Of a DNA stretch of 64,000 nt, positions 1-64,000 are shown piece after piece (within the stretch, counting starts at the first letter, position 1; every line of letters begins with the position of its first letter). Location: positions 1 through 64,000 of the forward strand of contig VEPL01000025.1 of assembly GCA_012026885.1 (NCBI GenBank), in the 5' to 3' direction. The translations under genes and the position numbers were made by a program. The notes beneath the pieces are model-generated. The model had not been told where the DNA came from and made no database searches. It was given only the letters and a program-made list of their open reading frames with translations. The DNA is from Betaproteobacteria bacterium. GTDB lineage: Bacteria > Pseudomonadota > Gammaproteobacteria > Burkholderiales > Rhodocyclaceae.

Positions 1-467
1 GGCGGGACCAGGGCCGGGGTCTTCTGAGGCGGCTGCGTCTGGGGAGGAGCGATGACGGGCCTCGGGGGCGGGGTTTGCTGCCCGGGTGCCAACGGCGGCA
101 CCCGCAACGGAACGGCGATCGGCGTCGACGTAATGGCCGGGGGCATTTGCATCGGGCCGGATTGTCCGATTGGTGTTACGGTGGTGATCGATGGGAGAGC
201 GGTCCCGGCCGTACCTGTGGTGACGTGTTGCGGGGTTTGCGTCAATACCGTGTTGTGCGGGTCCGGCACGATGCCGCCGATCTGCGTGGGAGGGTTGTTG
301 TTCGGGTTGATCTGGATTCCCGCCTGCTGGGTATGCGGGACCACGACGCCGTGACCGCAGTGCGGGTTGCCGACACCGCCTCCCTGCCCATTTCCGCAGT
401 TGCCAGCAAGGACGGTGGCTGGCCCGATGAGCGAGGCAATGACGAGGCTGATTGTCGCGTTGTTCAT
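1..467 (-). CDS. Pro/Gln-rich secreted protein, C-terminus cut off by window edge
   Basis: An open minus-strand frame starts with ATG at 467 and stays open for 155 codons to the window edge. It begins with a signal-peptide-like stretch (hydrophobic core ISLVIASLIGPATVLAG), followed by a Gly/Asn/His-rich segment with two Cys and then a low-complexity region rich in Pro, Gln, Thr and Ile. A Shine-Dalgarno sequence GGAGG lies about 7 bases before the ATG. The ATG shares one base with the TAA stop of the upstream TpsB gene (TAATG), so the two are probably translationally coupled. I do not recognise a family. Its position suggests a partner or accessory of the TpsB pore, but no haemagglutinin-type TPS domain is visible in the part present. 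Confidence 0.6.
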   Translation of the reverse strand, partial: MNNATISLVIASLIGPATVLAGNCGNGQGGGVGNPHCGHGVVVPHTQQAGIQINPNNNPPTQIGGIVPDPHNTVLTQTPQHVTTGTAGTALPSITTVTPIGQSGPMQMPPAITSTPIAVPLRVPPLAPGQQTPPPRPVIAPPQTQPPQKTPALVP

Positions 468-2302
468 TACACGCCTCCAAAGCCGAAATAACGGATTACC
501 TGGAACCAGGCGCGGTAGCTCTGATCACGGCCGTCACTGTTGTTGCCGGTGACTTTCTCGACCGGTGAATCGGGCCCGAACTGCCAGCCGATCAGGCCGC
601 GCAATACCCACTTGCTGGCGATGGTCTGGGTCAGTTGCAGGCCCGCCGTTTGCAGCGTGATGTTGTTGTCCAGCGGGAACCACGGGTCTTTCAGCTGCCT
701 GAGCCAGCCTTGACCGTAGAACAGACCGGCCTGCAGGTTGCCGCCCCAAGGGGCTGCGAAATCGCGACGCAACTCGAGGTGGATTTCCGCCCCCTGGTCG
801 CCGCTGGCTTCGCCGACCGGATAGCCGGCCAGCGACGTTGCCCCACCGAGGTAGAAGCGCTGCGATGAATCGAGGTTTCCGGAGGCCAACTGGCCAACTA
901 GGCTGAAATAAGCCGACCACGGTCCGCTGAGGTGCTGCAGGCGTTGCAGGCGCAGATTGAAACGGCCGAAGCCGCCATCGGTGTGCGGTCCGCTGGCGTC
1001 GAAGGCCTGGTAGCCGCTGTTCCCGGTGATGTCCAGGTTCCCGGCTGCGACCGTCAGGTCAAACAGCGTCGTGCCATTGGGAAGTGCATCATGCGATTCG
1101 TCGCCGCTCAGTGACACCTGCAACAAGTTGATGCGTCGCTCGGCATCGGCGAAGGGATTGGACGATGGCGGTACAAAGCTCGGATTGTTCCAGTTGCGGT
1201 CGACGATCCGGTAATGCGAAAAATCGGTGCGCAGGTTGACGTTGGTATAGCGCGAGCGGACCAGCGGATAGGTGGCATAGAGCCGCGTATCGCTGGCATG
1301 GCCGCCAATCTCGCCGAGGCCGTAGAGGGCGTTGGCATCGTAGTTGAAGTAGTCGATGCTGGCGCCAACCCGGGCGCCGGAGCTGCCGACCGGGCGCAGG
1401 TATGTGAGGTAGGCGTAGTTCGAGCGCGCCCCTGAGGTGACCAGGCGCACTACCGCCTGGTCGCCGGCGCCGCTGGGGCTGTTCAGGTAGAGCGTCGTCC
1501 CGAGGCGCTCCTGGCCCAGCTGACGGTTATTGAAGTTGTCGATGTCGATGTTGCCGGAGAGCAGCGGTTCGTCGGTCATCACGCTGCGCAGTCGGGCACT
1601 GCCGACTTCGGTCCCCGGATAGATGACGCTGCCGATGCGCGTGCCCGGCAGGTCTTCGGCGATCAGCAGGGCGCGCTCGAGGTCTCGCCGCTGCAGCGGC
1701 CGGTCGGAGTAGAGGTGGTTGTCGAGGATGTCGCGAACGACTTCGGTGCGAACCCGCTCGCCCTTGTTGATGACCTCGATCCCGTCCGGCTCGAGGTAAC
1801 CCTCCTCGACCTCGAGGCGGACGACCTCGTGGAATGTCTGCGGCGGTACGAAGACCTTGGCCAGCATGAATCCGGCATTGCGGTAGTGACGCATGAGGGC
1901 ATTGGCGGCGGCGTGAATTTCAGCCGTGTCAAGCGTCCGGCCAGCGTGGTCCTTGAGCACGGCGGCGATTTCCGCACCGGAAAATTGTGTCACCCCATGC
2001 ACCTCGAAGCCCCCGACATATGTCCGGGCGCTGCTCGCCGAAGCTGCAGCTTTCGAGGGACTGGGCGGTAGGTCCGGAATCGGCTTCGGCTGTGGCCGTG
2101 ATTCCTGCATTCGGCGCTGCGTTTCATCCTGAAAGCGACGCAACTGAGCCCCCGCATCGATTGCCACGGCGGAGCTGCTCAACATGGCGCCTCCGCACAG
2201 GGCCAGCGCGAAGAGCTGCCGTGTTGCGATACCGCGGCGCCGGCCAGGAGAGAATAGGGCTGCCTGGCAGCCGGGTGTCGGTTGGCTTGTTGATGGCGGC
2301 AC
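467..2302 (-). CDS. TpsB-type outer-membrane pore, ShlB/FhaC/HecB family
   Basis: Transporter of the two-partner secretion family: an outer-membrane beta barrel with periplasmic POTRA domains that exports a large partner (TpsA) protein. The protein has a signal-peptide-like segment (LFALALCGGAMLSSSAVA), a basic Pro-rich linker, a POTRA domain starting at YVGGFEVHGVTQFSG, a second POTRA-like segment, and a long Gly/aromatic-rich barrel ending in Phe-rich residues (YFGFGGV). The barrel motif usually written VRGY/F appears here as LAGY. The start is uncertain: no ATG is available, GTG at 2302 gives 611 aa, and the frame stays open to GTG 2452 (661 aa). The stop overlaps the start of the next gene. 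No large TpsA gene is visible in the window. Confidence 0.85.
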   Translation of the reverse strand: MPPSTSQPTPGCQAALFSPGRRRGIATRQLFALALCGGAMLSSSAVAIDAGAQLRRFQDETQRRMQESRPQPKPIPDLPPSPSKAAASASSARTYVGGFEVHGVTQFSGAEIAAVLKDHAGRTLDTAEIHAAANALMRHYRNAGFMLAKVFVPPQTFHEVVRLEVEEGYLEPDGIEVINKGERVRTEVVRDILDNHLYSDRPLQRRDLERALLIAEDLPGTRIGSVIYPGTEVGSARLRSVMTDEPLLSGNIDIDNFNNRQLGQERLGTTLYLNSPSGAGDQAVVRLVTSGARSNYAYLTYLRPVGSSGARVGASIDYFNYDANALYGLGEIGGHASDTRLYATYPLVRSRYTNVNLRTDFSHYRIVDRNWNNPSFVPPSSNPFADAERRINLLQVSLSGDESHDALPNGTTLFDLTVAAGNLDITGNSGYQAFDASGPHTDGGFGRFNLRLQRLQHLSGPWSAYFSLVGQLASGNLDSSQRFYLGGATSLAGYPVGEASGDQGAEIHLELRRDFAAPWGGNLQAGLFYGQGWLRQLKDPWFPLDNNITLQTAGLQLTQTIASKWVLRGLIGWQFGPDSPVEKVTGNNSDGRDQSYRAWFQVIRYFGFGGV

Positions 2303-2495
2303 GGCAGTGATGACTTTCGTGGGCTTGTCGATCGGGAAATGATATTCGAAATGGTTGGCCCGCAGACACAGGGCGCGCAGAGCCCCGACTTTTTGCCAGT
2401 TATTTCGATGCAGCAGAATTACCCCTAACGCCCCGTATAGTTCGCGGGGCACCGCGGCCTCCGCCCGTTATGATGATCCCTGCAAGGAGAAAGGC

Positions 2496-2549
2496 ATGGA
2501 TATCATCGTCACGATCATCGTCGGCGTCATTGCCAAGTTCCTTATGTGA
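2496..2549 (+). pseudogene. 17-codon truncated duplicate of the GlsB/YeaQ gene
   Basis: The stretch from about 2480 to 2546 repeats the ribosome-binding site and first codons of the intact GlsB-like gene at 3597: CTGCAAGGAGA, a spacer, ATG, then MDIIVTIIVGVIAKFLM followed directly by TGA. Relative to the intact copy it lacks four residues (FIVG), a deletion that fits slippage between the repeated IVG-V codons, and it stops where the intact protein continues with PGRDGG. It is probably a relic of a partial duplication. Because the RBS and reading frame are preserved, a very small hydrophobic membrane peptide cannot be excluded. Confidence 0.55.
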
Positions 2550-2621
2550 CGCAAGCGCAGTAAAACCCACGAGGCATTCGCCTCTGATCCCCGGCATTGA
2601 TCCGAATACGTGAACGGAAAC

Positions 2622-3485
2622 ATGACAAAGCCAACACCGCCCACAGTTGCACGCCGCATCCTCGCCTCACCTCCCGCACGTATCCTGTTGCTCGGATTCA
2701 TCCTGCTGATGATGATGGGCCTGAACAGCGACGTGATGACCAGCTACGCGGGAGATCCGGTCAAGGCGGCTAAACACATCATCGCGATGGCCATTGCAGG
2801 CTTCGCCGTCTACATCGCTCATGCGCACTTCGTCGAGCGGCGTGCCGTCTCCGAACTCGGCACGGCGGGCATGGGCCGCGAGCTCGGTATCGGGCTGCTC
2901 GTCGGCGCTGGGCTCTACACCGCCTGCGAACTGTTCCTGATGGCCATGGGCATCTACCGCATCAACGGCCTGAACCCGTGGTCCTTCCTCATTCCGGCGG
3001 TCGCTATGGCGATCAGCTCCAGCGTCTTCGAGGAGCTGTTGTTCCGCGGCGTGCTGTTCTTCTCGGTGGAGAAGTGGTTCGGTGGCTGGGTGGCACTGGT
3101 CGTGTCGGCGCTCGTGTTCGGCCTGACCCACCTGATGAATCCGCAGGCGACGCTCGAGGGCGCGCTGTTCATTGCCGTCGAAGCGGGCATCTTGCTGGGG
3201 GCGGCGGTCATGCTGACGCGCCGGCTGTGGCTCGGCATCGGCTTTCACATGGCGTGGAACTACACGCAACAGGCCATTTTCTCGGGCATCGTCTCCGGCA
3301 ACGATGCTGCACCGGGATTGATCCGGTCCACCGTTAACGGCCCCGATTACCTGACCGGCGGCAACTTCGGCGTCGAATCGTCGGTGCTGGCGCTGATGCT
3401 GTGCACCACGACCGGAATCGTGATGCTGGTCATGGCGCAGCGGCGCGGGCTGGTCGTGCCACCTGCCTGGAAGCGCAATGACTGA
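2622..3485 (+). CDS. CPBP family intramembrane metalloprotease-like protein
   Basis: Multi-pass inner-membrane protein of the CPBP (CAAX protease and bacteriocin-processing, Abi) family. The expected motifs are in order: EE with a following R in FEELLFRG, the FGLTHLMNP segment (His), and HMAWN near the end (His and Asn), which in this family form the metal-binding and catalytic site inside the membrane. About seven hydrophobic segments can be seen. ATG 2622 is preferred because a GGAA lies just before it; GTG 2610 would add four residues (MNGN). The substrate of most bacterial members is unknown. A terminator follows at 3517, so it appears to be a single-gene unit. Confidence 0.8.
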   Translation: MTKPTPPTVARRILASPPARILLLGFILLMMMGLNSDVMTSYAGDPVKAAKHIIAMAIAGFAVYIAHAHFVERRAVSELGTAGMGRELGIGLLVGAGLYTACELFLMAMGIYRINGLNPWSFLIPAVAMAISSSVFEELLFRGVLFFSVEKWFGGWVALVVSALVFGLTHLMNPQATLEGALFIAVEAGILLGAAVMLTRRLWLGIGFHMAWNYTQQAIFSGIVSGNDAAPGLIRSTVNGPDYLTGGNFGVESSVLALMLCTTTGIVMLVMAQRRGLVVPPAWKRND

Positions 3486-3516
3486 TCGAGTCGATCCCGG
3501 CTAACCAGTCCCTTGT

Positions 3517-3537
3517 GCGGCCCGATGGCCGCTTTTT
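3517..3537 (+). terminator. Rho-independent terminator after the CPBP gene
   Basis: Inverted repeat GCGGCC-CGAT-GGCCGC followed by TTTTT, 31 bases after the CPBP stop codon. Confidence 0.75.
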
Positions 3538-3596
3538 CAACAAGGCCGGCGAAGAGGCCGGCCGCCCGTGGTAGCCTCGCCTGCAAGGAGAGAGAC

Positions 3597-3833
3597 ATGG
3601 ATCTCATCGTCACCATCATCGTCGGCTTCATCGTCGGCGTCATTGCCAAGTTCCTGATGCCCGGACGGGACGGGGGCGGCTTCATCCTGACGACGCTGCT
3701 CGGCGTTGCCGGTGCCTTCGTCGGCAGTTTCGTCGCTGGCGCGCTCGGCATGGGCGGCCCGGTCGGCTGGATCGGATCGATCCTCGGCGCCATGCTGATC
3801 CTGTTCGTCCTGCGCATGGTCAAGAAGGGCTGA
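3597..3833 (+). CDS. GlsB/YeaQ/YmgE family small membrane protein
   Basis: A 78-residue, very hydrophobic protein of the transglycosylase-associated (GlsB/YeaQ/YmgE) family, a common small inner-membrane protein often linked to envelope stress; the molecular function is not established. Three transmembrane segments are visible: residues about 2-20 (IVTIIVGFIVGVIAKFL), a Gly/Ala-rich middle helix (LGVAGAFVGSFVAGALG) and a C-terminal helix (IGSILGAMLILFVLRM), joined by the typical PGRDGGG loop. ATG 3597 has a strong AAGGAGAG site upstream. Its 5' end is copied at 2480-2549. The next gene starts 2 bases after the stop and may be co-transcribed. Confidence 0.88.
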   Translation: MDLIVTIIVGFIVGVIAKFLMPGRDGGGFILTTLLGVAGAFVGSFVAGALGMGGPVGWIGSILGAMLILFVLRMVKKG

Positions 3834-3835
3834 AC

Positions 3836-4981
3836 GTGCGAATCAACCCGGGAACGAGAGCGTTTTTTGCCCTTGCAGCGGCGTTGACCGCAGCCGTCGC
3901 CCAGGCGGCCGGCGATCCGTTCGCCGGCACCACTTGGCAACTGCTGTCCATCCGGTCGATGGACGACGCGCAGGGCACCACAAAGGTGGCGACCCCCGGG
4001 CGTTTCACGCTCAGCTTCGGGAGCGACGGTCGCGCCGCCTTCGTCCTAGATTGCAATCGCGGCAGCGGCGACTACCAGGTCGCTCCGGCGAGCGACGGCA
4101 ACAGCGGCACGATCAGCTTCGGCCCCATTGCCGCGACACGGGCCCTGTGCCCGCCGCCGCATCTCGACGAGCGGATCGCGCGCGACATGGCCTATGTGCG
4201 CGGCTACCTGCAGAAGGACGGCAAGCTCTATCTCACGCTGATGGCCGACGGCGGCATCTACGAGTGGGCGCCGGTGCACACCGCCGGAACGGAACAGGAC
4301 AAGGATCGGGTCGTCAAGCCGGTGCGCTTCGCCAAGGGCAAGAGCGAGGCCGTGATCCGCGACCGCATCGCCGGCCGCCAGTACGTCGATTACCAGCTGC
4401 GCGCCAGCGCCGGCCAGCGCATGACGGTGAAGCTCGAGGGCAGCAACGGCGCCAATTATTTCAACCTGCTGCCGCCGGGCAGGCTCGATGAAGCCATGGC
4501 GATCGGCGAATTCAGCGACAACCGCTTCGAGGGCCTGCTGCCGGACGACGGGCTGTACACGATCCGCGTCTTCCTGCTGCGTTCGGCCGGCCGCCGCAAC
4601 GAGACCAGCGATTTCACGCTGGCGGTGGGCATTGCCGGCGCGCCGCTCAAGGCGGTGCCGGCAAAGGTCGATGCGCTGATTCCGGGCACGCCTTTCCACG
4701 CCCGCACGACGACGCAATGCGCGCCGCTTTACACGGAAGCGCGCGAGTGCGAGGCCTATGTGGTGCGCCGCGGCTTCGACGGCACGGGGACGGTGGAACT
4801 ACGCTGGCAAAGTGAAGGCGGCCAGGAGATGCGGCGCCGCATCCTGTTCGTCAAGGGCGAGCCGAAGGCGGCCGACGTGCCGCAGGCGATGACCTTTGTC
4901 CGCAACGAACGCGGCTGGCGCGTGAGCTTCGGCGGCGAGGAGCATTTCGAGATCCCCGAACCGCTGCTGTTCGGCGGTTGA
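3836..4981 (+). CDS. Secreted META-domain protein with C-terminal PPC-like beta-sandwich
   Basis: GTG start, 2 bases after the preceding stop, then a signal peptide (AFFALAAALTAAVAQAAG). Residues about 27-140 resemble a META/HslJ domain (FAGTTWQLLSI, later RFTLSFGSDGRAAFVLDCN, and RALCPPP). The second part, residues about 160-270, is a beta-sandwich-like domain with DYQLRASAGQRM, YFNLLPPG and LLPDDGLYTIRVFLLRS. The same pattern is found in the opposite-strand neighbour at 5042-5773, so the two share a domain. The tail (about 290-381) has a Cys pair and is also matched in that neighbour. Likely periplasmic; the role is unknown. Similar proteins are sometimes labelled DNA breaking-rejoining protein in databases, which the sequence does not support. 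Confidence 0.65.
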   Translation: MRINPGTRAFFALAAALTAAVAQAAGDPFAGTTWQLLSIRSMDDAQGTTKVATPGRFTLSFGSDGRAAFVLDCNRGSGDYQVAPASDGNSGTISFGPIAATRALCPPPHLDERIARDMAYVRGYLQKDGKLYLTLMADGGIYEWAPVHTAGTEQDKDRVVKPVRFAKGKSEAVIRDRIAGRQYVDYQLRASAGQRMTVKLEGSNGANYFNLLPPGRLDEAMAIGEFSDNRFEGLLPDDGLYTIRVFLLRSAGRRNETSDFTLAVGIAGAPLKAVPAKVDALIPGTPFHARTTTQCAPLYTEARECEAYVVRRGFDGTGTVELRWQSEGGQEMRRRILFVKGEPKAADVPQAMTFVRNERGWRVSFGGEEHFEIPEPLLFGG

Positions 4982-5041
4982 GGGGCGGACCGGCCGGCCG
5001 GTCCCTGCTGCGCCTCTTCGATCCTCGAAGACAGGCCCGCT

Positions 5042-5773
5042 TCAGCCGCCGTGGATGACCGCGTCGGGAATCAGGTAGAACTCGCGGTTGCCGATGCCGA
5101 GGCGCCAGTTGTCGTTCTGTCGGCGGGCGGCGACGGCGCCACCGTCGTCGGTTGTGAAGCGACGGTCGGTAAAGTGCAGCACCCGGGTGCGTCCGCCCGG
5201 GGCGTGGCCGATCCAGATCTGCGCGCTGCCCGATGAGAGGTTGCGCACGACGCGGAAGTCGCACTCGCGGTTCAGCGAATCGTTGCCCTCGGAGCAGCGG
5301 ATCTTGCCGGAGGCGTCGTACTTGGCGGGCGGTGCCGATCCCGACGAGGCGGAGACCGGGCGGTCGCTGAGGTCGATGTCGAGCGAATAGCTTGCGGTGT
5401 GGCCGCTGCTCTTGGCGTCGCCCATCAGGTAGACGCGGATGGTGTAGTCGCCGTCGCGTGGCAGAGCCCCCGAATAGCGCTCGCCGTAGATCGAGCCGTT
5501 GAACAGGGCGGTCGCGTCGCCCGGTGGCAGGATGTTGAAGTAGGTTGTCGTGCGGTTCCACCGCAGCACCACATCCATGACCTGGCCGGCAGATGCGCGC
5601 ACCCGGTAGTCCGCCACCTGCGGTCCGGTGATCGTGCCCTTGAGCGTGACGCCGGTCTTCCCCTTGGGAAACTGGACCGATTCCTGACGGATGTCGCGCT
5701 CGGCGAGGGCCGGGGCAGTCAGCGAAATGGCCGCGAGGGCGGCGGCGAGACGGAGCAGCGAATCGGTTTTCAT
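5042..5773 (-). CDS. Secreted PPC-like beta-sandwich protein, paralogue of the convergent META protein
   Basis: A 243-residue protein with a clear signal peptide (LLRLAAALAAISLTAPALA). It has no META domain but carries the same two modules as the C-terminal part of the convergent gene at 3836: DYRVRASAGQVM, YFNILPPG, ALPRDGDYTIRVYLMGD, then a Cys-containing tail (RCSEGN, RECDFRV) ending in IPDAVIHGG, against IPEPLLFGG in the paralogue. The ATG at 5773 directly precedes the signal peptide; the frame is open upstream but has no signal-like residues. Location is probably periplasmic. I do not know its function; binding of a surface or cell-wall ligand is only a guess from the fold type. Confidence 0.65.
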   Translation of the reverse strand: MKTDSLLRLAAALAAISLTAPALAERDIRQESVQFPKGKTGVTLKGTITGPQVADYRVRASAGQVMDVVLRWNRTTTYFNILPPGDATALFNGSIYGERYSGALPRDGDYTIRVYLMGDAKSSGHTASYSLDIDLSDRPVSASSGSAPPAKYDASGKIRCSEGNDSLNRECDFRVVRNLSSGSAQIWIGHAPGGRTRVLHFTDRRFTTDDGGAVAARRQNDNWRLGIGNREFYLIPDAVIHGG

Positions 5774-5855
5774 GGTTTTCGGGCGGTTGACCGCAACTGT
5801 TCGGCGGCGCGGGCGGGCCGGGTTCTGCGGATTCTGGGCAAGGGATGGCCGGCGG

Positions 5856-7454
5856 TCAATCCGGCTGCGCCGGCGGCAGGTGCCAATCCTCGCGCTTGAC
5901 CACCTTGGCATGCGCCGGGTCGCCGAGGTAGTGCGGCGACATGATCTGCACGTTGTATTCGTTGAACACGTCCTGGATGTTGGCGTGCAACGTGGCCATG
6001 ACTTCGGCGCGCGGGAGCGGCTGGCTCGGGACGGCCTGGGCGACGAGGCGGTATTCCGGGTAAAAATCGGAAAGTGCGATCTGGAATACGCGCGGCGACG
6101 GGTCGGCGAGAATGCCGGGTGTGCGCCGGGCAGCTTCCTTGAGCATGGCCTCGACCTGGCGCCAAGGCGTGTCGTAGCCGATGGTCACGGTAGTGTCGAC
6201 GATGTAGCCTGGCCCGCGCACGGTGCGCGAATAGTTCCGGGTCACGCTGCCGGTGATCAGCGAGTTGGGCAGCGTCAGTTCCTCGCCGAGGCCGGTGCGG
6301 ATGGTGGTGGTGAAGGCGCCCAGGCGGGTTACCGTGCCCTCGTTGTCGCCGATGCGCACGTACTCGCCGACATGCAGCGTGCGTGTGTAGGTCAGGATCA
6401 GGCCGGAGGCGGCCTGCCCGACCACGCTCGAGGCGCCGAGCGAAATCATCAGGCCGACCAGCACCGAGAGCCCCTTGAAGGCTTCGGTCTCGGCTCCCGG
6501 CAGGTAGGGGTATGCCATGGCCAGCGCGAACAGCCAGATGCCGATGGAAATCAGCCGGCGCGTCGTCGGCATGGTGTCCGGGCCCAGCCACTCGGGGGGC
6601 GCCTCGGCTCGCGACAGGCGTTCGAGGAAGCGGCCGAGGAAGCCGACCGAGAAGCGGGCGATCAGGAAGATCACGATGGCGACGCCAAGGCCGGGAATGG
6701 CTCCGACGATGCTACCGCCGACCTGCTCGACAACATTCACGAAATAGTCGTTGAGCCGCTCGCCCCAAGGGCGCGTGTAGGGGAAGCGCGACAGGACGAA
6801 GCTCAGCCATTCGTAGGCGAGCAACGCGATCACCACCCAGGCGAAGGCTATGAACACGCGGCGCAGGACGGGGATCAGATAGCCGGTCTCGACCACCTGT
6901 GCGCCGCCGACCCGCAGGGCGGCCACCTTGCGTTCGGTGAAGTCGAGCAGCACGCGCGAGACCCAGGTGCGAATGCGCCGGATTCCCCAGACCAGTACGA
7001 CGAACACGATGGTCGCCACGGCCGACCACGCGGTGCCCTTGAGCATGGCCTCGAGGTTGCGCGCTTCGCGCGTCTCGGCGATCACCTGCTCGAGATTGCG
7101 GGCCGCCCGCGCGGCGGCGACAGCGGGCGTCTCGCCCGACAGCGGATCGGCATCGCCGGCGGTCACCACGAAGGCCAGGGTGTCGCCCATCAGCACCAGC
7201 TGGCCCTCGGGGTTTTCCTTGACGGTGACGGTGTGGTCGCCGCCGCGCTTGAGGGCATCCGTGATCGTCGCCTTGGCGCGGGCGGCCCGCGCTGCCGGCG
7301 CGATGCCGAGAAAATCGCTGCGGAAAGTGACGATGTTGCGATTGAAGATGGCGAGCGTCACTTCGTCGCGGACAGCCGGTTCGGCTGCGGCGGCGGGCAA
7401 CCCGGCGCCGGCGGCGAGAAGGACGAGGGCGAACAGGCGCAGCAGACGGGTCAT
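5856..7454 (-). CDS. Mechanosensitive ion channel, MscS family
   Basis: A 532-residue MscS-type channel that releases solutes on hypo-osmotic shock. It has a signal peptide (LFALVLLAAGAGLPAAAAEP), a periplasmic domain of about 130 residues, five or so membrane segments, then the MscS core: the pore helix region SLGASSVVGQAASGLILTYT, the beta domain (HVGEYVRIGDNEGTVTRLGAF and LPNSLITGSVTRNYSR), and the C-terminal alpha/beta domain ending near 5870. It is longer than E. coli MscS (286 aa), with an added periplasmic and transmembrane N-terminal part, as in many multi-domain members. It stands alone, divergent from dnaE with about 160 bases between them. Confidence 0.9.
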   Translation of the reverse strand: MTRLLRLFALVLLAAGAGLPAAAAEPAVRDEVTLAIFNRNIVTFRSDFLGIAPAARAARAKATITDALKRGGDHTVTVKENPEGQLVLMGDTLAFVVTAGDADPLSGETPAVAAARAARNLEQVIAETREARNLEAMLKGTAWSAVATIVFVVLVWGIRRIRTWVSRVLLDFTERKVAALRVGGAQVVETGYLIPVLRRVFIAFAWVVIALLAYEWLSFVLSRFPYTRPWGERLNDYFVNVVEQVGGSIVGAIPGLGVAIVIFLIARFSVGFLGRFLERLSRAEAPPEWLGPDTMPTTRRLISIGIWLFALAMAYPYLPGAETEAFKGLSVLVGLMISLGASSVVGQAASGLILTYTRTLHVGEYVRIGDNEGTVTRLGAFTTTIRTGLGEELTLPNSLITGSVTRNYSRTVRGPGYIVDTTVTIGYDTPWRQVEAMLKEAARRTPGILADPSPRVFQIALSDFYPEYRLVAQAVPSQPLPRAEVMATLHANIQDVFNEYNVQIMSPHYLGDPAHAKVVKREDWHLPPAQPD

Positions 7455-7621
7455 CGGGGGCTCCGTGGCGGCACCTGCAGGGTGCCTGACGATGCGTCGA
7501 TTCTAGCGGCGCTGGCGTCCGAATCCAAACGGCGGCCGCAGACCATCGGCCGGCATCCTGAAATTCGGCTGTTTTCCGGTGTCGACCGCGGCAGGGCTGC
7601 GAGCGGGATAAAATGCCGGCC

Positions 7622-10600
7622 ATGACCTCCCCGCGCTTCATCCACCTTCGCCTTCATTCCGAATACTCCGTCACCGACGGCATCGTCCGCCTCGGCGACG
7701 CCGTGAAGGCTGCGGCCGCCGATGGCATGCCGGCGCTGGCGCTGACCGACCTCGCCAACCTGTTCGGGCTGGTCAAGTTCTACAGCGCGGCGCGCGGCAA
7801 GGGCGTCAAGCCGGTGGCTGGCGCCGATGTGTGGATCGCCGACCCGGAAGCGCCCGGGGAAGCGCACCGCATGCTGCTGCTCGTGCGCAATGCGGCCGGT
7901 TACCGCCAGTTGTGCGAGTTGCTGACCCGGGCCTACCTCGCCGAGGGACGGCGCGACCGCGCCGAGATCCGCCGCGAGTGGTTTGCCGAGACCGGCTGCG
8001 ACGGGCTGATCGCACTGTCCGGTGCGCAGCAGGGCGATGTTGGTGCGGCCCTGTTCAACGGCAACCGGGCGCTGGCAATGGCGCGCGCCCAGGCCTGGGC
8101 GGCGCTGTTCCCCGGCGCCTACTACCTCGAAGTCCAGCGCTACGGGCAGGCGCAGCAGGAAAACGCCGTGCAGCAGGCGGCCGACCTCGCTGCCGAGCTC
8201 GGCCTGCCGCTGGTGGCGACGCACCCGGTACAGTTCATGCAGCGCGATGATTTCCGGGCGCACGAGGCGCGCGTCTGCATCGCCGAGGGCTACGTGCTGG
8301 GCGACACCCGGCGGCCGCGCGCGTACACAACCGAGCAGTATTTCAAGACCCGGGCCGAGATGGCCGAGCTGTTCGCCGACCTGCCCGAGGCACTCGAGAA
8401 CAGTGTCGAGATCGCCCGCCGCTGCAACCTCGAGCTGACGCTGGGCAAGAACTTCCTGCCCGACTTCCCGACGCCGGACGGCATGTCGTTGGCCGATTTC
8501 CTCGTCGCCGAGGCCAAGGCCGGGCTCGAGAAGCGTCTCGTCGAGCTGTTCCCGGACGCGGCGGTGCGTTCTGCACGGCGTCCGGAATACGACGAGCGCC
8601 TCGCCTTCGAGTGCGCGACCATCATCCAGATGGGCTTCCCGGGCTATTTCCTGATTGTCGCGGACTTCATCAACTGGGCCAAGAACAACGGCGTGCCGGT
8701 CGGCCCGGGGCGCGGCTCCGGCGCCGGCTCGCTGGTCGCCTACAGCCTGCGCATCACCGACCTCGACCCGCTCGCCTACGCGCTGCTCTTCGAGCGCTTC
8801 CTCAATCCGGAGCGGGTGTCGATGCCCGACTTCGACATCGACTTCTGCCAGGACAACCGCTGGAAGGTCATCGAGTACGTGCGCCGCCGCTACGGCGCGC
8901 AGGCGGTGAGCCAGATCGCCACCTTCGGCACCATGTCGTCGAAGGCGGTGATCCGCGACGTCGGGCGCGTGCTCGACCTGCCGTACTCGCTGTGCGACCG
9001 CCTCTCGAAGCTGATTCCGGTGGTCCAGAACAAGCCGGTGTCGCTCGCCGATGCGCTGGAGCAGGAGCCGGCGCTCAAGGAGATGATGGGCGACGAGCGC
9101 GACGGCGAATCGATCCAGGAACTCTTCGACCTCGCCGGTCGACTGGAAGATTTGACCCGAAATGTCGGCATGCACGCCGGCGGCGTGCTCATCGCGCCGG
9201 GCCGGATTACCGACTTCTGCCCGATCTACCAGGCCACCGGCGCCGATGCCTCGCCGGTATCTCAGTTCGACAAGGACGACGTCGAGAAGGCCGGCCTCGT
9301 CAAGTTCGACTTCCTCGGCCTCCGGAACCTCACCATCATCGAGCTGGCGCTCGATTACGTGCGGCGGCTGACCGGTGCGCGCCTCGACCTGATGAGCCTC
9401 GGCTTCGAGGACCCGGCGGCCTACCAGATCCTCAAGGATGCCAACACGACGGCGATCTTCCAGGTCGAATCGGAGGGCATGAAGAAGCTCCTCAAGAAGC
9501 TCGGGCCCGACCGCTTCGAGGACATCATCGCCGTGCTCGCGCTCTACCGTCCCGGCCCGCTCGGCTCGGGCATGGTCGACGACTTCATCCTGCGCAAGAA
9601 GGGCCAGCAGAAGATCGACTATTTCCACCCGGACCTGACCGCCTGCCTGTCGCCGACCTACGGCGTCATCGTGTACCAGGAACAGGTGATGCAGATCTCG
9701 CAGGTCATCGGCGGCTACACGCTGGGTGGCGCCGACATGCTGCGCCGGGCGATGGGCAAGAAGAAGCCCGAGGAGATGGCCAAGCACCGCGAGACCATCG
9801 CCGCCGGCGCCAAGGAGCGCGGCTACGACCCGGCGCTGGCCGAGCAGTTGTTCGACCTGATGACCAAGTTCGCGGAGTACGGCTTCAACAAGTCGCATAC
9901 CGCCGCCTACGCCGTCGTCACCTACCACACCGCCTGGCTCAAGGCCCATCATTGCGCGGCCTTCATGGCGGCGACCCTGTCGTCCGACATGGACAACACC
10001 GACACGGTCAAGATCTTCTACGAGGACACCGTCGCCAACGGCATCAAGGTGCTCGGGCCGGACGTCAATGCCTCGAGTTACCGCTTCGAGCCGGTCGACC
10101 GGGAGACCATCCGCTACGGGCTCGGCGCGGTCAAGGGCACCGGCGAGCAGGCGGTCAATGTGATCCTCGCTGCGCGTGCCGAAGGCGGCCCGTTCAAGGA
10201 CCTGTTCGATTTCTGCAAGCGCTGCGACAAGCGCCTGGTCAACCGGCGCACCGTCGAGGCGTTGATCCGCGCCGGGGCATTCGACAGCATCGACCCCGAC
10301 CGCGCCAGGCTGCTCGCCTCGACCGGCATCGCCATGGAGTTCGCCGAACAGGCCGAGCGCAACGCGATGCAGACCAGCCTCTTCGACATCGCCGACGTCG
10401 CTGCCGAGCACGCGCCGGAATATGTCGCGATCAAGCCGTGGGACGAACGGACGCGCCTGATGGAGGAGAAGGCGGCGCTCGGCTTCTTTTTCTCGGGCCA
10501 CCCGTACAACGCCAGCAAGCGCGAGCTTGCTCGTTTCGTCCGGCGGCCGCTGGCCAAGCTGGAGCCGGCCAAGGAAATGACCCTGATTGCCGGGCTGGTG

Positions 10601-11065
10601 GTCGGCATCCGCACCCAGATGACGCGGCGCGGCAAGATGCTGTTCGCCCAGATCGACGACGGCACGGCCACGGTGGACGTGCAGGTCTTCAACGAACTGT
10701 ACGAGGCCGAGCGCGCCAAGATCGCCGCCGACGAGATTCTTGTCGTCGAGGGCCGGGTCAGCTACGACGACTTCTCGGGGGGCAACCGGGTGGTCGCAGA
10801 GCGCCTGATGACGCTTGGCGAAGCGCGTGCCCGCTTCGCCAAGCACCTGTTGCTGCGCATGAACGGCGGCTCCGACGCGCGCAAGCTCAAGTCCCTGCTG
10901 GCGCCGTTCACCCCGGGGCCGGCGCAGGTCCGCATCCGCTATGCCAATGCGCAGGCCGAATGCGACCTCGTGCTGGGCGATGCCGCCCGCGTGCGCCTTG
11001 ACGACCCGCTGCTCGAGGCGCTGGGCGAATGGCTGCGGCCGGAAAGCGTCGAGATCGTCTACTGA
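7622..11065 (+). CDS. dnaE: DNA polymerase III alpha subunit
   Basis: Replicative DNA polymerase catalytic subunit, 1147 residues, the usual length for DnaE1. The N-terminal PHP domain starts at FIHLRLHSEYSVTDG. The palm carries the catalytic acidic residues in MPDFDIDF (about residue 400) and VKFDFLGLRN (about 562), with the conserved GPGRGSGAGSLVAYSL before it and ALYRPGPLGSGMVDDF after it. The C-terminal third has the helix-hairpin-helix and OB-fold segment (ITGL/IAGLVVGIRTQMTRRGKM). ATG 7622 gives the family-typical N-terminus; ATG 7613 would add three residues but coincides with a TAAAAT motif that looks like a -10 box, so the mRNA may be nearly leaderless. Confidence 0.97.
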   Translation: MTSPRFIHLRLHSEYSVTDGIVRLGDAVKAAAADGMPALALTDLANLFGLVKFYSAARGKGVKPVAGADVWIADPEAPGEAHRMLLLVRNAAGYRQLCELLTRAYLAEGRRDRAEIRREWFAETGCDGLIALSGAQQGDVGAALFNGNRALAMARAQAWAALFPGAYYLEVQRYGQAQQENAVQQAADLAAELGLPLVATHPVQFMQRDDFRAHEARVCIAEGYVLGDTRRPRAYTTEQYFKTRAEMAELFADLPEALENSVEIARRCNLELTLGKNFLPDFPTPDGMSLADFLVAEAKAGLEKRLVELFPDAAVRSARRPEYDERLAFECATIIQMGFPGYFLIVADFINWAKNNGVPVGPGRGSGAGSLVAYSLRITDLDPLAYALLFERFLNPERVSMPDFDIDFCQDNRWKVIEYVRRRYGAQAVSQIATFGTMSSKAVIRDVGRVLDLPYSLCDRLSKLIPVVQNKPVSLADALEQEPALKEMMGDERDGESIQELFDLAGRLEDLTRNVGMHAGGVLIAPGRITDFCPIYQATGADASPVSQFDKDDVEKAGLVKFDFLGLRNLTIIELALDYVRRLTGARLDLMSLGFEDPAAYQILKDANTTAIFQVESEGMKKLLKKLGPDRFEDIIAVLALYRPGPLGSGMVDDFILRKKGQQKIDYFHPDLTACLSPTYGVIVYQEQVMQISQVIGGYTLGGADMLRRAMGKKKPEEMAKHRETIAAGAKERGYDPALAEQLFDLMTKFAEYGFNKSHTAAYAVVTYHTAWLKAHHCAAFMAATLSSDMDNTDTVKIFYEDTVANGIKVLGPDVNASSYRFEPVDRETIRYGLGAVKGTGEQAVNVILAARAEGGPFKDLFDFCKRCDKRLVNRRTVEALIRAGAFDSIDPDRARLLASTGIAMEFAEQAERNAMQTSLFDIADVAAEHAPEYVAIKPWDERTRLMEEKAALGFFFSGHPYNASKRELARFVRRPLAKLEPAKEMTLIAGLVVGIRTQMTRRGKMLFAQIDDGTATVDVQVFNELYEAERAKIAADEILVVEGRVSYDDFSGGNRVVAERLMTLGEARARFAKHLLLRMNGGSDARKLKSLLAPFTPGPAQVRIRYANAQAECDLVLGDAARVRLDDPLLEALGEWLRPESVEIVY

Positions 11066-11161
11066 CGCGCTGCGCTGACCTTGCCGCCGGGCGGCGGCGG
11101 ACTGGCATAATCGCGGGATGAAAAGAACAGGGGGTACACCTGCCGGGGGAGACGCCGGAGC

Positions 11162-12607
11162 GTGCTGAAGGCGCTCGTCTTCCTGCCGGTGCTCGGGGCT
11201 GCCGTGGTGGCGGTCCTTCCGCTGCGCGCGCTGGCCTTGTGGCGGATCGCGCTGGCCTTCACGCTGCTGGTTCTTGGCTACGCCTTCTGGCTGGCTTCCG
11301 GATTCGACGCGGCCGGCCCTGCCATCCAGTTTTTCGAGAGCCAGCCGTGGAATGTCCGCCTCGGTTCCCATTTCGCCCTCGGCGTCGACGGCATCTCTCT
11401 GGCCATGGTCCTCCTCGCCGCTGCCTTGACGCTGGTCGCGGTGCTCGTCTCGCGGCGCATGGAGACTGGGGCGCGCCTTTACTTCACGTTGGTCCTTCTC
11501 CTCGAATCGGCGATGTTCGGGGTGTTCACCGCGCGCGACTGGTCGCTCTTCTATGTGTTCTGGGAAGCGACCCTGATCCCGCTGTTCTTCCTGATCGACC
11601 GCCTGGGCGGCCGCAACCGGCAGCGGGCGGCGCTCAACTTCTTCCTCTACACCCTGGGCGGCTCGGTCTTCATGCTCGTCGCGCTGCTCTTCCTTTACGA
11701 TGCAGCGCCCGGCCACAGCTTCGCGATGGCCGACATGGCCGAGGGCGGGCGCAGCCTGCCGCTCAACGTGCAGTTGCTGATCTTCGCCGGCCTCTTCATC
11801 GGCTTCGGGGTCAAGATGCCGGTCTTCCCGCTGCACGGCTGGCTGCCGCTGGCCCACGTCGAAGCCCCCAGCCCGGTCTCCATCCTGCTCTCCGGCGTGC
11901 TGCTCAAGATGGGTGCCTATGGCCTGATCCGTGCCGCCGAGACGCTGCCCGCCGCGCTGCTGGCGACGCAGGACTGGCTGGCGGCGCTGGCCTTCATCAG
12001 CCTGCTGTACGGCGGCATCCTCGCCTGGCGCCAGCAGGACCTCAAGGCGATGGTCGCCTATTCGTCGATCTCGCACATGGGCATCGTCCTGCTCGGCATC
12101 GCCACGCTCAACGTGACCGGCCTGACCGGCGCCGTGATGCAGATGGTCGCCCACGGCCTGACCGCGGCGACGCTGTTTCTCGTCGTCGGCCTCCTCTACC
12201 AGCGCACGCACAGCCGCGATCTGGCGGACTATGGCACCCTTGCCGGAGGCGCCCCGCGCTTCGCCTTCTTCACCGCCTTCGCGCTGCTCGCCGCGCTCGG
12301 CCTGCCGGGCAGCGCCGGGTTCATCGCCGAGTTGCATGCCCTGATCGGCGGCTACGCGCGCTGGGGGTTCTGGGTGACCCTCGTCGGCGTTGCCATGCTG
12401 GTCGGCGCCGCCTATTCGCTGCGCGTGATCGGCCGCCTCTGCCTGCGCGGCTTGCCGCCCGCCGGCGTCGCCGACATGACGCGGACCGAGACACTGGCCG
12501 CCGGCCTGCTCGGCGCCGCCATCGTCGTCCTCGGTGTCTGGCCGGCGCCGCTGCTCGGCCTGGTGGCGGGCAGCGTCGACCGCATCGGCCGCCTGTTCGG
12601 AGCCTGA
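11162..12607 (+). CDS. NuoM-like proton-channel subunit 1 of a DAB-like complex
   Basis: Polytopic membrane protein of 481 residues in the NuoM/Mrp antiporter family. Conserved charged residues of the proton path are present: Glu in FYVFWEATLIPLFFLI, Lys in GFGVKMPVFPLHGWLP, Lys in LLKMGAYGLIRA and Glu in GSAGFIAELHALIG. It is not part of a complex I operon: no nuoA-K genes lie nearby. Instead its stop is one base before the start of the DabA-type gene, and three more NuoL/M-like genes follow. It likely forms part of a membrane module that couples ion flow to DabA. The start is GTG at 11162. A 16-codon frame at 11118-11168 overlaps this start. Confidence 0.85.
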   Translation: MLKALVFLPVLGAAVVAVLPLRALALWRIALAFTLLVLGYAFWLASGFDAAGPAIQFFESQPWNVRLGSHFALGVDGISLAMVLLAAALTLVAVLVSRRMETGARLYFTLVLLLESAMFGVFTARDWSLFYVFWEATLIPLFFLIDRLGGRNRQRAALNFFLYTLGGSVFMLVALLFLYDAAPGHSFAMADMAEGGRSLPLNVQLLIFAGLFIGFGVKMPVFPLHGWLPLAHVEAPSPVSILLSGVLLKMGAYGLIRAAETLPAALLATQDWLAALAFISLLYGGILAWRQQDLKAMVAYSSISHMGIVLLGIATLNVTGLTGAVMQMVAHGLTAATLFLVVGLLYQRTHSRDLADYGTLAGGAPRFAFFTAFALLAALGLPGSAGFIAELHALIGGYARWGFWVTLVGVAMLVGAAYSLRVIGRLCLRGLPPAGVADMTRTETLAAGLLGAAIVVLGVWPAPLLGLVAGSVDRIGRLFGA

Positions 12608-12608
12608 A

Positions 12609-15590
12609 ATGATGGCGATACCGGAAGCCGACGATCTGCCCCTGCACGAACGGCTGGCGCATCTGGTCGCGCACCTCGAGCACGTGCTGCCGGCGCAGGC
12701 GCCGATCCGCGACTTCGTTCATCACAACACGCTGCACGGCTTCCAGCACCTGCCTTTTCCGGATGCCCTGGCGGCGGCCGGGCGCCTGACCGGGGCGACG
12801 ACCTGGCTGTCCGAGAGCCGCTCGCGCGAGTTGCTCGCTGTCGGCCGAATCCGGCCGGAGGACCTGGAGGCGGCACTCGAAGCGGCGGGCATCGCCGGAC
12901 TCGAAGATACGGTCGCCGCCGGCCTTGCGCGGCGGACGGTGCTGCTCGCCAGCCTGTGCGGGGCTCCCCCGGGGCCGATCGACCCGGCGCTCGCGGCGCG
13001 TTGTGCGGCCCTTGCGGCAGATGGCGATGACCATGCCCTGGCGGACTGGCAAGCCGACGCCCGGCAGAAGTTGGCGCTGCTTTTCGCGCGCCTTGGGCAC
13101 GAGGCCACGCTGGGCGACCTGATCGCCCATCTGACCGGCGAGGATATCCTCGAACGTATCCGTACGGTGCTGCAGCGCCACCTCGCTGCCCATCTCGACC
13201 TCGGCATCGCTGCCTGGCGCAACCCGGCCCGCGGCGAGGGCTTCTACGCCGCCTGGCGGGCGAGCGCCGCAGTCGACCTCGCCTGGGACCTCGACGAACT
13301 GCCGGATGCGCGCGAGGAGATCCTCTGGTTGCCCGAGGATCCCGTCGCCGCGCTGGCCGAGGCCTTGCTGCACCTCGTCCCGGATGCCGCGTCGTGGCCG
13401 GCCTACCTGGAGCGGCTGGCGCTGGAGTTGCCGGGCTGGGCGGGCATGTTCCTCTGGCGTGACCGTCATCCGGCCGGCGGTGACGGCACGCCGGTCGCCA
13501 TGGTCGATTTCCTCGCCGTGCGCGTCGTCCTCGAGCGCCTGCTGGTCGGCGACTGCCTGCGCCGCATGGCCGGTTCGCCCATTTCCCCCGCGGCTTTGCA
13601 CGACTGGCTGGCCGACCGGCCGGCCGAGTTCCTCGTACGCGACGCGCTCGCGTCGCGATGCCTTGACGAGAGCCTGCAGGACCGCGCCGCCCGCCTGGTC
13701 GCCGGCGGAGAGGCAGGGGATGGCGAGTGGGAGGAACTGGCGGCGGCCATCGCCGCACTGCCGGAGGCCGGCGCGGCCGCGGCAGGCGCGCGTCTGGCGG
13801 GCCTGCTCGCGGCGCTGCCGGACACCGCCGTGGAACAACTGGATGGCGATTCGGCGCGGGCGCTGCTGGCCAGTGCCGGCAGCCTGGCGGCCGACACGCG
13901 CGGCCACGTCTGGCTGCTGGCCTACGAGCGCCGCTACCGCGAGCAGCTGTTCGCCGCCCTGGCCGCGAACCGTTCCCGCGCCCGGACGTTGCCGGCACCG
14001 GCGGTGCAGGCCATCTTCTGCATGGACGACCGCGAGGAGGGTACGCGTCGCCACCTCGAGGAGATCGCGCCCGATGTCCATACCTATGGTGCCGCCGGCT
14101 TCTTCGGCGTGGCCATGGCCTGGCGCGGCCTGGCGGATGCGGCGCCGAGCGCGCTTTGTCCCATCGTCGTGCAGCCCGTGCATGCCGTCAGCGAGACGGC
14201 GCTGGCTGAGGACGCCGATCGCCACCGCGCCCGGCGCAGCCGCCGCCTCGCCTGGCGCGAGCGCTTCCTGCAGACCACCCGCCGCTCGCCGTTCGCCGGC
14301 CCGTTGCTCACCGCCATCGCGGCCCCGGCCGCCGCCGCAGCGCTGGTCGCCGGGCCGCTGGCGCCGGCCGGGTTCGGCCAGGCGGTGCGTGGCTGGCGCG
14401 AGCGCTACGACCGGCGGCCGTCCACTGCGCTGGCCCTGACCGCGGAGGCGCCGCCCGCGCTGCCGCCGACCCCGGCGATGCCCCAAGCCGGGTTTACCGA
14501 CGACGAGCAGGCCGAGCGGGTGGCGGCCTTCCTGCGCCAGATCGGCCTGACCGGCGGCTTCGCGCCGCTGGTCGCGCTGCTCGGGCATGGCTCCGGCAGC
14601 CGCAACAATCCGCACCTGTCGGCCTACGACTGCGGCGCCTGTTCCGGCCGGCACGGCGGTCCGAATGCGCGCGTCTTCGCGGCGATGGCCAACCGGCCGC
14701 CGGTGCGCGCCCGCCTCGCCGCGCAGGGCATCGCGATTCCCGAGGCGACCTGGTTCATCGCCGGCGAGCACAACACCTGCGACGACACCGTCGAGTGGTA
14801 CGACCTCGAACTCGCGCCGGCGGCGTTGCAAGCCGCGGTCGACCGCTTTGTCACCCGCCTTTCCGAAGCCTGTCGCGCCCACGCCGCCGAGCGCTGTCGC
14901 CGGCTCGCCTCGGCGCCGCCGCGACCATCGCCCTGGCTGGCCCAGCGCCACGTCGCCGGGCGCGCCAACGACATCGCCCAGGCGCGGCCCGAACTGGGTC
15001 ATGCGACCAATGCGGCGGCGGTCATCGGCCGGCGCGCACTGACCCGGGGCCTCTTCCTCGACCGCCGCGTCTTCCTGATTTCCTACGACCCGTCCGCCGA
15101 TGCCGACGGCCGCATCGTCGAGGGAATCCTGCTCGCTGCCGGGCCGGTCGGTGCCGGCATCGCCCTCGAGTACTACTTCTCGACCGTTGACAACGAGCGC
15201 TTCGGTTGCGGCTCGAAGGTCACGCACAACGTGACCGGGCGTTTCGGTGTCATGGAAGGCGCCGATTCGGACCTGCGTACCGGCCTGCCCCTGCAGATGG
15301 TCGAGATCCACGAGGCGATGCGCCTGCTCGTCGTGGTCGAGCAGACGCCGGAGACGCTGGCCGCCATCGTCGCCCGCCAGCCGGCGTTGCAGGAGCTGGT
15401 CGGCAACGCCTGGATCGTCGTCGCATCCTGCCATCCGGAGAGCGGCGAACTGGCCCTGTTCTGCCCGCGTCGCGGCTGGCTGCCCTGGGCGGGTGAAGCC
15501 GTCCTGCCGCAGGTCGGGCGCTCCGCGGAGTGGTTCGCCGGCGAGCGCGAGGCGCTGCCCCCTGCGGTCATCCTCGGGGCTGTCGCATGA
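12609..15590 (+). CDS. dabA: DabA-type probable inorganic carbon transporter subunit (DUF2309)
   Basis: A 993-residue protein of the DUF2309/UPF0753 family; DabA of Halothiobacillus works with a NuoL-like partner (DabB) to hydrate CO2 vectorially to bicarbonate. The beta-carbonic-anhydrase-like site is intact: C471 and D473 in FCMDDREEG, H660 in LLGHGSG, and C675 in YDCGAC. The 15-residue step between the His and the second Cys is the same as reported for Halothiobacillus DabA (H524, C539). The N-terminus has the family pattern IRDFVHHNTLHGFQHLPF. No transmembrane helices dominate, fitting a cytoplasmic-face subunit. Start is ATG 12609 (or 12612); its stop overlaps the next ATG (ATGA). Confidence 0.9.
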   Translation: MMAIPEADDLPLHERLAHLVAHLEHVLPAQAPIRDFVHHNTLHGFQHLPFPDALAAAGRLTGATTWLSESRSRELLAVGRIRPEDLEAALEAAGIAGLEDTVAAGLARRTVLLASLCGAPPGPIDPALAARCAALAADGDDHALADWQADARQKLALLFARLGHEATLGDLIAHLTGEDILERIRTVLQRHLAAHLDLGIAAWRNPARGEGFYAAWRASAAVDLAWDLDELPDAREEILWLPEDPVAALAEALLHLVPDAASWPAYLERLALELPGWAGMFLWRDRHPAGGDGTPVAMVDFLAVRVVLERLLVGDCLRRMAGSPISPAALHDWLADRPAEFLVRDALASRCLDESLQDRAARLVAGGEAGDGEWEELAAAIAALPEAGAAAAGARLAGLLAALPDTAVEQLDGDSARALLASAGSLAADTRGHVWLLAYERRYREQLFAALAANRSRARTLPAPAVQAIFCMDDREEGTRRHLEEIAPDVHTYGAAGFFGVAMAWRGLADAAPSALCPIVVQPVHAVSETALAEDADRHRARRSRRLAWRERFLQTTRRSPFAGPLLTAIAAPAAAAALVAGPLAPAGFGQAVRGWRERYDRRPSTALALTAEAPPALPPTPAMPQAGFTDDEQAERVAAFLRQIGLTGGFAPLVALLGHGSGSRNNPHLSAYDCGACSGRHGGPNARVFAAMANRPPVRARLAAQGIAIPEATWFIAGEHNTCDDTVEWYDLELAPAALQAAVDRFVTRLSEACRAHAAERCRRLASAPPRPSPWLAQRHVAGRANDIAQARPELGHATNAAAVIGRRALTRGLFLDRRVFLISYDPSADADGRIVEGILLAAGPVGAGIALEYYFSTVDNERFGCGSKVTHNVTGRFGVMEGADSDLRTGLPLQMVEIHEAMRLLVVVEQTPETLAAIVARQPALQELVGNAWIVVASCHPESGELALFCPRRGWLPWAGEAVLPQVGRSAEWFAGEREALPPAVILGAVA

Positions 15591-17110
15591 ACGGCGTGCT
15601 ATCCCGCCTTCCGGATTTCGTCTGGCTGGTGCCGGGCCTGCCGCTGGCTGCTGCCGCCGTGACTGCCGCGCGCGTCCTGCTCGGGCGTGCCCGCGGCGAT
15701 GACGGCGAGCCGCCGACCGCGCGCCTGGCCGAGATCGCTGCGCTCGGCGGCCTCGTCCTGCTCCTCGCCATCGACGTGAAGGCGCTGCTGGCCGGCGCGC
15801 CGGGGCATCGCGTGACCGGGGTCTGGCTGCCCGGCGGCGAATGGGAGGGCACGCTGTCCTTCCTGCTCGATGCCCTGTCGCTGGCGAGCGCGACGACGGC
15901 GGCGCTGGTCGGCTGGCTGGTGACACGATTTTCTGCGGCCTACCTCCACCGCGAGGCGGGATTCCACCGCTTCTTCATCGTGCTCGGCGCCTTCCTCGCC
16001 GGCATCCAGCTGGTCTTCCTGTCCGGCAACGGCCTGCTTGCGTTCGTCGGCTGGGAGCTTTGCGGCGCCACCTCCTTCCTGCTCATCGGCTATGCCTGGC
16101 AGCGCCCGGTGGCTACCGGCAACGCCTTGTTCGCCTTCGCGACCAACCGGGCCGGCGATGCCGGGTTCATGCTCGGGCTCGGACTCGCGGCCGCCTGGCT
16201 GGGCAGCTTCGAGTGGCCGGCGCTGACCGGCGGCCTGTTGCCGGCGGTGACGGCCCGCATCCTCGCCGTCGGCTTCGTCGTCGCGGCGCTGGCCAAGTCG
16301 GCGCAATTACCCTTCACCCCCTGGATCGCGCGGGCGCTCGAAGGGCCGACGCCGTCGTCGGCGATCTTCTATGGCTCGATCATGGTGCATGCCGGCGTTT
16401 TCCTGCTGCTGCGCCTGCACCCGCTGTTCGCCCAGGTTCCCGATGTGCTGGCCGGCATCCTGATCGCCGGGGCGCTGACCGCCGCCTACGCGTGGCTGGT
16501 CGGGCTTGTGCAGACCGACGTCAAGTCGGCCCTGGTCTTCGCGACGGTCTTCCAGATCGGGCTGATGTTCGTCGCCATCGGCCTCGGGTGGACGACGCTG
16601 GCGACGGTTCACCTGTGCCTGCATGCCCTCTGGCGCGCCTGGCAGTTCCTGCTGGCGCCGTCGTGGCTGGCGCTGACCGAAGCGCCGCCGAAGCCGGCGC
16701 CGGCCTGGCTGCGCCGCCGCCAGTGGCTGTACACCGCGGCGCTGCAGCGCTTCTGGCTGGACCGTCTGGCCTTCGCGTTGCTGGCCCGGCCGACCGAGAG
16801 CTTCGCCCGCGACGTGCGCGGTTTCGAGGCGCATTTTGTTGACCCGACGCTTGGCGAAGCCGGGCGTGGCCGCCCGCGCGGCTCGGCGCCGCCGCTGGTG
16901 AGCGCCGACGGGGTGCCCGGGCGGCTTCTGGCACGTGCCGCCGAGGTGCTGCAGCGGGTCGAGATCCACCTGTCGCTGCGCGGCCGCGGCGGGGCGGCCG
17001 AACGCCTGCTGCGCCAGGGCGGCGCCTGGCTGCGCACGGTGGAGAACCTGCTCGAGCAGCCGCGTTACCTGATGATGGCGGTCATGGCGACTTTCGTGGT
17101 GATCCTGTGA
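15587..17110 (+). CDS. NuoL/DabB-like proton-channel subunit
   Basis: A 507-residue NuoL-like membrane protein, the probable DabB-type partner of DabA. It shows the family features: a N-terminal helix bundle, Glu in FVGWELCGATSFLLIGY, Lys in ALAKSAQLPFTPWI, the ALEGPTPSSAIFYGS segment and Lys in QTDVKSALVFATVFQIGLM. It is about 100 residues shorter than complex I NuoL; the last helices and the long lateral helix are replaced by a basic, less hydrophobic region (residues about 370-480) that ends in one membrane segment. The start ATG overlaps the dabA stop (ATGA) and the stop overlaps the next GTG, so all are translated from one message. Confidence 0.85.
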   Translation: MNGVLSRLPDFVWLVPGLPLAAAAVTAARVLLGRARGDDGEPPTARLAEIAALGGLVLLLAIDVKALLAGAPGHRVTGVWLPGGEWEGTLSFLLDALSLASATTAALVGWLVTRFSAAYLHREAGFHRFFIVLGAFLAGIQLVFLSGNGLLAFVGWELCGATSFLLIGYAWQRPVATGNALFAFATNRAGDAGFMLGLGLAAAWLGSFEWPALTGGLLPAVTARILAVGFVVAALAKSAQLPFTPWIARALEGPTPSSAIFYGSIMVHAGVFLLLRLHPLFAQVPDVLAGILIAGALTAAYAWLVGLVQTDVKSALVFATVFQIGLMFVAIGLGWTTLATVHLCLHALWRAWQFLLAPSWLALTEAPPKPAPAWLRRRQWLYTAALQRFWLDRLAFALLARPTESFARDVRGFEAHFVDPTLGEAGRGRPRGSAPPLVSADGVPGRLLARAAEVLQRVEIHLSLRGRGGAAERLLRQGGAWLRTVENLLEQPRYLMMAVMATFVVIL

Positions 17111-18606
17111 CCGGCGCCTTCAGCGAGATCCACTGGAGCCTGCAGGGCGGCCTGCCGCTGCTCGCGCTGCTGCAGGTGCTGCCGCTGGCCGGGGCGGCGC
17201 TCGTCTTCGCGCTCGGCGAACGTCCCGCAGCCGTCCTGGCCGGCAAGGTGGCCGCGCTGGCCGAGCTCCTGCTGGCGCTGACTGCGGCCAGCCGCGTCGT
17301 CCCGCAGTCGGCGGCGCTGCAACTGGCCGAACGCGTCGACCTGCTCGGCTACCATGTTGCGGTCGACGGCATTTCCATCGTGTTTTTGCTCGTTGCGGCG
17401 CTCCTCACCCTGTTGATGACGCTGTACGGCATGAGCCGCGGCATGATTTCGCCGGGTCGCCTGTTCGCCGTGCTGCTCATCGCCGAGGCTGGCCTGGTGG
17501 GCATGGTTCTCACCCTCAATGTTGCGTGGTTCGCGGCCTTCTCGGCGCTTGAACTGTGGGCGGTCACCTTCCTGCTGCGGCGCTGGGCGTCGTCGCGCGC
17601 CGAGATCCAGGCGCTGGCGCGTTTCGTCCAGTACCAGGCGTTCGGCTGGGCGCTCTTCGCGGCCGGTTGCGTCGTCCTCGGCTGGGGGCATGCCGACGCC
17701 ACCGGCGGGCGCTGGAGCTTCGACCTGTTCGACCTCGCCGGCACGCTGCCGGCCGGCAAGTTCCAGACTGCGGCCTTCTACCTGTTGTTCTACGGGCTGG
17801 CGGTGCGCACGCCGCTCTTTCCTCTGCATGGCTGGCTGCCCAACATGGCCCAGCACGGCCTGATCGCCGTCGCCCCGGCGCTGATGGTCGGCGTCAAGGT
17901 CGGCATCTACGGCATGCTGCGCTTCGTGCTGCCGCTGACGCCGGCGGCGGTGGCGACCTGGCAGCCCTACGTGGTCGGCTTCGCCATGGCCGGCGTCTTC
18001 TTCACGGCCGTGCTCGCCTTCCAGCAGACCAACCTGCGCCGCCTTCTCGCCTTCGCCGTGGTCAGCCACACCAGCCTGCTGGTCATCGGCGTCTTCAGCC
18101 TGCACGAGGCGGGAATCCAGGGCGCCGTGCTGCTCGCCGCCAACTTCGGCCTGGCGGTGACCGGCATGTGGTTCATCGTCGGCTTCGTCTTCCGGCGCAC
18201 CGGTACCACGGAGCTGGGCGAACTCTCGGGCCTGTTCGAGCGCATCCCCTTCCTTGCCGTCGCCTTCCTCGTCTTCGGCCTGGCCATCGTCGGCATGCCG
18301 GGCACACCCGGTTTCGATGCGGCGCACCTGGTCCTCGAGGCCGCCATCGACAGCTTCGGGGCGCTATCGACGGTGGCGACCGCGCTCGGCAACGTGGCCG
18401 CCGCCGGCTTCCTGCTCTGGGCTTTCCAGAAGGCTTTCCTGACGCCGGCGCAGGGGGGCTACGAGGTCGACCGGACGCTGCCGATGGAATACATCGTCGG
18501 CGGCATCGCGCTGCTGGCGCTGGTATCGATCGGCGTGTTCACCGAGCCCTGGCTCCAATTAACCGAGACGCCCAGCCAGGCGATGGCGGCGAGGTTCGCG
18601 CGATGA
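17107..18606 (+). CDS. NuoM-like subunit 2, with altered proton-path residues
   Basis: A 499-residue NuoM-like membrane protein, GTG start overlapping the previous stop. Fold landmarks are there (ALELWAVTFLLRR, PLFPLHGWLPNM, VGVKVGIYGMLRF), but several positions differ from canonical antiporter subunits: the Lys of the VKTPLFPxHxWLP segment is Arg (AVRTPLFPLHGWLP), the segment after it reads AQHGLIAVAPALM instead of the usual His-Thr-Glu-Ala-Pro type, and the late-helix Glu (GxPGTxxFxGE) is replaced in GMPGTPGFDAAHLVLE. This suggests a subunit with a changed or lost proton channel, perhaps structural. Assignment to the family is firm; the functional reading is inference. Confidence 0.82.
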   Translation: MTGAFSEIHWSLQGGLPLLALLQVLPLAGAALVFALGERPAAVLAGKVAALAELLLALTAASRVVPQSAALQLAERVDLLGYHVAVDGISIVFLLVAALLTLLMTLYGMSRGMISPGRLFAVLLIAEAGLVGMVLTLNVAWFAAFSALELWAVTFLLRRWASSRAEIQALARFVQYQAFGWALFAAGCVVLGWGHADATGGRWSFDLFDLAGTLPAGKFQTAAFYLLFYGLAVRTPLFPLHGWLPNMAQHGLIAVAPALMVGVKVGIYGMLRFVLPLTPAAVATWQPYVVGFAMAGVFFTAVLAFQQTNLRRLLAFAVVSHTSLLVIGVFSLHEAGIQGAVLLAANFGLAVTGMWFIVGFVFRRTGTTELGELSGLFERIPFLAVAFLVFGLAIVGMPGTPGFDAAHLVLEAAIDSFGALSTVATALGNVAAAGFLLWAFQKAFLTPAQGGYEVDRTLPMEYIVGGIALLALVSIGVFTEPWLQLTETPSQAMAARFAR

Positions 18607-20057
18607 GCGTGCCGTTGCTGTCGCTGACCATCGCCGCACCGCTCGCCGGCGCCTTCCTGCTCGCCGCGGTGCCGCCACGGCTGGCGCGTGCCGTCCAGGC
18701 CGGCGCGCTGCTGGTCACGCTGATGCTGGCCTGCGCGGCAGCGGCGGCCTACGATCCGGGCGGCGCCCGCTTCCAGCTGCTCGAACGGGTCCTGTGGGTT
18801 CCCGGACTCAACGTGCACTACCTGGTCGCGGTCGACGGCCTCTCGGTGCTCTTTTTGCCCTCGACCGCGCTGCTCTTCCTTGCGGCACTCGCGGTTGCCG
18901 ACGAGAACGACCCGGCGCCGCGCCTGCATGGCGCCCTCCTGCTCGTCCTCGCGGCGGCGACGCTGGGCATCTTCTGTGCGCTCGACACGATGCTCTTCTT
19001 CCTGTTCTGGGAGGCGACGCTGGTACCCCTCTATTTCCTGCTCGCCCGACGCGGGGTCACGACGGCCAGCCCGGCCGCGGCGACCCGCTACGCGCTGCTG
19101 ATGCTCGCGGGCGGCGTGCCGCTGCTGCTCGCTTTCGTGCTGCTGGCCGCGACCCAGCCGGTTCCGGTCTTCGACGTGACGGCCCTGCTCGCGGCACAAC
19201 TCCCCAAGTCGACACAGGTCGCGGTCTTCCTCCTCCTGCTGGCCGGGGTTGCCGCCAAGCTGCCGCTGGTGCCGCTGCATACTTGGCTGCCGCAGGTGGC
19301 GCTGGCCGGCCCCGGTTCGCTGGTGGCGCTGGTGGCCGGGCTCAAGGTCGGCGGCTACGCGTTGATCCGTTTCGCCGTGCCGCTGGCGCCGGAGGCGGCC
19401 GCCAGCCTGCACTGGCTGCTCGCCGGGCTCGGTACCCTGACCCTGCTCTACGGGGCGGTGGCGATGGTCGCGCAGAGCAACCTGCGCGTCGTGCTCGCCG
19501 GTGCCAGCATCTGCCATGTCGGCCTCGTCGTGCTCGGCATCGCCTCGCTCTCCGCTGCCGGCGTGCAGGGCGCGGTGGCGTTGCTGCTCAGCTTCGTCCC
19601 GGCCACCGGCGGCGCCTTCCTGCTCCTCGAGATCCTGCGCCGGCGCACCGGCTCGACCGACGTCCACAGCCTCGGGGGGGGCGCCCGCAGCATGCCGCTG
19701 CTCGCCGCCGGCTTCTTCGTCTGCGGCCTCGCCGGTGTCGGCATGCCGGGGACGAGCAGTTTCCCCGGCGAGTTCATGCTCATCCTGTCGGCCTTGCGCG
19801 CTCACACCGGCGCCGGCATGGCCGCGTTGTTCGGGTTGTGCATCGCCGCCGTCGCCTTCCTGCACCACTATCGGCGGGCCTTCCTCGGGCCGGTCGTGCA
19901 TCCGCAGGTGGCGGCCGCGCGCGATCTCGAGGGACGCGAGTGGGCGGTGCTGGTCGCGCTGGTGGCGGCGATCTTCGTGATCGGCCTTTATCCCGGCCCG
20001 TGGCTGGAGATCGTCCGCCCGGCGGCGGAGGCGTGGGCGGCGGGCGTGCAGCGCTGA
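18603..20057 (+). CDS. NuoM-like proton-channel subunit 3
   Basis: A 484-residue NuoM-like protein, the last gene of the operon, ATG overlapping the previous stop (ATGA). Key residues are retained: Glu in FLFWEATLVPLYFLL, Lys in AGVAAKLPLVPLHTWLP, Lys in AGLKVGGYALIRF and Glu in GTSSFPGEFMLIL. It is therefore likely a functional ion channel, unlike the preceding subunit. Together with the subunits at 11162, 15587 and 17107 it makes four antiporter-type proteins around a single DabA, more than the one found in two-gene dabAB operons. The gene ends 22 bases from the convergent yjdM; no clear terminator is seen in that gap. Confidence 0.85.
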   Translation: MSVPLLSLTIAAPLAGAFLLAAVPPRLARAVQAGALLVTLMLACAAAAAYDPGGARFQLLERVLWVPGLNVHYLVAVDGLSVLFLPSTALLFLAALAVADENDPAPRLHGALLLVLAAATLGIFCALDTMLFFLFWEATLVPLYFLLARRGVTTASPAAATRYALLMLAGGVPLLLAFVLLAATQPVPVFDVTALLAAQLPKSTQVAVFLLLLAGVAAKLPLVPLHTWLPQVALAGPGSLVALVAGLKVGGYALIRFAVPLAPEAAASLHWLLAGLGTLTLLYGAVAMVAQSNLRVVLAGASICHVGLVVLGIASLSAAGVQGAVALLLSFVPATGGAFLLLEILRRRTGSTDVHSLGGGARSMPLLAAGFFVCGLAGVGMPGTSSFPGEFMLILSALRAHTGAGMAALFGLCIAAVAFLHHYRRAFLGPVVHPQVAAARDLEGREWAVLVALVAAIFVIGLYPGPWLEIVRPAAEAWAAGVQR

Positions 20058-20079
20058 AGGCCGCGCGCCGGCTCCGGAG

Positions 20080-20421
20080 TCAGGCTTTCCTGACGAATTC
20101 CGACTTGAGCTGCATCGCGCCGAAGCCCTCGATGCGGCAATCGATGTCGTGGTCGCCATCGACCAGGCGGATATTCTTGACCTTGGTGCCGACCTTGACC
20201 GTCGCCGACGATCCCTTGACCTTGAGGTCCTTGATCACCGTCACCGAGTCGCCGTCCTGCAGTTCGTTGCCGTTGGCGTCGCGCCAGATGCGCCGCGCCT
20301 CGGCGGGTGCGGCGCCGGCGTCCGCGCCCCATTCGTGCGCGCATTCCGGGCAGATGTAGAGGGCGCCGTCGGCATACGTATATTCCGACTGGCACTTCGG
20401 GCATTTCGGCAGGTCGCTCAT
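20080..20421 (-). CDS. yjdM: YjdM/PhnA family zinc-ribbon protein
   Basis: A 113-residue protein of the YjdM (formerly PhnA) family. The N-terminus holds a zinc ribbon with two CxxC pairs ([25 protein letters not shown]), followed by the PhnA domain ([35 protein letters not shown]). It was once linked to phosphonate use because of its position in E. coli, but the biochemical role is unsettled. Here it lies just downstream of the SulP gene on the same strand, separated by 16 bases, so the two probably form one transcription unit facing the dab-like operon. No phosphonate genes are nearby. Confidence 0.9.
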
Positions 20422-20437
20422 CGGCGTGATTCCCCGG

Positions 20438-22129
20438 TCAGTAGTCTTCGTCGCCGCCGCCCATCAGGTTCGGCAGCAGGATGTAGGTGCGTTCGAGCGC
20501 CTGGGTCAGGTCGGCGCAGACATTGGCTTCGCCGAGCAGGTCGATGAAGCCGGAGCGGCGCAACAGCGACCCGGGTTGGGCGTTGAGGCCGCCGACGAGC
20601 AGCGTGCAGCCCCGCTTGGCCAGCTTGTCGCGCAGGTTTTCGAGGCCCTCGAGGCCGGTGGTGTCGAGTTGGACGAGGCGCGTCATGTCGAGGATGACGA
20701 CCTCGGGGTGGCCGGCGCGCGGGTCGAGCAGTTCCTCGAGCTTGTTGACTGCACCGAAGAACAGCGAGCCGTAAAGCTGCCAGGCGGCCACGCGCATCGT
20801 CCCGTCCGGGTAGAGGAAACGCGGCTCCTGGGCTTCCTCGTCGAGCGGCAGGCGCTCGATGCGGGTCAGTTCCGACATGCGGTAGATGAAGAACAGGCTG
20901 GCCAGCACCATCCCGAGTTCGACCGCGATGGTCAGGTCGAAGAGGACGGTGACGAAGAAGGTGGCGAGCAGGATGATCCGGTAGTTGTAGGAATAACGGC
21001 GCAATTCGAGGAATTCGTGCCATTCGCCCATGTTGACCGCGACGACCATGACGATGGCCGACAGCGTCGCGAGCGGCACGTAGGAGGCGAGCGGTGCGGC
21101 GACCAGCACGATGGCGAGCAGCACCAGCGCGTGGATGATGCCGGCGACCGGCGTGCGCCCGCCGGTCTTGACGTTGGTCGTCGTGCGGGCGATGGCGCCG
21201 GTCGCCGCGAAGCCGCCGAAGAATGGCGCCGCGATGTTGGCGAGCCCCTGCGCCATGAGCTCCTGGTTGGGATCGTGGCGGTCGTCGATCTGGCTGTCGG
21301 CGACGCGCGCCGAGAGGAGTGACTCGATGGCGCCGAGCAGGGCGATGGTGATCGCCGGCGAGATCAGCTTGCCGAAGTCGTGGATCGACAGGCTGGGGAA
21401 ACCGAAGGCCGGCAGTTCCTGCGGGATGCCGTTGAAGCGGCTGCCGATGGTCTCGACCGGCAGTTCCAGGGCCCAGGCGGCGACGGTGCCGGCCACCAGG
21501 ACCACGAGCGGGCCCGGCGCCCGGCGCAGCAGGGCGAGCTTCTGGGCCAGCCGGTTGTAGGAGATCAGGAAGGTGAAGCAGGCCAGCGCGAGTGCCAGCG
21601 TCGGCAGGTCGACCGTGTGCGCGTGGGCCGCGAGCACCTTGATGCGGGCGAAGAATTCGGCCGGCAGGTGGTCGATCTGCAACCCGAAGAAGTCCTTGAT
21701 CTGGGCGAGGAAGATGACGACCGCGATGCCGTTGGTGAAACCGATGACGACGGTCACCGGGATGAAGCGGATGAGCTGGCCCATGCGCGCGATGCCCATG
21801 GCCAGCAGCAGGATGCCGGCCAGCATTGTGGCGCCGAGCAGGTTGGCGAAGCCGTGGGCGGCGACGATGCCGTAGACGATGGGGATGAAGGCGCCGGTCG
21901 GTCCGCCGATCTGCACCCGCGACCCGCCCAGCGCCGAGGTGATCAGGCCGGCGACGATGGCAGTCCAGATGCCGGAGGCCGGGGAGGCACCCGAGGCGAT
22001 GGCGAAGGCCATGGCCAGCGGCAGGGCGAGGACGCCGACGGTGATGCCGGCGGCGAGATCCTTGCCGAACTGGGTGCCGCTGTAGCCGGGCAGGCAGTCC
22101 AGCAGCTTGGGGCGGAAGGCGATCTTCAT
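20438..22129 (-). CDS. SulP family anion transporter with STAS domain
   Basis: A 563-residue SulP transporter. The membrane part (residues about 1-410) opens with [10 protein letters not shown] and contains the family signatures [33 protein letters not shown] and [23 protein letters not shown]-terminal STAS domain (about 440-555) carries [20 protein letters not shown]. SulP proteins move sulfate, bicarbonate or dicarboxylates. The substrate cannot be read from sequence, but the neighbouring DabA operon makes bicarbonate a reasonable candidate. A consensus sigma-70 promoter lies 28 bases upstream of the ATG (22157-22184), so strong, constitutive or repressor-controlled expression is likely. 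Confidence 0.9.
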
Positions 22130-22156
22130 GGCCGGCGCTCGTGGGACAAGCGCTGC

Positions 22157-22184
22157 ATTATATGGTCATGAAGTTTGCCGTCAA
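22157..22184 (-). promoter_or_regulatory. Sigma-70 promoter of the SulP-yjdM unit
   Basis: On the minus strand a -35 box TTGACG (22184-22179) is followed by a 16-bp spacer and a perfect -10 box TATAAT (22162-22157). Transcription would begin about 20 bases before the SulP start codon. This is the best promoter match I found in the window. Confidence 0.75.
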
Positions 22185-22203
22185 TGTTAATGAAATGTTA
22201 ACA
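22184..22203. promoter_or_regulatory. Tandem ATGTTAA repeats, possible operator
   Basis: Two ATGTTAA direct repeats spaced 11 bp apart (22184-22190 and 22195-22201), the second forming part of the palindrome TGTTAACA. They abut the -35 box of the SulP promoter and lie 32 bases before the divergent ribbon-helix-helix gene. One-turn spacing of short direct repeats is typical of operators bound by ribbon-helix-helix dimers; binding by that protein is inference. Confidence 0.4.
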
Positions 22204-22234
22204 TGGCGGCATCGGAACGACTTCGACGACACCC

Positions 22235-22435
22235 ATGGAAAACCGTACCGCCCGCCTGACCCTGCTCATCGATCCGCGCAAGAAACAGCTCTTCGAGGAA
22301 ATCTGTGCGGCCCAGGACCTGACGCCGTCGCAGGTCGTGCGCCGCCTGATCCGCCAGTACGTGATCGACAATGCCGGCGACCGCGAACTCCCCGAATGGC
22401 TGCGGCCCGGAGCGCGGGGGGGCGACACCGCCTGA
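22235..22435 (+). CDS. Ribbon-helix-helix (Arc/CopG-like) DNA-binding protein
   Basis: A 66-residue protein with the pattern of a ribbon-helix-helix repressor: a short N-terminal strand (ARLTLLIDPRKKQLFEEIC), helix A, and helix B with LTPSQVVRRLIRQYVI. ATG 22235 is the only suitable start. It is divergent from the SulP gene, with repeated ATGTTAA sites between them, so autoregulation and control of SulP are plausible. No toxin gene follows; the next gene on the other strand is a phospholipase-D-like lipoprotein, so a toxin-antitoxin pair is unlikely. Confidence 0.7.
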   Translation: MENRTARLTLLIDPRKKQLFEEICAAQDLTPSQVVRRLIRQYVIDNAGDRELPEWLRPGARGGDTA

Positions 22436-22451
22436 CCTGCCGGGCCTCGCC

Positions 22452-24482
22452 TTAGAGCTGGTCGGCGAGGAATTCCCCGAGATAGTCGGTCCACCGCACC
22501 GGCCGCGCCTCGGTCCACTCGCGCGAGCGGGCGAAATCGGCGAGGAACAGCTCGCGTTCCAGGCGGCCGACGAAACCGGGGTCGGACGTGGCCAGGTCGA
22601 TCTCGCGATTGACGCGCAGGCTGAGCTTGTCGAAATTGGCCGAACCGAGGCAGGCCCAGCCGTCGTAGAGGGCTGCCTTGACGTGGGTCATGCCGGGATA
22701 GCCGTACACGCGGATACCGTTGCGCAGGAAGGTGTTGGCGGCGAGCAGGTTGGCGCTGTGCATGAAGCCGGAGTCGTTGCGCGTGGGCAGGATGACGCGG
22801 ACGTCGACGCCGCGCCGGCGCGCGGCGATCAAGGCGGCAATGACTTCGTCGTCGGAGACGTAGGGTTGCTGGATCCAGATGCGCGCCTGCGCCGCCCGGA
22901 TTGCCGCCAACTGGGCGCGCAGGATTTGCGGGTCGATCGGCCGGGTGTACAGGGTGCGGATGGCGAATTCGCCGGGCATGGCGGGCGCCGTTGCCGGCTG
23001 CTCCGGGCGGGCGGCCGCCAATGCCCAGGCAGCGTCTCCGCCCGGGCCGGCATAGGCCCAGCGCTGGTCGAAGTCATCTTGCAACCGGGACACCACGGGC
23101 CCGCTGACGGCGACCATCAGGTCGTGCCATTCGTAGCGGTACTCGCGGCCGATGTTCATGCCGCCGAGCCAGGCGCGCTTGCCATCCACGACGATCAGCT
23201 TGGCGTGGTCGGAGGTCAGCCAGGGGTTGTCGAGGGCGCGTACCGCGATCGCCGAATCGCGCTTCAGGTAGTCGGTGATCGCCAGAGGCGGGTGCGCCTG
23301 CGTCCGGTAGGGCGAGCGGGCCGGCACCTGGCCGGCGACCAGCGACCCCAGGCGGTCGACGAGCACGCGCACGCGCACTTCGCGCGAACGCTGCTTGAGC
23401 AGGTCGGCGATCTTCAGCGCGTAGTCGTCGCTGTCGAAGATATAGACCTGGATGTCGATCGACGTCCGGGCGTCCCGGATCGCCCTGACCAGCGCGTTGA
23501 AATAGGCGTTGCCGTCGATCAGCGGCTCCATGCGGCCGGGCAACGGCGCGGCATTGAGGCGGACATCGAGGTCGGCCTCCCAGGCATCGATGTCCATTCC
23601 TGGGCGTCCGGCAACAGGCGGCGGGGGTGTTTCCGGCGGCCCCGGCAGCCCGCGCGGCAGCAAGGTCGTTCCCGACTGGGCGGTCAGCCCGACGAGGCGG
23701 CCGCTGCTGCTCAGCGGATTGCGCAGCAATGAAAGGATGTGGCTGCGCAGCACCAGCGCATCGGCCATGCGCAGCGAATAGCCGAGCCGGCGGTCGAAGG
23801 GCAGCGTGCTGGCGCCCTGGGTGACGAGGAGCGCGCGGTCGCGGCGCAGGTCGAACAGCAGGAAGGAACTGCCCAGCGCATCTTCGGTGGTGGCGAAGAG
23901 TAGCGGGCCCGGCGCCTTCCCGCCGGCGGCGTGGGCTTCGCGCAGGTGGCGGACGACGGCTGCCGCGAATTCGTCCTCGCCGACGTCGCGGACGATGGCG
24001 ACGTCGGGCGGCCGCCCGGGAGCGTCGACGATGGAGACCGTCCCATCCGGATTGCGGCGGACGAGGAAATCGCGGTTCGCCGTGGCTACCCTGGCCGCTG
24101 CGTCCGTCGTGTCCGGGGCGAAGCCGGCGAGCACCGGGGCGACAACCTGGCGCCAGCCCTCCTGGTCATGCAGGGCGACGGGTTCCCAGCCCTCCGGCGG
24201 GGCGTCCTCGGGCAATGCCGGCAGCGGTTCGAGGAGCGCCGCGGCACCATCAGGGGGCCAGCCGGCAGCCAGCCAGACGGCCTGCGTGGCATCGCCGTAG
24301 CGCAACATCAGGCGGCCCTCGCGGTACCACGCGGCCGTGGGCGGCGTGCCGGTCGCGGCGGCTGCGGTCTCGGGCGTGGTGACGTGCTGCGGGGTGCAGC
24401 CAGAGGCAAGGATCACTCCGGCAGCCAGCACGACAGCGCGCAGGGTGCGGGCAGATCGGCAGGCAGTCAGGCGGAGCGCCAT
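22452..24482 (-). CDS. Phospholipase D-like lipoprotein (cardiolipin synthase-like)
   Basis: A 676-residue protein with a lipoprotein signal: lipobox LASGC with the acylated Cys at residue 29. Two complete HKD motifs are present in the C-terminal half: SDHAKLIVVDGKRAWLGG and THVKAALYDGWACLGSANFD, so the active site is intact. Family members hydrolyse or transfer phosphatidyl groups, and cardiolipin synthases share this layout. The N-terminal ~280 residues form an extra domain I do not recognise (includes a segment like a small hydrolase or substrate-binding region). Probably anchored in the envelope, facing the periplasm. It stands alone; the small membrane-protein gene upstream on the same strand ends 24 bases before it. 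Confidence 0.85.
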   Translation of the reverse strand: MALRLTACRSARTLRAVVLAAGVILASGCTPQHVTTPETAAAATGTPPTAAWYREGRLMLRYGDATQAVWLAAGWPPDGAAALLEPLPALPEDAPPEGWEPVALHDQEGWRQVVAPVLAGFAPDTTDAAARVATANRDFLVRRNPDGTVSIVDAPGRPPDVAIVRDVGEDEFAAAVVRHLREAHAAGGKAPGPLLFATTEDALGSSFLLFDLRRDRALLVTQGASTLPFDRRLGYSLRMADALVLRSHILSLLRNPLSSSGRLVGLTAQSGTTLLPRGLPGPPETPPPPVAGRPGMDIDAWEADLDVRLNAAPLPGRMEPLIDGNAYFNALVRAIRDARTSIDIQVYIFDSDDYALKIADLLKQRSREVRVRVLVDRLGSLVAGQVPARSPYRTQAHPPLAITDYLKRDSAIAVRALDNPWLTSDHAKLIVVDGKRAWLGGMNIGREYRYEWHDLMVAVSGPVVSRLQDDFDQRWAYAGPGGDAAWALAAARPEQPATAPAMPGEFAIRTLYTRPIDPQILRAQLAAIRAAQARIWIQQPYVSDDEVIAALIAARRRGVDVRVILPTRNDSGFMHSANLLAANTFLRNGIRVYGYPGMTHVKAALYDGWACLGSANFDKLSLRVNREIDLATSDPGFVGRLERELFLADFARSREWTEARPVRWTDYLGEFLADQL

Positions 24483-24506
24483 CGGGATGCAAAACGGCCG
24501 GCGCCG

Positions 24507-24812
24507 TCAGCGCTCGCGTTCAGCCTGCCGGGCGGCGAGGTAGGCCTCGTACTTGGCCTGCATCTCCGGCTGCTGGGCGGCGATCTCGCGCAGGATGCGG
24601 GCGACTGCCCAGAGCATGACGGCGCCGCCGCCGGCAATCGCTACCACGGCTTCCGCGGTCGACCCCGGAAACGAGGCCAGAATGGCACCCTTGCCGATGA
24701 CGAACCAGGTGGCGCCGAGGGCCACGCAGGTCAGGCCGAAGATGTCGACCAGCGCATAGAGCATGATGCGCGCGGTCAGGCGCGGGCGGGGCGGGCGGTG
24801 GGTCGGGAACAT
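24507..24812 (-). CDS. Small inner-membrane protein with two transmembrane segments
   Basis: A 101-residue protein starting at ATG 24812 (the frame is open 10 codons further). It has two hydrophobic helices (ALVDIFGLTCVALGATWFVIG and VVAIAGGGAVMLWAVARIL) and a charged C-terminal tail rich in Glu, Arg and Ala (QAKYEAYLAARQAERER). I do not recognise a function. It lies directly upstream of the phospholipase-D-like lipoprotein gene on the same strand and may be transcribed with it; it is divergent from the binding-protein gene at 24865. Confidence 0.65.
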   Translation of the reverse strand: MFPTHRPPRPRLTARIMLYALVDIFGLTCVALGATWFVIGKGAILASFPGSTAEAVVAIAGGGAVMLWAVARILREIAAQQPEMQAKYEAYLAARQAERER

Positions 24813-24822
24813 GGCAGCTCGA

Positions 24823-24828
24823 TATAAT
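24823..24828 (+). promoter_or_regulatory. Possible -10 box for the ABC-type binding protein gene
   Basis: A perfect TATAAT lies 36 bases before the ATG at 24865. No good -35 sequence is visible at the right distance, so confidence is low. Confidence 0.35.
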
Positions 24829-24864
24829 CCTCGGGCCACCATTGTGCCTCAAGGAAAACCGTCC

Positions 24865-26010
24865 ATGACCCGTCTTGCCCGCCTGTTGCCCATCGCGCTG
24901 CTGTTTGTTGTCGCATCGGTGCATGCCGACATCCGCATCGGCGTCATCGCCTCATCGACCGGGCCGACGGCGGTGGTCGGCATCCCGCAGAAAAACACGG
25001 TGGCGCTACTCCCTGGAGAAATCGGCGGGCACAAGGTCGAGTACATCGTGCTCGATGATGCTTCCGATCCGACCGCCGCGGTCACCGGTGTCAAGAAGTT
25101 GCTGACCGAGCACAAGGTCGACGCGCTGGTCGGCCCGACGACGACGCCGGCCGCGCTGGCCATCCTCGACTTCGTCGCCGAGGCGAAGACACCGCTGGTG
25201 ACGACGGTCGGTTCCTCGGCGGTCATCCTGCCCATGGACGAACGCAAGCGCTGGGTTTTCAAGACGACCCAGAACGACGACCTGATCGCGGGTGCCGTGA
25301 TCGCCCACATGGCTGCTTCCGGCGTGAAGACCTTCGGCTTCGTCGGCTTCGCCGATCCCTATGGCGAGAACTGGTACAAGGTGTTCGCGCCGATGGCCGA
25401 AAAGGCCGGCATCCGCATCCTGGCCAGCGAGCGCTTCAACCGGACCGACCAGTCGGTGACCGGCCAGGTGCTCAAGCTGATCGCGGCGAAGCCCGATGCC
25501 GTCTTCATCGCCGCGACCGGCGGTCCTGCCGTGCTGCCGCAGGCCGGCCTCCAGGAGAAAGGCTACAAGGGCCGCATCTACCAGACCCATGGCGTCGCCA
25601 CCAACGATTTCATCCGTCTCGGCGGCAAGGCGGTCGAGGGAACGCTGATGGCCGGCGGCCCGATGCTGGTCGCCGACTTCCTGCCGGCCGCCAACCCGAT
25701 CAAGGCGGTGGCGCAGGGCTACGTCCGTGCCTACGAGGCCAGGTACGGTGCCGGCACCATGTCCACCTTCGGGGCCAATACGTGGGATGCCGGCCTCCTG
25801 CTGGGCAGCGCCATTCCCGTCGCGTTGAAGAAGGCAAAGCCGGGGACGCCGGATTTTCGCGCGGCGCTGCGCGATGCACTCGAGCAGGCGAAGGAGGTGG
25901 TCGGCGCGCAGGGCGTGTTCAACATGAGCGTGCGGGATCATAACGGCATGGACGAGCGGGCACGGGTGATGATGACGGTGCGCGACGGCCGCTGGGTGCC
26001 CCTGCCTTGA
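24865..26010 (+). CDS. Branched-chain-amino-acid-type ABC substrate-binding protein
   Basis: A 381-residue periplasmic binding protein of the LivJ/type I family. A signal peptide (LLPIALLFVVASVHA) is followed by the two-lobe fold: IRIGVIASSTGPTAVVG, VEYIVLDDASDPTAAVTGVKKL, VDALVGPTTTPAALAI and FGFVGFADPYGENWYKVF. ATG 24865 has AAGGA upstream. Such proteins deliver amino acids, urea, aromatic acids or amides to an ABC permease. None of the usual permease or ATPase genes (livHMGF) lies near it, so it is an orphan that must share a transporter encoded elsewhere. The ligand cannot be told from the sequence. Confidence 0.85.
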   Translation: MTRLARLLPIALLFVVASVHADIRIGVIASSTGPTAVVGIPQKNTVALLPGEIGGHKVEYIVLDDASDPTAAVTGVKKLLTEHKVDALVGPTTTPAALAILDFVAEAKTPLVTTVGSSAVILPMDERKRWVFKTTQNDDLIAGAVIAHMAASGVKTFGFVGFADPYGENWYKVFAPMAEKAGIRILASERFNRTDQSVTGQVLKLIAAKPDAVFIAATGGPAVLPQAGLQEKGYKGRIYQTHGVATNDFIRLGGKAVEGTLMAGGPMLVADFLPAANPIKAVAQGYVRAYEARYGAGTMSTFGANTWDAGLLLGSAIPVALKKAKPGTPDFRAALRDALEQAKEVVGAQGVFNMSVRDHNGMDERARVMMTVRDGRWVPLP

Positions 26011-26273
26011 ACCCGAACTAGTTATTCCCGGGGGCTTGACAGCCGCCCGGAGATTGCCACCGGAACGACATTTGCGATCGCAGTTGTTCACAGAAAAAAC
26101 GCTTGACAAAACGGTGTGCCGAGTTTCGCCATTTTTCCCCGGAGCCATTCACGTGCGATGCGCAAAATCGTTTCTAATCAGTGCCTTGCGAATTTGCCCG
26201 GATTTCGGGCGGAGCAAGGAAAGTCCTTGTGCCACGCCGACTTAAGACAACTTCCCGCAATTGATTCACAGAC

Positions 26274-26296
26274 TTATCCACAGTTTTTGTGGATAG
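26274..26296. promoter_or_regulatory. Two face-to-face DnaA boxes
   Basis: TTATCCACA (26274-26282), the perfect DnaA box, is followed after GTTTT by TGTGGATAG (26288-26296), a one-mismatch box on the other strand. The 8-bp arms TATCCACA/TGTGGATA form a perfect palindrome. A weaker TTGTTCACA lies at 26084-26092. No T-run follows, so a terminator is less likely. Confidence 0.55.
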
Positions 26297-26391
26297 CTTG
26301 AAAACCCTTCGCTGCCCCCTCTAATTGCCGCGCTAAGTTAAAGTGAAACCTTAGATCGGGATGTCGCCGATGTTGCAATGCAGCAGGGCTC

Positions 26392-26411
26392 GGGCGGCTC
26401 GTTTGCCGCCC
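26392..26411 (-). terminator. GC-rich hairpin after metG
   Basis: Perfect 7-bp stem GGGCGGC/GCCGCCC with a 6-base loop, 8 bases beyond the metG stop. It lacks a T-run, so it is a weak candidate terminator. Confidence 0.4.
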
Positions 26412-26419
26412 GGCTTCGC

Positions 26420-28510
26420 TTATTTGACGCGCATCCCCGGCTGCGCGCCGCTGTCCGGCGCGAGCAGGTAAAGACCGGGCACCCTGCCGTCGCCGTCCGA
26501 GGCGGCCAGCACCATGCCTTCGGAAAGCCCGAACTTCATCTTGCGCGGCGCCAGGTTGGCGACCATCACGGTCAGGCGGCCCACCAGCAGTGCCGGGTCG
26601 TAGGCCGCCTTGATGCCGGCGAAGACGTTGCGCGGGCGGCCGTCGCCGATATCCAGCGTCAGGCGGACCAGCTTGTCGGCGCCCTCGACGTGCTCGGCAT
26701 TGGCGATACGGGCGATGCGCAGGTCGACCTTCATGAAGTCGTCGATGGTGCACAGCGCGGCGCCGGTGGTTTCCGCGGCAGCCACGTTCTGCTGGTGCTC
26801 GGCATGGCGCTGCGGCGACGGCGCCGCGGGCACCGGCGCCAGCGATTCCTTGTTGGCTTCGACCAGCTTGTCGATGAGCTTGGGGTCGACGCGCGTCATC
26901 AGGTGCTCGTAGGCGTTGATCGCATGACCGGCGGCGAGCAGGCTGCCGGCGTCGCGCCAGGCCAGCGGCGCCAGGTTCATGAACTGCTCGACCTTGCCGG
27001 CGACGACCGGCAGGATGGGCTTGAGCAACACCGTGAGCAGGCGGAACAGGTTGAGCGCGTTGCTGCAGGCGGCATGCAGCTCGGCGTCGCGGCCCGCCTG
27101 CTTGGCCAGTTCCCAGGGCTTGACGCTGTCGACGTACTGGTTGGCGGCGTCGTTCAGCGCCATGATCTCGCGCACGGCCTTGCCGAATTCGCGGGCCTCG
27201 TAGAGCTCGGCGATGCGTGGCGCCGCTTCCTGGATGGCGCGGATCGCCGGCAGGTCGGCGTCAGCGGGGGCGAGCAGGCCGTTGAAGCGCTTGGCGATGA
27301 AGCCGGCCGAGCGGCTGGCGATATTGACGTACTTGCCGACCAGGTCGCTGTTCACCCGGGCGACGAAGTCCTCGAGACTGAGGTCGATGTCCTCCATGGT
27401 CGCCGACAGCTTGGCCGCGTAGTAGTAGCGCAGCCACTCCGGGTTGAGGCCGGTGTAGAGGTAGCTCTGCGCGGTGATGAAGGTGCCGCGTGATTTCGAC
27501 ATCTTGGCGCCGTCGACCGTGAGGAAGCCGTGCGCGAAGATCTTCGTCGGAGTGCGGTAGCCGGCGTGCTCGAGCTCGGCCGGCCAGAACAGGGCATGGA
27601 AGTAGAGGATGTCCTTGCCGATGAAGTGGTATAGCTCGGTTTGGGAGCCGGGCGTGAACCACTCGGCGAAATCGAGGCCGAGGCGCTCGCACAGGTTGCG
27701 GAAAGAGCCCATGTAGCCGATCGGCGCATCGAGCCAGACGTAGAAATACTTGCCCGGCGCATCGGGGATCTCGAAGCCGAAGTAGGGGGCGTCGCGCGAG
27801 ATGTCCCAGTCGGTCAGCCGGTTCTCGCCTGGCTCGCCCAGCCATTCCTGCATCTTGTTGGCGGCTTCCGGCTGGAGGACGCCGTTGTCCCTGGCCGTGT
27901 AGCGGCGCAGGAAGGACTCGCAGCGGGCGTCGGAAAGCTTGAAGAAATAATGGTCGGAATGGCGCAGCTCCGGCTTGGCACCGGACACGGCGGAATACGG
28001 CTCGATCAGGTCGGTCGGTGCGTAGGCGGCGCCGCACACCTCGCAGTTGTCACCGTACTGGTCCTTGGCGTGGCACTTCGGGCATTCACCCTTGATGAAG
28101 CGGTCAGGCAGGAACATCTGCTTGACCGGGTCGAAATACTGCTCGATGGTGCGCACCTCGATCAGGCCGGCCGCCTTGAGCTTGAGGTAGATGTCGTTGG
28201 CGCAGGCCTGTGTCTCCGGCGAATGCGTCGTATGGTAGTTGTCGAAGCCGACCCCGAAGCCGGCGAAGTCGCGCGCGTGCTCGCCGTGGACGCGCTCGAT
28301 CAGCTGTTCCGGCGAGATCCCTTCCTTTTCGGCGCGCAGCATGATCGGCGTGCCGTGCGTATCGTCGGCGCAGACGTACCAGCACTCGTTGCCGGACATC
28401 TTCTGGAAGCGCACCCAGATGTCGGTCTGGATATATTCGACCAGGTGGCCCAGGTGGATGGCGCCATTGGCGTAGGGCAGGGCGGAGGTGACGAGGATCT
28501 TGCGCGGCAT
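26420..28510 (-). CDS. metG: Methionyl-tRNA synthetase
   Basis: Class I aminoacyl-tRNA synthetase that charges tRNA-Met, 696 residues, the long form with a C-terminal tRNA-binding domain. Visible signatures: HLGH at residues 19-22 in [10 protein letters not shown], a four-Cys zinc knuckle ([18 protein letters not shown], about 143-160), and KMSKS near residue 335 ([10 protein letters not shown]). The last ~110 residues form a Trbp111/EMAP-like OB-fold starting at [16 protein letters not shown]. Start ATG 28510 gives the family-typical [16 protein letters not shown]. It is divergent from apbC, with 126 bases between them. Confidence 0.97.
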
Positions 28511-28636
28511 GGCGGGGTCCGGACGGGAACAAACCGCGATTTTACCGTGCGCGTGCCATGCTTCGGGCCGTGCGCTATACTATACAAAATCGCTCGGGTA
28601 TTATCCGGGCTGACATCGACCTCTTCGGAGCAACCC

Positions 28637-29728
28637 ATGAGCCTCAGCGAACAACAGATCAAGGCCGCCCTGTCCGGCGCGGTCGACCCCAATACCGGCA
28701 AGGATTTCGTCTCCGGCAAGGCGGTGAAGAACATCCGGATCGACGGTGACGACGTCTCCTTCGACATCGAGCTCGGCTACCCGGCGAAGACGCAGGTAGA
28801 CGCCATCCGCAAGCAGGTGATCGCCGCCGTGCGTGCTTTGCCCGGCGTCGGCAACGTGTCGGCCAACGTGACGACAAAGATCGTCGCGCACTCGGTGCAG
28901 ATGGGCGTCAAGCTCCTGCCCGGGGTCAAGAACATCATTGCCGTGGCTTCCGGCAAGGGTGGCGTCGGCAAGAGCACGACGGCGGTCAATCTCGCCCTGG
29001 CACTGGCTCAGGAGGGCGCCAGCGTCGCCATCCTCGATGCCGACATTTATGGTCCCTCGCAGCCGCAACTGCTCGGCCTCGCCGGTCGCCAGCCGGAGTC
29101 GCATGACGGCCAGAACATGGAACCCCTCGAGGCCTATGGCGTGCAGGCGATGTCGATCGGCTTCATGATCGACGTCGAGACACCGATGGTCTGGCGCGGC
29201 CCGATGGTCGCGCAGGCACTCGACCAGTTGCTCGGCCAGACCAACTGGCGCGACGTCGATTACCTGATCGTCGACATGCCACCGGGCACTGGCGACACCC
29301 AGCTCTCGCTCGCCCAGAAAGTGCCCGTTACCGGCGCCGTCATCGTCACGACGCCGCAGGACATCGCCCTGATTGATGCGCGCAAGGGCCTCAAGATGTT
29401 CGAGAAGGTGAACATTCCGATCCTCGGCATCGTCGAGAACATGAGCATCCACATCTGTTCGCAGTGCGGCCACGCCGAGCATATTTTCGGCCAGGGTGGC
29501 GGCGAGCAGATGTGCAAGGACTACGGTACCGAGTTTCTCGGCAGCCTGCCGCTCGAGATGGCGATCCGCGAGATGGCCGACAGCGGCATGCCGACCGTGG
29601 TCGGCGCACCGGATTCGCCCACCGCGGAGATCTACCGGGCGATCGCCCGCCGCGTCGCGGTCAAGATTGCCGAAAAAGCCAAGGACATGACCGCGAAGTT
29701 CCCCAACATCGTCGTCCAGAACACCTGA
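28637..29728 (+). CDS. apbC: Iron-sulfur cluster carrier ATPase, Mrp/ApbC family
   Basis: A 363-residue P-loop ATPase that binds and transfers a [4Fe-4S] cluster to target apoproteins in the cytoplasm. It has the N-terminal MIP18/DUF59-like domain (SLSEQQIKAALSGAVDPNTG), a deviant Walker A (SGKGGVGKSTT, about residues 104-113), Walker B-like YLIVDMPPGTGDTQLS and the CxxC cluster-binding pair in HICSQCGH (about 272-278). ATG 28637 follows a CGGAG site. A TATACT at 28576-28581 could be its -10 box. A strong terminator follows at 29750. Confidence 0.95.
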   Translation: MSLSEQQIKAALSGAVDPNTGKDFVSGKAVKNIRIDGDDVSFDIELGYPAKTQVDAIRKQVIAAVRALPGVGNVSANVTTKIVAHSVQMGVKLLPGVKNIIAVASGKGGVGKSTTAVNLALALAQEGASVAILDADIYGPSQPQLLGLAGRQPESHDGQNMEPLEAYGVQAMSIGFMIDVETPMVWRGPMVAQALDQLLGQTNWRDVDYLIVDMPPGTGDTQLSLAQKVPVTGAVIVTTPQDIALIDARKGLKMFEKVNIPILGIVENMSIHICSQCGHAEHIFGQGGGEQMCKDYGTEFLGSLPLEMAIREMADSGMPTVVGAPDSPTAEIYRAIARRVAVKIAEKAKDMTAKFPNIVVQNT

Positions 29729-29749
29729 AATAGCGCTTTTCCCCCCGGC

Positions 29750-29780
29750 AAAGGCGGGTAAAATCCCGCCTTTGTTTTTT
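29750..29780 (+). terminator. Rho-independent terminator after apbC
   Basis: Perfect 9-bp stem AAAGGCGGG/CCCGCCTTT, loop TAAAAT, then G and six T. It lies 21 bases after the apbC stop and 20 bases before dcd. Confidence 0.9.
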
Positions 29781-29800
29781 GTCGACCGCAGCAGGGAAAA

Positions 29801-30367
29801 ATGGCCATCAAATCAGACAAGTGGATACGCCGCATGGCGGAAGAGCACGGCATGATCGAGCCCTTCGAGCCGCAACTCGTGCGCGAGGCGAATGGCCACA
29901 AGATCGTTTCCTACGGCACCTCGAGCTACGGCTACGACATCCGCTGCGCCCGCGAATTCAAGGTCTTCACCAACATCAACTCGACCGTCGTCGATCCCAA
30001 GGCCTTCGACCCGAAATCCTTCGTCGAGATCGAGTCCGATGTCTGCATCATCCCGCCCAATTCCTTCGCGCTGGCGCGCACCGTCGAGTACTTCCGCATC
30101 CCGCGCTCGGTGCTGACCGTCTGCCTCGGCAAGAGCACGTATGCGCGCTGCGGCATCATCGTCAATGTGACCCCCTTCGAGCCGGAATGGGAAGGCTACG
30201 TGACCCTGGAGTTCTCCAACACGACGCCGCTGCCGGCCAAGATCTACGCCGGCGAGGGCTGCGCCCAGGTGCTCTTCTTCGAGTCGGACGAGATCTGCGA
30301 GACGTCGTACCGCGACCGCGGTGGCAAATACCAGGGGCAGGTCGGCGTGACCCTGCCCAAGATCTGA
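29801..30367 (+). CDS. dcd: dCTP deaminase
   Basis: Converts dCTP to dUTP, the entry to dTMP synthesis in many proteobacteria; works as a trimer in the cytoplasm. The 188-residue length is typical. Family motifs: [14 protein letters not shown], the catalytic region [31 protein letters not shown] (with the catalytic Glu in [11 protein letters not shown]), and the C-terminal lid [12 protein letters not shown]. It has its own terminators on both sides. thyA, which uses the pathway's product after dUTPase, lies 8 kb away in this window. Confidence 0.97.
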
Positions 30368-30407
30368 CCCGGCCCCGTAACGACGACGTCCTATCCTGTG
30401 ACCCGCT

Positions 30408-30427
30408 GCGGCGGGTCGCCGCTTTTT
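30408..30427 (+). terminator. Rho-independent terminator after dcd
   Basis: Stem GCGGCG/CGCCGC with a three-base loop, followed by TTTTT; 11 bases before the start codon of the decarboxylase gene. Confidence 0.75.
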
Positions 30428-30438
30428 GAGGAACACCC

Positions 30439-32667
30439 ATGCGCTTCCACTTCCCGGTCATCATCATCGACGAGGACTTCCGTTCCGAGAACGCCTCGGG
30501 CCTCGGCATCCGGGCGCTGGCCGAAGCGATCGAAAAGGAAGGGCTCGACGTCCTCGGCGTCACCAGCTATGGCGACCTGACCTCGTTCGCCCAGCAGCAG
30601 TCGCGTGCCTCGGCCTTCATCCTGTCGATCGACGACGAGGAGCTCGCCCTCGAGCCCGACGAGACGCTGGCCGAGCTGCGCGCCTTCGTCGGCGAGATCC
30701 GCCACAAAAATGCCGAGATCCCGATCTTCCTGCACGGCGAGACGCGCACCAGCCGCCACATCCCGAACGACATCCTGCGCGAGCTGCATGGTTTCATCCA
30801 CATGCACGAGGACACGCCGGAGTTCATCGCCCGCAACATCAAGCGCGAGGCGAACGCCTACCTGGACAGCCTGCCGCCGCCGTTCTTCCGCGCGCTGACC
30901 CACTACGCTGCCGACGGCTCGTATTCTTGGCACTGCCCCGGCCACTCGGGCGGTGTCGCCTTCCTCAAATCGCCGGTCGGCCAGATGTTCCACCAGTTTT
31001 TCGGCGAGAACATGCTGCGCGCCGACGTCTGCAATGCGGTCGAGGAACTCGGGCAACTGCTCGACCACACCGGTCCGGTCGCCGCTTCCGAGCGTAACGC
31101 GGCGCGGATCTTCAACGCCGACCACCTGTATTTCGTCACCAACGGCACCTCGACCTCGAACAAGATCGTCTGGCATTCGACCGTGGCGCCGGGCGACATC
31201 GTCGTCGTCGACCGCAACTGCCACAAGTCGGTGCTGCACTCGATCATGATGACCGGCGCGGTGCCGGTCTTCCTGATGCCGACGCGCAACAACTACGGCA
31301 TCATCGGGCCGATCCCGAAGGCCGAGTTCGCTTGGGAGAGCATCCAGAAGAAGATCGATGCGAACCCCTTCATCGCCGACAAGAAGGCCAAGCCGCGTGT
31401 CCTGACCATCACGCAGTCGACCTACGACGGGGTGCTCTACAACGTCGAGGACATCAAGGAAATGCTCGACGGACGCATCGACACCCTGCACTTCGACGAG
31501 GCCTGGCTGCCGCACGCTGCCTTCCACGATTTCTACGGCGACTACCACGCGATCGGCGCCGACCGGCCGCGCTGCAGGGAGTCGATGGTTTTCGCGACGC
31601 AATCGACGCACAAGCTCCTCGCCGGCCTCTCGCAGGCCTCGCAGATCCTCGTCCAGGACGCGGAGGGGCAAAAGCTCGACCGCGACATCTTCAACGAGGC
31701 CTACCTGATGCACACCTCGACCTCGCCGCAATACTCGATCATCGCCTCGTGCGATGTCGCGGCGGCGATGATGGAGGAGCCGGGGGGTACGGCGCTGGTC
31801 GAGGAATCGATCGCCGAGGCGCTCGATTTCCGCCGCGCCATGCGCAAGGTCGACGAGGAGTGGGGCGCCGACTGGTGGTTCAAGGTCTGGGGTCCGGACG
31901 ACCTCTCCGAGGAAGGCATCGAGGAACGCGATGCCTGGATGCTGAAGCCGGGCGAGCGCTGGCACGGCTTCGGCCGGCTGGCCGACGGCTTCAACATGCT
32001 CGACCCGATCAAGGCCACCATCATCACCCCGGGGCTCGACGTCGACGGCGATTTCGCCGACGACATCGGCATCCCGGCGGCGATCGTCACCAAATACCTC
32101 GCCGAGCATGGCGTCATCGTCGAGAAGTGCGGCCTCTACAGCTTTTTCATCATGTTCACCATCGGCATCACCAAGGGCCGCTGGAACACGCTGGTCACCG
32201 CGCTGCAGCAGTTCAAGGACGACTACGACAAGAACCAGCCGCTGTGGAAGGCACTGCCCGAGTTCGTGCAGAAACACCCGCGCTACGAGCGCGTCGGCCT
32301 GCGCGACCTGTGCCTGCAGATCCACAACGTCTACAAGCAGAACGACGTCGCCCGCCTGACCACCGAGATGTATCTCTCGGACATGGTGCCGGCCATGCGT
32401 CCGGCCGACGCCTTCGCGAAGATGGCCCACCGCGAGATCGAGCGGGTGCCGGTCGACGCCCTCGAAGGTCGCGTCACGGCAGTGCTGCTGACGCCCTATC
32501 CGCCGGGCATCCCGCTGCTGATCCCGGGCGAGCGCTTCAATGCGACGATCTGCAGCTACCTGAAGTTCGCGCGCGAGTTCAACGCCCGCTTCCCTGGGTT
32601 CGAGACCGATATCCACGGCCTCGTGAAGGGTGACGGCGGCAGCTACTACGTCGACTGCGTGCGCTGA
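30439..32667 (+). CDS. Orn/Lys/Arg decarboxylase, PLP-dependent
   Basis: A 742-residue fold-type I decarboxylase of the LdcC/CadA/AdiA/SpeC group. It has the N-terminal wing (receiver-like) domain starting at FPVIIIDEDF, the conserved WHCPGHSGGVAF, the substrate/PLP segment FDEAWLPHAAFHDFYG, and the PLP lysine (about K391) in ATQSTHKLLAGLSQAS. The C-terminal domain ends in YYVDCVR. Length is closer to lysine/arginine enzymes than to SpeC. The product would be cadaverine, agmatine or putrescine; I cannot choose from sequence alone. No antiporter gene (cadB/adiC) is next to it, so a biosynthetic rather than acid-resistance role is possible. Confidence 0.9.
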   Translation: MRFHFPVIIIDEDFRSENASGLGIRALAEAIEKEGLDVLGVTSYGDLTSFAQQQSRASAFILSIDDEELALEPDETLAELRAFVGEIRHKNAEIPIFLHGETRTSRHIPNDILRELHGFIHMHEDTPEFIARNIKREANAYLDSLPPPFFRALTHYAADGSYSWHCPGHSGGVAFLKSPVGQMFHQFFGENMLRADVCNAVEELGQLLDHTGPVAASERNAARIFNADHLYFVTNGTSTSNKIVWHSTVAPGDIVVVDRNCHKSVLHSIMMTGAVPVFLMPTRNNYGIIGPIPKAEFAWESIQKKIDANPFIADKKAKPRVLTITQSTYDGVLYNVEDIKEMLDGRIDTLHFDEAWLPHAAFHDFYGDYHAIGADRPRCRESMVFATQSTHKLLAGLSQASQILVQDAEGQKLDRDIFNEAYLMHTSTSPQYSIIASCDVAAAMMEEPGGTALVEESIAEALDFRRAMRKVDEEWGADWWFKVWGPDDLSEEGIEERDAWMLKPGERWHGFGRLADGFNMLDPIKATIITPGLDVDGDFADDIGIPAAIVTKYLAEHGVIVEKCGLYSFFIMFTIGITKGRWNTLVTALQQFKDDYDKNQPLWKALPEFVQKHPRYERVGLRDLCLQIHNVYKQNDVARLTTEMYLSDMVPAMRPADAFAKMAHREIERVPVDALEGRVTAVLLTPYPPGIPLLIPGERFNATICSYLKFAREFNARFPGFETDIHGLVKGDGGSYYVDCVR

Positions 32668-32789
32668 CGCATGGCTTGCCTTTCGTTGCGGCAACGCGAG
32701 AAATTTAACGCCGATGGCATGGCTGCTCTGCTAGTCTGCGGGCGTTGCGCCGGCTTTGCCGTGCGCCTGAACGGGAAAAGTTGCACAGA

Positions 32790-34709
32790 ATGAGTCGAAC
32801 CCTCGCGTTCCTCGAACGAATCGCCGACCGCCCCTTCGGCGACGGCCGCCTGCGTCATTTTGCATTCGTCGCCACCGCCTACCTGGTGGCAGCCCTGCTC
32901 CTCGTGCTGGCGGCGGCGGCACGCCTGATCTCCCTGCCCGGAATGCTTGCCGGCATTTCCGCGATGCTCGCGGTCAACCTCGTCTTCCTGGCGATTTTCC
33001 ACTTCCGCATCAACGAGCGCTTCGCCGATCCCGAACTGACGCTGGCGCAATCGCTCGCGGCAATTGCGGTGATCATGTTCGTCGCCTTCAATTTCGAGCG
33101 CGACCGCAGCCTGGTCCTGGTCTGGTGCCTCGTCGTCCTCCTGTTCGGCATCTTCCGTTTCAAGCCGCGTGATTTTGGGATGACGACGCTGTTCATGCTC
33201 GCCGGCTACGCGCTGGTGATCAACCTGCTGATGTCGCTCAAGCCGGCCAAGGTCGACGTTTTCGTCGAGTGGTACCTGTGGATCTGGCTGGCCCTGCTGT
33301 TGCCGCCCTTCGCCTGGATCGGCGCGCGCATCGGCGCCATGCGTGCGCGCATCCTGCGCAGCAACAAGGAGTTGATCGACGCCCTCGGCACCATCCAGGA
33401 GATGGCGACGCACGACTCGCTGACCGGTCTCAAGAACCGCGCTTCGCTGAGCGACGCGCTCGAGTTCGCGATCAGCAAGGCGCAGCGCAACGGCGAGAGC
33501 CTGGCGGTCCTGTTCATAGACCTCGACGGGTTCAAGTCGGTCAACGATACGCTCGGCCATGCCACCGGCGATATCCTGTTGCGCGAAGTCGCCGGCCGCC
33601 TGCGTACCCGGGTACGGGCGAGCGACCTGGTCGCTCGCCTTGGCGGTGACGAGTTCGTCGTCATGGTTGATCCGGTCGCCGACCGCCAGGGCCTGCAGTT
33701 GCTTGCGGCGAAGATCCTCGCGGTGATCTGCGAGCCGGTGAGCCTGCAGGGCCAAAACGTCACCGTTACGGCGAGTATCGGCGTGGCCGTTTTCCCCGAC
33801 GACGGCAGCAGCGTCTCGGCGCTGCTGGCCAATGCCGACATGGCGATGTACCGTGCCAAGGCGCTCGGGCACAACCGGGTGCACGAGTACTCGGCGGACC
33901 TCGGCGACAGCGTCGCCGAGCGCTTCGAGATCGAGAAGGGGTTGCGTGACGGCCTGCGCAACAACGAATTCCGGCTCTACTACCAGCCGAAGGTTGATTT
34001 CGGCAGCGGGCGAATGATTGGCGTCGAGGCCCTGCTCCGCTGGCATCATCCTGTCCTCGGCGTGCTCGCACCCGACCGCTTCCTGCCCGTGGCCGAAGCC
34101 ACCAGCTTCATCATCCCGCTCGGCCGCTGGGTGATCGAGCAGGCGTGTCGCCAGGTCAGCGACTGGCAGCGAGCCGGAATGCCGCGCTTCGAGGTCGCGG
34201 TCAACCTGTCGGGCAACCAGCTGGCGGACACTTCGCTGGTCGACTTCGTCGTCGAGACGCTGCGCGCGACGGGGGCGGATCCGGCGCTGGTCGAGTTCGA
34301 AGTCACCGAGACCGCGGTCATGCATAACCTCGAGGAGGCTGCCGCGCTCCTTGCTGCGTTGCGTAAAATCGGCGTGCGCGTGGCGATCGACGATTTCGGC
34401 ACGGGCTACTCGTCGCTCGCCTACCTGAAGGAGCTGCCGGTCGATGTCCTCAAGGTCGATCGCGCCTTCGTCCGGCACCTGCCGCACAGCCGGGACGATC
34501 TCGCCATTACCCGCGCCGTCATCGCCATGGCGCACGGCCTGTCGATGACGGTGGTCGCCGAGGGTGTCGAATCGCGCTGCCAGTTCGACTCACTGCAAGC
34601 CGAGGGCTGCGACATCTTCCAGGGGTTCTATTGCCGCCCGGCGCTCGAGAGCCACGATCTCGAGGATCTCGTGCGCGTGCACGGGCTGACTATCCCGACC
34701 CGGGACTGA
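32790..34709 (+). CDS. Membrane-bound GGDEF-EAL cyclic-di-GMP enzyme
   Basis: A 639-residue inner-membrane protein. About six hydrophobic segments fill residues 20-180, then a GGDEF domain and an EAL domain. The diguanylate cyclase site is intact (GGDEF at about 285-289), and an inhibitory I-site RxxD (RASD) lies five residues before it. The phosphodiesterase site also looks intact: EAL at about 413 in [35 protein letters not shown] and VVAEGVES. Either activity may dominate. The membrane sensor part has no family I recognise. ATG 32790 is chosen over an upstream GTG because it starts at the first membrane domain. Confidence 0.92.
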
Positions 34710-34731
34710 GGTCGGGCGCCCGCGGCGATGC

Positions 34732-35211
34732 TCAGCGGCGGCGCCGGTAGCTGACGAAGGCGCAGCCGGGCGCCGGCTGCCGACCGGTTTCGACCCAATC
34801 GCCTGCCGGTATTTCCGGAAACCAGGCATCGGCCTCGGGTTCCAGGGCGACTTCGGTAATTTCCAGGCGGTCGGCGACGGACATCGCCTGCCGGTAGATC
34901 TGCTCGCCGCCGATGACGAAGGCGACTGTTGCGGTCGACGCCTGCGCGAGGGCGTTTTCCAGCGAGCCGGCGACCTCGGCGCCGGGTGCCGCATAGCCGG
35001 CCTGGCGGCTGATGACGATGTTGCGCCGGCCGGGCAGCGGGCGGAAACGGGGCGGCAGCGATTCCCAGGTCTTGCGGCCCATGATCACCGCATGGCCGGC
35101 GGTCAGCGCCTTGAAATGCGCCATGTCCTCGGGGATGTGCCAGAGCAGTTGGTTATCCCTGCCGATCGCCCGGTTGCGGGCGACCGCGGCGACGATCACG
35201 ATTTCCCCCAC
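34732..35211 (-). CDS. folA: Dihydrofolate reductase
   Basis: Reduces dihydrofolate to tetrahydrofolate with NADPH; 159 residues, the E. coli length. Motifs seen: [29 protein letters not shown] (substrate Asp is replaced by the usual Glu/Asp position in IPEDM), [19 protein letters not shown] and [14 protein letters not shown] start at 35211, 4 bases after the pgi stop, so it is co-transcribed with pgi. The same-strand group thyA, fabH-like, pgi, folA places the two linked enzymes of the dTMP cycle in one run of genes. Confidence 0.95.
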
Positions 35212-35215
35212 GCCG

Positions 35216-36805
35216 CTAGCCCCGGGCGTCGCGCAGGTGAGCGATGAGGCCGCGTGTCGAGGCGTCGAGCCCTTCTGTGCCCGTTTCGCCGCGCAGGCAG
35301 GGAGCGAGGCGCCCGGCGAGGTGCTTGCCCAGCTCGACGCCCCACTGGTCGAAGGAATTGAGGTTCCACAGCACGCCGAGGCAGAAGACCTTGTGCTCGT
35401 AGAGGGCGATCAGCTGGCCGAGGGTGAACGGGGTCAGTTCCGGTAGGACAATGGTCGTCGACGGCTGGTTACCGGGGAAGGTGCGGAAGGGCAGCAGCTG
35501 TTCCGGAATGCCGGCTGCCCGCGCCTCGTCGGCGGTTTGCCCGAAGGCGAGGGCAGACGACTGGGCGAGGCAGTTGGCGAGCAATCCGCTGTGGTGGCCG
35601 GGCAGGGGAAAATCGGGGCTGGCGAGGGCGATGAAGTCGCTGGCGACCAGCGCGCCACCCTGGTGGAGCAACTGGAAGAAGGAGTGCTGGCCGTTGGTGC
35701 CGGCCGTGCCCCACAGTATCGGATTGGTCGCATAGCCAACCGCGATGCCCTCGCGGTTGGCGCGCTTGCCGTTGCTTTCCATCTCCAGTTGCTGCAGGTG
35801 GGCAGGCAGCAGCGCCAGCGACTGGCTGTAGGGGAAGACGCCGTGGCTGTGCGCATCGAGGAAATTGGTGTTCCACAGGGCGAGCAGCGCCAGGGTCAGC
35901 GGCAGGTTGGCTTTGGCGGTGGCTTCATGGAAGTGCTCGTCCATGTCGCGGGCGCCGGCGAGCAGCTGCTCGAAGTGCCCGAAGCCCACGGCGAGCGCGA
36001 TCGGCAGGCCGATCGCCGACCACAGCGAAAAGCGGCCGCCGACCCAGTCCCAGAACTCGAAGACGTTTTCCGGCGCGACGCCGAAGGCGCGCGTAGCCTC
36101 GAGATTGGTAGAGGCGGCGACGAAATGGCGGGCGACTGCAGCCTCGTCACCGGCGGCAGCGAGCAGCCAGCGGCGGGCAGTGTGGGCGTTGGCCATCGTC
36201 TCCTGCGTCGTGAAGGTCTTGCTGGCGACGATGAACAGGGTGCTGCGCGGATTCAGGCGCGCCAGCAGCGGTGCCAAGTCGGCGCTGTCGAGGTTGGCGA
36301 CGAAATGGACGGCGATGTCCGGCTGCTGGAAGGCGGCGAGCGCATGGACGGCCATGCGCGGCCCGAGGTCGGAGCCGCCGATGCCGATATTGACGACGTC
36401 GGTGATGCGCTCGCCCGAGTAGCCGCGCCAGCTGCCGTCATGGATGCTCGTGCAGAAGCGGCGCATGCGCGCGAGGACGTCGCGCACTTCCGATGGTGCC
36501 CGGTCGCCGGCGCGCAGGTCGGCGTGCCGCACGGCGCGGCCCTCGGTGTGGTTGATAGCTTCGCCGGCGCGCATGCGTGCCTTCCAGCCGTCGAGGTCGG
36601 CGGCCGCGGCACAGCGGTGCAGCAGGGCAAGGGTCTTCTCCTCGACGCGCTGCTTCGAGAAATCGACCAGCAGGCCGTTGTGGCGCAGCGAAAAACGCGC
36701 GAAGCGCTCACCGTCTGCCGCGAACAGCTCGCGCAGGTGCCGGTCGCGCAGGTTTTCGGCATGAGCCGAGAGGGCGCGCCAGGGGGAGCTTTCGGAGAGG
36801 GCCAT
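35216..36805 (-). CDS. pgi: Glucose-6-phosphate isomerase
   Basis: Interconverts glucose-6-phosphate and fructose-6-phosphate. 529 residues. Family signatures: NIGIGGSDLGPRMA, the signature GGRFSLWSAIGLPIAL, the NGQHSFFQLLHQG segment with the catalytic His, and the C-terminal FDQWGVELGKHLA with the catalytic Lys. The start at ATG 36805 lies 20 bases after the stop of the fabH-like gene, and folA follows within 4 bases, so it is mid-operon. Confidence 0.97.
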   Translation of the reverse strand: MALSESSPWRALSAHAENLRDRHLRELFAADGERFARFSLRHNGLLVDFSKQRVEEKTLALLHRCAAAADLDGWKARMRAGEAINHTEGRAVRHADLRAGDRAPSEVRDVLARMRRFCTSIHDGSWRGYSGERITDVVNIGIGGSDLGPRMAVHALAAFQQPDIAVHFVANLDSADLAPLLARLNPRSTLFIVASKTFTTQETMANAHTARRWLLAAAGDEAAVARHFVAASTNLEATRAFGVAPENVFEFWDWVGGRFSLWSAIGLPIALAVGFGHFEQLLAGARDMDEHFHEATAKANLPLTLALLALWNTNFLDAHSHGVFPYSQSLALLPAHLQQLEMESNGKRANREGIAVGYATNPILWGTAGTNGQHSFFQLLHQGGALVASDFIALASPDFPLPGHHSGLLANCLAQSSALAFGQTADEARAAGIPEQLLPFRTFPGNQPSTTIVLPELTPFTLGQLIALYEHKVFCLGVLWNLNSFDQWGVELGKHLAGRLAPCLRGETGTEGLDASTRGLIAHLRDARG

Positions 36806-36825
36806 GAACAGTCGGGGTTGTGCGG

Positions 36826-37950
36826 TCAGGCGACCTTGCGCAAGACGAGGCTGCCGATCGAATAGCCGGCGCCGAAGGAGCAGATGACGCCGAGGTCGCC
36901 GGCCTGCAGGTCGGCGCTGTGGCGGTGGAAGGCGATGATCGAGCCGGCCGATGCGGTGTTGGCGAACTCGTCGAGGATGACCGGCGCCTCGTCGGCGCTG
37001 GCGTCGTGGCCGAGCAGGCGCTTGCCGATCAGCTGGTTCATCGCCAGGTTGGCCTGGTGCAGCCAGAAGCGGCGCACGTCGGCGGCAGCGAAGCCGAGGG
37101 ACTGCAGGTGGCCGGCGATGTGGTCGGCCGCCATCGGGCAGACTTCCTTGAAGACCTTGCGCCCTTCCTGGCGGAAGAGCTGGTCACGGTCGGCCGGGTC
37201 GCGGTCTTCGCAGCGGGACAGGAAGCCGGCGTTGTTGCGGATGTTGTTCGAAAACTTCGTCGCCAGGCGCGTGCCCAGCACTTCCCAGCGGGTAGCCGAG
37301 ACGGCATCCTCGGCACGCTCGACGACGATGGCCGTGCACACGTCGCCGAAGATGAAATGGCAGTCACGGTCCTGCCAGGCGAGGTGGGCCGAGCAGATTT
37401 CCGGGTCGATGACCAGTGCGGCGCGGGCAGTCCCGCTGCGCACGGCGTTGATCGCCTGCTCGAGCCCGAAGGTGGCCGACGAGCAGGCGACGTTCATGTC
37501 GAAGGCGTAGCCGCCGGCGCCGAGTGCATTCTGGATCTCGACCGCCATCGCCGGGTAAGGGCGCTGCATGTTGGAGGCGGCGCACACCACCATGTCGATG
37601 TCGGCCGTGGTGCGGCCGGCGGCTGCCAGCGCATCGCGGGCGGCGGCGACGCCGATTTCGGCCATAAGCGAGAGTTCGTCATCGGCGCGCGGCGTAAAGC
37701 GCGGGCGCATGCGCGCCGGATCGAGCACACCGGCCTTGTCGACGACGTAGCGGCGCTTGATGCCGGAAGCCTTCTCGATGAACTCGGCGCTCGACTCGGC
37801 GATCGCCGCGACTTCACCCGCCGCGATCGCCGCGGCGTTATCGGCATTGAAGCCGCGGGCATAGGCGTTGAAGGCGACGACCAGTTCCTCGTTGGTGATG
37901 ACTTCCGGGGCGACCCACAGGCCGGTGCCGCTGATGACGACGTTATGCAT
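36826..37950 (-). CDS. Beta-ketoacyl-ACP synthase III-like (FabH family)
   Basis: A 374-residue thiolase-fold condensing enzyme of the FabH family. The Cys-His-Asn triad is present: Cys in MNVACSSATFG, His in WLHQANLAMNQ and Asn in EFANTASAGS. It is longer than E. coli FabH (317 aa), and fits the group of beta-ketoacyl-ACP synthases found in pseudomonads and betaproteobacteria that prime from longer acyl-CoA; this subgroup call is inference. ATG 37950 gives MHNVVISGTGLW, the family start; GTG 37992 would place an operator-like palindrome inside the gene. A PsrA-box-like site sits 2 bases upstream of the ATG. Confidence 0.88.
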   Translation of the reverse strand: MHNVVISGTGLWVAPEVITNEELVVAFNAYARGFNADNAAAIAAGEVAAIAESSAEFIEKASGIKRRYVVDKAGVLDPARMRPRFTPRADDELSLMAEIGVAAARDALAAAGRTTADIDMVVCAASNMQRPYPAMAVEIQNALGAGGYAFDMNVACSSATFGLEQAINAVRSGTARAALVIDPEICSAHLAWQDRDCHFIFGDVCTAIVVERAEDAVSATRWEVLGTRLATKFSNNIRNNAGFLSRCEDRDPADRDQLFRQEGRKVFKEVCPMAADHIAGHLQSLGFAAADVRRFWLHQANLAMNQLIGKRLLGHDASADEAPVILDEFANTASAGSIIAFHRHSADLQAGDLGVICSFGAGYSIGSLVLRKVA

Positions 37951-37951
37951 G

Positions 37952-37969
37952 TTCAAACGGGTGTTTAAA
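37952..37969. promoter_or_regulatory. PsrA/FadR-type palindrome before the fabH-like gene
   Basis: TTCAAAC-GGGT-GTTTAAA, an inverted repeat with one mismatch. On the gene's strand it reads TTTAAAC-ACCC-GTTTGAA, close to the published Pseudomonas PsrA box (G/C)AAAC-N2-4-GTTT(G/C). It lies directly in front of the start codon, where a bound TetR-type fatty-acid regulator would block expression. Confidence 0.5.
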
Positions 37970-38003
37970 TATCGGGCCGCGCACGATAGCACAGGTGCTG
38001 CAG

Positions 38004-38798
38004 TCAGACCGCCACCGGCGCCGCGATGTGCGGATGCGGGTCGTAGCCGTCGAGGCGGAAATCATCGAATTTGAAGGCAAAGATGTCGTCGACCGCAGGA
38101 TTGATCCACAGCGTCGGCAAGGGCCGCGGTTCGCGCGTGAGCTGCAGCCGCGCCTGCTCGAAATGGTTCGCGTAGAGATGAGCGTCGCCGAAGGTGTGCA
38201 CGAATTCACCCGGGCGGTAGCCGCAGACCTGCGCCAGCATCATTGTCAGCAGCGCGTAGCTGGCGATGTTGAAGGGCACGCCGAGGAAGATGTCGGCACT
38301 GCGCTGGTAGAGCTGGCAGGAGAGCCTGCCGTCGGCAACATAGAACTGGAAGAGGCAGTGGCAGGGCGGTAGCGCCATGCGGTCGACGTCTCCGGGATTC
38401 CAGGCGGAAACGATATGCCGCCGCGAATCGGGGTTGCGCTTGAGGCCGTCGACGAGCTGGGCGATCTGGTCGACCAGGCGGCCGTCCAGTGTTTCCCAGC
38501 GCCGCCACTGCTTCCCGTAAACCGGGCCGAGGTCGCCGTTCGCATCGGCCCATTCGTCCCAGATGCGCACACCGTTTTCCTTGAGGTAGGCGATGTTGGT
38601 GTCGCCCTGCAGGAACCACAGCAATTCGTGGATGATCGACTTCAGGTGCAGCTTTTTCGTCGTCACCATCGGGAATCCGGCGGCCAGGTCGAAGCGCATC
38701 TGCCAGCCGAAAACCGAGCGCGTGCCGGTTCCGGTGCGGTCGGATTTGTCGTGGCCGTGTGCCAGCACATGGCGCATCAGGTCGAGGTATTGCTGCAT
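38004..38798 (-). CDS. thyA: Thymidylate synthase
   Basis: Methylates dUMP to dTMP using methylene-tetrahydrofolate. 264 residues, identical in length to E. coli ThyA. The catalytic Cys is in [11 protein letters not shown]; other signatures are [51 protein letters not shown] and the C-terminal AAPVAV. ATG 38798. It is the first of the same-strand series thyA, fabH-like, pgi, folA and is divergent from the PilZ-like gene at 38898. Confidence 0.98.
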
Positions 38799-38897
38799 GG
38801 GGCATGACGCGAAAACGAAAACGGCAATTCTACATCGCCGGCGACTCCCCTACGCCGTCCGCGCCCACCGGTGTAAACTCGACGGCGGGGGAAACAC

Positions 38898-40439
38898 ATG
38901 AGCATGTTCGACAAACTGCGGGAACTGGGGAAGGCCAGCCTGGGCGGGGCGCGCTCCGACCATCCGCTCGCCACGCCGCGCGAGTTGCGGCGGATCGTCG
39001 GTGAAATTCCGCGCGACGATGCCTTCAAGGCGGTCGACGAGATACTCGGCTGGCTGGAATCGATGCAGGGTGCGGGCGACCTGCCGCCGGCGCGGCTTGC
39101 CGACGCCCTCACACAACTGGATGACGCCGCCCAGCCGCACCTGCGCCGCCTCGCGCGCAATTACCTGCAGGCGCCCCGCCTTTCCCGGGCAGAGGAACAG
39201 CGCCTGCGCAGCCTCAACAGCGCCTGCTGGGAGCAACTTGCCGCCGGCTACGAGCGCGCCCTGGCCGCTGGCGAAGGCTTTGACGCGACGCTCGTTGCCG
39301 ATTTGGCGGTGCGCCTCCTGATTGCACTCGGACAGGTGCTCAAGTGGCAGCGCTTCCACTATGCGCCACCCGATGGCGCGCTCTGGGGACGCCTCGGCGC
39401 TGCCCTCCAGGCCGCGGAAGGAGCGGACGCCGGCGAGCGCGTGGTGTCGCTCACCGCCACGCCCGGCGGTCCGACCAGTGCCCGGCGCGAATTCACGCGC
39501 CGCGTCGCCTTCGAGGCTGCCGCGCTCGATTCCCTGCTGCCGCTGCAGATCGAGCTGGCCGAGCGCCTGATCGCTCATGTCCTTCCCGCTCTGGTGCTCA
39601 CCGACAAGGCGGAGCACCACAGCGTCTATTGGGTCGACCTCGCTGTGCCAGAGCCGCCTAGGCGCATGGCCGACATGCCGGAGCGCGTGGCACCCGGCCA
39701 GCGCTTCTTCAGGCCGGCCGGCGCGCATGCAATCCTGGCCGCCCTGCTGCACGACCTCGAGCGTGGCCACGACGTGCCACCCGAGATCAACTTGGGCGGG
39801 CAGTATCCTCCCCAAGCGCTGGTCCCCGTCCTCCGCCACCTCGTGCTCTACCTGGCACCGGTGCCGCCGCAGCGGCGCCATCCGCGGCACGACGTACGCC
39901 AGCGCGCCACGGTCGTCAGCGGCATGGCGGCGGTTTCCGCCGTCTTTGCATCGGCGGAGGCCGCACGCCCGGTGCTGGCGCAGGCCGAGAGCTGGGTAGT
40001 CGAGAACGTCAGCCGGGGCGGGTTCGGCGCTGTCGTCGAAGCGAAGCCGGGCGAATGGCTAAAGGTCGGTGCATTGCTGGCGCTGCAGCCGGACGGTGGC
40101 ACCAACTGGCTGGTCGGCGTCGTGCGCCGCTGCCAGCGGCCGGCCGGGGGGGCGGCCCGGGTCGGCATCGAGACGCTGGCACGGCGCCCGCACATGGTGG
40201 ACATGCGCGTGCTGACGTCGTCGAGTTACGTGGCCGTCGACGGCATCCCGACCTTGGTTGTCGAAGAGGACTGCCACCCCGGGGAATGGCGGGCGCTGAT
40301 GCCTGGCGGTTCGTTCGGCTTGCGCGACGACATGGAGTGCTTCGTCGCCGGACGCCGGATCATCCTGCACCCGGTCGCGCTCGTCGAGTCGGGCAGCGAT
40401 TGGGAGCTGGCCCGCTACCGCCTGCCCGACGAAGCCTGA
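38898..40439 (+). CDS. Conserved protein with a PilZ-like C-terminal domain
   Basis: A 513-residue soluble protein; I do not recognise a named family with confidence. The N-terminal ~300 residues are helical and rich in Ala, Leu and Arg (FDKLRELGKASLGG, LDDAAQPHLRRLARNYLQ). The region from about 320 has RHPRHDVRQRATVVSG and then ENVSRGGFGAVVE, which match the RxxxR and (D/N)xSxxG motifs of PilZ cyclic-di-GMP-binding domains, with a beta-rich continuation (PGEWLKVGALLALQPDGG, WLVGVVRRCQR). N370 is the Asn of NxSxxG. A link to the GGDEF-EAL gene at 32790 is possible but not shown. ATG 38898 follows a GGGGGA site. Confidence 0.6.
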   Translation: MSMFDKLRELGKASLGGARSDHPLATPRELRRIVGEIPRDDAFKAVDEILGWLESMQGAGDLPPARLADALTQLDDAAQPHLRRLARNYLQAPRLSRAEEQRLRSLNSACWEQLAAGYERALAAGEGFDATLVADLAVRLLIALGQVLKWQRFHYAPPDGALWGRLGAALQAAEGADAGERVVSLTATPGGPTSARREFTRRVAFEAAALDSLLPLQIELAERLIAHVLPALVLTDKAEHHSVYWVDLAVPEPPRRMADMPERVAPGQRFFRPAGAHAILAALLHDLERGHDVPPEINLGGQYPPQALVPVLRHLVLYLAPVPPQRRHPRHDVRQRATVVSGMAAVSAVFASAEAARPVLAQAESWVVENVSRGGFGAVVEAKPGEWLKVGALLALQPDGGTNWLVGVVRRCQRPAGGAARVGIETLARRPHMVDMRVLTSSSYVAVDGIPTLVVEEDCHPGEWRALMPGGSFGLRDDMECFVAGRRIILHPVALVESGSDWELARYRLPDEA

Positions 40440-40443
40440 CGGT

Positions 40444-41037
40444 TCAGTTGCGCAGCGCCGATTTCGGCCGGAACGCCTTGACGACCGCGGCATCGGTTTC
40501 CGCATAGGGACCGCCGATCAGGTCGATGCAATAGGGCACGGCGGCGAATATGCCGACGTGGGAAACCGTTCCGTCGGCGGCACGCACACCCTCGAGCGTT
40601 TCGCGGATCGACTTGGGCTGGCCAGGCAGGTTGATGATCAGGCAGTGCCCGCGGACGACAGCGACCTGCCGCGACAGGATGGCGGTCGGCACGAAATTGA
40701 GGCTGATGCGGCGCATCTCCTCGCCGAATCCGGGCATTTCCTTGTCGGCGACGGCAAGCGTCGCCTCCGGCGTGACATCGCGTGGCGCCGGTCCGGTGCC
40801 GCCGGTGGTCAGGACCAGATGGCAACCGGCGCGGTCGACCAGTTCGACGAGCGTATTTTCGATGGTCGTGCGGTCGTCGGCGATCAGCCGCGTCTCGGCG
40901 CGCCACGTGGTCATCAGCGCCCGGCCCAGCCATTCCTCGAGGGCGGGAATCCCCTTGTCCTCATACACGCCGGTCGCTGCGCGGTCGCTGATCGAGACCA
41001 GGCCGACGACAAGTTCCTCATTCTGCGGCATGCCCAT
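40444..41037 (-). CDS. mog: Molybdopterin adenylyltransferase
   Basis: Activates molybdopterin with ATP before metal insertion in molybdenum cofactor synthesis. 197 residues with the MogA signatures VGLVSISDRAATGVYEDKG, VLTTGGTGPAPRDVTPEAT, MPGFGEEMRRIS, and LIINLPGQPKSIRETL. It starts at ATG 41037 (or 41031, MPQNEE) inside the 3' end of darP, overlapping it by about 20 bases, so the two are translated from one message. The darP-mog pair followed divergently by pmbA is common in betaproteobacteria. Confidence 0.95.
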   Translation of the reverse strand: MGMPQNEELVVGLVSISDRAATGVYEDKGIPALEEWLGRALMTTWRAETRLIADDRTTIENTLVELVDRAGCHLVLTTGGTGPAPRDVTPEATLAVADKEMPGFGEEMRRISLNFVPTAILSRQVAVVRGHCLIINLPGQPKSIRETLEGVRAADGTVSHVGIFAAVPYCIDLIGGPYAETDAAVVKAFRPKSALRN

Positions 41038-41539
41038 GTCCTTCGCGGTCGAGTTCCTGGAGCGCCTGGAAGATGGCGCGGAAATTTTTCGGCGGTTTGC
41101 CGGTAGCCTGTTCCTTGAGCGCATTGCGGCGCAACTGGCGCAAATGCTGCAGGTCGGCAGCGGGCCAGGTGGCGGCGATGTCGGCGAGGACGGATTCGTC
41201 GCCGAGCAGACGCTCGCGCATCCGCTCGAGACGGTGCAGGCGCGCCGTCTCGGCGGCCGATTCGCCGCGCAGCAGCGCCAGCCCGGCGCGGATCGGCTCT
41301 TCATCGACACCCCGCATCAGCTTGCCGATGTATTGCAGCTGGCGGCGGCGGGCGCCGTGAGCGGTGATCTTCTGGCAGTCGCGAACGGCAGCGAGCAGAT
41401 CCTCCGGCAGGTCGATGCGCTTGAGCTGGCCGGCGGACAGTTCGACAAGTTCCGCGCCAAGGTCGCGCAGGGCGTGCATGGCTTCCTTCTGCTTGGTCTT
41501 GGACAGCGGGGCGAGGTCTTCGGCGGAGTCGTCGTGCAT
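41018..41539 (-). CDS. darP: Ribosome biogenesis factor DarP (YjgA, DUF615)
   Basis: A 173-residue helical, highly charged protein of the DUF615 family; E. coli DarP (YjgA) associates with late 50S assembly intermediates. Typical features: the N-terminal SKTKQKEAMHALRDLGAEL, the Leu/Arg-rich LPEDLLAAVRDCQKITAHGARRRQLQYIGKLMR, and LRQLRRNALKEQATGKPPKNFRAIFQAL. ATG 41539. Its end overlaps mog. It is divergent from pmbA, with 60 bases between the start codons that include a TATCAT which could serve as a -10 box. Confidence 0.95.
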   Translation of the reverse strand: MHDDSAEDLAPLSKTKQKEAMHALRDLGAELVELSAGQLKRIDLPEDLLAAVRDCQKITAHGARRRQLQYIGKLMRGVDEEPIRAGLALLRGESAAETARLHRLERMRERLLGDESVLADIAATWPAADLQHLRQLRRNALKEQATGKPPKNFRAIFQALQELDREGHGHAAE

Positions 41540-41599
41540 GGGCAGGCGGGTCGGGCGGGACTGCTATCATAGCGGCTTTCCCGCCCGACCGGCCTGCCT

Positions 41600-42946
41600 A
41601 TGCCCGACGCCACAGCCTTCTCCTATCCCTTCTCGACCCTGCAGCAGCTTGCCGCCGACGTGCTGGCCGATGCGCGTGCCGGCGGTGCGACGGCCTGTGA
41701 GGTCGATGTGTCGGAAGGTTTCGGCCAGTCGGTCACCGTGCGTTGCGACGAGGTCGAGACCATCGAGTTCAATCGCGACAAGGGCATCGGCGTCACCGTC
41801 TATGCCGGGCAACGCAAGGGTTACGCCAGTACCTCGGATTTTTCGCCGCAGGCGCTGCGCGAGACGGTCGCGGCGGCGCTCGCCATTGCGCGTTATACCG
41901 CCGAGGATGATTGCGCCGGGTTGGCCGACCGGGAGTTGATGGCGGCACAATGTCCCGATCTCGATTTGCATCATCCGTGGGGGTCGACCGTGGAAGATGG
42001 CATCGAGATTGCCCGTCGCTGCGAGCAGGCGGCCTTCGCTGCCTCGCCGCGGGTGGCCAACTCGGAAGGCGCGACGGTGTCGACGCAGCAGGCCCAGTTC
42101 GTCTCCGCCAACAGCCACGGCTTCATGGGCGGTTACCCGACCTCGCGCCACTATATTTCGTGCTCGGTGATCGCCGGCGAGCAGGACGCGATGCAGCGCG
42201 ACGACTGGTACTCGACGAGCCGGCGGGCGGCCGATCTCGACGATCCCGCGCGGGTTGGTCGCATTGCCGCCGAACGCGCTGTCGCGCGCCTCGGTGCCCG
42301 CCAGGCGAGGACCGGGGAGTTCCCGGTCGTGTTCGAAGCACCGCTGGCAGCCGGTCTGCTCTCCAGCCTGGTGCACGCGGCGAGCGGCGGCGCGCTGTAC
42401 CGCAAGTCGTCGTTCCTGGTCGACCACCTTGGCCGGCAGGTAATGCCTGCCTTCGTGAATGTCGCCGAGCGCCCGCACATCCCGCGCGGGCTCGGCAGCG
42501 CGGCCTTCGACAGCGACGGGGTCGCCACACGCGAGCGCATGGTCGTGCGCGGCGGCATCCTCGAAGGCTACTTCCTGTCCGCCTACACCGCCCGCAAGCT
42601 CGGCCTGCAGACGACCGGCAATGCCGGCGGCAGCCACAACCTCGTCATCGAGCCGGGCGGGAACGATCTCGCCGGGCTGCTCGCGCAAATGGGGCGCGGC
42701 CTCCTGGTGACCGAACTGCTCGGCCACGGCATCAACTATGTGACCGGCGACTATTCCCGCGGCGCAGCGGGTTTCTGGGTCGAGAACGGGCAGATCGCCT
42801 ACCCGGTCGAGGAAATCACCATCGCCGGCAACCTGAAGGACATGCTGGCCGGCATCGTCGCCGTCGGGAGCGATGTCCTGGTGCGCGGATCGAAGCAGAC
42901 CGGATCGATACTCGTCGACCGGATGACCGTTGCCGGCGACGCGTAA
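41600..42946 (+). CDS. pmbA: TldE/PmbA metalloprotease subunit
   Basis: Non-catalytic partner (TldE/PmbA) of the TldD/TldE zinc protease, which degrades unfolded peptides and matures some modified peptides and CcdA antitoxin. 448 residues, family-typical. Signatures: EVDVSEGFGQSVTVRCDEVETIEFNRDKG near the N-terminus, SREGATVSTQQ-like NSEGATVSTQQAQ, the NAGGSHNLVIEPG region and the glycine-rich GHGINYVTGDYSRGAAGFWVENG near the end. tldD itself is not in the window. A spacer of 104 bases separates it from the TRAP binding-protein gene. Confidence 0.95.
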   Translation: MPDATAFSYPFSTLQQLAADVLADARAGGATACEVDVSEGFGQSVTVRCDEVETIEFNRDKGIGVTVYAGQRKGYASTSDFSPQALRETVAAALAIARYTAEDDCAGLADRELMAAQCPDLDLHHPWGSTVEDGIEIARRCEQAAFAASPRVANSEGATVSTQQAQFVSANSHGFMGGYPTSRHYISCSVIAGEQDAMQRDDWYSTSRRAADLDDPARVGRIAAERAVARLGARQARTGEFPVVFEAPLAAGLLSSLVHAASGGALYRKSSFLVDHLGRQVMPAFVNVAERPHIPRGLGSAAFDSDGVATRERMVVRGGILEGYFLSAYTARKLGLQTTGNAGGSHNLVIEPGGNDLAGLLAQMGRGLLVTELLGHGINYVTGDYSRGAAGFWVENGQIAYPVEEITIAGNLKDMLAGIVAVGSDVLVRGSKQTGSILVDRMTVAGDA

Positions 42947-43050
42947 GGGTTTTCCACCATTCGCAGGCACGGCGCGATTCGGCAAGAATAGAGTGTGCAT
43001 CCGCTTCGTTTCAGCGTTTTGCAGTCCAGCACCCATCCAAAGGAGACAAT

Positions 43051-44139
43051 ATGCAACGTCGTGACTTTCTGAAGAAGGCCTCGGTCGGCGCCGCCGCCGG
43101 CGCCGCCACCACGCTGGCCGCCCCGGCCATCGCCCAGTCCTTGCCGACCATCAACTGGCGCTTGACCTCCAGCTTCCCGAAGAGCCTGGATACCATCTAC
43201 GGCGGCGCCGATGTGCTGGCCGCCCGCGTCAAGGCGATCACCGGCGGCAAGTTCAACATCCGCGTCTTCCCGGGCGGCGAGATCGTCCCCGGCCTGCAGG
43301 CGCTCGACGCCGTGCAGCAGGGCACCGTCGAGTGCTGCCACACCTGTTCGTACTACTACGTCGGCAAGGACCGCACCTTCGGTTTCGGTACCGCCGTCCC
43401 GTTCGGCATGAACGCCCGCCAGATGAACGCCTGGATCTACTACGGCGGCGGCCAGAAGCTGCTCGACGAGTTCTACGCCAACTACAACGTCATCTCCTTC
43501 GCCGGCGGCAACACCGGCGTCCAGATGGGCGGCTGGTTCCGCAAGGAAATCAAGGGTCTCGACGACGTCAAGGGCCTCAAGATGCGCATCGCCGGCCTCG
43601 GCGGCAACGTCTTCGCGGCGCTCGGTGCCGTGCCCCAGCAGATCGCCGGCGGCGACATCTATCCGGCGCTCGAAAAGGGCACCATCGACGCCGCCGAGTG
43701 GGTCGGTCCGTACGATGACGAGAAGCTCGGCTTCTACAAGGTCGCCAAGAACTACTACTATCCGGGCTGGTGGGAGCCGGGTCCCGTCATCCACTTCTTC
43801 GTCAACAAGAAGGAATGGGACAAGCTGCCCAAGGAATACCAGGAGGCCTTCCAGGCTGCCGCGTACGAAGCCAACGTGACGATGATGGCCGAATACGACC
43901 ACAAGAACCCGACGGCCCTGTCCAAGCTGTTGCAGTCCGGCGTCAAGTTGCAGGCCTACCCGAAGGACGTGCTCGAGGCCGCCTACAAGGCTGCCCAGGA
44001 TCTCTACGCCGACGAGTCGAACAAGAACCCGGCATTCAAGAAGATCTACACCGAGTGGGACAAGTACCGGAAGACGCAGAACGCCTGGTTCAGCGTCGCG
44101 GAATACCGGATGGACGGCTTCCTGCAGTCGCACAAGTAA
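43051..44139 (+). CDS. TRAP transporter substrate-binding protein, DctP family
   Basis: A 362-residue periplasmic binding protein for a TRAP carboxylate transporter. The N-terminus RRDFLKKASVGAAAG is a twin-arginine (Tat) signal. The mature part has the DctP fold with FNIRVFPGGEIVPGLQALDAV, MRIAGLGGNVFAALGAVPQQIAGGDIYPALEKGTIDAAEW and VGPYDDEKLGFYKVAKNYYYPGWW, which resemble the alpha-keto-acid-binding TakP subgroup; the ligand is inference. Strong Shine-Dalgarno AAAGGAGA before ATG 43051. Its membrane partners DctQ and DctM are on the opposite strand at 44822-46872, with dps in between. Confidence 0.92.
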   Translation: MQRRDFLKKASVGAAAGAATTLAAPAIAQSLPTINWRLTSSFPKSLDTIYGGADVLAARVKAITGGKFNIRVFPGGEIVPGLQALDAVQQGTVECCHTCSYYYVGKDRTFGFGTAVPFGMNARQMNAWIYYGGGQKLLDEFYANYNVISFAGGNTGVQMGGWFRKEIKGLDDVKGLKMRIAGLGGNVFAALGAVPQQIAGGDIYPALEKGTIDAAEWVGPYDDEKLGFYKVAKNYYYPGWWEPGPVIHFFVNKKEWDKLPKEYQEAFQAAAYEANVTMMAEYDHKNPTALSKLLQSGVKLQAYPKDVLEAAYKAAQDLYADESNKNPAFKKIYTEWDKYRKTQNAWFSVAEYRMDGFLQSHK

Positions 44140-44158
44140 GTCGGTTGCGGTCGACGGC

Positions 44159-44187
44159 AAAAAGCCCGCGAATTTCGCGGGCTTTTT
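44159..44187. terminator. Bidirectional rho-independent terminator between TRAP SBP and dps
   Basis: Stem AGCCCGCG/CGCGGGCT flanked by A5 on the left and T5 on the right, so it can stop transcription from both convergent genes. Confidence 0.9.
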
Positions 44188-44203
44188 CTTTGGGGCTTGC
44201 CGA

Positions 44204-44668
44204 TCAACCTTCGAGCAGGCTGCGCAGCATCCAGGCGTTCTTCTCGTGGATCTGCATGCGCTGGGTCAGCAGGTCGGCGGTCGGTTCGTCGGCGGCCTTG
44301 TCGACCAGCGGGAAGATGCTGCGCGCCGTCTTGACCACGGCTTCCTGGCCGGCAACCAACTGCCGGATCATGTCCTCGGCGCTGACCTTGCCCTCGCTTT
44401 CCTTGATCACGGTCAGCCTGGCGAATTCGCGGTAGGTGCCGGGCGCCGGGAAGCCCAGCGCGCGGATGCGTTCGGCGATTTCGTCGAGCGCGTTCCACAG
44501 TTCCGTATATTGCCCCATGAACATCACGTGCAAGGTGTTGAACATCGGGCCGGTGACGTTCCAGTGGAAATTGTGGGTCTTGAGATAGAGGGTGAATGAG
44601 TCGGCGAGCAGCCGCGAAAGGCCGTCCGCGATCTTTTCCCGGTCCTTCTTGTTGATGCCGATATCCAT
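44204..44668 (-). CDS. dps: Dps family DNA-binding ferritin-like protein
   Basis: A 154-residue Dps/ferritin-like protein that stores iron and protects DNA from oxidants as a dodecamer. The ferroxidase signature is intact: [21 protein letters not shown] with the conserved His residues, then [19 protein letters not shown] with Asp and Glu. It begins [17 protein letters not shown], without a long Lys-rich DNA-binding tail. It sits between the two halves of the TRAP transporter and shares a terminator with the binding-protein gene. About 150 bases upstream to the dctM terminator should hold its promoter; I see no clear OxyR or Fur site there. Confidence 0.93.
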
Positions 44669-44762
44669 GATGGTCTCCCGTCGTCTGCGATTAAGGGATC
44701 ATTTTCTGCCCGGGCTGAGCGGAAGGCAACTTGGCTTGTGCTATCGGCGCGATTGCCGCCGC

Positions 44763-44800
44763 CAAAAAGAAAGGACGGGGCCGCGGCCCCGTCCTTTCTT
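44763..44800 (-). terminator. Terminator of the dctQM unit, a 34-bp perfect palindrome
   Basis: Bases 44767-44800 form a perfect palindrome (17-bp arms centred on GGGGCCGCGGCCCC). On the minus strand it is followed by five T, making a very stable rho-independent terminator 22 bases after the dctM stop. Confidence 0.9.
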
Positions 44801-44821
44801 GCGTAGCGCGGAATTACCGGC

Positions 44822-46279
44822 TTACTTCGCTTCCTGCTGCAGCTGCTTGAGCAGTTCGGACGGATCCTTCTGTTCGCTGCTGCCCATGCCTTCCTGCTGC
44901 ATCATCGTGCTCAGGTCCACATCACCGCTTTGCTCGATGCGTGCCCGCTCGGCCGGGTCGCCGTAGCTGACGATGCCCGGGAAGATGATGACGATGGCGA
45001 CCATGATGATCTGGATGCAGACGAACGGCACCGCGCCCCAGTAGATGTCCGTCGTCTTGATCGAGGCCGGCGCCACCGAGCGCAGGTAGAACAGCGCGAA
45101 ACCGAAGGGCGGGTGCATGAACGAGGTCTGCATGTTGACCGCGAGCAGCACGCCGAACCAGATCAGGTCGATGCCCAGCTTGTCCGCCACCGGCGCCAGC
45201 AGCGGCACGATGATGAAGGACAGTTCGAAGAAGTCGAGGAAGAAGGCGAGCACGAAGACCAAGATGTTGACCACGATGAGGAAGCCCATCTGGCCGCCGG
45301 GCAGGGAGAGCAGCAGGTGCTCGACCCAGAGGTCGCCGTTGACCGCGCGGAAGACGAGGCCGAACACGGTCGAACCGACCAGGATGAAGACGACGAAGGA
45401 GGTCAGCTTGCCGGTCGTTTCCATCGCCTGCTTGAGCAGCTTGAACGACAGCCGCTTGCGGACGACGGCGAGGATCAGTGCGCCCGCAGCGCCCATGGCA
45501 CCGCCTTCGGTCGGGGTCGCGACGCCGAGGAAGATGGTGCCCAGCACGAGGAAGATCAGCACCAGCGGCGGCACCAACGTGGTGATGACGCGCACCATCA
45601 GCTTGACGCCACGCAGGGTACGCGCTTCCGGCGGCAGGGCTGGACAGGATGTCGGCTTGAACAGGGCAAGCAGTACGACGTAGCCAACGTAGAGGCTGGT
45701 GAGGATGAGGCCGGGGATCATCGCGCCCTCGTACATGTCACCGACCGACTTCCCGAGCTGGTCGGCCATGATGATCAGCACCAGTGACGGCGGGATGATC
45801 TGCGCCAGCGTGCCCGAGGCAGCGATGACGCCCGAGGCGAGGCGCTTGTCGTAGCCGTAACGCAGCATGATGGGCAGCGAGATGAGGCCCATGGAGATCA
45901 CCGAGGCGGCGACGACGCCGGTCGTCGCGGCGAGCAGGGCGCCGACGAAGATCACCGCCAGCGCGAGGCCGCCGCGCATGGGGCCGAACAGCTGGCCGAT
46001 GGTGTCGAGCAGGTCCTCGGCCATGCCCGAGCGTTCGAGGATCAGTCCCATGAAGGTGAAGAAGGGGATGGCGAGCAGCGTGTCGTTACCCATGATCCCG
46101 AAGATGCGTTCGGGCAGCGCCTGGAAGAGCGCCGGCTGGAGCAGGCCCAGCTCGATGCCGATGAGGCCGAAGACGATGCCGTTGGCAGCCAGCGCGAAGG
46201 CGACCGGGTAGCCGAAGAGCAGGAAGAGGACGAGGGCGCCGAACATCAGCGGCGCCATGTTGGCGATGACCCACTCCAT
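44822..46279 (-). CDS. TRAP transporter large permease, DctM family
   Basis: The 12-helix ion-coupled transport subunit of a TRAP carboxylate transporter; 485 residues. Starts MEWVIANMAPLMFGALVLF at ATG 46279, whose first base is shared with the DctQ stop (TAATG). Family features: FLLFGYPVAFALAANG, MGNDTLLAIPFFTFMGLILERSG, ATTGVVAASVISMGLISLP, SGTLAQIIPPSLVLIIMADQ and ATPTEGGAMGAAGALI. The C-terminal 40 residues are a charged, Gln-rich cytoplasmic tail (TMMQQEGMGSSEQKDPSELL), longer than in many DctM proteins. It works with the DctQ gene upstream and most likely with the binding protein at 43051. Confidence 0.95.
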   Translation of the reverse strand: MEWVIANMAPLMFGALVLFLLFGYPVAFALAANGIVFGLIGIELGLLQPALFQALPERIFGIMGNDTLLAIPFFTFMGLILERSGMAEDLLDTIGQLFGPMRGGLALAVIFVGALLAATTGVVAASVISMGLISLPIMLRYGYDKRLASGVIAASGTLAQIIPPSLVLIIMADQLGKSVGDMYEGAMIPGLILTSLYVGYVVLLALFKPTSCPALPPEARTLRGVKLMVRVITTLVPPLVLIFLVLGTIFLGVATPTEGGAMGAAGALILAVVRKRLSFKLLKQAMETTGKLTSFVVFILVGSTVFGLVFRAVNGDLWVEHLLLSLPGGQMGFLIVVNILVFVLAFFLDFFELSFIIVPLLAPVADKLGIDLIWFGVLLAVNMQTSFMHPPFGFALFYLRSVAPASIKTTDIYWGAVPFVCIQIIMVAIVIIFPGIVSYGDPAERARIEQSGDVDLSTMMQQEGMGSSEQKDPSELLKQLQQEAK

Positions 46280-46872
46280 TATTTGCCCTCCTGCGCTTTG
46301 GCGGCAGCGATGGCGGCGGCCAGTTCTTCTTCCGGGGTCGGTTCCTTGGCCTTGCTGTTGGGGTCGTCGATCATCCCCATCAGGAAGGCGATGCGCTTGA
46401 TCAGCTCGGATACGCCCTGCAGGGCGAGCAGCGTGAAGCCGATCGGCAACAGCATTTTGACCGGCCAGCGGATCAGGCCGCCGGCGTTGGCCGACATTTC
46501 GTTGATCTTGTACGACTCGGCAACCAGCGGCAACGACAGCCAGAGCACGGCGACGACCATCGGCAGCAGGAAGAAGACGCTGCCGATGATGTCGATCACC
46601 GCCAGGCCGCGCGGGCCGAAGCGGCTGGAAACGACGTCGATGCGCACGTGCTCGTTTTTCTGCAGCGTGTAGGCCGAGCAGAGCAGGAAGACGGCGGCGA
46701 ACAGGTACCACTGGATTTCCAGCAGGCCGTTGGAACTGTAGTTGATGGCGAAGCGCACGCTGGCGTTGCCGGCGCTGATGACGGTCATCACCAGCACCAG
46801 CCAGAATGCCGCCTTGCCGATGCGCTCGTTGATCCAGTCGATCAACTGCGACAGCTTGAGCAGAAGGGTCAC
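46279..46872 (-). CDS. TRAP transporter small permease, DctQ family
   Basis: A 197-residue four-helix membrane protein, the small TRAP subunit. Membrane segments at about 20-40, 50-70, 92-115 and 140-160; the DctQ signature SSNGLLEIQWYLFAAVFLL and LQKNEHVRIDVV are clear. GTG start at 46872 is supported by GAGGAGG six bases upstream; no ATG gives the right N-terminus. The C-terminal tail is Glu/Ala-rich (PTPEEELAAAIAAAKAQEG). Stop and dctM start overlap by one base, so the pair is translationally coupled. Confidence 0.93.
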   Translation of the reverse strand: MTLLLKLSQLIDWINERIGKAAFWLVLVMTVISAGNASVRFAINYSSNGLLEIQWYLFAAVFLLCSAYTLQKNEHVRIDVVSSRFGPRGLAVIDIIGSVFFLLPMVVAVLWLSLPLVAESYKINEMSANAGGLIRWPVKMLLPIGFTLLALQGVSELIKRIAFLMGMIDDPNSKAKEPTPEEELAAAIAAAKAQEGK

Positions 46873-46974
46873 GGAAGTCCTCCTCGGTTGATAGAATCGC
46901 CGGCTTGCAGGGCGCGCCGGCTGGTTTATTGACAGTTTCGGCCGCGAATGTACCTTGAACGCGACGGGGCCAAC

Positions 46975-47628
46975 ATGGTGGAAATCCCTACAACCGGAAC
47001 GCGCATCTGTCTCGTCCGCCACGGCGAGACGCCGTGGAACGCTGAACGGCGCATCCAGGGCCAGATCGACATCGGCCTCAACGCTGCCGGCCAGCGCCAG
47101 GCTGCCGCCGCCGGCCGCTGGTTGCGCGGAGCTGGCATCGCGGCGCTCTACAGCAGCGACCTGCAACGCGCCCGGCACACAGCGGAGGCGATCGGCGCCG
47201 CGCTCGGCCTTGCGCCGGTGCTCTACCCGCAGTTGCGCGAGCGTTGCTACGGGGTCTTCGAGGGACTCACCTATGCCGAGGCACAGGTACGCTTCCCCGG
47301 GGGCTATGCCGCCTTCGAGGGGCGCAATGCCGATTACGACTTCGAGAACGGCGAGAGCCTCCGGGCCCTGTTCGACCGCGTCACCGGCAAGCTGGTCGAG
47401 CTGGCGGCAGCCCATGCCGGGCAGGCCATCGCCATCGTCGTCCACGGCGGTGTCCTCGACATCGTCAACCGCTTCGTGCGCGGCAACCCGCTCGAGATGC
47501 CGCGCGATTTCCTGATTCCCAACGCGGGCCTGAACTGGATCGTCGCGGTCGACGGCGCCTGGTACATCGAATCCTGGGGCGATACCGCGCACCTCGAACC
47601 GGGCGCCCTCGACGAACTCCCGTCATGA
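46975..47628 (+). CDS. Histidine phosphatase, phosphoglycerate mutase-like
   Basis: A 217-residue protein of the histidine phosphatase superfamily. The phosphohistidine motif is LVRHGETPWN near residue 13, followed by RIQGQIDIGLNAAG, YSSDLQRARHTAEAIG, the Glu in LRERCYGVFEGLTYAE, and the second catalytic His in IVVHGGVLDIVNRFV. It resembles GpmB/CobC-type phosphatases; the substrate is unknown. ATG 46975 is preferred over ATG 46948, which would add nine residues. It is divergent from dctQ and lies 39 bases before glyA. Confidence 0.85.
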   Translation: MVEIPTTGTRICLVRHGETPWNAERRIQGQIDIGLNAAGQRQAAAAGRWLRGAGIAALYSSDLQRARHTAEAIGAALGLAPVLYPQLRERCYGVFEGLTYAEAQVRFPGGYAAFEGRNADYDFENGESLRALFDRVTGKLVELAAAHAGQAIAIVVHGGVLDIVNRFVRGNPLEMPRDFLIPNAGLNWIVAVDGAWYIESWGDTAHLEPGALDELPS

Positions 47629-47667
47629 TAAAATCCAGCCCTTTTTCAAAGGCTTGAGGCACTCCCC

Positions 47668-48918
47668 ATGTTCTCTGCGCAAGACACCCTCGCGAAAGTC
47701 GATCCCGAACTCTGGCAGGCCGTCCAGGCTGAAGTGCAGCGCCAGGAAGACCACATCGAGCTGATCGCTTCCGAAAACTATGTCAGCAAGGCGGTCATGG
47801 AGGCCCAGGGGTCGCAGCTGACCAACAAGTATGCCGAAGGCTACCCGGGCAAGCGCTATTACGGCGGCTGCGAGCACGTCGACGTCGCCGAGCAGCTGGC
47901 CATCGATCGCCTGAAGCATCTGTTCGGTGCCGAAGCCGCCAACGTCCAGCCGAACTCAGGTTCGCAGGCCAACCAGGCGGTGCTGATGGCCTTCTGCAAG
48001 CCGGGCGACACCATCATGGGCATGAGCCTCGCCGAAGGCGGCCACCTGACTCACGGCATGGCGCTCAACATGTCGGGCAAGTGGTTCAACGTCGTCTCCT
48101 ACGGCCTCAACGACAAGGAAGAAATCGACTATCCGCGGATGGAAGCGCTGGCCCGCGAGCACAAGCCGCGCCTGATCATCGCCGGCGCCTCGGCCTACGC
48201 CCTGCGCATCGACTTCGAGCGCTTCGCCAAGGTGGCGAAGGAAGTCGGCGCCATCTTCATGGTCGACATGGCGCACTATGCCGGCCTCATCGCTGCCGGC
48301 TTCTACCCGAACCCGGTGCCTTTCGCCGACGTCGTCACCTCGACCACGCACAAGACGCTGCGCGGCCCGCGCGGCGGTATCGTGCTGATGAAGGCCGAGC
48401 ATGAAAAGGCGATCAATTCCGCCATCTTCCCGGGCCTGCAGGGCGGCCCGCTGATGCACGTCATCGCGGCCAAGGCCGTCGCCTTCAAGGAGGCAGCGAC
48501 TCCGGGATTCCGCAACTACCAGGAGCAGGTGATCGCCAACGCCCGCGTCATGGCTCGCGTGCTTTCCGAAGAGCGCGGCCTGCGCATCGTCTCCGGGCGT
48601 ACCGAGAGCCACGTCTTCCTGGTCGACCTGCGTCCCAAGAACCTCACCGGCAAGGATGCCGAGGCCGCGCTTGGCCGCGCCCACATCACGGTCAACAAGA
48701 ACGGCATCCCGAACGACCCGCAGAAGCCCTTCGTCACCTCCGGCATCCGTATCGGCTCGCCGGCGATGACCACGCGCGGCTTCACCGAGATCGAGGCGGA
48801 AACCATCGCTCACCTGATCGCCGATGTGCTCGAGGCGCCGAATGATGACGCAGTGGCCGCCGAGGTGCGCGCCAAGGTTTCCGCGTTGTGCCGCAAGTTC
48901 CCGGTCTATGGAGCCTGA
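47668..48918 (+). CDS. glyA: Serine hydroxymethyltransferase
   Basis: PLP enzyme that turns serine and tetrahydrofolate into glycine and methylene-tetrahydrofolate, the one-carbon donor used by ThyA. 416 residues. Motifs: [47 protein letters not shown] and the PLP-Lys site [13 protein letters not shown]. Start ATG 47668; GATAAAAT at 47627-47634 could be a -10 box overlapping the end of the preceding gene. nrdR follows 6 bases after the stop, and ribD overlaps nrdR, so glyA-nrdR-ribD form one operon, a common arrangement. Confidence 0.98.
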
Positions 48919-48924
48919 GCGCCG

Positions 48925-49389
48925 GTGAAGTGCCCCTTCTGCGGCACGGAGGACACGGCGGTTGCCGATACCCGCCTGAATGACGAGGGCGACGTCGTCC
49001 GCCGCCGCAGGAAGTGCAATGCCTGCGACAAGCGCTTCACTACCTACGAGCGCGCCGAGATCCACCTGCCGCAGGTGGTCAAGAAGAATGGCCTGCGCAC
49101 CGAGTACGACCGCGCCAAGCTGCGCGCCAGCCTCGAGCTGGCGCTGCGCAAGCGGCCGGTGTCGATGGAGGCGATCGATTCGGCGGTGGCCGGCATCGAG
49201 GATCGCCTGCTCACCTCGGGCGAGCGCGAGGTGACGTCGCAGCAGGTCGGCGAGCTGGTGATGCGCGAGCTCAGGAAGCTGGACAAGGTCGCCTATATCC
49301 GCTTCGCATCGGTCTATCGCAACTTCGAGGACGTTGACGCCTTCTCGCAGGCGATCCGCGAAGTTTCCCCGTCCTCCAGGAAGAAGTGA
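48925..49389 (+). CDS. nrdR: Transcriptional repressor NrdR
   Basis: ATP/dATP-sensing zinc-finger repressor of ribonucleotide reductase genes. 154 residues: the zinc ribbon [17 protein letters not shown] ... [15 protein letters not shown], then the ATP-cone ([30 protein letters not shown]). GTG start at 48925, 6 bases after glyA. Its stop overlaps the ribD GTG (GTGA). No NrdR box (nrd genes) is present in the window. Confidence 0.97.
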
Positions 49390-50474
49390 GCTTTTCCGCC
49401 GTCGACTTTCGGCTGATGGCGCGTGCCCTGCAGTTGGCGGAACGCGGCCTGTGGACGACGACCCCCAATCCGCGTGTCGGCTGCGTGCTGGCGCACGCCG
49501 GCGAAATCGTCGGCGAAGGCTGGCACGAGCGGGCAGGCGAGCCGCATGCGGAAGTGCATGCCCTGCGCGCTGCCGGAGCGCAGGCGCGCGGCGCCACGGC
49601 CTATGTGACGCTCGAGCCGTGCAGTCACCACGGCCGCACGCCGCCCTGTGCCGAGGCACTGGTTGCTGCGGGTGTCGGCCGTGTCGTGGCGGCGATGCCC
49701 GATCCTAACCCGCTGGTCGCCGGCAAGGGGCTGGCACTGCTGCAGGCGGCGGGCATCGAGACCGCGAGCGGCCTGCTGCAAGCCGAGGCGCGTGAACTCA
49801 ACATCGGTTTCATCGCGCGCATGACCCGCGGCCGCCCGTGGCTGCGCCTCAAGGCGGCCGCCAGCCTCGATGGCAAGACGGCGCTCAACGAAGGCGCCAG
49901 CCAGTGGATCACCGGGCCGGCAGCGCGCGCCGACGGCCATCGCTGGCGTGCCCGCGCCTGCGCCATCCTGACCGGCATCGGCACGGTGCGCGACGACGAT
50001 CCGCAGCTGACCGTGCGCGCAGTCGAGACATCGCGCCAGCCATTGCGCGTGGTTGTCGATAGCAGGCTGGAAACGCCATTGACCGCGAAGATCCTCAATG
50101 GCGGGCCGGTCCTGGTCGCTGCCGCGGTCGACGACGAAAGCCGGGCAAAATTGCTGCGTGCGGCAGGTGCCGAAGTGCTGGTGTTGCCCAACGCGGCCGG
50201 CAAGGTCGAGTTGCCGGCGCTGCTGGCGGAACTGGCGCGGCGCGGGATCAACGAAGTTCACGTCGAGGCGGGCCACAAGCTGAACGGTTCGCTGCTGCGC
50301 GAGGGGCTGATCGACGAGTTGCTGCTCTACCTCGCACCCTGCCTGATCGGCCACGATGCCGCGGGGTTGTTCAACTTGCCGGCACTGGCGGCGCTGTCAG
50401 ACCGTCAGCGCCTCGCCATCGGCGACCTGCGCCGGGTCGGCGACGATATCCGCCTGCTTGCCCGTTTCCGCTAG
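49386..50474 (+). CDS. ribD: Riboflavin biosynthesis deaminase/reductase RibD
   Basis: Bifunctional enzyme for two early steps of riboflavin synthesis. The N-terminal deaminase domain has the zinc motif HAEVHAL and [11 protein letters not shown]; the C-terminal reductase domain starts near [18 protein letters not shown] and contains [15 protein letters not shown] and [19 protein letters not shown]. 362 residues, normal length. GTG start overlaps the nrdR stop. The rest of the rib genes are not next to it. Its TAG stop lies in a CTAG shared with the stop of the convergent moeB/thiF-like gene. Confidence 0.96.
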
Positions 50475-51238
50475 GCTTGCCGGGCGCAGACCGGGCAGCC
50501 CGGGTCGCGGCCGAAGCTCACGCTGCGCCATTCCATCGCGAGGGCATCGAGAAGCAGGAGGCGTCCGCTCAGCGATTCGCCGATGCCGGCGACCAGCTTG
50601 AGCGCCTCGGCGGCCTGCATGCTCCCGACGATGCCGGTCAGCGGGGCGAAGACGCCCATCACGGCGCAACGTACTTCGTCGACGTCATCGCCCTCCGGGA
50701 AGAGGCAGTGGTAGCACGGCGCATCGTCGCACCGCAGGTCGTAGACGCTGACCTGCCCGTCGAAGCGGATCGCGGCGCCGGAGACGAGCGGCTTGCGCAG
50801 CTCGACGCAGGCGCGGTTGACTGCATGGCGGGTGGCGAAATTGTCGCTGCAGTCGAGTACGACGTCGGCCGCTGCGACGAGGTCGGCGAGCCGCTGGCCG
50901 GCCACCCGTTCCTGCAGGGGAACGACATCGACATCCGGGTTGATGGCGCGCAGGGCAATGCGCGCCGATTCGGCCTTGCCCATGCCGACCCGTTCCGAAG
51001 TGTGGAGAACCTGGCGCTGCAGGTTGGTCAGGTCCACCGTGTCGTTGTCAGCCAGCGTCAAGCGGCCGATACCGGCCGATGCCAGGTAGAGCGCCGCCGG
51101 GCATCCGAGGCCGCCGGCGCCGACGACCAGCGCATGGCCGGCGAGGATGCGCTCCTGCCCCTCGATGCCGAGGGCGTCGAGGAGGATGTGCCGGCTGTAG
51201 CGCAGCAGTTGTTCGTCGGTCACTTGTATTCGCGCCAC
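50471..51238 (-). CDS. MoeB/ThiF family adenylyltransferase
   Basis: E1-like enzyme that adenylates the C-terminus of a small sulfur-carrier protein (MoaD or ThiS). 255 residues. Features: RYSRHILLDALGIEGQERI, the ATP-binding VVGAGGLGCPAALYLASAG, DNDTVDLTNLQRQVLHT with the Arg/Asn of the site, CSDNFATRHAVN, and two zinc CxxC pairs (CYHCLFPEG and CPVCARQ). MoeB and ThiF cannot be separated here; mog elsewhere in the window does not settle it. GTG start 51238 overlaps the end of the small gene upstream by 19 bases. Confidence 0.9.
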   Translation of the reverse strand: MARIQVTDEQLLRYSRHILLDALGIEGQERILAGHALVVGAGGLGCPAALYLASAGIGRLTLADNDTVDLTNLQRQVLHTSERVGMGKAESARIALRAINPDVDVVPLQERVAGQRLADLVAAADVVLDCSDNFATRHAVNRACVELRKPLVSGAAIRFDGQVSVYDLRCDDAPCYHCLFPEGDDVDEVRCAVMGVFAPLTGIVGSMQAAEALKLVAGIGESLSGRLLLLDALAMEWRSVSFGRDPGCPVCARQA

Positions 51239-51621
51239 TCCGGCGGCGTATCGTCGTGATCGCCGTGCGGGTGGTGCTCCCAGGCCTGCACGTAGGCTTC
51301 CTGGGATGAGCGCTTGAGGCGCTTTTCGGGGGCGCCCATGTTGTGCAGCTGGGTTTCCTCGACATAGTAGATGAGCGCGCGCGTCAGCTTGCTCAGCAGC
51401 GTATTGTCGAGGTGGTAGCCCTTGTCGATCAGGTGCTCGTCGAGTTCCTGCAGGGTATGGTCGGAAAGGTCGTAGGCGACGCCGACGGAGCGCTTTTCGA
51501 ATTTCGGCTCGACGGCTACCGCGTCGATGTGACTCAGGTCGTCCGCCGCCTCGGGAACCTGCCCGGGAGGGAACTTGGCGAAGAGGATTTCGCGCTTTTT
51601 CCTGATGTCCGGATCGCGCAT
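51220..51621 (-). CDS. Small charged protein of unknown function
   Basis: A 133-residue soluble protein rich in charged residues and His, starting MRDPDIRKKREILFAKFPPG and ending HPHGDHDDTPPEWREYK. The middle part (VEPKFEKRSVGVAYDLSDHTLQELDEHLIDKGYHLDN) looks like a compact alpha/beta domain. I do not recognise a family. It lies between ctpA (22 bases before its start) and the moeB/thiF gene (overlap 19 bases) on the same strand, so it is read as part of an envC-ctpA-orf-moeB operon and its coding status is well supported by that packing. Confidence 0.75.
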   Translation of the reverse strand: MRDPDIRKKREILFAKFPPGQVPEAADDLSHIDAVAVEPKFEKRSVGVAYDLSDHTLQELDEHLIDKGYHLDNTLLSKLTRALIYYVEETQLHNMGAPEKRLKRSSQEAYVQAWEHHPHGDHDDTPPEWREYK

Positions 51622-51643
51622 CGTTACTCCCTGTCCGGTGGCG

Positions 51644-53062
51644 TCACTTGGCTTTATTCTGCATGACTTCCTTGCCCTTGAGAAGGTTCAGCGCCTGCTG
51701 GAACTGGAAGTCGTCCTTGCCTGCATATTCGAGGCGTGGCGGCAGTTCGCTCTCGCTGCTGTCGTCGCCGTCCTTGCCCTTTTCCTTGGGTTTTTCCTTC
51801 GCAGCCGGCTTCGCAGCGTCGGGTTTGGCTGCCACGGGTTGTTCCTTCTCGCGTCCGTTGCTCAGGTGGCGCTCGAGGTCGGCTTCGCGAACGCGATGCG
51901 GGGCGCCGCTGCTGTTCGCGGTTTCCTCGACGATGAAGTCGGGTTCGATGCCCTTGGCCTGGATCGAGCGGCCGAGCGGCGTGAAATAGCGCGCCGTCGT
52001 CAGCTTGATCGCCGAATTGCCGGGCAGCGGGATGATCGACTGCACCGAGCCCTTGCCGAAGGTTTGTGTGCCGAGCAGGGTGGCGCGCTTGTAATCCTGC
52101 AGCGCGCCGGCGACGATCTCGGAGGCAGAGGCGGAGCCGCTGTTCACCAGCACGACCATCGGCACCTTCTTGACCTCGGCCGGCAGTGCGCGCAAGGGGT
52201 CTTCGCGCGTGCCGCGCAGGTAGTCCTGCGGCCGCGCGAGGAATTCCTGCTTGGCGTCGCCGGTCCGACCATCGGTCGATACCACCTTGACATCCGCGGG
52301 CAGGAAAGTGGCCGAGACGCCGATGGCGCTGTTGAGCAGGCCGCCAGGGTCGTTGCGCAGGTCGAGGACCAGTCCCTGCAGCGGGCCTTGCTTGTAAAGG
52401 TTGGCGAGGTGGCGGACCAGGTCAGCCGTCGTGTTTTCCTGGAACTGGGTGATGCGCACCCAGCCGTAGCCGGGTTCGACCACCTTGGACTTGACGCTCT
52501 GCACCTTGATCACCTCGCGCACGAGGGTGATCTCGAGCGGCTTGGTTTCGCCCTTGCGCAGGATGGAGAGCTTGATCGAGGTCTTCGGCTTGCCGCGCAT
52601 CTTCTTGACCGCCTCGTTGAGGGTCAGGCCCTTCACCGGGGTTTCGTCGAGCTTGAAGATGAGGTCGCCGGTCTTGATGCCGGCGCGGTAGGCGGGGGTG
52701 TCCTCGATCGGCGAGACGACCTTGACGAGGCCATCCTCCATGCCGACCTCGATGCCGAGGCCGCCGAACTCGCCTTGGGTGCCGACCTGCAGGTCCTTGA
52801 AGCCGTCGGCGTCGAGGTAGGCCGAATGCGGGTCGAGATTGGAGAGCATGCCGGCGATCGCGTTGGTGATCATCGCCTTGTCTTCGACCGGTTCGACATA
52901 ACCCTGCTTGATTGCGTTGTAGACCTCGGCGAAGGTGCGCAACTCCTCGATCGGCAGCCCCGACTTCGTTTCCTTGTCGGCAAGCGCCGGTACATGCAGG
53001 CTGATGAGAGCGCCGGCCACGAATCCGCCGAGCACCAAGCTGATGGTCTTCATTTTGCTCAT
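51644..53062 (-). CDS. ctpA: C-terminal processing peptidase, S41 family
   Basis: A periplasmic serine protease (CtpA/Prc-like) that trims proteins from the C-terminus and is often involved in cell-wall hydrolase control. 472 residues from ATG 53062, which overlaps the envC stop (ATGA). It has a signal anchor (ISLVLGGFVAGALISLHVPALA), a PDZ domain (GGLGIEVGMEDGLVKVVSPIEDTPAYRAGI), the catalytic Ser in VLVNSGSASASEIVAGAL and Lys in GTQTFGKGSVQ. A Lys/Pro/Ala-rich linker near residue 400 precedes a short C-terminal segment. Two further in-frame ATGs (53077, 53053) are possible starts. Confidence 0.93.
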   Translation of the reverse strand: MSKMKTISLVLGGFVAGALISLHVPALADKETKSGLPIEELRTFAEVYNAIKQGYVEPVEDKAMITNAIAGMLSNLDPHSAYLDADGFKDLQVGTQGEFGGLGIEVGMEDGLVKVVSPIEDTPAYRAGIKTGDLIFKLDETPVKGLTLNEAVKKMRGKPKTSIKLSILRKGETKPLEITLVREVIKVQSVKSKVVEPGYGWVRITQFQENTTADLVRHLANLYKQGPLQGLVLDLRNDPGGLLNSAIGVSATFLPADVKVVSTDGRTGDAKQEFLARPQDYLRGTREDPLRALPAEVKKVPMVVLVNSGSASASEIVAGALQDYKRATLLGTQTFGKGSVQSIIPLPGNSAIKLTTARYFTPLGRSIQAKGIEPDFIVEETANSSGAPHRVREADLERHLSNGREKEQPVAAKPDAAKPAAKEKPKEKGKDGDDSSESELPPRLEYAGKDDFQFQQALNLLKGKEVMQNKAK

Positions 53063-54483
53063 TTCAAACTGGCCCATTTCATCGGGTCGATCGGTTGCCC
53101 CTGATAGCGGAGTTCAAAGTATAAACCGGATTCCGGACTGCCCCCGCTGCTCCCGGCGGTGGCAATCGTCTCGCCGCCTTTCACTGCCTGCCCGACCTGC
53201 CTGAGCAGCGAGTCGCCGTTGCCGTAGATGCTCAGGTAGGCATCGCCGTGGTCGATGATCATCAGGTTGCCGAAACCGCGCATCCACTCCGCGAATACGA
53301 CGCGGCCGGCTGCGACGGCCTTGACCTCGGTGCCCGGCGCCGCCTTGATGAAAAGACCGCGCCAGGTGCCGCCACCTTCCCGCGCCCCTCCGAAACGGCC
53401 GCTTACCGCCCCGCGCACGGGCAGCCGCAAATTGCCCTTCTGGCTGGCGAATGCCTTGTCGGAGACGACCGGTTCGAGGCGGTTCTCGGCTTCGACCGTC
53501 CGTGTGCGCCGAGGTTCGCCCGGGTCGCCACGCGGCGGTGCCGGCTCTTCGGCGGGTGCCCGGGACGCTTGCCGCTCGCTTTCCCGCTGGCGCTTCGCCT
53601 CGGCCTGGCGGGCCGCCTCGGCGGCGCGCGCGGAACGCGCTTCCTCGGCGGCTTTCTGCTGGGCGATGATTTTCGACAGCCGCTCGATCAGGTTGGTGAG
53701 CCGCTTTTCGTCCTGTTGCAGGGTACCGATTTCCTTGCGCTGAGCAGCGACCTTGCCGGCGATCTCGGCGTGCAGGGTGCGCCGTTGTGCCCGTTCTTCC
53801 TCGAGTGCCACCTGACGTTCCCGCTGCCCGGCCTCGACCTCGAGAATGTCTTCGGCGCGCGCACGCGCGTCTTCCGCCAGCGCACGCTTGCGCGCCAGCG
53901 TCGCGTTGATTTCTCCCATCAGGGCGCTGCGCGACTGGGCGATCGCCGCCAGGTAATAAAGGTCGCGGGCGAGTTGGCTGGGGTCGTCGCCATTGAGCAG
54001 GAGTTGCAGCGCATCCGGGTTGCCGCGCAGGTACTGGCGGAAAAGCAAGCGCTCCAGACGCGCCTGTTGCTGGGCGAGCGTTCCGGCAAGCTCGCGCGAC
54101 TGCAACTCGAGGTTGTCCAGTGTCTTTTGCAGGCGGATGCGCTGTTCGCCGAGCTCGTGGAGTTCGCGCTGCAGCTGCGAGATGCGTCGTTCCGTGTCGC
54201 GCAGGCGATCCGCGGCGCCAGCCTGACTGGCCTCGCTGGCCCCAAGCTCCTTGCGCAGCGCCTCGATGCGGCTGCGCAGTTCGCCGAGGTCGGCTTCGCG
54301 CTCGGCGATCTCCGGGCTCGCCGCTGCCGGGCGGGGGCGCCCGTCACCATTGCGCGCGCCTGCCGCGGGAGCGGCTGCGACGGACAGGGCGAGCACGGCG
54401 GTGACGCATGTCGCCGCAAGGCGCAGCGGGCAACGGTCGGGGAACCCGGACGCTGGCCGGCCCGGCTGGACGATCTCCTGCAT
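53059..54483 (-). CDS. envC: EnvC-like murein hydrolase activator
   Basis: A 474-residue periplasmic protein with a signal segment (VTAVLALSVAAAPAAGA), a long coiled coil (about residues 60-290, heptad Leu/Glu/Arg/Gln) and a C-terminal LytM/M23 domain. In the LytM domain the zinc-binding residues are absent: the usual HxGxD is RGLFIKAAPG and the HxH is GLYFELR, as in E. coli EnvC, which activates amidases at the division site instead of cutting wall itself. ATG 54483 is preferred. The overlap with ctpA suggests joint expression for cell separation. Confidence 0.9.
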   Translation of the reverse strand: MQEIVQPGRPASGFPDRCPLRLAATCVTAVLALSVAAAPAAGARNGDGRPRPAAASPEIAEREADLGELRSRIEALRKELGASEASQAGAADRLRDTERRISQLQRELHELGEQRIRLQKTLDNLELQSRELAGTLAQQQARLERLLFRQYLRGNPDALQLLLNGDDPSQLARDLYYLAAIAQSRSALMGEINATLARKRALAEDARARAEDILEVEAGQRERQVALEEERAQRRTLHAEIAGKVAAQRKEIGTLQQDEKRLTNLIERLSKIIAQQKAAEEARSARAAEAARQAEAKRQRESERQASRAPAEEPAPPRGDPGEPRRTRTVEAENRLEPVVSDKAFASQKGNLRLPVRGAVSGRFGGAREGGGTWRGLFIKAAPGTEVKAVAAGRVVFAEWMRGFGNLMIIDHGDAYLSIYGNGDSLLRQVGQAVKGGETIATAGSSGGSPESGLYFELRYQGQPIDPMKWASLK

Positions 54484-54535
54484 CGGGAGTCCTGGTCGCG
54501 TTCGAATCAAGTCGGCGAAAAGCAAACCAATATTT

Positions 54536-54541
54536 TATAAT
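54536..54541 (+). promoter_or_regulatory. Probable -10 box for the arsR-like operon
   Basis: TATAAT within the AT-rich stretch AATATTTTATAATGG, 30 bases before the TTG start of the ArsR-like gene. No strong -35 box is seen at 17 bp, which fits a regulated promoter. Overlap with a regulator-binding site is likely but not visible. Confidence 0.5.
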
Positions 54542-54571
54542 GGTCCGCTTGACCGGTAACGAGGTTTCCCC

Positions 54572-54889
54572 TTGGAAAAACTGCCTTTCAACCTGATCGA
54601 CAAGCAGGAGCACATCGAGACGGCGGCGCGCGCGCTCAAGTCGATCGCGCATCCCCTGCGCCTGAAGATACTCTGCGTCCTCGGCGACCAGGAAGCCTGC
54701 GTGCAGGATATCGTCAGCGCGGTCGGTACCTCGCAGAGCAACATTTCGCAGCATCTGGCGATCCTCCGCGACAAGGGCGTCCTGATGACGCGCAAGGATG
54801 CGAACCGCGTCTATTACCGGGTTGGCGACAAGCGTACGCTGCAACTCGTCGTGATGATGCGCGAAGTATTTTGCGGCGTGGAGGCCTGA
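54572..54889 (+). CDS. ArsR family regulator, possibly persulfide-sensing
   Basis: A 105-residue winged-helix repressor of the ArsR family (IAHPLRLKILCVLGDQEACV; recognition helix SQSNISQHLAILRDKGVL; wing NRVYYRVGD). It has Cys at 35, 43 and 101. It lacks the ELCVCDL metal site of ArsR/SmtB. The pair C43 and C101 sits where the two redox Cys of SqrR/BigR (C41 and C107 in Rhodobacter SqrR) are found, and the next gene, 3 bases away, is a rhodanese, so persulfide sensing is a sensible guess. Start is TTG at 54572; no ATG fits. Confidence 0.8.
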   Translation: MEKLPFNLIDKQEHIETAARALKSIAHPLRLKILCVLGDQEACVQDIVSAVGTSQSNISQHLAILRDKGVLMTRKDANRVYYRVGDKRTLQLVVMMREVFCGVEA

Positions 54890-54892
54890 CCG

Positions 54893-55324
54893 ATGCCCAT
54901 GGATTTCATTACCCAGACCAGCAACCTGCTCCTCATTGCGCTCGTCGTGATCAGCGGCGGCGCCCTGCTCTCGCCATTGTTGTCCCGCGGGGGCGGCAGC
55001 TCGGTCAATCCCGGGCAGGCGACCCTGCTCATCAACCGCGAGGACGCGGTGATCGTCGATGTGCGCGAGCCGGACGAATTCGCCCGCGGCCACTTGCCGG
55101 AAGCGAAGAACATTCCGCTCGCCAGGATCGGCGAGCGCGTCGGCGAGATCGAGCGCTACAAGGACAAGCCGGTCATCGTCTGTTGCGCCTCGGGCATGCG
55201 CTCCGGCAAGGCCTGCGGCGAACTCGCGAAGCATGGCTTCGCCAAGCTGCATAGCCTGGCCGGCGGCATCGATGCATGGTCGGGCGCTGGTTATCCGCTC
55301 AAGAAGGGCAAGGCGGGCAAGTGA
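54893..55324 (+). CDS. Membrane-anchored rhodanese-like sulfurtransferase
   Basis: A 143-residue protein with one N-terminal transmembrane segment (residues about 11-31) and a single rhodanese domain: AVIVDVREPDEFARGHLPEAKNIPL and the active loop VCCASGMRSGKAC with the catalytic Cys. It would move sulfane sulfur in the cytoplasm close to the membrane. It begins 3 bases after the ArsR-like gene and overlaps the grxC start (GTGA), giving the operon arsR-like, rhodanese, grxC and probably secB. Confidence 0.9.
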   Translation: MPMDFITQTSNLLLIALVVISGGALLSPLLSRGGGSSVNPGQATLLINREDAVIVDVREPDEFARGHLPEAKNIPLARIGERVGEIERYKDKPVIVCCASGMRSGKACGELAKHGFAKLHSLAGGIDAWSGAGYPLKKGKAGK

Positions 55325-55587
55325 GCGCGCCTGTCCTCATGTACACGACCGCGGTCTGCCCCTACTGCATCCGCGCCAAACAGCTCCTGGCCGCGCGCGG
55401 CGTTGCCGCCATCGAGGAGGTGCGGGTCGACCTCGATCCGGCACGCCGCGACGAGATGATGCAGCGCACCGGGCGGCGCACGGTGCCGCAGATCTACATC
55501 GGCGAAACCCATGTCGGCGGCTGCGACGAACTCGTCGCCCTCGACAGGGCCGGCGGCTTGCAGCCGCTGCTGGCCGCATCCGCCTGA
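55321..55587 (+). CDS. grxC: Glutaredoxin 3
   Basis: An 88-residue glutaredoxin with the redox motif CPYC ([14 protein letters not shown]), the cis-Pro in TVPQIYIG and the glutathione-binding [13 protein letters not shown]. It reduces protein disulfides with glutathione. The GTG start overlaps the rhodanese stop. The grxC-secB neighbourhood is conserved in betaproteobacteria. Confidence 0.95.
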
Positions 55588-55615
55588 CCCACGAATCCAC
55601 AACCGAAAGAAAGCC

Positions 55616-56074
55616 ATGGAAGAGAACCAACAACCCGTTTTCGGCATCGAGAAGCTCTACGTCAAGGACCTCTCGGTCGAAGTGCCCAATGCGCCGCAGA
55701 TTTTCCTCGAGCAGGAGGGTCCGCAGGTCGAGATCCAGCTCGCCACCAACGGCCAGGGCCTGGGCGACGGCGCCTACGAGGTCGTGCTGACCGTGACCGT
55801 GACGGCGCGCATCGGCGACAAGACGGTCTTCCTCGTCGAGGTTGGCCAGGCCGGCATCTTCCGCATCGTCAACGTCCCCGACGAGCAACTCGAGCCGCTG
55901 ATGGCGGTCGCCTGCCCGAACATCCTGTTCCCCTATGCCCGCGAGGCGGTGTCCGATGCCGTCGGGCGCGCCGGCTTCGCGCCCATCGTCCTGCAGCCGG
56001 TCAATTTCGAGGCCATGTACATGCAGCGCCTGCAACAGCAGGAATCGGCCCCGGCCGAAGTGCCCATCCAGTAA
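55616..56074 (+). CDS. secB: Protein-export chaperone SecB
   Basis: Tetrameric cytoplasmic chaperone that keeps preproteins unfolded and hands them to SecA. 152 residues with the family pattern [50 protein letters not shown] and [25 protein letters not shown]-type [14 protein letters not shown] 55616, with GAAAGAAAG upstream. It lies 28 bases after grxC. Confidence 0.97.
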
Positions 56075-56084
56075 GGGGCGGGCC

Positions 56085-56525
56085 ATGCTGCGGCGGATCC
56101 TTGCGGCGCTGGTTCTCGTGACTGTGGCTGGGGCGGCGGTGGCGCTCGACTACCGGTCGGTCGCCGTGCCGGCCGCGGTCCTTTACGACTCGCCGTCGCA
56201 AAAGGGAAAGAGGCTCTACCTTATCCGTGCCCAGACGCCGGTCGAGGTCGTGGTGCGCCTCGAGGGCTGGGTCAAGGTGCGCGATGCCGAAGGCACGATT
56301 GCCTGGATCGAGACGGCCAATCTCGGCGAGCGACGCACGCTCGTCGTCGTCGCGCCGCGCGCCGAGCTGCGTGATGCCGACCGGGCCGAGGCGCCGGTCG
56401 TCGCCTGGCTGGACAAGTGGGTCGTGGTCGACTTCGTCGAGGCGGCCGCGCCCGGCTGGGTCAAGGTGCGCCACCGCGACGGGGTCGGCGGGTTCGTGCG
56501 CACCCAGCAGGTCTGGGGCCTGTGA
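56085..56525 (+). CDS. Secreted bacterial SH3 domain protein
   Basis: A 146-residue protein with a signal peptide ([16 protein letters not shown]) and two SH3b-like repeats: [26 protein letters not shown] ... [16 protein letters not shown], and [26 protein letters not shown] ... [16 protein letters not shown]. Such domains usually bind peptidoglycan or peptides in the periplasm. Starts 10 bases after secB and overlaps gpsA (GTGA), so it is part of the same operon. Function is not known. Confidence 0.85.
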
Positions 56526-57511
56526 ATATCGCCGTCCTCGGTGCCGGTGCCTGGGGCACGGCCCTCGCCATCGCTTTCGCCAGACGCCACGCGGTCACGC
56601 TGTGGTCGCGCGAGGAGGATGTCGCGGTCGACCTGCGCGAACACCGCGAAAACCGCCGCTTCTTCCCCGGCTATCGCCTTCCGGACAGCCTGAGCGTCGC
56701 CGATGACTTCGCTTCTGCGCTGGCGGGAGCCGACCTGCTGCTCGTGGCGACGCCGATCGCCGGCCTGCGGCCGACGGCGGAAGCGCTGCGCAGCGCCGGC
56801 TGCCGCCTGCCGCTGCTCTGGGTGTGCAAGGGATTCGAGGCGGGCAGCGGCAAGCTGCCGCACGAAGTGGTCGCTGAAGTCCTCGGTGCCGACCTGGTCT
56901 GCGGCGTCCTGTCCGGGCCCAGTTTTGCCGAGGAGGTCGCCGAGGGCCAGCCGACTGCCGTCGCCCTGGCCGCCAACGATCCCGAGTTCGCGCGGCGGAT
57001 CGCGCGCGAACTGCACGGGCGCCGCCTGCGCGTCTATGCCAACGACGATCTCGTCGGCGTCGAGGTCGGCGGTGCGGTCAAGAACGTCATGGCCATCGCC
57101 ACCGGCATCTGCGACGGCCTCGGACTCGGCCTCAATTCGCGCGCCGCGCTGATGACGCGCGGCCTTGCCGAGATTGCCCGCCTCGGCGTGGCGCTCGGCG
57201 CCCATCGCGACACCTTCATGGGGCTGGCCGGCATGGGCGATCTCATCCTGACCTGCACCGGCGACCTTTCGCGCAACCGCCGGGTCGGTCTCGGACTGGC
57301 AGCCGGCAAGACGCCGGCGCAGATCCTCGATGAACTGGGGCATGTGGCCGAGGGCGTCCCGACCGCCCGCGAGGTCGCGGCACTCGCAGCGCGCCTGGGC
57401 GTCGACATGCCGATCTCGACGGCAGTGGCGGCCATTCTCGAGGGCCGCGTCAGCGCCGCCGAGGAACTGGAAATCCTGATGGCGCGCGAATCGCGCGAGG
57501 AAACTGCCTGA
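56522..57511 (+). CDS. gpsA: Glycerol-3-phosphate dehydrogenase [NAD(P)+]
   Basis: Makes sn-glycerol-3-phosphate for phospholipid synthesis. 329 residues. The Rossmann motif [18 protein letters not shown] is at the N-terminus; other signatures are [42 protein letters not shown] with the catalytic Lys, [13 protein letters not shown] and SRNRRVG. GTG start overlaps the SH3-protein stop. It ends 6 bases from the convergent pilin gene with no clear terminator between. Confidence 0.97.
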
Positions 57512-57517
57512 GGACTG

Positions 57518-58189
57518 TCAGGGCAGACGGCCGGCGGCGACCATGCGGGCCTTGAGGATGGCGGGCGCCACCCAGACGACGAGGTCATCGAAAGCCGGCC
57601 CGGGGGGCCGCGAAAAGAAAAGCAGGTCGGCGTCAGCGTTTTCGGCTTCGTCCCCGGCTACCCCGGAGATTTGCGTGCCGTCGGCAAGCCAGGCGCCGGC
57701 ACCGCGGCTGCCATGGCTGACGATCACGGCAGGCAGGTCCGATGCAAGATTGTTGGTGGTGGCAGAGGATTCCCGGACGTTGGCGTTGCCGTTGGTCGCC
57801 ATGGAGAAGCTCGCCAGGCTGCCGGCCGGCACGGCTCCCGTGAAGGCGCTGCTCGCGTAGTAGGTAAGGCGCCGGCCCCAGGGGTCGGTCATCGGCAGAG
57901 ACAGGGTGGCCCATGGGAGGACGCCGTGCTGCAGGGCGCAGTCCTCGGTTCCGGTGGCAAGATTGGGGCGTGCCGGACAGGGAAGCCGGCCGTTGCTCAT
58001 GGCGAAGGCGAGCAGGGCTTCGCGTGCGGCCTCGAGTTGCCGTTGGGCCTCGAGTTGGTCGGCGGCATCCCGCTGCGCGGAGATGCCGAACATCAGGCCG
58101 CTTGCAAGGAGGGCGACGATCACCAGGACGATCGTCAGTTCGACCAGCGAGAAACCTCGCGTGCTCGCCGGAGGGTGGGTGACGTTCAC
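57518..58189 (-). CDS. GspH/type IV prepilin-like protein
   Basis: A 223-residue prepilin: the N-terminal TRG-FSLVELTIVLVIVALLASG has the class III signal with cleavage before Phe13 and Glu at mature position 5 (FSLVE), followed by a hydrophobic helix. The globular part has an LPCP Cys motif (about residue 70), GVLPWATLSLP, DPWGRRLTYYASSAF and a C-terminal disulfide-poor domain. The LPCP ... LPW ... LP ... WGR/LWY pattern is shared with the large protein upstream, so the two are distant relatives. GTG start at 58189 with AAAGGGG before it. Last gene of the pilus operon. Confidence 0.8.
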   Translation of the reverse strand: MNVTHPPASTRGFSLVELTIVLVIVALLASGLMFGISAQRDAADQLEAQRQLEAAREALLAFAMSNGRLPCPARPNLATGTEDCALQHGVLPWATLSLPMTDPWGRRLTYYASSAFTGAVPAGSLASFSMATNGNANVRESSATTNNLASDLPAVIVSHGSRGAGAWLADGTQISGVAGDEAENADADLLFFSRPPGPAFDDLVVWVAPAILKARMVAAGRLP

Positions 58190-58203
58190 GTCGCGAACCC
58201 CTT

Positions 58204-60813
58204 TCAGTAGGAGAGCCGGTCGTTGAAGGTTGCCGATGCGGGCATGTTGGCAAAGGCGACGGATGGATTGTCAGCCGGTCCGTCACGCGATGCATCCGCA
58301 TTGATCCCTTCGAGGAAACTGGCCGAGATGCGCGTGCCGCGGTTTTGCCCGGCAAGCGCACCTCCTGCCGCCGCCACAATGACGCGGTTGGCGCCGGCCC
58401 CGTTGACGGTGAGACGTCCGGTCGCGGGGCGTACCCGGTCGCTGATCTGGTAGAACACCGTGGCTGTCCAGTTGTTCGCCGTCCACCACGAGCTTGTCCC
58501 GCTGGTTGGCTGCAGGAAATCGCAGGCGGTACCGTACCAGACGGTCGGTTGGGCCGCAGCGGCACCGCTGTCCAGCGCGCCGTCGAGCGCTGTGCCCAGT
58601 CCCTGAAGGCTATCGATGTTGCTCAGGGTCGTGGCGAGCGAGGCAGCGGCCACCGCTTGCCGGGAAGCGCTGGTCGGTGAATCGATATAGGCCTGGAGGG
58701 CGGCCTGGGTGCCACCGCTGCCGGTAATGCCGGTCAGCAGGCTATCGGCTGCGACGTAGGCCGAAGCGTTGTCATCGGTCGCGGCGCCCGGGGCCTTGCG
58801 GGCACGGCTCGCGATGTCGGTGGCGTTGTTCGCGACCAGGGCAGACCAGAAGAGGATCTCGTCGCCGGGGCCCTGCAGCGCCCGGACATAGGGAACCATC
58901 GCCGCCTGCGTGATGCCGGTGACGTTATTGAAGCTGGTTTGCGCCGTGACGTATCGTCCCCGCGCGGCATCGAGGCTGGTACGCGCGACATTGTCCCCGT
59001 TGCCGGCAATGGCAGTCGCCAGGTTGCCGGCCGACGTTGCGACGGTGGCGGTGGTCGTCAGGATCGCCGTGTTGTCGCTTGCGCCCGCGAGTGCGGCGGT
59101 GGCGTCGGTGTTGGCGGCCAGGCTCGCGGCGCGGGCAGCGACGACGGGAGACGAAGCGGTGGTGACGCCGCTGACCAGCGTGTTCAGGTCGGATACCGCT
59201 GTGGCGAGCGTCGATGCCGTCGCATTGCCCGGCGCGGACGCGAAGGCGGTGCGCGCGGTCGTCACGCGCGTTGCCGCCGCGCTGATTTCGTCGCCGACAA
59301 CGTTAACCCGGCGCGTGGTGATGGTGTCGCGCAGCGTGCCGATGGCGCTCTCGAGCGACTGCGCGGCAGTCACTGCGGCAGAGAGCAGGGTCGTATCCGA
59401 GGCGCTGGCGGCGGCGCTGCGGGACGCGGCGGCAGCACTGGCCGAAGCCGTGGTCGCGCTGGCGAGCGCGGCGGTGATGTCCGGATTGGGCGTGGTACTG
59501 AGGGCGAACAGGGCGGTGGCGCCATCCGCGAGGGCGGCCAGTGCGCCCAAGGTTGCCGCCGTCGGCGTGGAGATAACGGCCGCTCGCCCCTGTTGCAAGG
59601 CGAGCGAACGGGCCAGCAGCTCGCCGGGATAAGGGTCGATGCCGCTGTCGGCAAGGCCGGATTGCAGGGCGGTCAGGCTGTCGATGACCGTAATCGCCTC
59701 GGCGCGCAGTGCCGTCCGTTCGGTACGGCTGATGCGATTGTTGGATGCTGCGACGTCGATGTCGCCATCGAGGGTGCCAAATGCCCCTCGGGCTGCCGTC
59801 GCCGTGGTTGCGAGCGTGGCGGCAACGACATAGAGCTTGTCGAAATAGGCGCGCGCGAAGGCCGCAGCATCGGCAACAACCTGTGTCGCCGCCAGTTGGT
59901 CGGCTGCGGTCGACGCCGTGGCCAGGGTGTTTCTTGCGCTGGCGAGGCTGTTGGCGGCCTCGCGCAACTGCTGTTCCGGGCCGGGCCCAGCCTGGGTGGC
60001 CGGGATCTGTCCGAACAGGCTGCCCGCCGAGCCACGCAGGCCGGTTGCGGCGAAAGGGGAAGGCCACGGATAGGTATGCGCGGTATTTGCCGCGGTGGAT
60101 GCGTGCTGCTCAAGGCAGGCGCGCACCTCGCCGGCGACACGCTTCTCGACGGCAGCCATCAGTTCCCGGCGGGTGATCGCGACGACCTGGTCGTTGAACG
60201 TGGCGGAGCGGGGGCCGCTGACATAAATTCCGTCGCTGCCGTTGCCGTTCTCTCCGTCCAGGTAGTCGGCGGGATTGTTGGACGGGCGGCTCTGGCTGCC
60301 CAGCGGGGTGCCCGCCGCGATCACAAGGGCAGCGATGCCGCCGGCACCATCGAGGCTGAGCGCAGGCACGGTATCGCTGTTGATGGGCTGCGCGCTGTCG
60401 TCGTCGCGCAATGACGGCGCGAGCACGTACCACAGGCGGGTACCGGTATCGTCCTGGAGCTCCGGCAGATCCAGGGTGATCCAGGGCAGCCAGCCGACGT
60501 AGCTGGGGCATTGGGTCATCGTGAACAGGTCGGCCTTGCCGTCGCCCGGGATGTTCGCCAGCCCGGCGCTATTGGTGACGAGGTCGGGACAGGGGAGGCT
60601 GCCGGGACGGTTGGCATCGGCAACCGCACGCGCGATCAGCGCATCCTTCGCCGCGGCGAGCGCCCGGGCCACGCGAGCTTCGCGCTCGGCGCGCGCGCCG
60701 GACTGGCTTGCGCCGCGGTAGAGCGCGTAGGTGCCGGCCAGGATCAGGGCAACCAGCAGCAGGACCAGCGCCGCGCCGCGCTCGCGCCTGCCCGCGTCGT
60801 GCCGCACTCTCAT
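58204..60813 (-). CDS. Giant pilus protein: pseudopilin-like ends with a ~500-residue Ala/Ser/Thr-rich insert
   Basis: An 869-residue protein from ATG 60813 (ATGA overlap with the gene before). The N-terminus ERGAALVLLLVALILAGTYALY is a PilX-like membrane helix without a prepilin Glu5. Residues about 40-250 carry the LPCP (about 72), GWLPWITLDLP and RLWYVLAP pattern seen in the downstream GspH-like prepilin. From about 255 to 760 the sequence is almost entirely Ala, Thr, Ser, Leu and Asp with coiled-coil-like heptads and no Cys. The end (about 760-869) returns to a pseudopilin-like fold (CDFLQPTSG, WWTANNWTATVFYQISD). It may form a stalk or tip of the pilus. The role is inference. Confidence 0.72.
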   Translation of the reverse strand: MRVRHDAGRRERGAALVLLLVALILAGTYALYRGASQSGARAEREARVARALAAAKDALIARAVADANRPGSLPCPDLVTNSAGLANIPGDGKADLFTMTQCPSYVGWLPWITLDLPELQDDTGTRLWYVLAPSLRDDDSAQPINSDTVPALSLDGAGGIAALVIAAGTPLGSQSRPSNNPADYLDGENGNGSDGIYVSGPRSATFNDQVVAITRRELMAAVEKRVAGEVRACLEQHASTAANTAHTYPWPSPFAATGLRGSAGSLFGQIPATQAGPGPEQQLREAANSLASARNTLATASTAADQLAATQVVADAAAFARAYFDKLYVVAATLATTATAARGAFGTLDGDIDVAASNNRISRTERTALRAEAITVIDSLTALQSGLADSGIDPYPGELLARSLALQQGRAAVISTPTAATLGALAALADGATALFALSTTPNPDITAALASATTASASAAAASRSAAASASDTTLLSAAVTAAQSLESAIGTLRDTITTRRVNVVGDEISAAATRVTTARTAFASAPGNATASTLATAVSDLNTLVSGVTTASSPVVAARAASLAANTDATAALAGASDNTAILTTTATVATSAGNLATAIAGNGDNVARTSLDAARGRYVTAQTSFNNVTGITQAAMVPYVRALQGPGDEILFWSALVANNATDIASRARKAPGAATDDNASAYVAADSLLTGITGSGGTQAALQAYIDSPTSASRQAVAAASLATTLSNIDSLQGLGTALDGALDSGAAAAQPTVWYGTACDFLQPTSGTSSWWTANNWTATVFYQISDRVRPATGRLTVNGAGANRVIVAAAGGALAGQNRGTRISASFLEGINADASRDGPADNPSVAFANMPASATFNDRLSY

Positions 60814-61181
60814 GGTTGCGCGCGGGGGCGGCGCACCGTGATGCGGCCATCGCCGATCAGGCTGTCGCGTTCGCCGGTGGCCGGATGATAGGTGTCTCCC
60901 GGAGCCACCGGCGGCGCCGGGCCGTCGCCGGGTTGCGGTTCGCCGTTGATCCAGCGGGTGTTGCGGCCGCTGCTGCGCCGGACCTGGCCGTCGAAGGTGT
61001 AGCTCGATTCGCCCTCGAGCGCGCTCGGGTTGCGGGCGATGCCGAGCAGTCGTTCGCGGTCGAAGGCGGCGCGCTGGGCCGGGGTGAAGAACAGGCGCCC
61101 GAGCGTGTCGTCGGCGTGAGCGGGGATGCCGGGCAGGCCGGCCAGGCACAGGATCAGCGCCAGTTCCTTCAGGCGTTTCAT
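60810..61181 (-). CDS. MshK-like/PilP-like periplasmic pilus protein
   Basis: A 123-residue protein with a signal peptide (ELALILCLAGLPGIPAHA), then LGRLFFTPAQRAAFDRERL and YTFDGQVRRSSGRNTRWINGE, a motif typical of small proteins in MSHA-like operons (MshK), and a Pro-rich middle. It likely acts in the periplasm, between the inner-membrane assembly platform and the outer membrane. ATG 61181 overlaps the preceding stop; its own stop overlaps the next ATG. Confidence 0.65.
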   Translation of the reverse strand: MKRLKELALILCLAGLPGIPAHADDTLGRLFFTPAQRAAFDRERLLGIARNPSALEGESSYTFDGQVRRSSGRNTRWINGEPQPGDGPAPPVAPGDTYHPATGERDSLIGDGRITVRRPRAQP

Positions 61182-61783
61182 GGCCGGGTCTCCACGCTTG
61201 CCTTGCGCAGGGTGATCCAGTCGATCTGGCAATCGGCGGTCAGCTGCGCGCCGGCGGGAGCCGGTGCCGCGCTGCCGGCCCGCGCAACGCGGCACGAGCG
61301 AACGAGCGTGAGCGCGCTCGCCTGCTGGCGGAGGCGGGTCAGGAAATTGAGCAGGTCTTCTTCATGCAGCAGGTGGAGCTGCAGCTTCATGGTGCTGACG
61401 TGGTAGGCGGGGCTTCCTGCCGCAGCGGGCTCCAGTTGCGCCTGGGCGCCGAGTTCATAGCTGATCCCGGGCAGGCCGATCTGCGCATTCAGGTCGCGCA
61501 GCAGTTCCGTCCATTCCAGGCGCCTTTCGGTACCGGTCATGCCGCGTTCCTCCATGCCCTGGTACTGCAGCGTGCGCGCCTTGATCTCCTGCTCCTCGGT
61601 GCGCACCTGGCGCAGTCGCTGTTCGATCTGGGTCCTGGCGCTGGCGGCGGCGTCTCGCCTTGCGCTTGCCTGTCGTTCGGCCGTCGCGCTCCAGAAGACG
61701 ACGAGGCCGGACGCAGCGATCATGGCGAGTGCGGCAATCGCGTGCCACACGAGCTTGATGAAGTCGCGTGTCTGGAAATTCAT
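61178..61783 (-). CDS. PilO/MshJ-like inner-membrane pilus protein
   Basis: A 201-residue protein with one N-terminal membrane helix (IAALAMIAASGLVVFWSA), a coiled coil of about 60 residues (RQASARRDAAASARTQIEQRLRQVRTEEQEIKARTLQYQ) and a periplasmic ferredoxin-like domain, the PilO/GspM layout. Its stop overlaps the MshK-like start (ATGA) and its start overlaps the PilM/N-like stop (ATGA), so translation is coupled along the operon. Confidence 0.75.
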   Translation of the reverse strand: MNFQTRDFIKLVWHAIAALAMIAASGLVVFWSATAERQASARRDAAASARTQIEQRLRQVRTEEQEIKARTLQYQGMEERGMTGTERRLEWTELLRDLNAQIGLPGISYELGAQAQLEPAAAGSPAYHVSTMKLQLHLLHEEDLLNFLTRLRQQASALTLVRSCRVARAGSAAPAPAGAQLTADCQIDWITLRKASVETRP

Positions 61784-63306
61784 GGTGCCGCCTTGCGTGT
61801 GACGGCGACGACGAAATCGCGGGTTTGCTTCGACTCGTCGAGTTCGCCGCTGCGCAGCGCGCGTCCCGGCTCGATGTCGAGCGGCTGCTTGCGCACGCTC
61901 ACGTCGTTGTTGCGGTCGACGCGCAGGAGATCGACGAAATGCTCGAAGGTCGCCAGGGTCTGGCGTGCCGTGCTCGCCGGGCCGTGACGGACCGTGCCGC
62001 GCACGACGATCGTTTCGCGGCCGTCGTCGCCGGCCCGGGGTGCGCCTGGCGGCATGGATGCCGTTGCCGGCGCGCCGAGCGACCAGTCGATGGCGTCGAG
62101 CTGGATGTTCGGTGCGTCGTCGAGGGCGTGGCTGACCAGAATGAACGCCCGGTCGGGCAGGCGCTGCCGGCGCAGAAGTTCGTTGTGGCGATCGGTCAGG
62201 CGACGCAGCGTGGCGTTGTCGATGTCCAGTTGCGGGAAGGTGGCGGTGATTTCGCGGTAGCGCCAGCTAAGCTCGCCTTCACGGGCGGTCAATTCGCTCG
62301 TTTCTTCCTCGAGTTGGCGTAGTTCGATCAGGTTGCGGGCGGTGAACAGGAGGCCGCCGATCAGCGCCACACCGCCCAGTGCCAGCAAGCCCTTGCGATT
62401 GCGGGCGATGAAGTAATCCCGCCGCTGGGCCTCGGGGGCAAATTGCGCGCGCGGCGGCGCTGTCGCCAGGAGATGGAGGTAGATCAGCTCGACGTTACTT
62501 GACGACGGCATGTCCTGCAGCTTCAGGCGGCGCGCGGCTTCGTGGCAGTCGATGAATTCGAAGGCGAGGTTTCCGTGTGACTTGCATGCGTCGCGGATGG
62601 CGGGCAGGGCCCGCGGATGGGCAAGCACGATGGCCGGCAGGGGGGCGTGTTTCTGGACCATGCGTTGCCCGGCCAGGTATTGCTGCAGCCTGGCGGCTTC
62701 GGCGGCGAAACGGGAGGCAAGGCCCGCCACGCTGGTGTCGGCGAGCGGGGTTTGCCGCGAGAAAACGGCCTGGCCATCGACGACGAAGCTTTCGCGCAGG
62801 GTGTGGTCCTGCCAGGTGAGGAGCATTGCCTGGGCGGGTTTGCGTCCGAGCCGGCGCAACAGGATGCCAGCCATCTGGGCGACGGAGTGGATGCCGGCGA
62901 GCGCCGCGTCGGCTGCCCGCAGGCATTCCAGCCACGGATCGATATGCGCCGCGTTGGTCAGGGCGCCGAGCAGGACGCGCTCGTTGCGCCGTGCTCCCCG
63001 CTCCGTGCCGAGCGAAACGGCCGTGGTCAACACATGGCCCGGGAAATGCTGCGCACGCTTGCGCTCGAGCAGGCCTTTGCGGTCACTGCCCTGGACATGC
63101 GGGATGACCTCGACGACCAGTTCCTCTTCGGCCGTGTTGACGAGGAGGCGGTAGATGCTGTGCCGGTGTCCGGCCAGGTAGTCGGAAAAACGCGCGAGTG
63201 ACTCGGGACTGGCCTCGAAATCGCCTTCGTGTTCGAGACGTCCCTGTCGCCACAGATAGGCGGACAAGTGGTGCGCGGTGAGGTAGAGCAGGCGGCGGGC
63301 GCTCAC
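61780..63306 (-). CDS. PilM-PilN/GspL-like pilus platform protein
   Basis: A 508-residue protein with an actin-like cytoplasmic N-terminal half (LLYLTAHHLSAYLWRQGRLEHE, AAHIDPWLECLRAADAALAGIHSVAQMAGILL, FECID-type LAFEFIDCHEAARRL), one transmembrane helix near residue 310 (GLLALGGVALIGGLLF), and a PilN-like periplasmic part with a coiled coil (LEEETSELTAREGELSWRYREI). This is the GspL/MshI arrangement, a joined PilM and PilN. GTG start at 63306 is set by its overlap with the GspF stop (GTGA). Confidence 0.72.
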   Translation of the reverse strand: MSARRLLYLTAHHLSAYLWRQGRLEHEGDFEASPESLARFSDYLAGHRHSIYRLLVNTAEEELVVEVIPHVQGSDRKGLLERKRAQHFPGHVLTTAVSLGTERGARRNERVLLGALTNAAHIDPWLECLRAADAALAGIHSVAQMAGILLRRLGRKPAQAMLLTWQDHTLRESFVVDGQAVFSRQTPLADTSVAGLASRFAAEAARLQQYLAGQRMVQKHAPLPAIVLAHPRALPAIRDACKSHGNLAFEFIDCHEAARRLKLQDMPSSSNVELIYLHLLATAPPRAQFAPEAQRRDYFIARNRKGLLALGGVALIGGLLFTARNLIELRQLEEETSELTAREGELSWRYREITATFPQLDIDNATLRRLTDRHNELLRRQRLPDRAFILVSHALDDAPNIQLDAIDWSLGAPATASMPPGAPRAGDDGRETIVVRGTVRHGPASTARQTLATFEHFVDLLRVDRNNDVSVRKQPLDIEPGRALRSGELDESKQTRDFVVAVTRKAAP

Positions 63307-64000
63307 ATCTTGATCCGGCTGATGACGTCGTAGATGGGGCCGATGACCGACAGCATGATCCAGCCGAGAAGGGCACCCATGAACAGCGTGAGCATCGGCT
63401 CGATGAGGGCCTGGGCCTTTTCGACCGACTCCTTGACGTCGCGGTTGTAGAAGTAGCTGACGTTGGCGAGCGCCCTGTCCAGTCCGCCGGTATTCTCGCC
63501 AATGCGCAGCATGCGCACCACCAGGGGCGGGAAGAGGCCGACCTGCGCAAAGGCGCCGGCGACGTTCTGGCCGTCGCGCACGGATTGCTCCGCTTCTTCC
63601 AGCGCCCGGCGGACAACCCGGTTGCCGACGATGTCCTGGGTTGCACGGATCGAGTCGAGAACCGGGATGCCGGATGCGTAGAGCATGGCGAAGGTGGCAG
63701 CGAAGCGGGAAAGGATGATTTTCTTCAGGATGGGACCGACCACCGGCAAGGTGAGCTTGAGGCGGTCGAGGCGCAGGCGCGCGAGCGGATCGGTCTGCAG
63801 GGATATCTGGACGGCGATGGCAACGACCAGCGGGACGAGCAGGAAGGCCCACCAGTAGGCGACCAGCGCGTCGGATAGCGCGAACAGCAGTTGCGTTTGC
63901 AGCGGCAGCGCCTGGCCCATGTTGCGGACGAACATCTTGAGCTGCGGCACCATGTAGATCATCAGGAAGAAGGTTGCCGCGAGGACGATGGAGCCGACGA
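63303..64000 (-). CDS. GspF/PilC/MshG-like platform protein, N-terminus outside window
   Basis: The C-terminal 232 residues of a polytopic inner-membrane platform protein for pili or type II secretion. Visible: membrane segment VGSIVLAATFFLMIYMVPQL, then LTLPVVGPILKKIILSRFAATFAMLYASGIPVLDSI and the typical RDGQNVAGAFAQVGLFPPLVVRMLRIGENTGGL, and two C-terminal helices ending PIYDVISRIKM. The gene continues past position 64000. It opens the pilus operon on the minus strand; a GspE-type ATPase is probably further out. Confidence 0.88.
   Translation of the reverse strand, partial: VGSIVLAATFFLMIYMVPQLKMFVRNMGQALPLQTQLLFALSDALVAYWWAFLLVPLVVAIAVQISLQTDPLARLRLDRLKLTLPVVGPILKKIILSRFAATFAMLYASGIPVLDSIRATQDIVGNRVVRRALEEAEQSVRDGQNVAGAFAQVGLFPPLVVRMLRIGENTGGLDRALANVSYFYNRDVKESVEKAQALIEPMLTLFMGALLGWIMLSVIGPIYDVISRIKM

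Follow-up and report, generated by a model that had tools for sequence, protein, structure and literature searches.

A five-gene DabA operon and a His/Leu division of the DAB family: a possible second class of membrane-energised carbonic anhydrase

The five-gene operon described here is best read, by a modest preference, as a second (His) class of membrane-energised carbonic anhydrase, possibly coupled laterally like the arm of complex I. Two sets of linked features divide the family, with DabA residues numbered as in DabA2 of Halothiobacillus neapolitanus, the solved relative of the DabA studied here. The His class, to which the operon belongs, combines His658, no finger Glu, a DabB gene downstream of DabA and a Glu in TM5 of DabB. 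The Leu class (DAB1/DAB2-like) combines Leu658, finger Glu444, DabB upstream of DabA and no TM5 Glu.

Operon organization and gene calls

The window is a 64,000-nucleotide stretch of contig VEPL01000025.1 from a Betaproteobacteria bacterium; its plus strand from 11162 to 20057 carries M1, DabA, DabB, M2 and M3, in that order and with no internal stops (Table 1). A 1-base gap separates the first two genes, and the next three junctions are 4-base overlaps (ATGA, GTGA and ATGA). Open reading frames and Pfam matches bear out both these junctions and the series of NuoM-like, DabA, NuoL-like, NuoM-like and NuoM-like proteins given in the initial annotation. Pfam cut-offs were 25 bits for PF10070 and 21.5 bits for PF00361. 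Against the NCBIfam model NDH_I_M (cut-off 264), M1 (461) and M3 (363) score above and M2 (262) just under, and DabB is NuoL-like, yet far short of the NuoL cut-offs. With PF10070 above its cut-off, the zinc ligands and Asp-Arg dyad in place and an adjoining NuoL/Mrp-type membrane partner, the operon almost certainly encodes a DAB-family subtype.

Table 1. Features of the DabA operon and its downstream flank, in window coordinates.
Feature	Position	Strand	Details	Evidence
M1 (NuoM-like)	11162-12607	+	GTG start, 481 aa	PF00361 227 bits; NDH_I_M 461 bits
DabA (carbonic-anhydrase-like, His-type)	12609-15590	+	993 aa	PF10070 819 bits
DabA zinc-site region	14019-14633	+	C471, D473, R475, H660, C675	Alignments
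DabA helical finger	14214-14411	+	Residues 536-601	AF2 helices 536-559, 563-584, 586-601
DabA His798	15000-15002	+	Equals DabA2 Leu658 (transition-state residue position)	Alignments
DabB (NuoL-like)	15587-17110	+	507 aa	PF00361 113 bits and PF00662; AF2 model; hydropathy
DabB Glu157	16055-16057	+	TM5 ion-pair Glu (NuoL Glu144; DabB2 Ile151)	
DabB residues 361-507	16667-17107	+	Without TM12-15	Hydropathy, low-confidence AF2 model
M2 (NuoM-like, altered residues)	17107-18606	+	GTG start, 499 aa	PF00361 121 bits
M3 (NuoM-like)	18603-20057	+	484 aa	PF00361 166 bits
YjdM/PhnA gene	20080-20421	-	Between operon and SulP	Pfam
SulP transporter with STAS domain (DauA-like)	20438-22129	-	Outside operon	Pfam, NCBIfam

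Two DabA clades with linked signatures

Residue 658 was His in 114 and Leu in 83 of 197 DabA rows, a sample enriched in the His type through the first scan. The TM5 Glu was present in DabB alongside every His658 DabA (101/101) and alongside no Leu658 DabA (0/81). Forty loci fetched after this rule had been noted gave 19/19 and 0/19, the remaining two being without a partner; this later set is not fully independent, because in the antiporter rows L236 and L030 have the same sequence. Finger position 444, counted in 150 rows with a DabA of 700-1350 aa, was Glu in 62 and Asp in one of the 63 Leu-type rows, and the 87 His-type rows (window included) had no Glu and 16 Asp. In a DabA tree of 185 of the 195 rows, the His (104) and Leu (81) groups are parted by one branch with a support of 100. 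The linked sites all follow a single deep split, so each may have arisen in one event. Since the TM5 Glu is also found in His-type loci with a single DabB, it marks the clade, and extra subunits alone do not explain it. The idea that this Glu is kept owing to the extra subunits is weakened by loci L068, L069, L076 and L078, in which it is kept in a single long DabB and no second antiporter gene was found.

The window proteins have none of the Leu-clade marks: DabA has neither Leu658 nor a finger Glu where DabA2 has Glu444, and DabB carries Glu157. Leu at position 658 has been reported as strictly conserved across 150 homologues, against the 114 His and 83 Leu counted here. The DAB2 variants L658G, L658A and L658N are reported to remain active in vivo, while L658Q allows growth but is inactive in vitro; given these variants, residue 658 may be of little consequence. 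Glu444 is indispensable in DAB2, and introducing Glu at DabB position 151 halved the growth yield (PMC13144422). By alignment, the zinc-site residues of the window DabA correspond to C351, D353, R355, H524 and C539 of DabA2; among 156 rows with DabA pieces of at least 600 aa, four of these are conserved throughout and H524 in 155. The AF2 model of DabA had no match among PDB folds at E <= 0.001 (best E 0.099), and 9rd0 was absent among the fold matches listed. AF2 alignments were built from 37 of 47 DabA and 45 of 49 DabB sequences.

Membrane subunits

The window DabB consists of TM1-11 only, followed by an unusual C-terminal part (residues 361-507) with predicted amphipathic helices and a hydrophobic C-terminal end, a region of low AF2 confidence. 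Zero hydrophobic segments were found from TM11 to the last 34 residues in 80 of 88 five-gene DabBs, and 80 of 81 upstream DabBs have three to five inner hydrophobic segments. The hydrophobic C-terminal end is present in 66/88 five-gene versus 1/81 upstream DabBs. The DabB of five-gene operons has usually lost TM12-15. At loci L142 and L170, DabB and M2 share a single reading frame as natural fusions.

M1 retains all six examined residues (TM5 E, TM7 K, TM8 K, TM10 K, TM11 H and TM12 E), a pattern, EKKKHE, seen in 51 of 52 five-gene rows. M3 has the pattern EKKRFE, with Lys to Arg in TM10 and His to Phe in TM11, in all 52. M2 carries A in TM5, R in TM7, R in TM10, F in TM11 and A in TM12, and most key channel residues are gone or altered in the M2 of five-gene operons. 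The proposal of the initial annotation that the operon provides more proton channels per CO2 is weakened by the M2 losses, the two M3 changes and the DabB without TM12-15. Four equal channels are ruled out on residues, and the M2 losses together with the shortened DabB make four working proton channels unlikely. By calculation, a single H+ per CO2 is thermodynamically more than sufficient at an ordinary proton-motive force, so extra channels would need some other reason.

An antiporter tree of 145 out of 156 sequences placed M1, M2 and DabB each on its own side of a branch (support 96-99) and M3 likewise with a support of 46; it included 8 of 19 complex I references, the others probably having been lost because the longest frame was not the gene.

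Occurrence in other genomes

As had been proposed, genomes were searched for DUF2309 genes flanked by at least three antiporter-type genes. The five-gene order, scored as DabA preceded by one full-length antiporter gene and followed by three or more, was found in 74/197 DabA rows, every one His-type, in Pseudomonadota and Actinomycetota; hosts include Azonexaceae, Accumulibacter, Methylococcales, Magnetococcales, Rubrobacter and others. Because it recurs in this way, the arrangement is not a product of chance. DabB was missing from the cluster in 15/197 rows, six His-type loci (L023, L053, L059, L185, L199 and L220) had only M1 or no partner within the fetched stretch, and at L140 DabA is located inside an Mrp-type operon. 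The first relative set was the best 80 of 85; beyond it, 80 regions came from the 96 matching class genomes, 8 from 12 Actinomycetota genomes (two more were already included) and 32 from the 45 genomes of the phylum sample. Five loci whose DabA pieces are shorter than 500 aa (L044, L067, L073, L075 and L077) lie outside the 197 rows.

Genome context

Seven PF00361 proteins, and no eighth, were found in the whole genome: four in the operon and three at C1:380-385 kb that read as NuoL, NuoM and NuoN, 360 kb away. A Pfam scan of 37 window ORFs recognised no Nuo or Mrp small subunits, nor redox or quinone modules of the NDH-1MS kind, and the scanned ORFs of the operon and its flanks (DNA polymerase III alpha, YjdM, SulP and PLD genes) included no small Mrp subunit (B, C, E, F or G). 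The earlier view that this is neither complex I nor a standard Mrp antiporter therefore stands: the genome's NuoL, NuoM and NuoN are distant, and no missing subunit was recognised in the scanned ORFs of the operon and its flanks. On these grounds a complex I or Mrp fragment is rejected.

The lack of RuBisCO, carboxysome and carbonic anhydrase genes remarked for the window extends in part to the genome, in which neither a RuBisCO large subunit nor a BMC (carboxysome) shell protein was found; two beta-carbonic anhydrases are encoded, both on other contigs. The missing RuBisCO and shell genes rule out RuBisCO-linked carbon concentration in this genome. In the class sample, RuBisCO was no commoner with window-type (His) than with Leu-type systems (13/18 versus 41/50 genomes, p 0.50). 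The SulP gene, annotated as adjacent, is indeed nearby, but it is convergent to the operon with the YjdM/PhnA gene intervening, and its score against the BicA model NF050096 (262 bits) is below the cut-off of 880.

Comparison with known systems

The five-gene arrangement was published in outline in 2017 as COGNAT "clade C" (PMC5700660). As in the window, a ybcC (DUF2309/PF10070) gene lies 5' of a nuoL homologue, often with extra NuoM (COG1008) genes and SulP (COG0659) nearby, and it was suggested that a larger number of membrane genes could translate into more ions per reaction. The available text of that account gives neither a carbonic-anhydrase function nor a residue signature, and mentions neither a shortened DabB nor a degenerate M2. 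Unlike the gene arrangement, the His/Leu clade split with its linked signatures is apparently unpublished: no description was found in openly licensed literature (most subscription papers lay outside the search), and the available portions of papers on Nitrosococcus, Riftia symbionts and Nitrospira contain nothing on DabA.

DAB2 of H. neapolitanus (PMC13144422; PDB 9rd0, 9rd8, 9rd9) shares with the window the DabA family, zinc site and NuoL-like DabB channel residues. It differs in having two genes (DabB, DabA), Leu658, finger Glu444, Ile151 and a 15-TM DabB. DAB1-like operons (DabB1, small protein, DabA1) also share the DabA family, but are Leu-type, and their DabA is preceded by an antiporter gene and a gene encoding about 250 aa. 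Complex I and Mrp contain homologous NuoL/NuoM/MrpA/MrpD-type subunits, whereas the window operon has no other recognised complex I or Mrp subunit. Cyanobacterial NDH-1MS/CupA resembles the mechanism proposed below in placing a zinc protein that hydrates CO2 on a NuoL-type subunit, which ends an antiporter row with ion-pair switching; in contrast to the window, it has redox and quinone modules, and the helical fold of CupA does not resemble that of known carbonic anhydrases (PMC6981117).

Alternative explanations and proposed mechanism

An ordinary DAB, in which DabA and DabB suffice and M1, M2 and M3 form a separate co-transcribed cation/H+ antiporter that serves pH or Na+ homeostasis, is unlikely but deserves weight: the two-gene DAB2 functions alone (PMC13144422), clusters combining Mrp-type genes with one for a bicarbonate transporter have been described (PMC7784846), the L140 DabA sits within an Mrp-type operon, and single-partner His-type loci occur. 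However, M1, DabB and M2 each form a group of their own apart from the eight complex I references (M3 weakly), the gene order is identical in two phyla, DabB-M2 fusions exist at two loci, a DabB without TM12-15 is not a complete antiporter-like subunit, and Mrp small subunits were not recognised beside the window operon. Sodium-coupled bicarbonate uptake, as proposed for S. aureus MpsAB as a Na+/HCO3- symporter (PMC13144422) and perhaps involving the neighbouring SulP, would suit the distribution of SulP genes (in the fetched stretch of 32/93 His-type versus 5/63 Leu-type rows). We consider it quite improbable, as the DabA zinc site is kept as in carbonic anhydrase, the SulP gene of the window runs on the opposite strand and scores under the BicA cut-off, and DAB2 is fully active without sodium (PMC13144422).

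Methanotrophs, which release CO2, are among the hosts, and this would fit the reverse direction, in which an exergonic DabA reaction (CO2 hydration or HCO3- dehydration) powers outward ion pumping. The complete residue set of M1 and a His at 658 as in canonical beta-carbonic anhydrases, which would fit an intrinsically active enzyme, point the same way, and the COGNAT authors proposed ion pumping driven by an unspecified exergonic YbcC reaction (PMC5700660). The energetics make it very improbable: hydration yields -6.6 kJ/mol at pH 7.5 and HCO3-/CO2 = 1, which corresponds to 0.45 H+ at 150 mV.

For the preferred reading, a membrane-energised His class, we infer complex formation, CO2 hydration and its direction, the proton as the ion, and lateral coupling from sequence. 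That CO2 hydration is energised by the membrane is probable; that the antiporter subunits provide lateral coupling falls a little short of an even chance. DabA, bearing the zinc site, would convert CO2 to HCO3- in the cytoplasm. DabB would be a NuoL-derived hub that retains the cytoplasmic half-channel and TM5 ion-pair Glu and has lost TM12-15, with M2 beside it as a mostly structural or modified neighbour. Ion entry via M1 and M3, the likelier ion channels, would be relayed laterally to DabB and DabA through ion-pair switching of the complex I kind, there driving or gating CO2 hydration in one direction. A single DabB and the DabA finger Glu would perform the equivalent task in the two-gene DAB2. 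The HCO3- formed in this RuBisCO-free organism may supply carboxylating enzymes. More tentatively, DAB systems could comprise two mechanistic classes, with the carbonic-anhydrase subunit of the His class driven by a complex I-like row of antiporter subunits via ion-pair switching, in effect a redox-free equivalent of the complex I that pumps CO2 in cyanobacteria.

Significance

Both the DAB structure found (9rd0 with its companion entries) and the mechanism drawn from it describe the Leu class. Should protons take a different route in the His class, a large share of DAB systems (114/197 in this His-enriched sample) would fall outside that mechanism. The linked residues lend themselves to a clean swap experiment. 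A redox-free antiporter row joined to a carbonic anhydrase, if true, would be a simple model for sideways energy transfer by complex I subunits, and it would point to CO2 capture in RuBisCO-free organisms, the window's own among them.

Organization of the operon and its host genome

The five genes were recovered exactly as the initial annotation had described them in order, reading frames and junctions. Pfam and NCBIfam assign their products as NuoM-like (M1), DabA, NuoL-like (DabB), NuoM-like (M2) and NuoM-like (M3). For DabA, only one relative has a solved structure, Halothiobacillus neapolitanus DabA2 (9rd0_A, E 1e-72). M1 matches NuoM chains (E 8e-79), and the best structural-chain matches of DabB are complex I NuoL/ND5 (E 3e-47), with DabB2 weaker (E 3e-21). 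A DNA polymerase III alpha gene ends 96 bases before the operon start, and convergent YjdM and SulP genes lie 3' of it. Five Azonexaceae/Rhodocyclales loci (L002, L005, L006, L008 and L009) also carry this pair close to the operon, with SulP 84-88% identical.

The host genome (2.97 Mb, 38 contigs, 100% complete) encodes a single DabA, which groups among Azonexaceae/Dechloromonas sequences in both the scan and the DabA tree. Of its seven PF00361 (antiporter-type) proteins, four belong to the operon; the other three are encoded at 380-385 kb on this contig and look like NuoL, NuoM and NuoN. Two beta-carbonic anhydrases are encoded away from the operon, and no BMC shell protein was found in the host genome.

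Coordinates of features in the window and in fetched loci of relatives (L-numbers)
Sequence	Feature	Position	Strand
Window	POTRA/ShlB-type two-partner secretion transporter	467-2452	minus
Window	Operon M1-DabA-DabB-M2-M3	11162-20057	plus
Window	YjdM and SulP genes	20080-22129	
Window	Orn/Lys/Arg decarboxylase gene, then GGDEF-EAL protein gene	30439-34709	
L140	Mrp/Mbh-type antiporter operon with Leu-type DabA: SulP, DabA, MnhE, MbhD/E-like, MnhB, NuoM-, NuoL-, NuoM-like	544-12451	minus
L142	DabB-M2, one 1048 aa open frame	94-3237	
L170	DabB-M2, one 1048 aa open frame	11333-14476	

Two classes of DabA

The best 80 of 85 relatives from a DabA scan were taken as loci, and 120 further regions were added from class, phylum and Actinomycetota genomes. 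DabA2 carries Leu658 at a site that holds Gln or His in canonical beta-carbonic anhydrases, and its authors call this residue strictly conserved across 150 homologues (PMC13144422). The window DabA has His instead. Among 197 DabA proteins with their neighbourhoods (rows, window included), the residue is His in 114 and Leu in 83. Where a DabB is in the cluster, it lies downstream of DabA and carries the TM5 Glu in all His rows (101/101); in Leu rows it lies upstream and never does (0/81). The remaining 15 rows (13 His, 2 Leu) have no DabB in the cluster, including L142, where the DabB-M2 frame is ~4.6 kb downstream. The rule was fixed before the last 40 loci (L201-L240) were obtained, and in these the TM5 Glu occurs in 19/19 His and 0/19 Leu rows, two being partnerless. 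The finger residue Glu444, essential in DAB2, the two-gene H. neapolitanus system (PMC13144422), is Glu in 62/63 and Asp in 1/63 Leu rows; in His rows it is never Glu (0/87) and is Asp in 16/87.

A DabA tree built by a quick method separates the two types by one branch (support 100). Because the signature sites follow clades, the 197 rows cannot be counted as that many independent events, and each difference between His and Leu rows may have a single evolutionary origin.

Gene orders among relatives

In 74/197 rows, all His-type, DabA is preceded by one full-length antiporter gene and followed by three or more; contig ends truncate many of the other rows. Among the first 156 rows, 52 have the order M1-DabA-DabB-M2-M3, 49 a single antiporter gene, upstream only (8 of them His-type M1-DabA), 21 antiporter-small protein-DabA and seven DabA-DabB-x. 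Planctomycete-type loci have, besides DabA and DabB, a single antiporter gene, which is degenerate. An additional antiporter gene lies 3' of M3 in Rubrobacter and other Actinomycetota (L064, L202-L204), and L009 also has an extra piece, resembling a broken M3. Six His-type loci have M1 alone or no nearby antiporter gene despite continuing sequence (L023, L053, L059, L185, L199 and L220); these are split operons or losses. Four small His-type loci (L068, L069, L076 and L078) have a SulP gene immediately 5' of DabA and a single long NuoL-like DabB. The L140 operon is another route to adding antiporter subunits to DabA.

A SulP gene lies within the fetched stretch in 32/93 His versus 5/63 Leu rows up to L200 (p 0.0001, kinship ignored). 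Kinship is likewise ignored in the counts by gene order (32/82 versus 4/70) and in the uniformly fetched regions L121-L200 (5/18 versus 5/63). RuBisCO was found in 10/37 searched genomes of first-scan loci, all His-type. Counts that include weak RuBisCO-like matches are 13/18 His-type and 41/50 Leu-type among the typed class genomes (n=68; p 0.50) and 197/370 in the whole class sample.

A shortened DabB and a degenerate M2

At TM5, TM7, TM8, TM10, TM11 and TM12, the window subunits read E-K-K-K-H-E (M1), E-K-H-K-H with TM12 absent (DabB), A-R-K-R-F-A (M2) and E-K-K-R-F-E (M3). The M1 and M3 patterns hold in 51/52 and 52/52 five-gene rows. Among the 89 subunits second after DabA, counting Planctomycete-type ones, no Glu stands at the TM5 site (two unread), most motifs listed have Glu/Gln at +2 from it, and TM7 is Arg in 82 and Lys in six, all Actinomycetota.

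The recognisable antiporter fold of five-gene DabBs stops after TM11. By a simple hydropathy rule, 80/88 lack a hydrophobic segment between TM11 and the last 34 residues, and 66/88 have a hydrophobic C-terminal end versus 1/81 upstream DabBs, 80/81 of which have three to five inner hydrophobic segments. Of the eight exceptions, six are Actinomycetota DabBs that have both the inner segments and the hydrophobic end; the other two are the long frames in L142 and L207. Eight of 14 other His-type DabBs also lack inner segments. The AF2 model of DabB (mean pLDDT 82) is concordant for residues 1-363, falls below pLDDT 50 in three stretches beyond residue 422, and resembles chains of the NuoL type (TM 0.62-0.73, normalised by query length).

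The fused frames of L142 and L170 argue that DabB and M2 are in contact. A 1162 aa frame in L207 bears NuoL and NuoM motifs and is perhaps another DabB-M2 fusion. In the antiporter tree, M1, M2, DabB and upstream DabBs each fall on one branch side (support 95-99; M3, 46), so the set seems co-inherited.

Possible mechanism and significance

In DAB2, protons passing via DabB and the DabA finger are proposed to activate a latent carbonic anhydrase; Ile151, replacing the TM5 Glu, is thought to favour the open state, and placing Glu there halved growth yield (PMC13144422). For NDH-1MS, the cyanobacterial CO2-pumping complex I, ion pairs are proposed to open and close in sequence along the row of antiporter-like subunits (PMC6981117). 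The window class differs from DAB2 in having the TM5 Glu, no finger Glu and additional subunits, so a natural inference is that ion-pair coupling would pass laterally and sequentially along these subunits. By sequence comparison, the TM5 Glu is itself a clade trait and alone would be no proof of such coupling, since L068, L069, L076 and L078 carry it with no antiporter gene found besides the long DabB. At 150 mV and pH 7.5, one H+ per CO2 is calculated to allow a HCO3-/CO2 ratio of up to ~5,000, so there is no thermodynamic need for extra subunits; their role would rather lie in operation at low proton-motive force, in rate, in gating or in the use of another ion.

We conclude that the operon is real, conserved and present in several phyla. 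It is a DAB variant whose gene order has been known in outline since 2017, when such an arrangement, including additional NuoM and SulP genes, was published (PMC5700660). In the open-licence literature searched, no description was found of the shortened DabB, of the degenerate M2 or of two DabA classes whose catalytic and channel residues are linked. Since no RuBisCO large subunit was found in the host genome, the likeliest use of HCO3- in this organism would be the supply of carboxylating enzymes.
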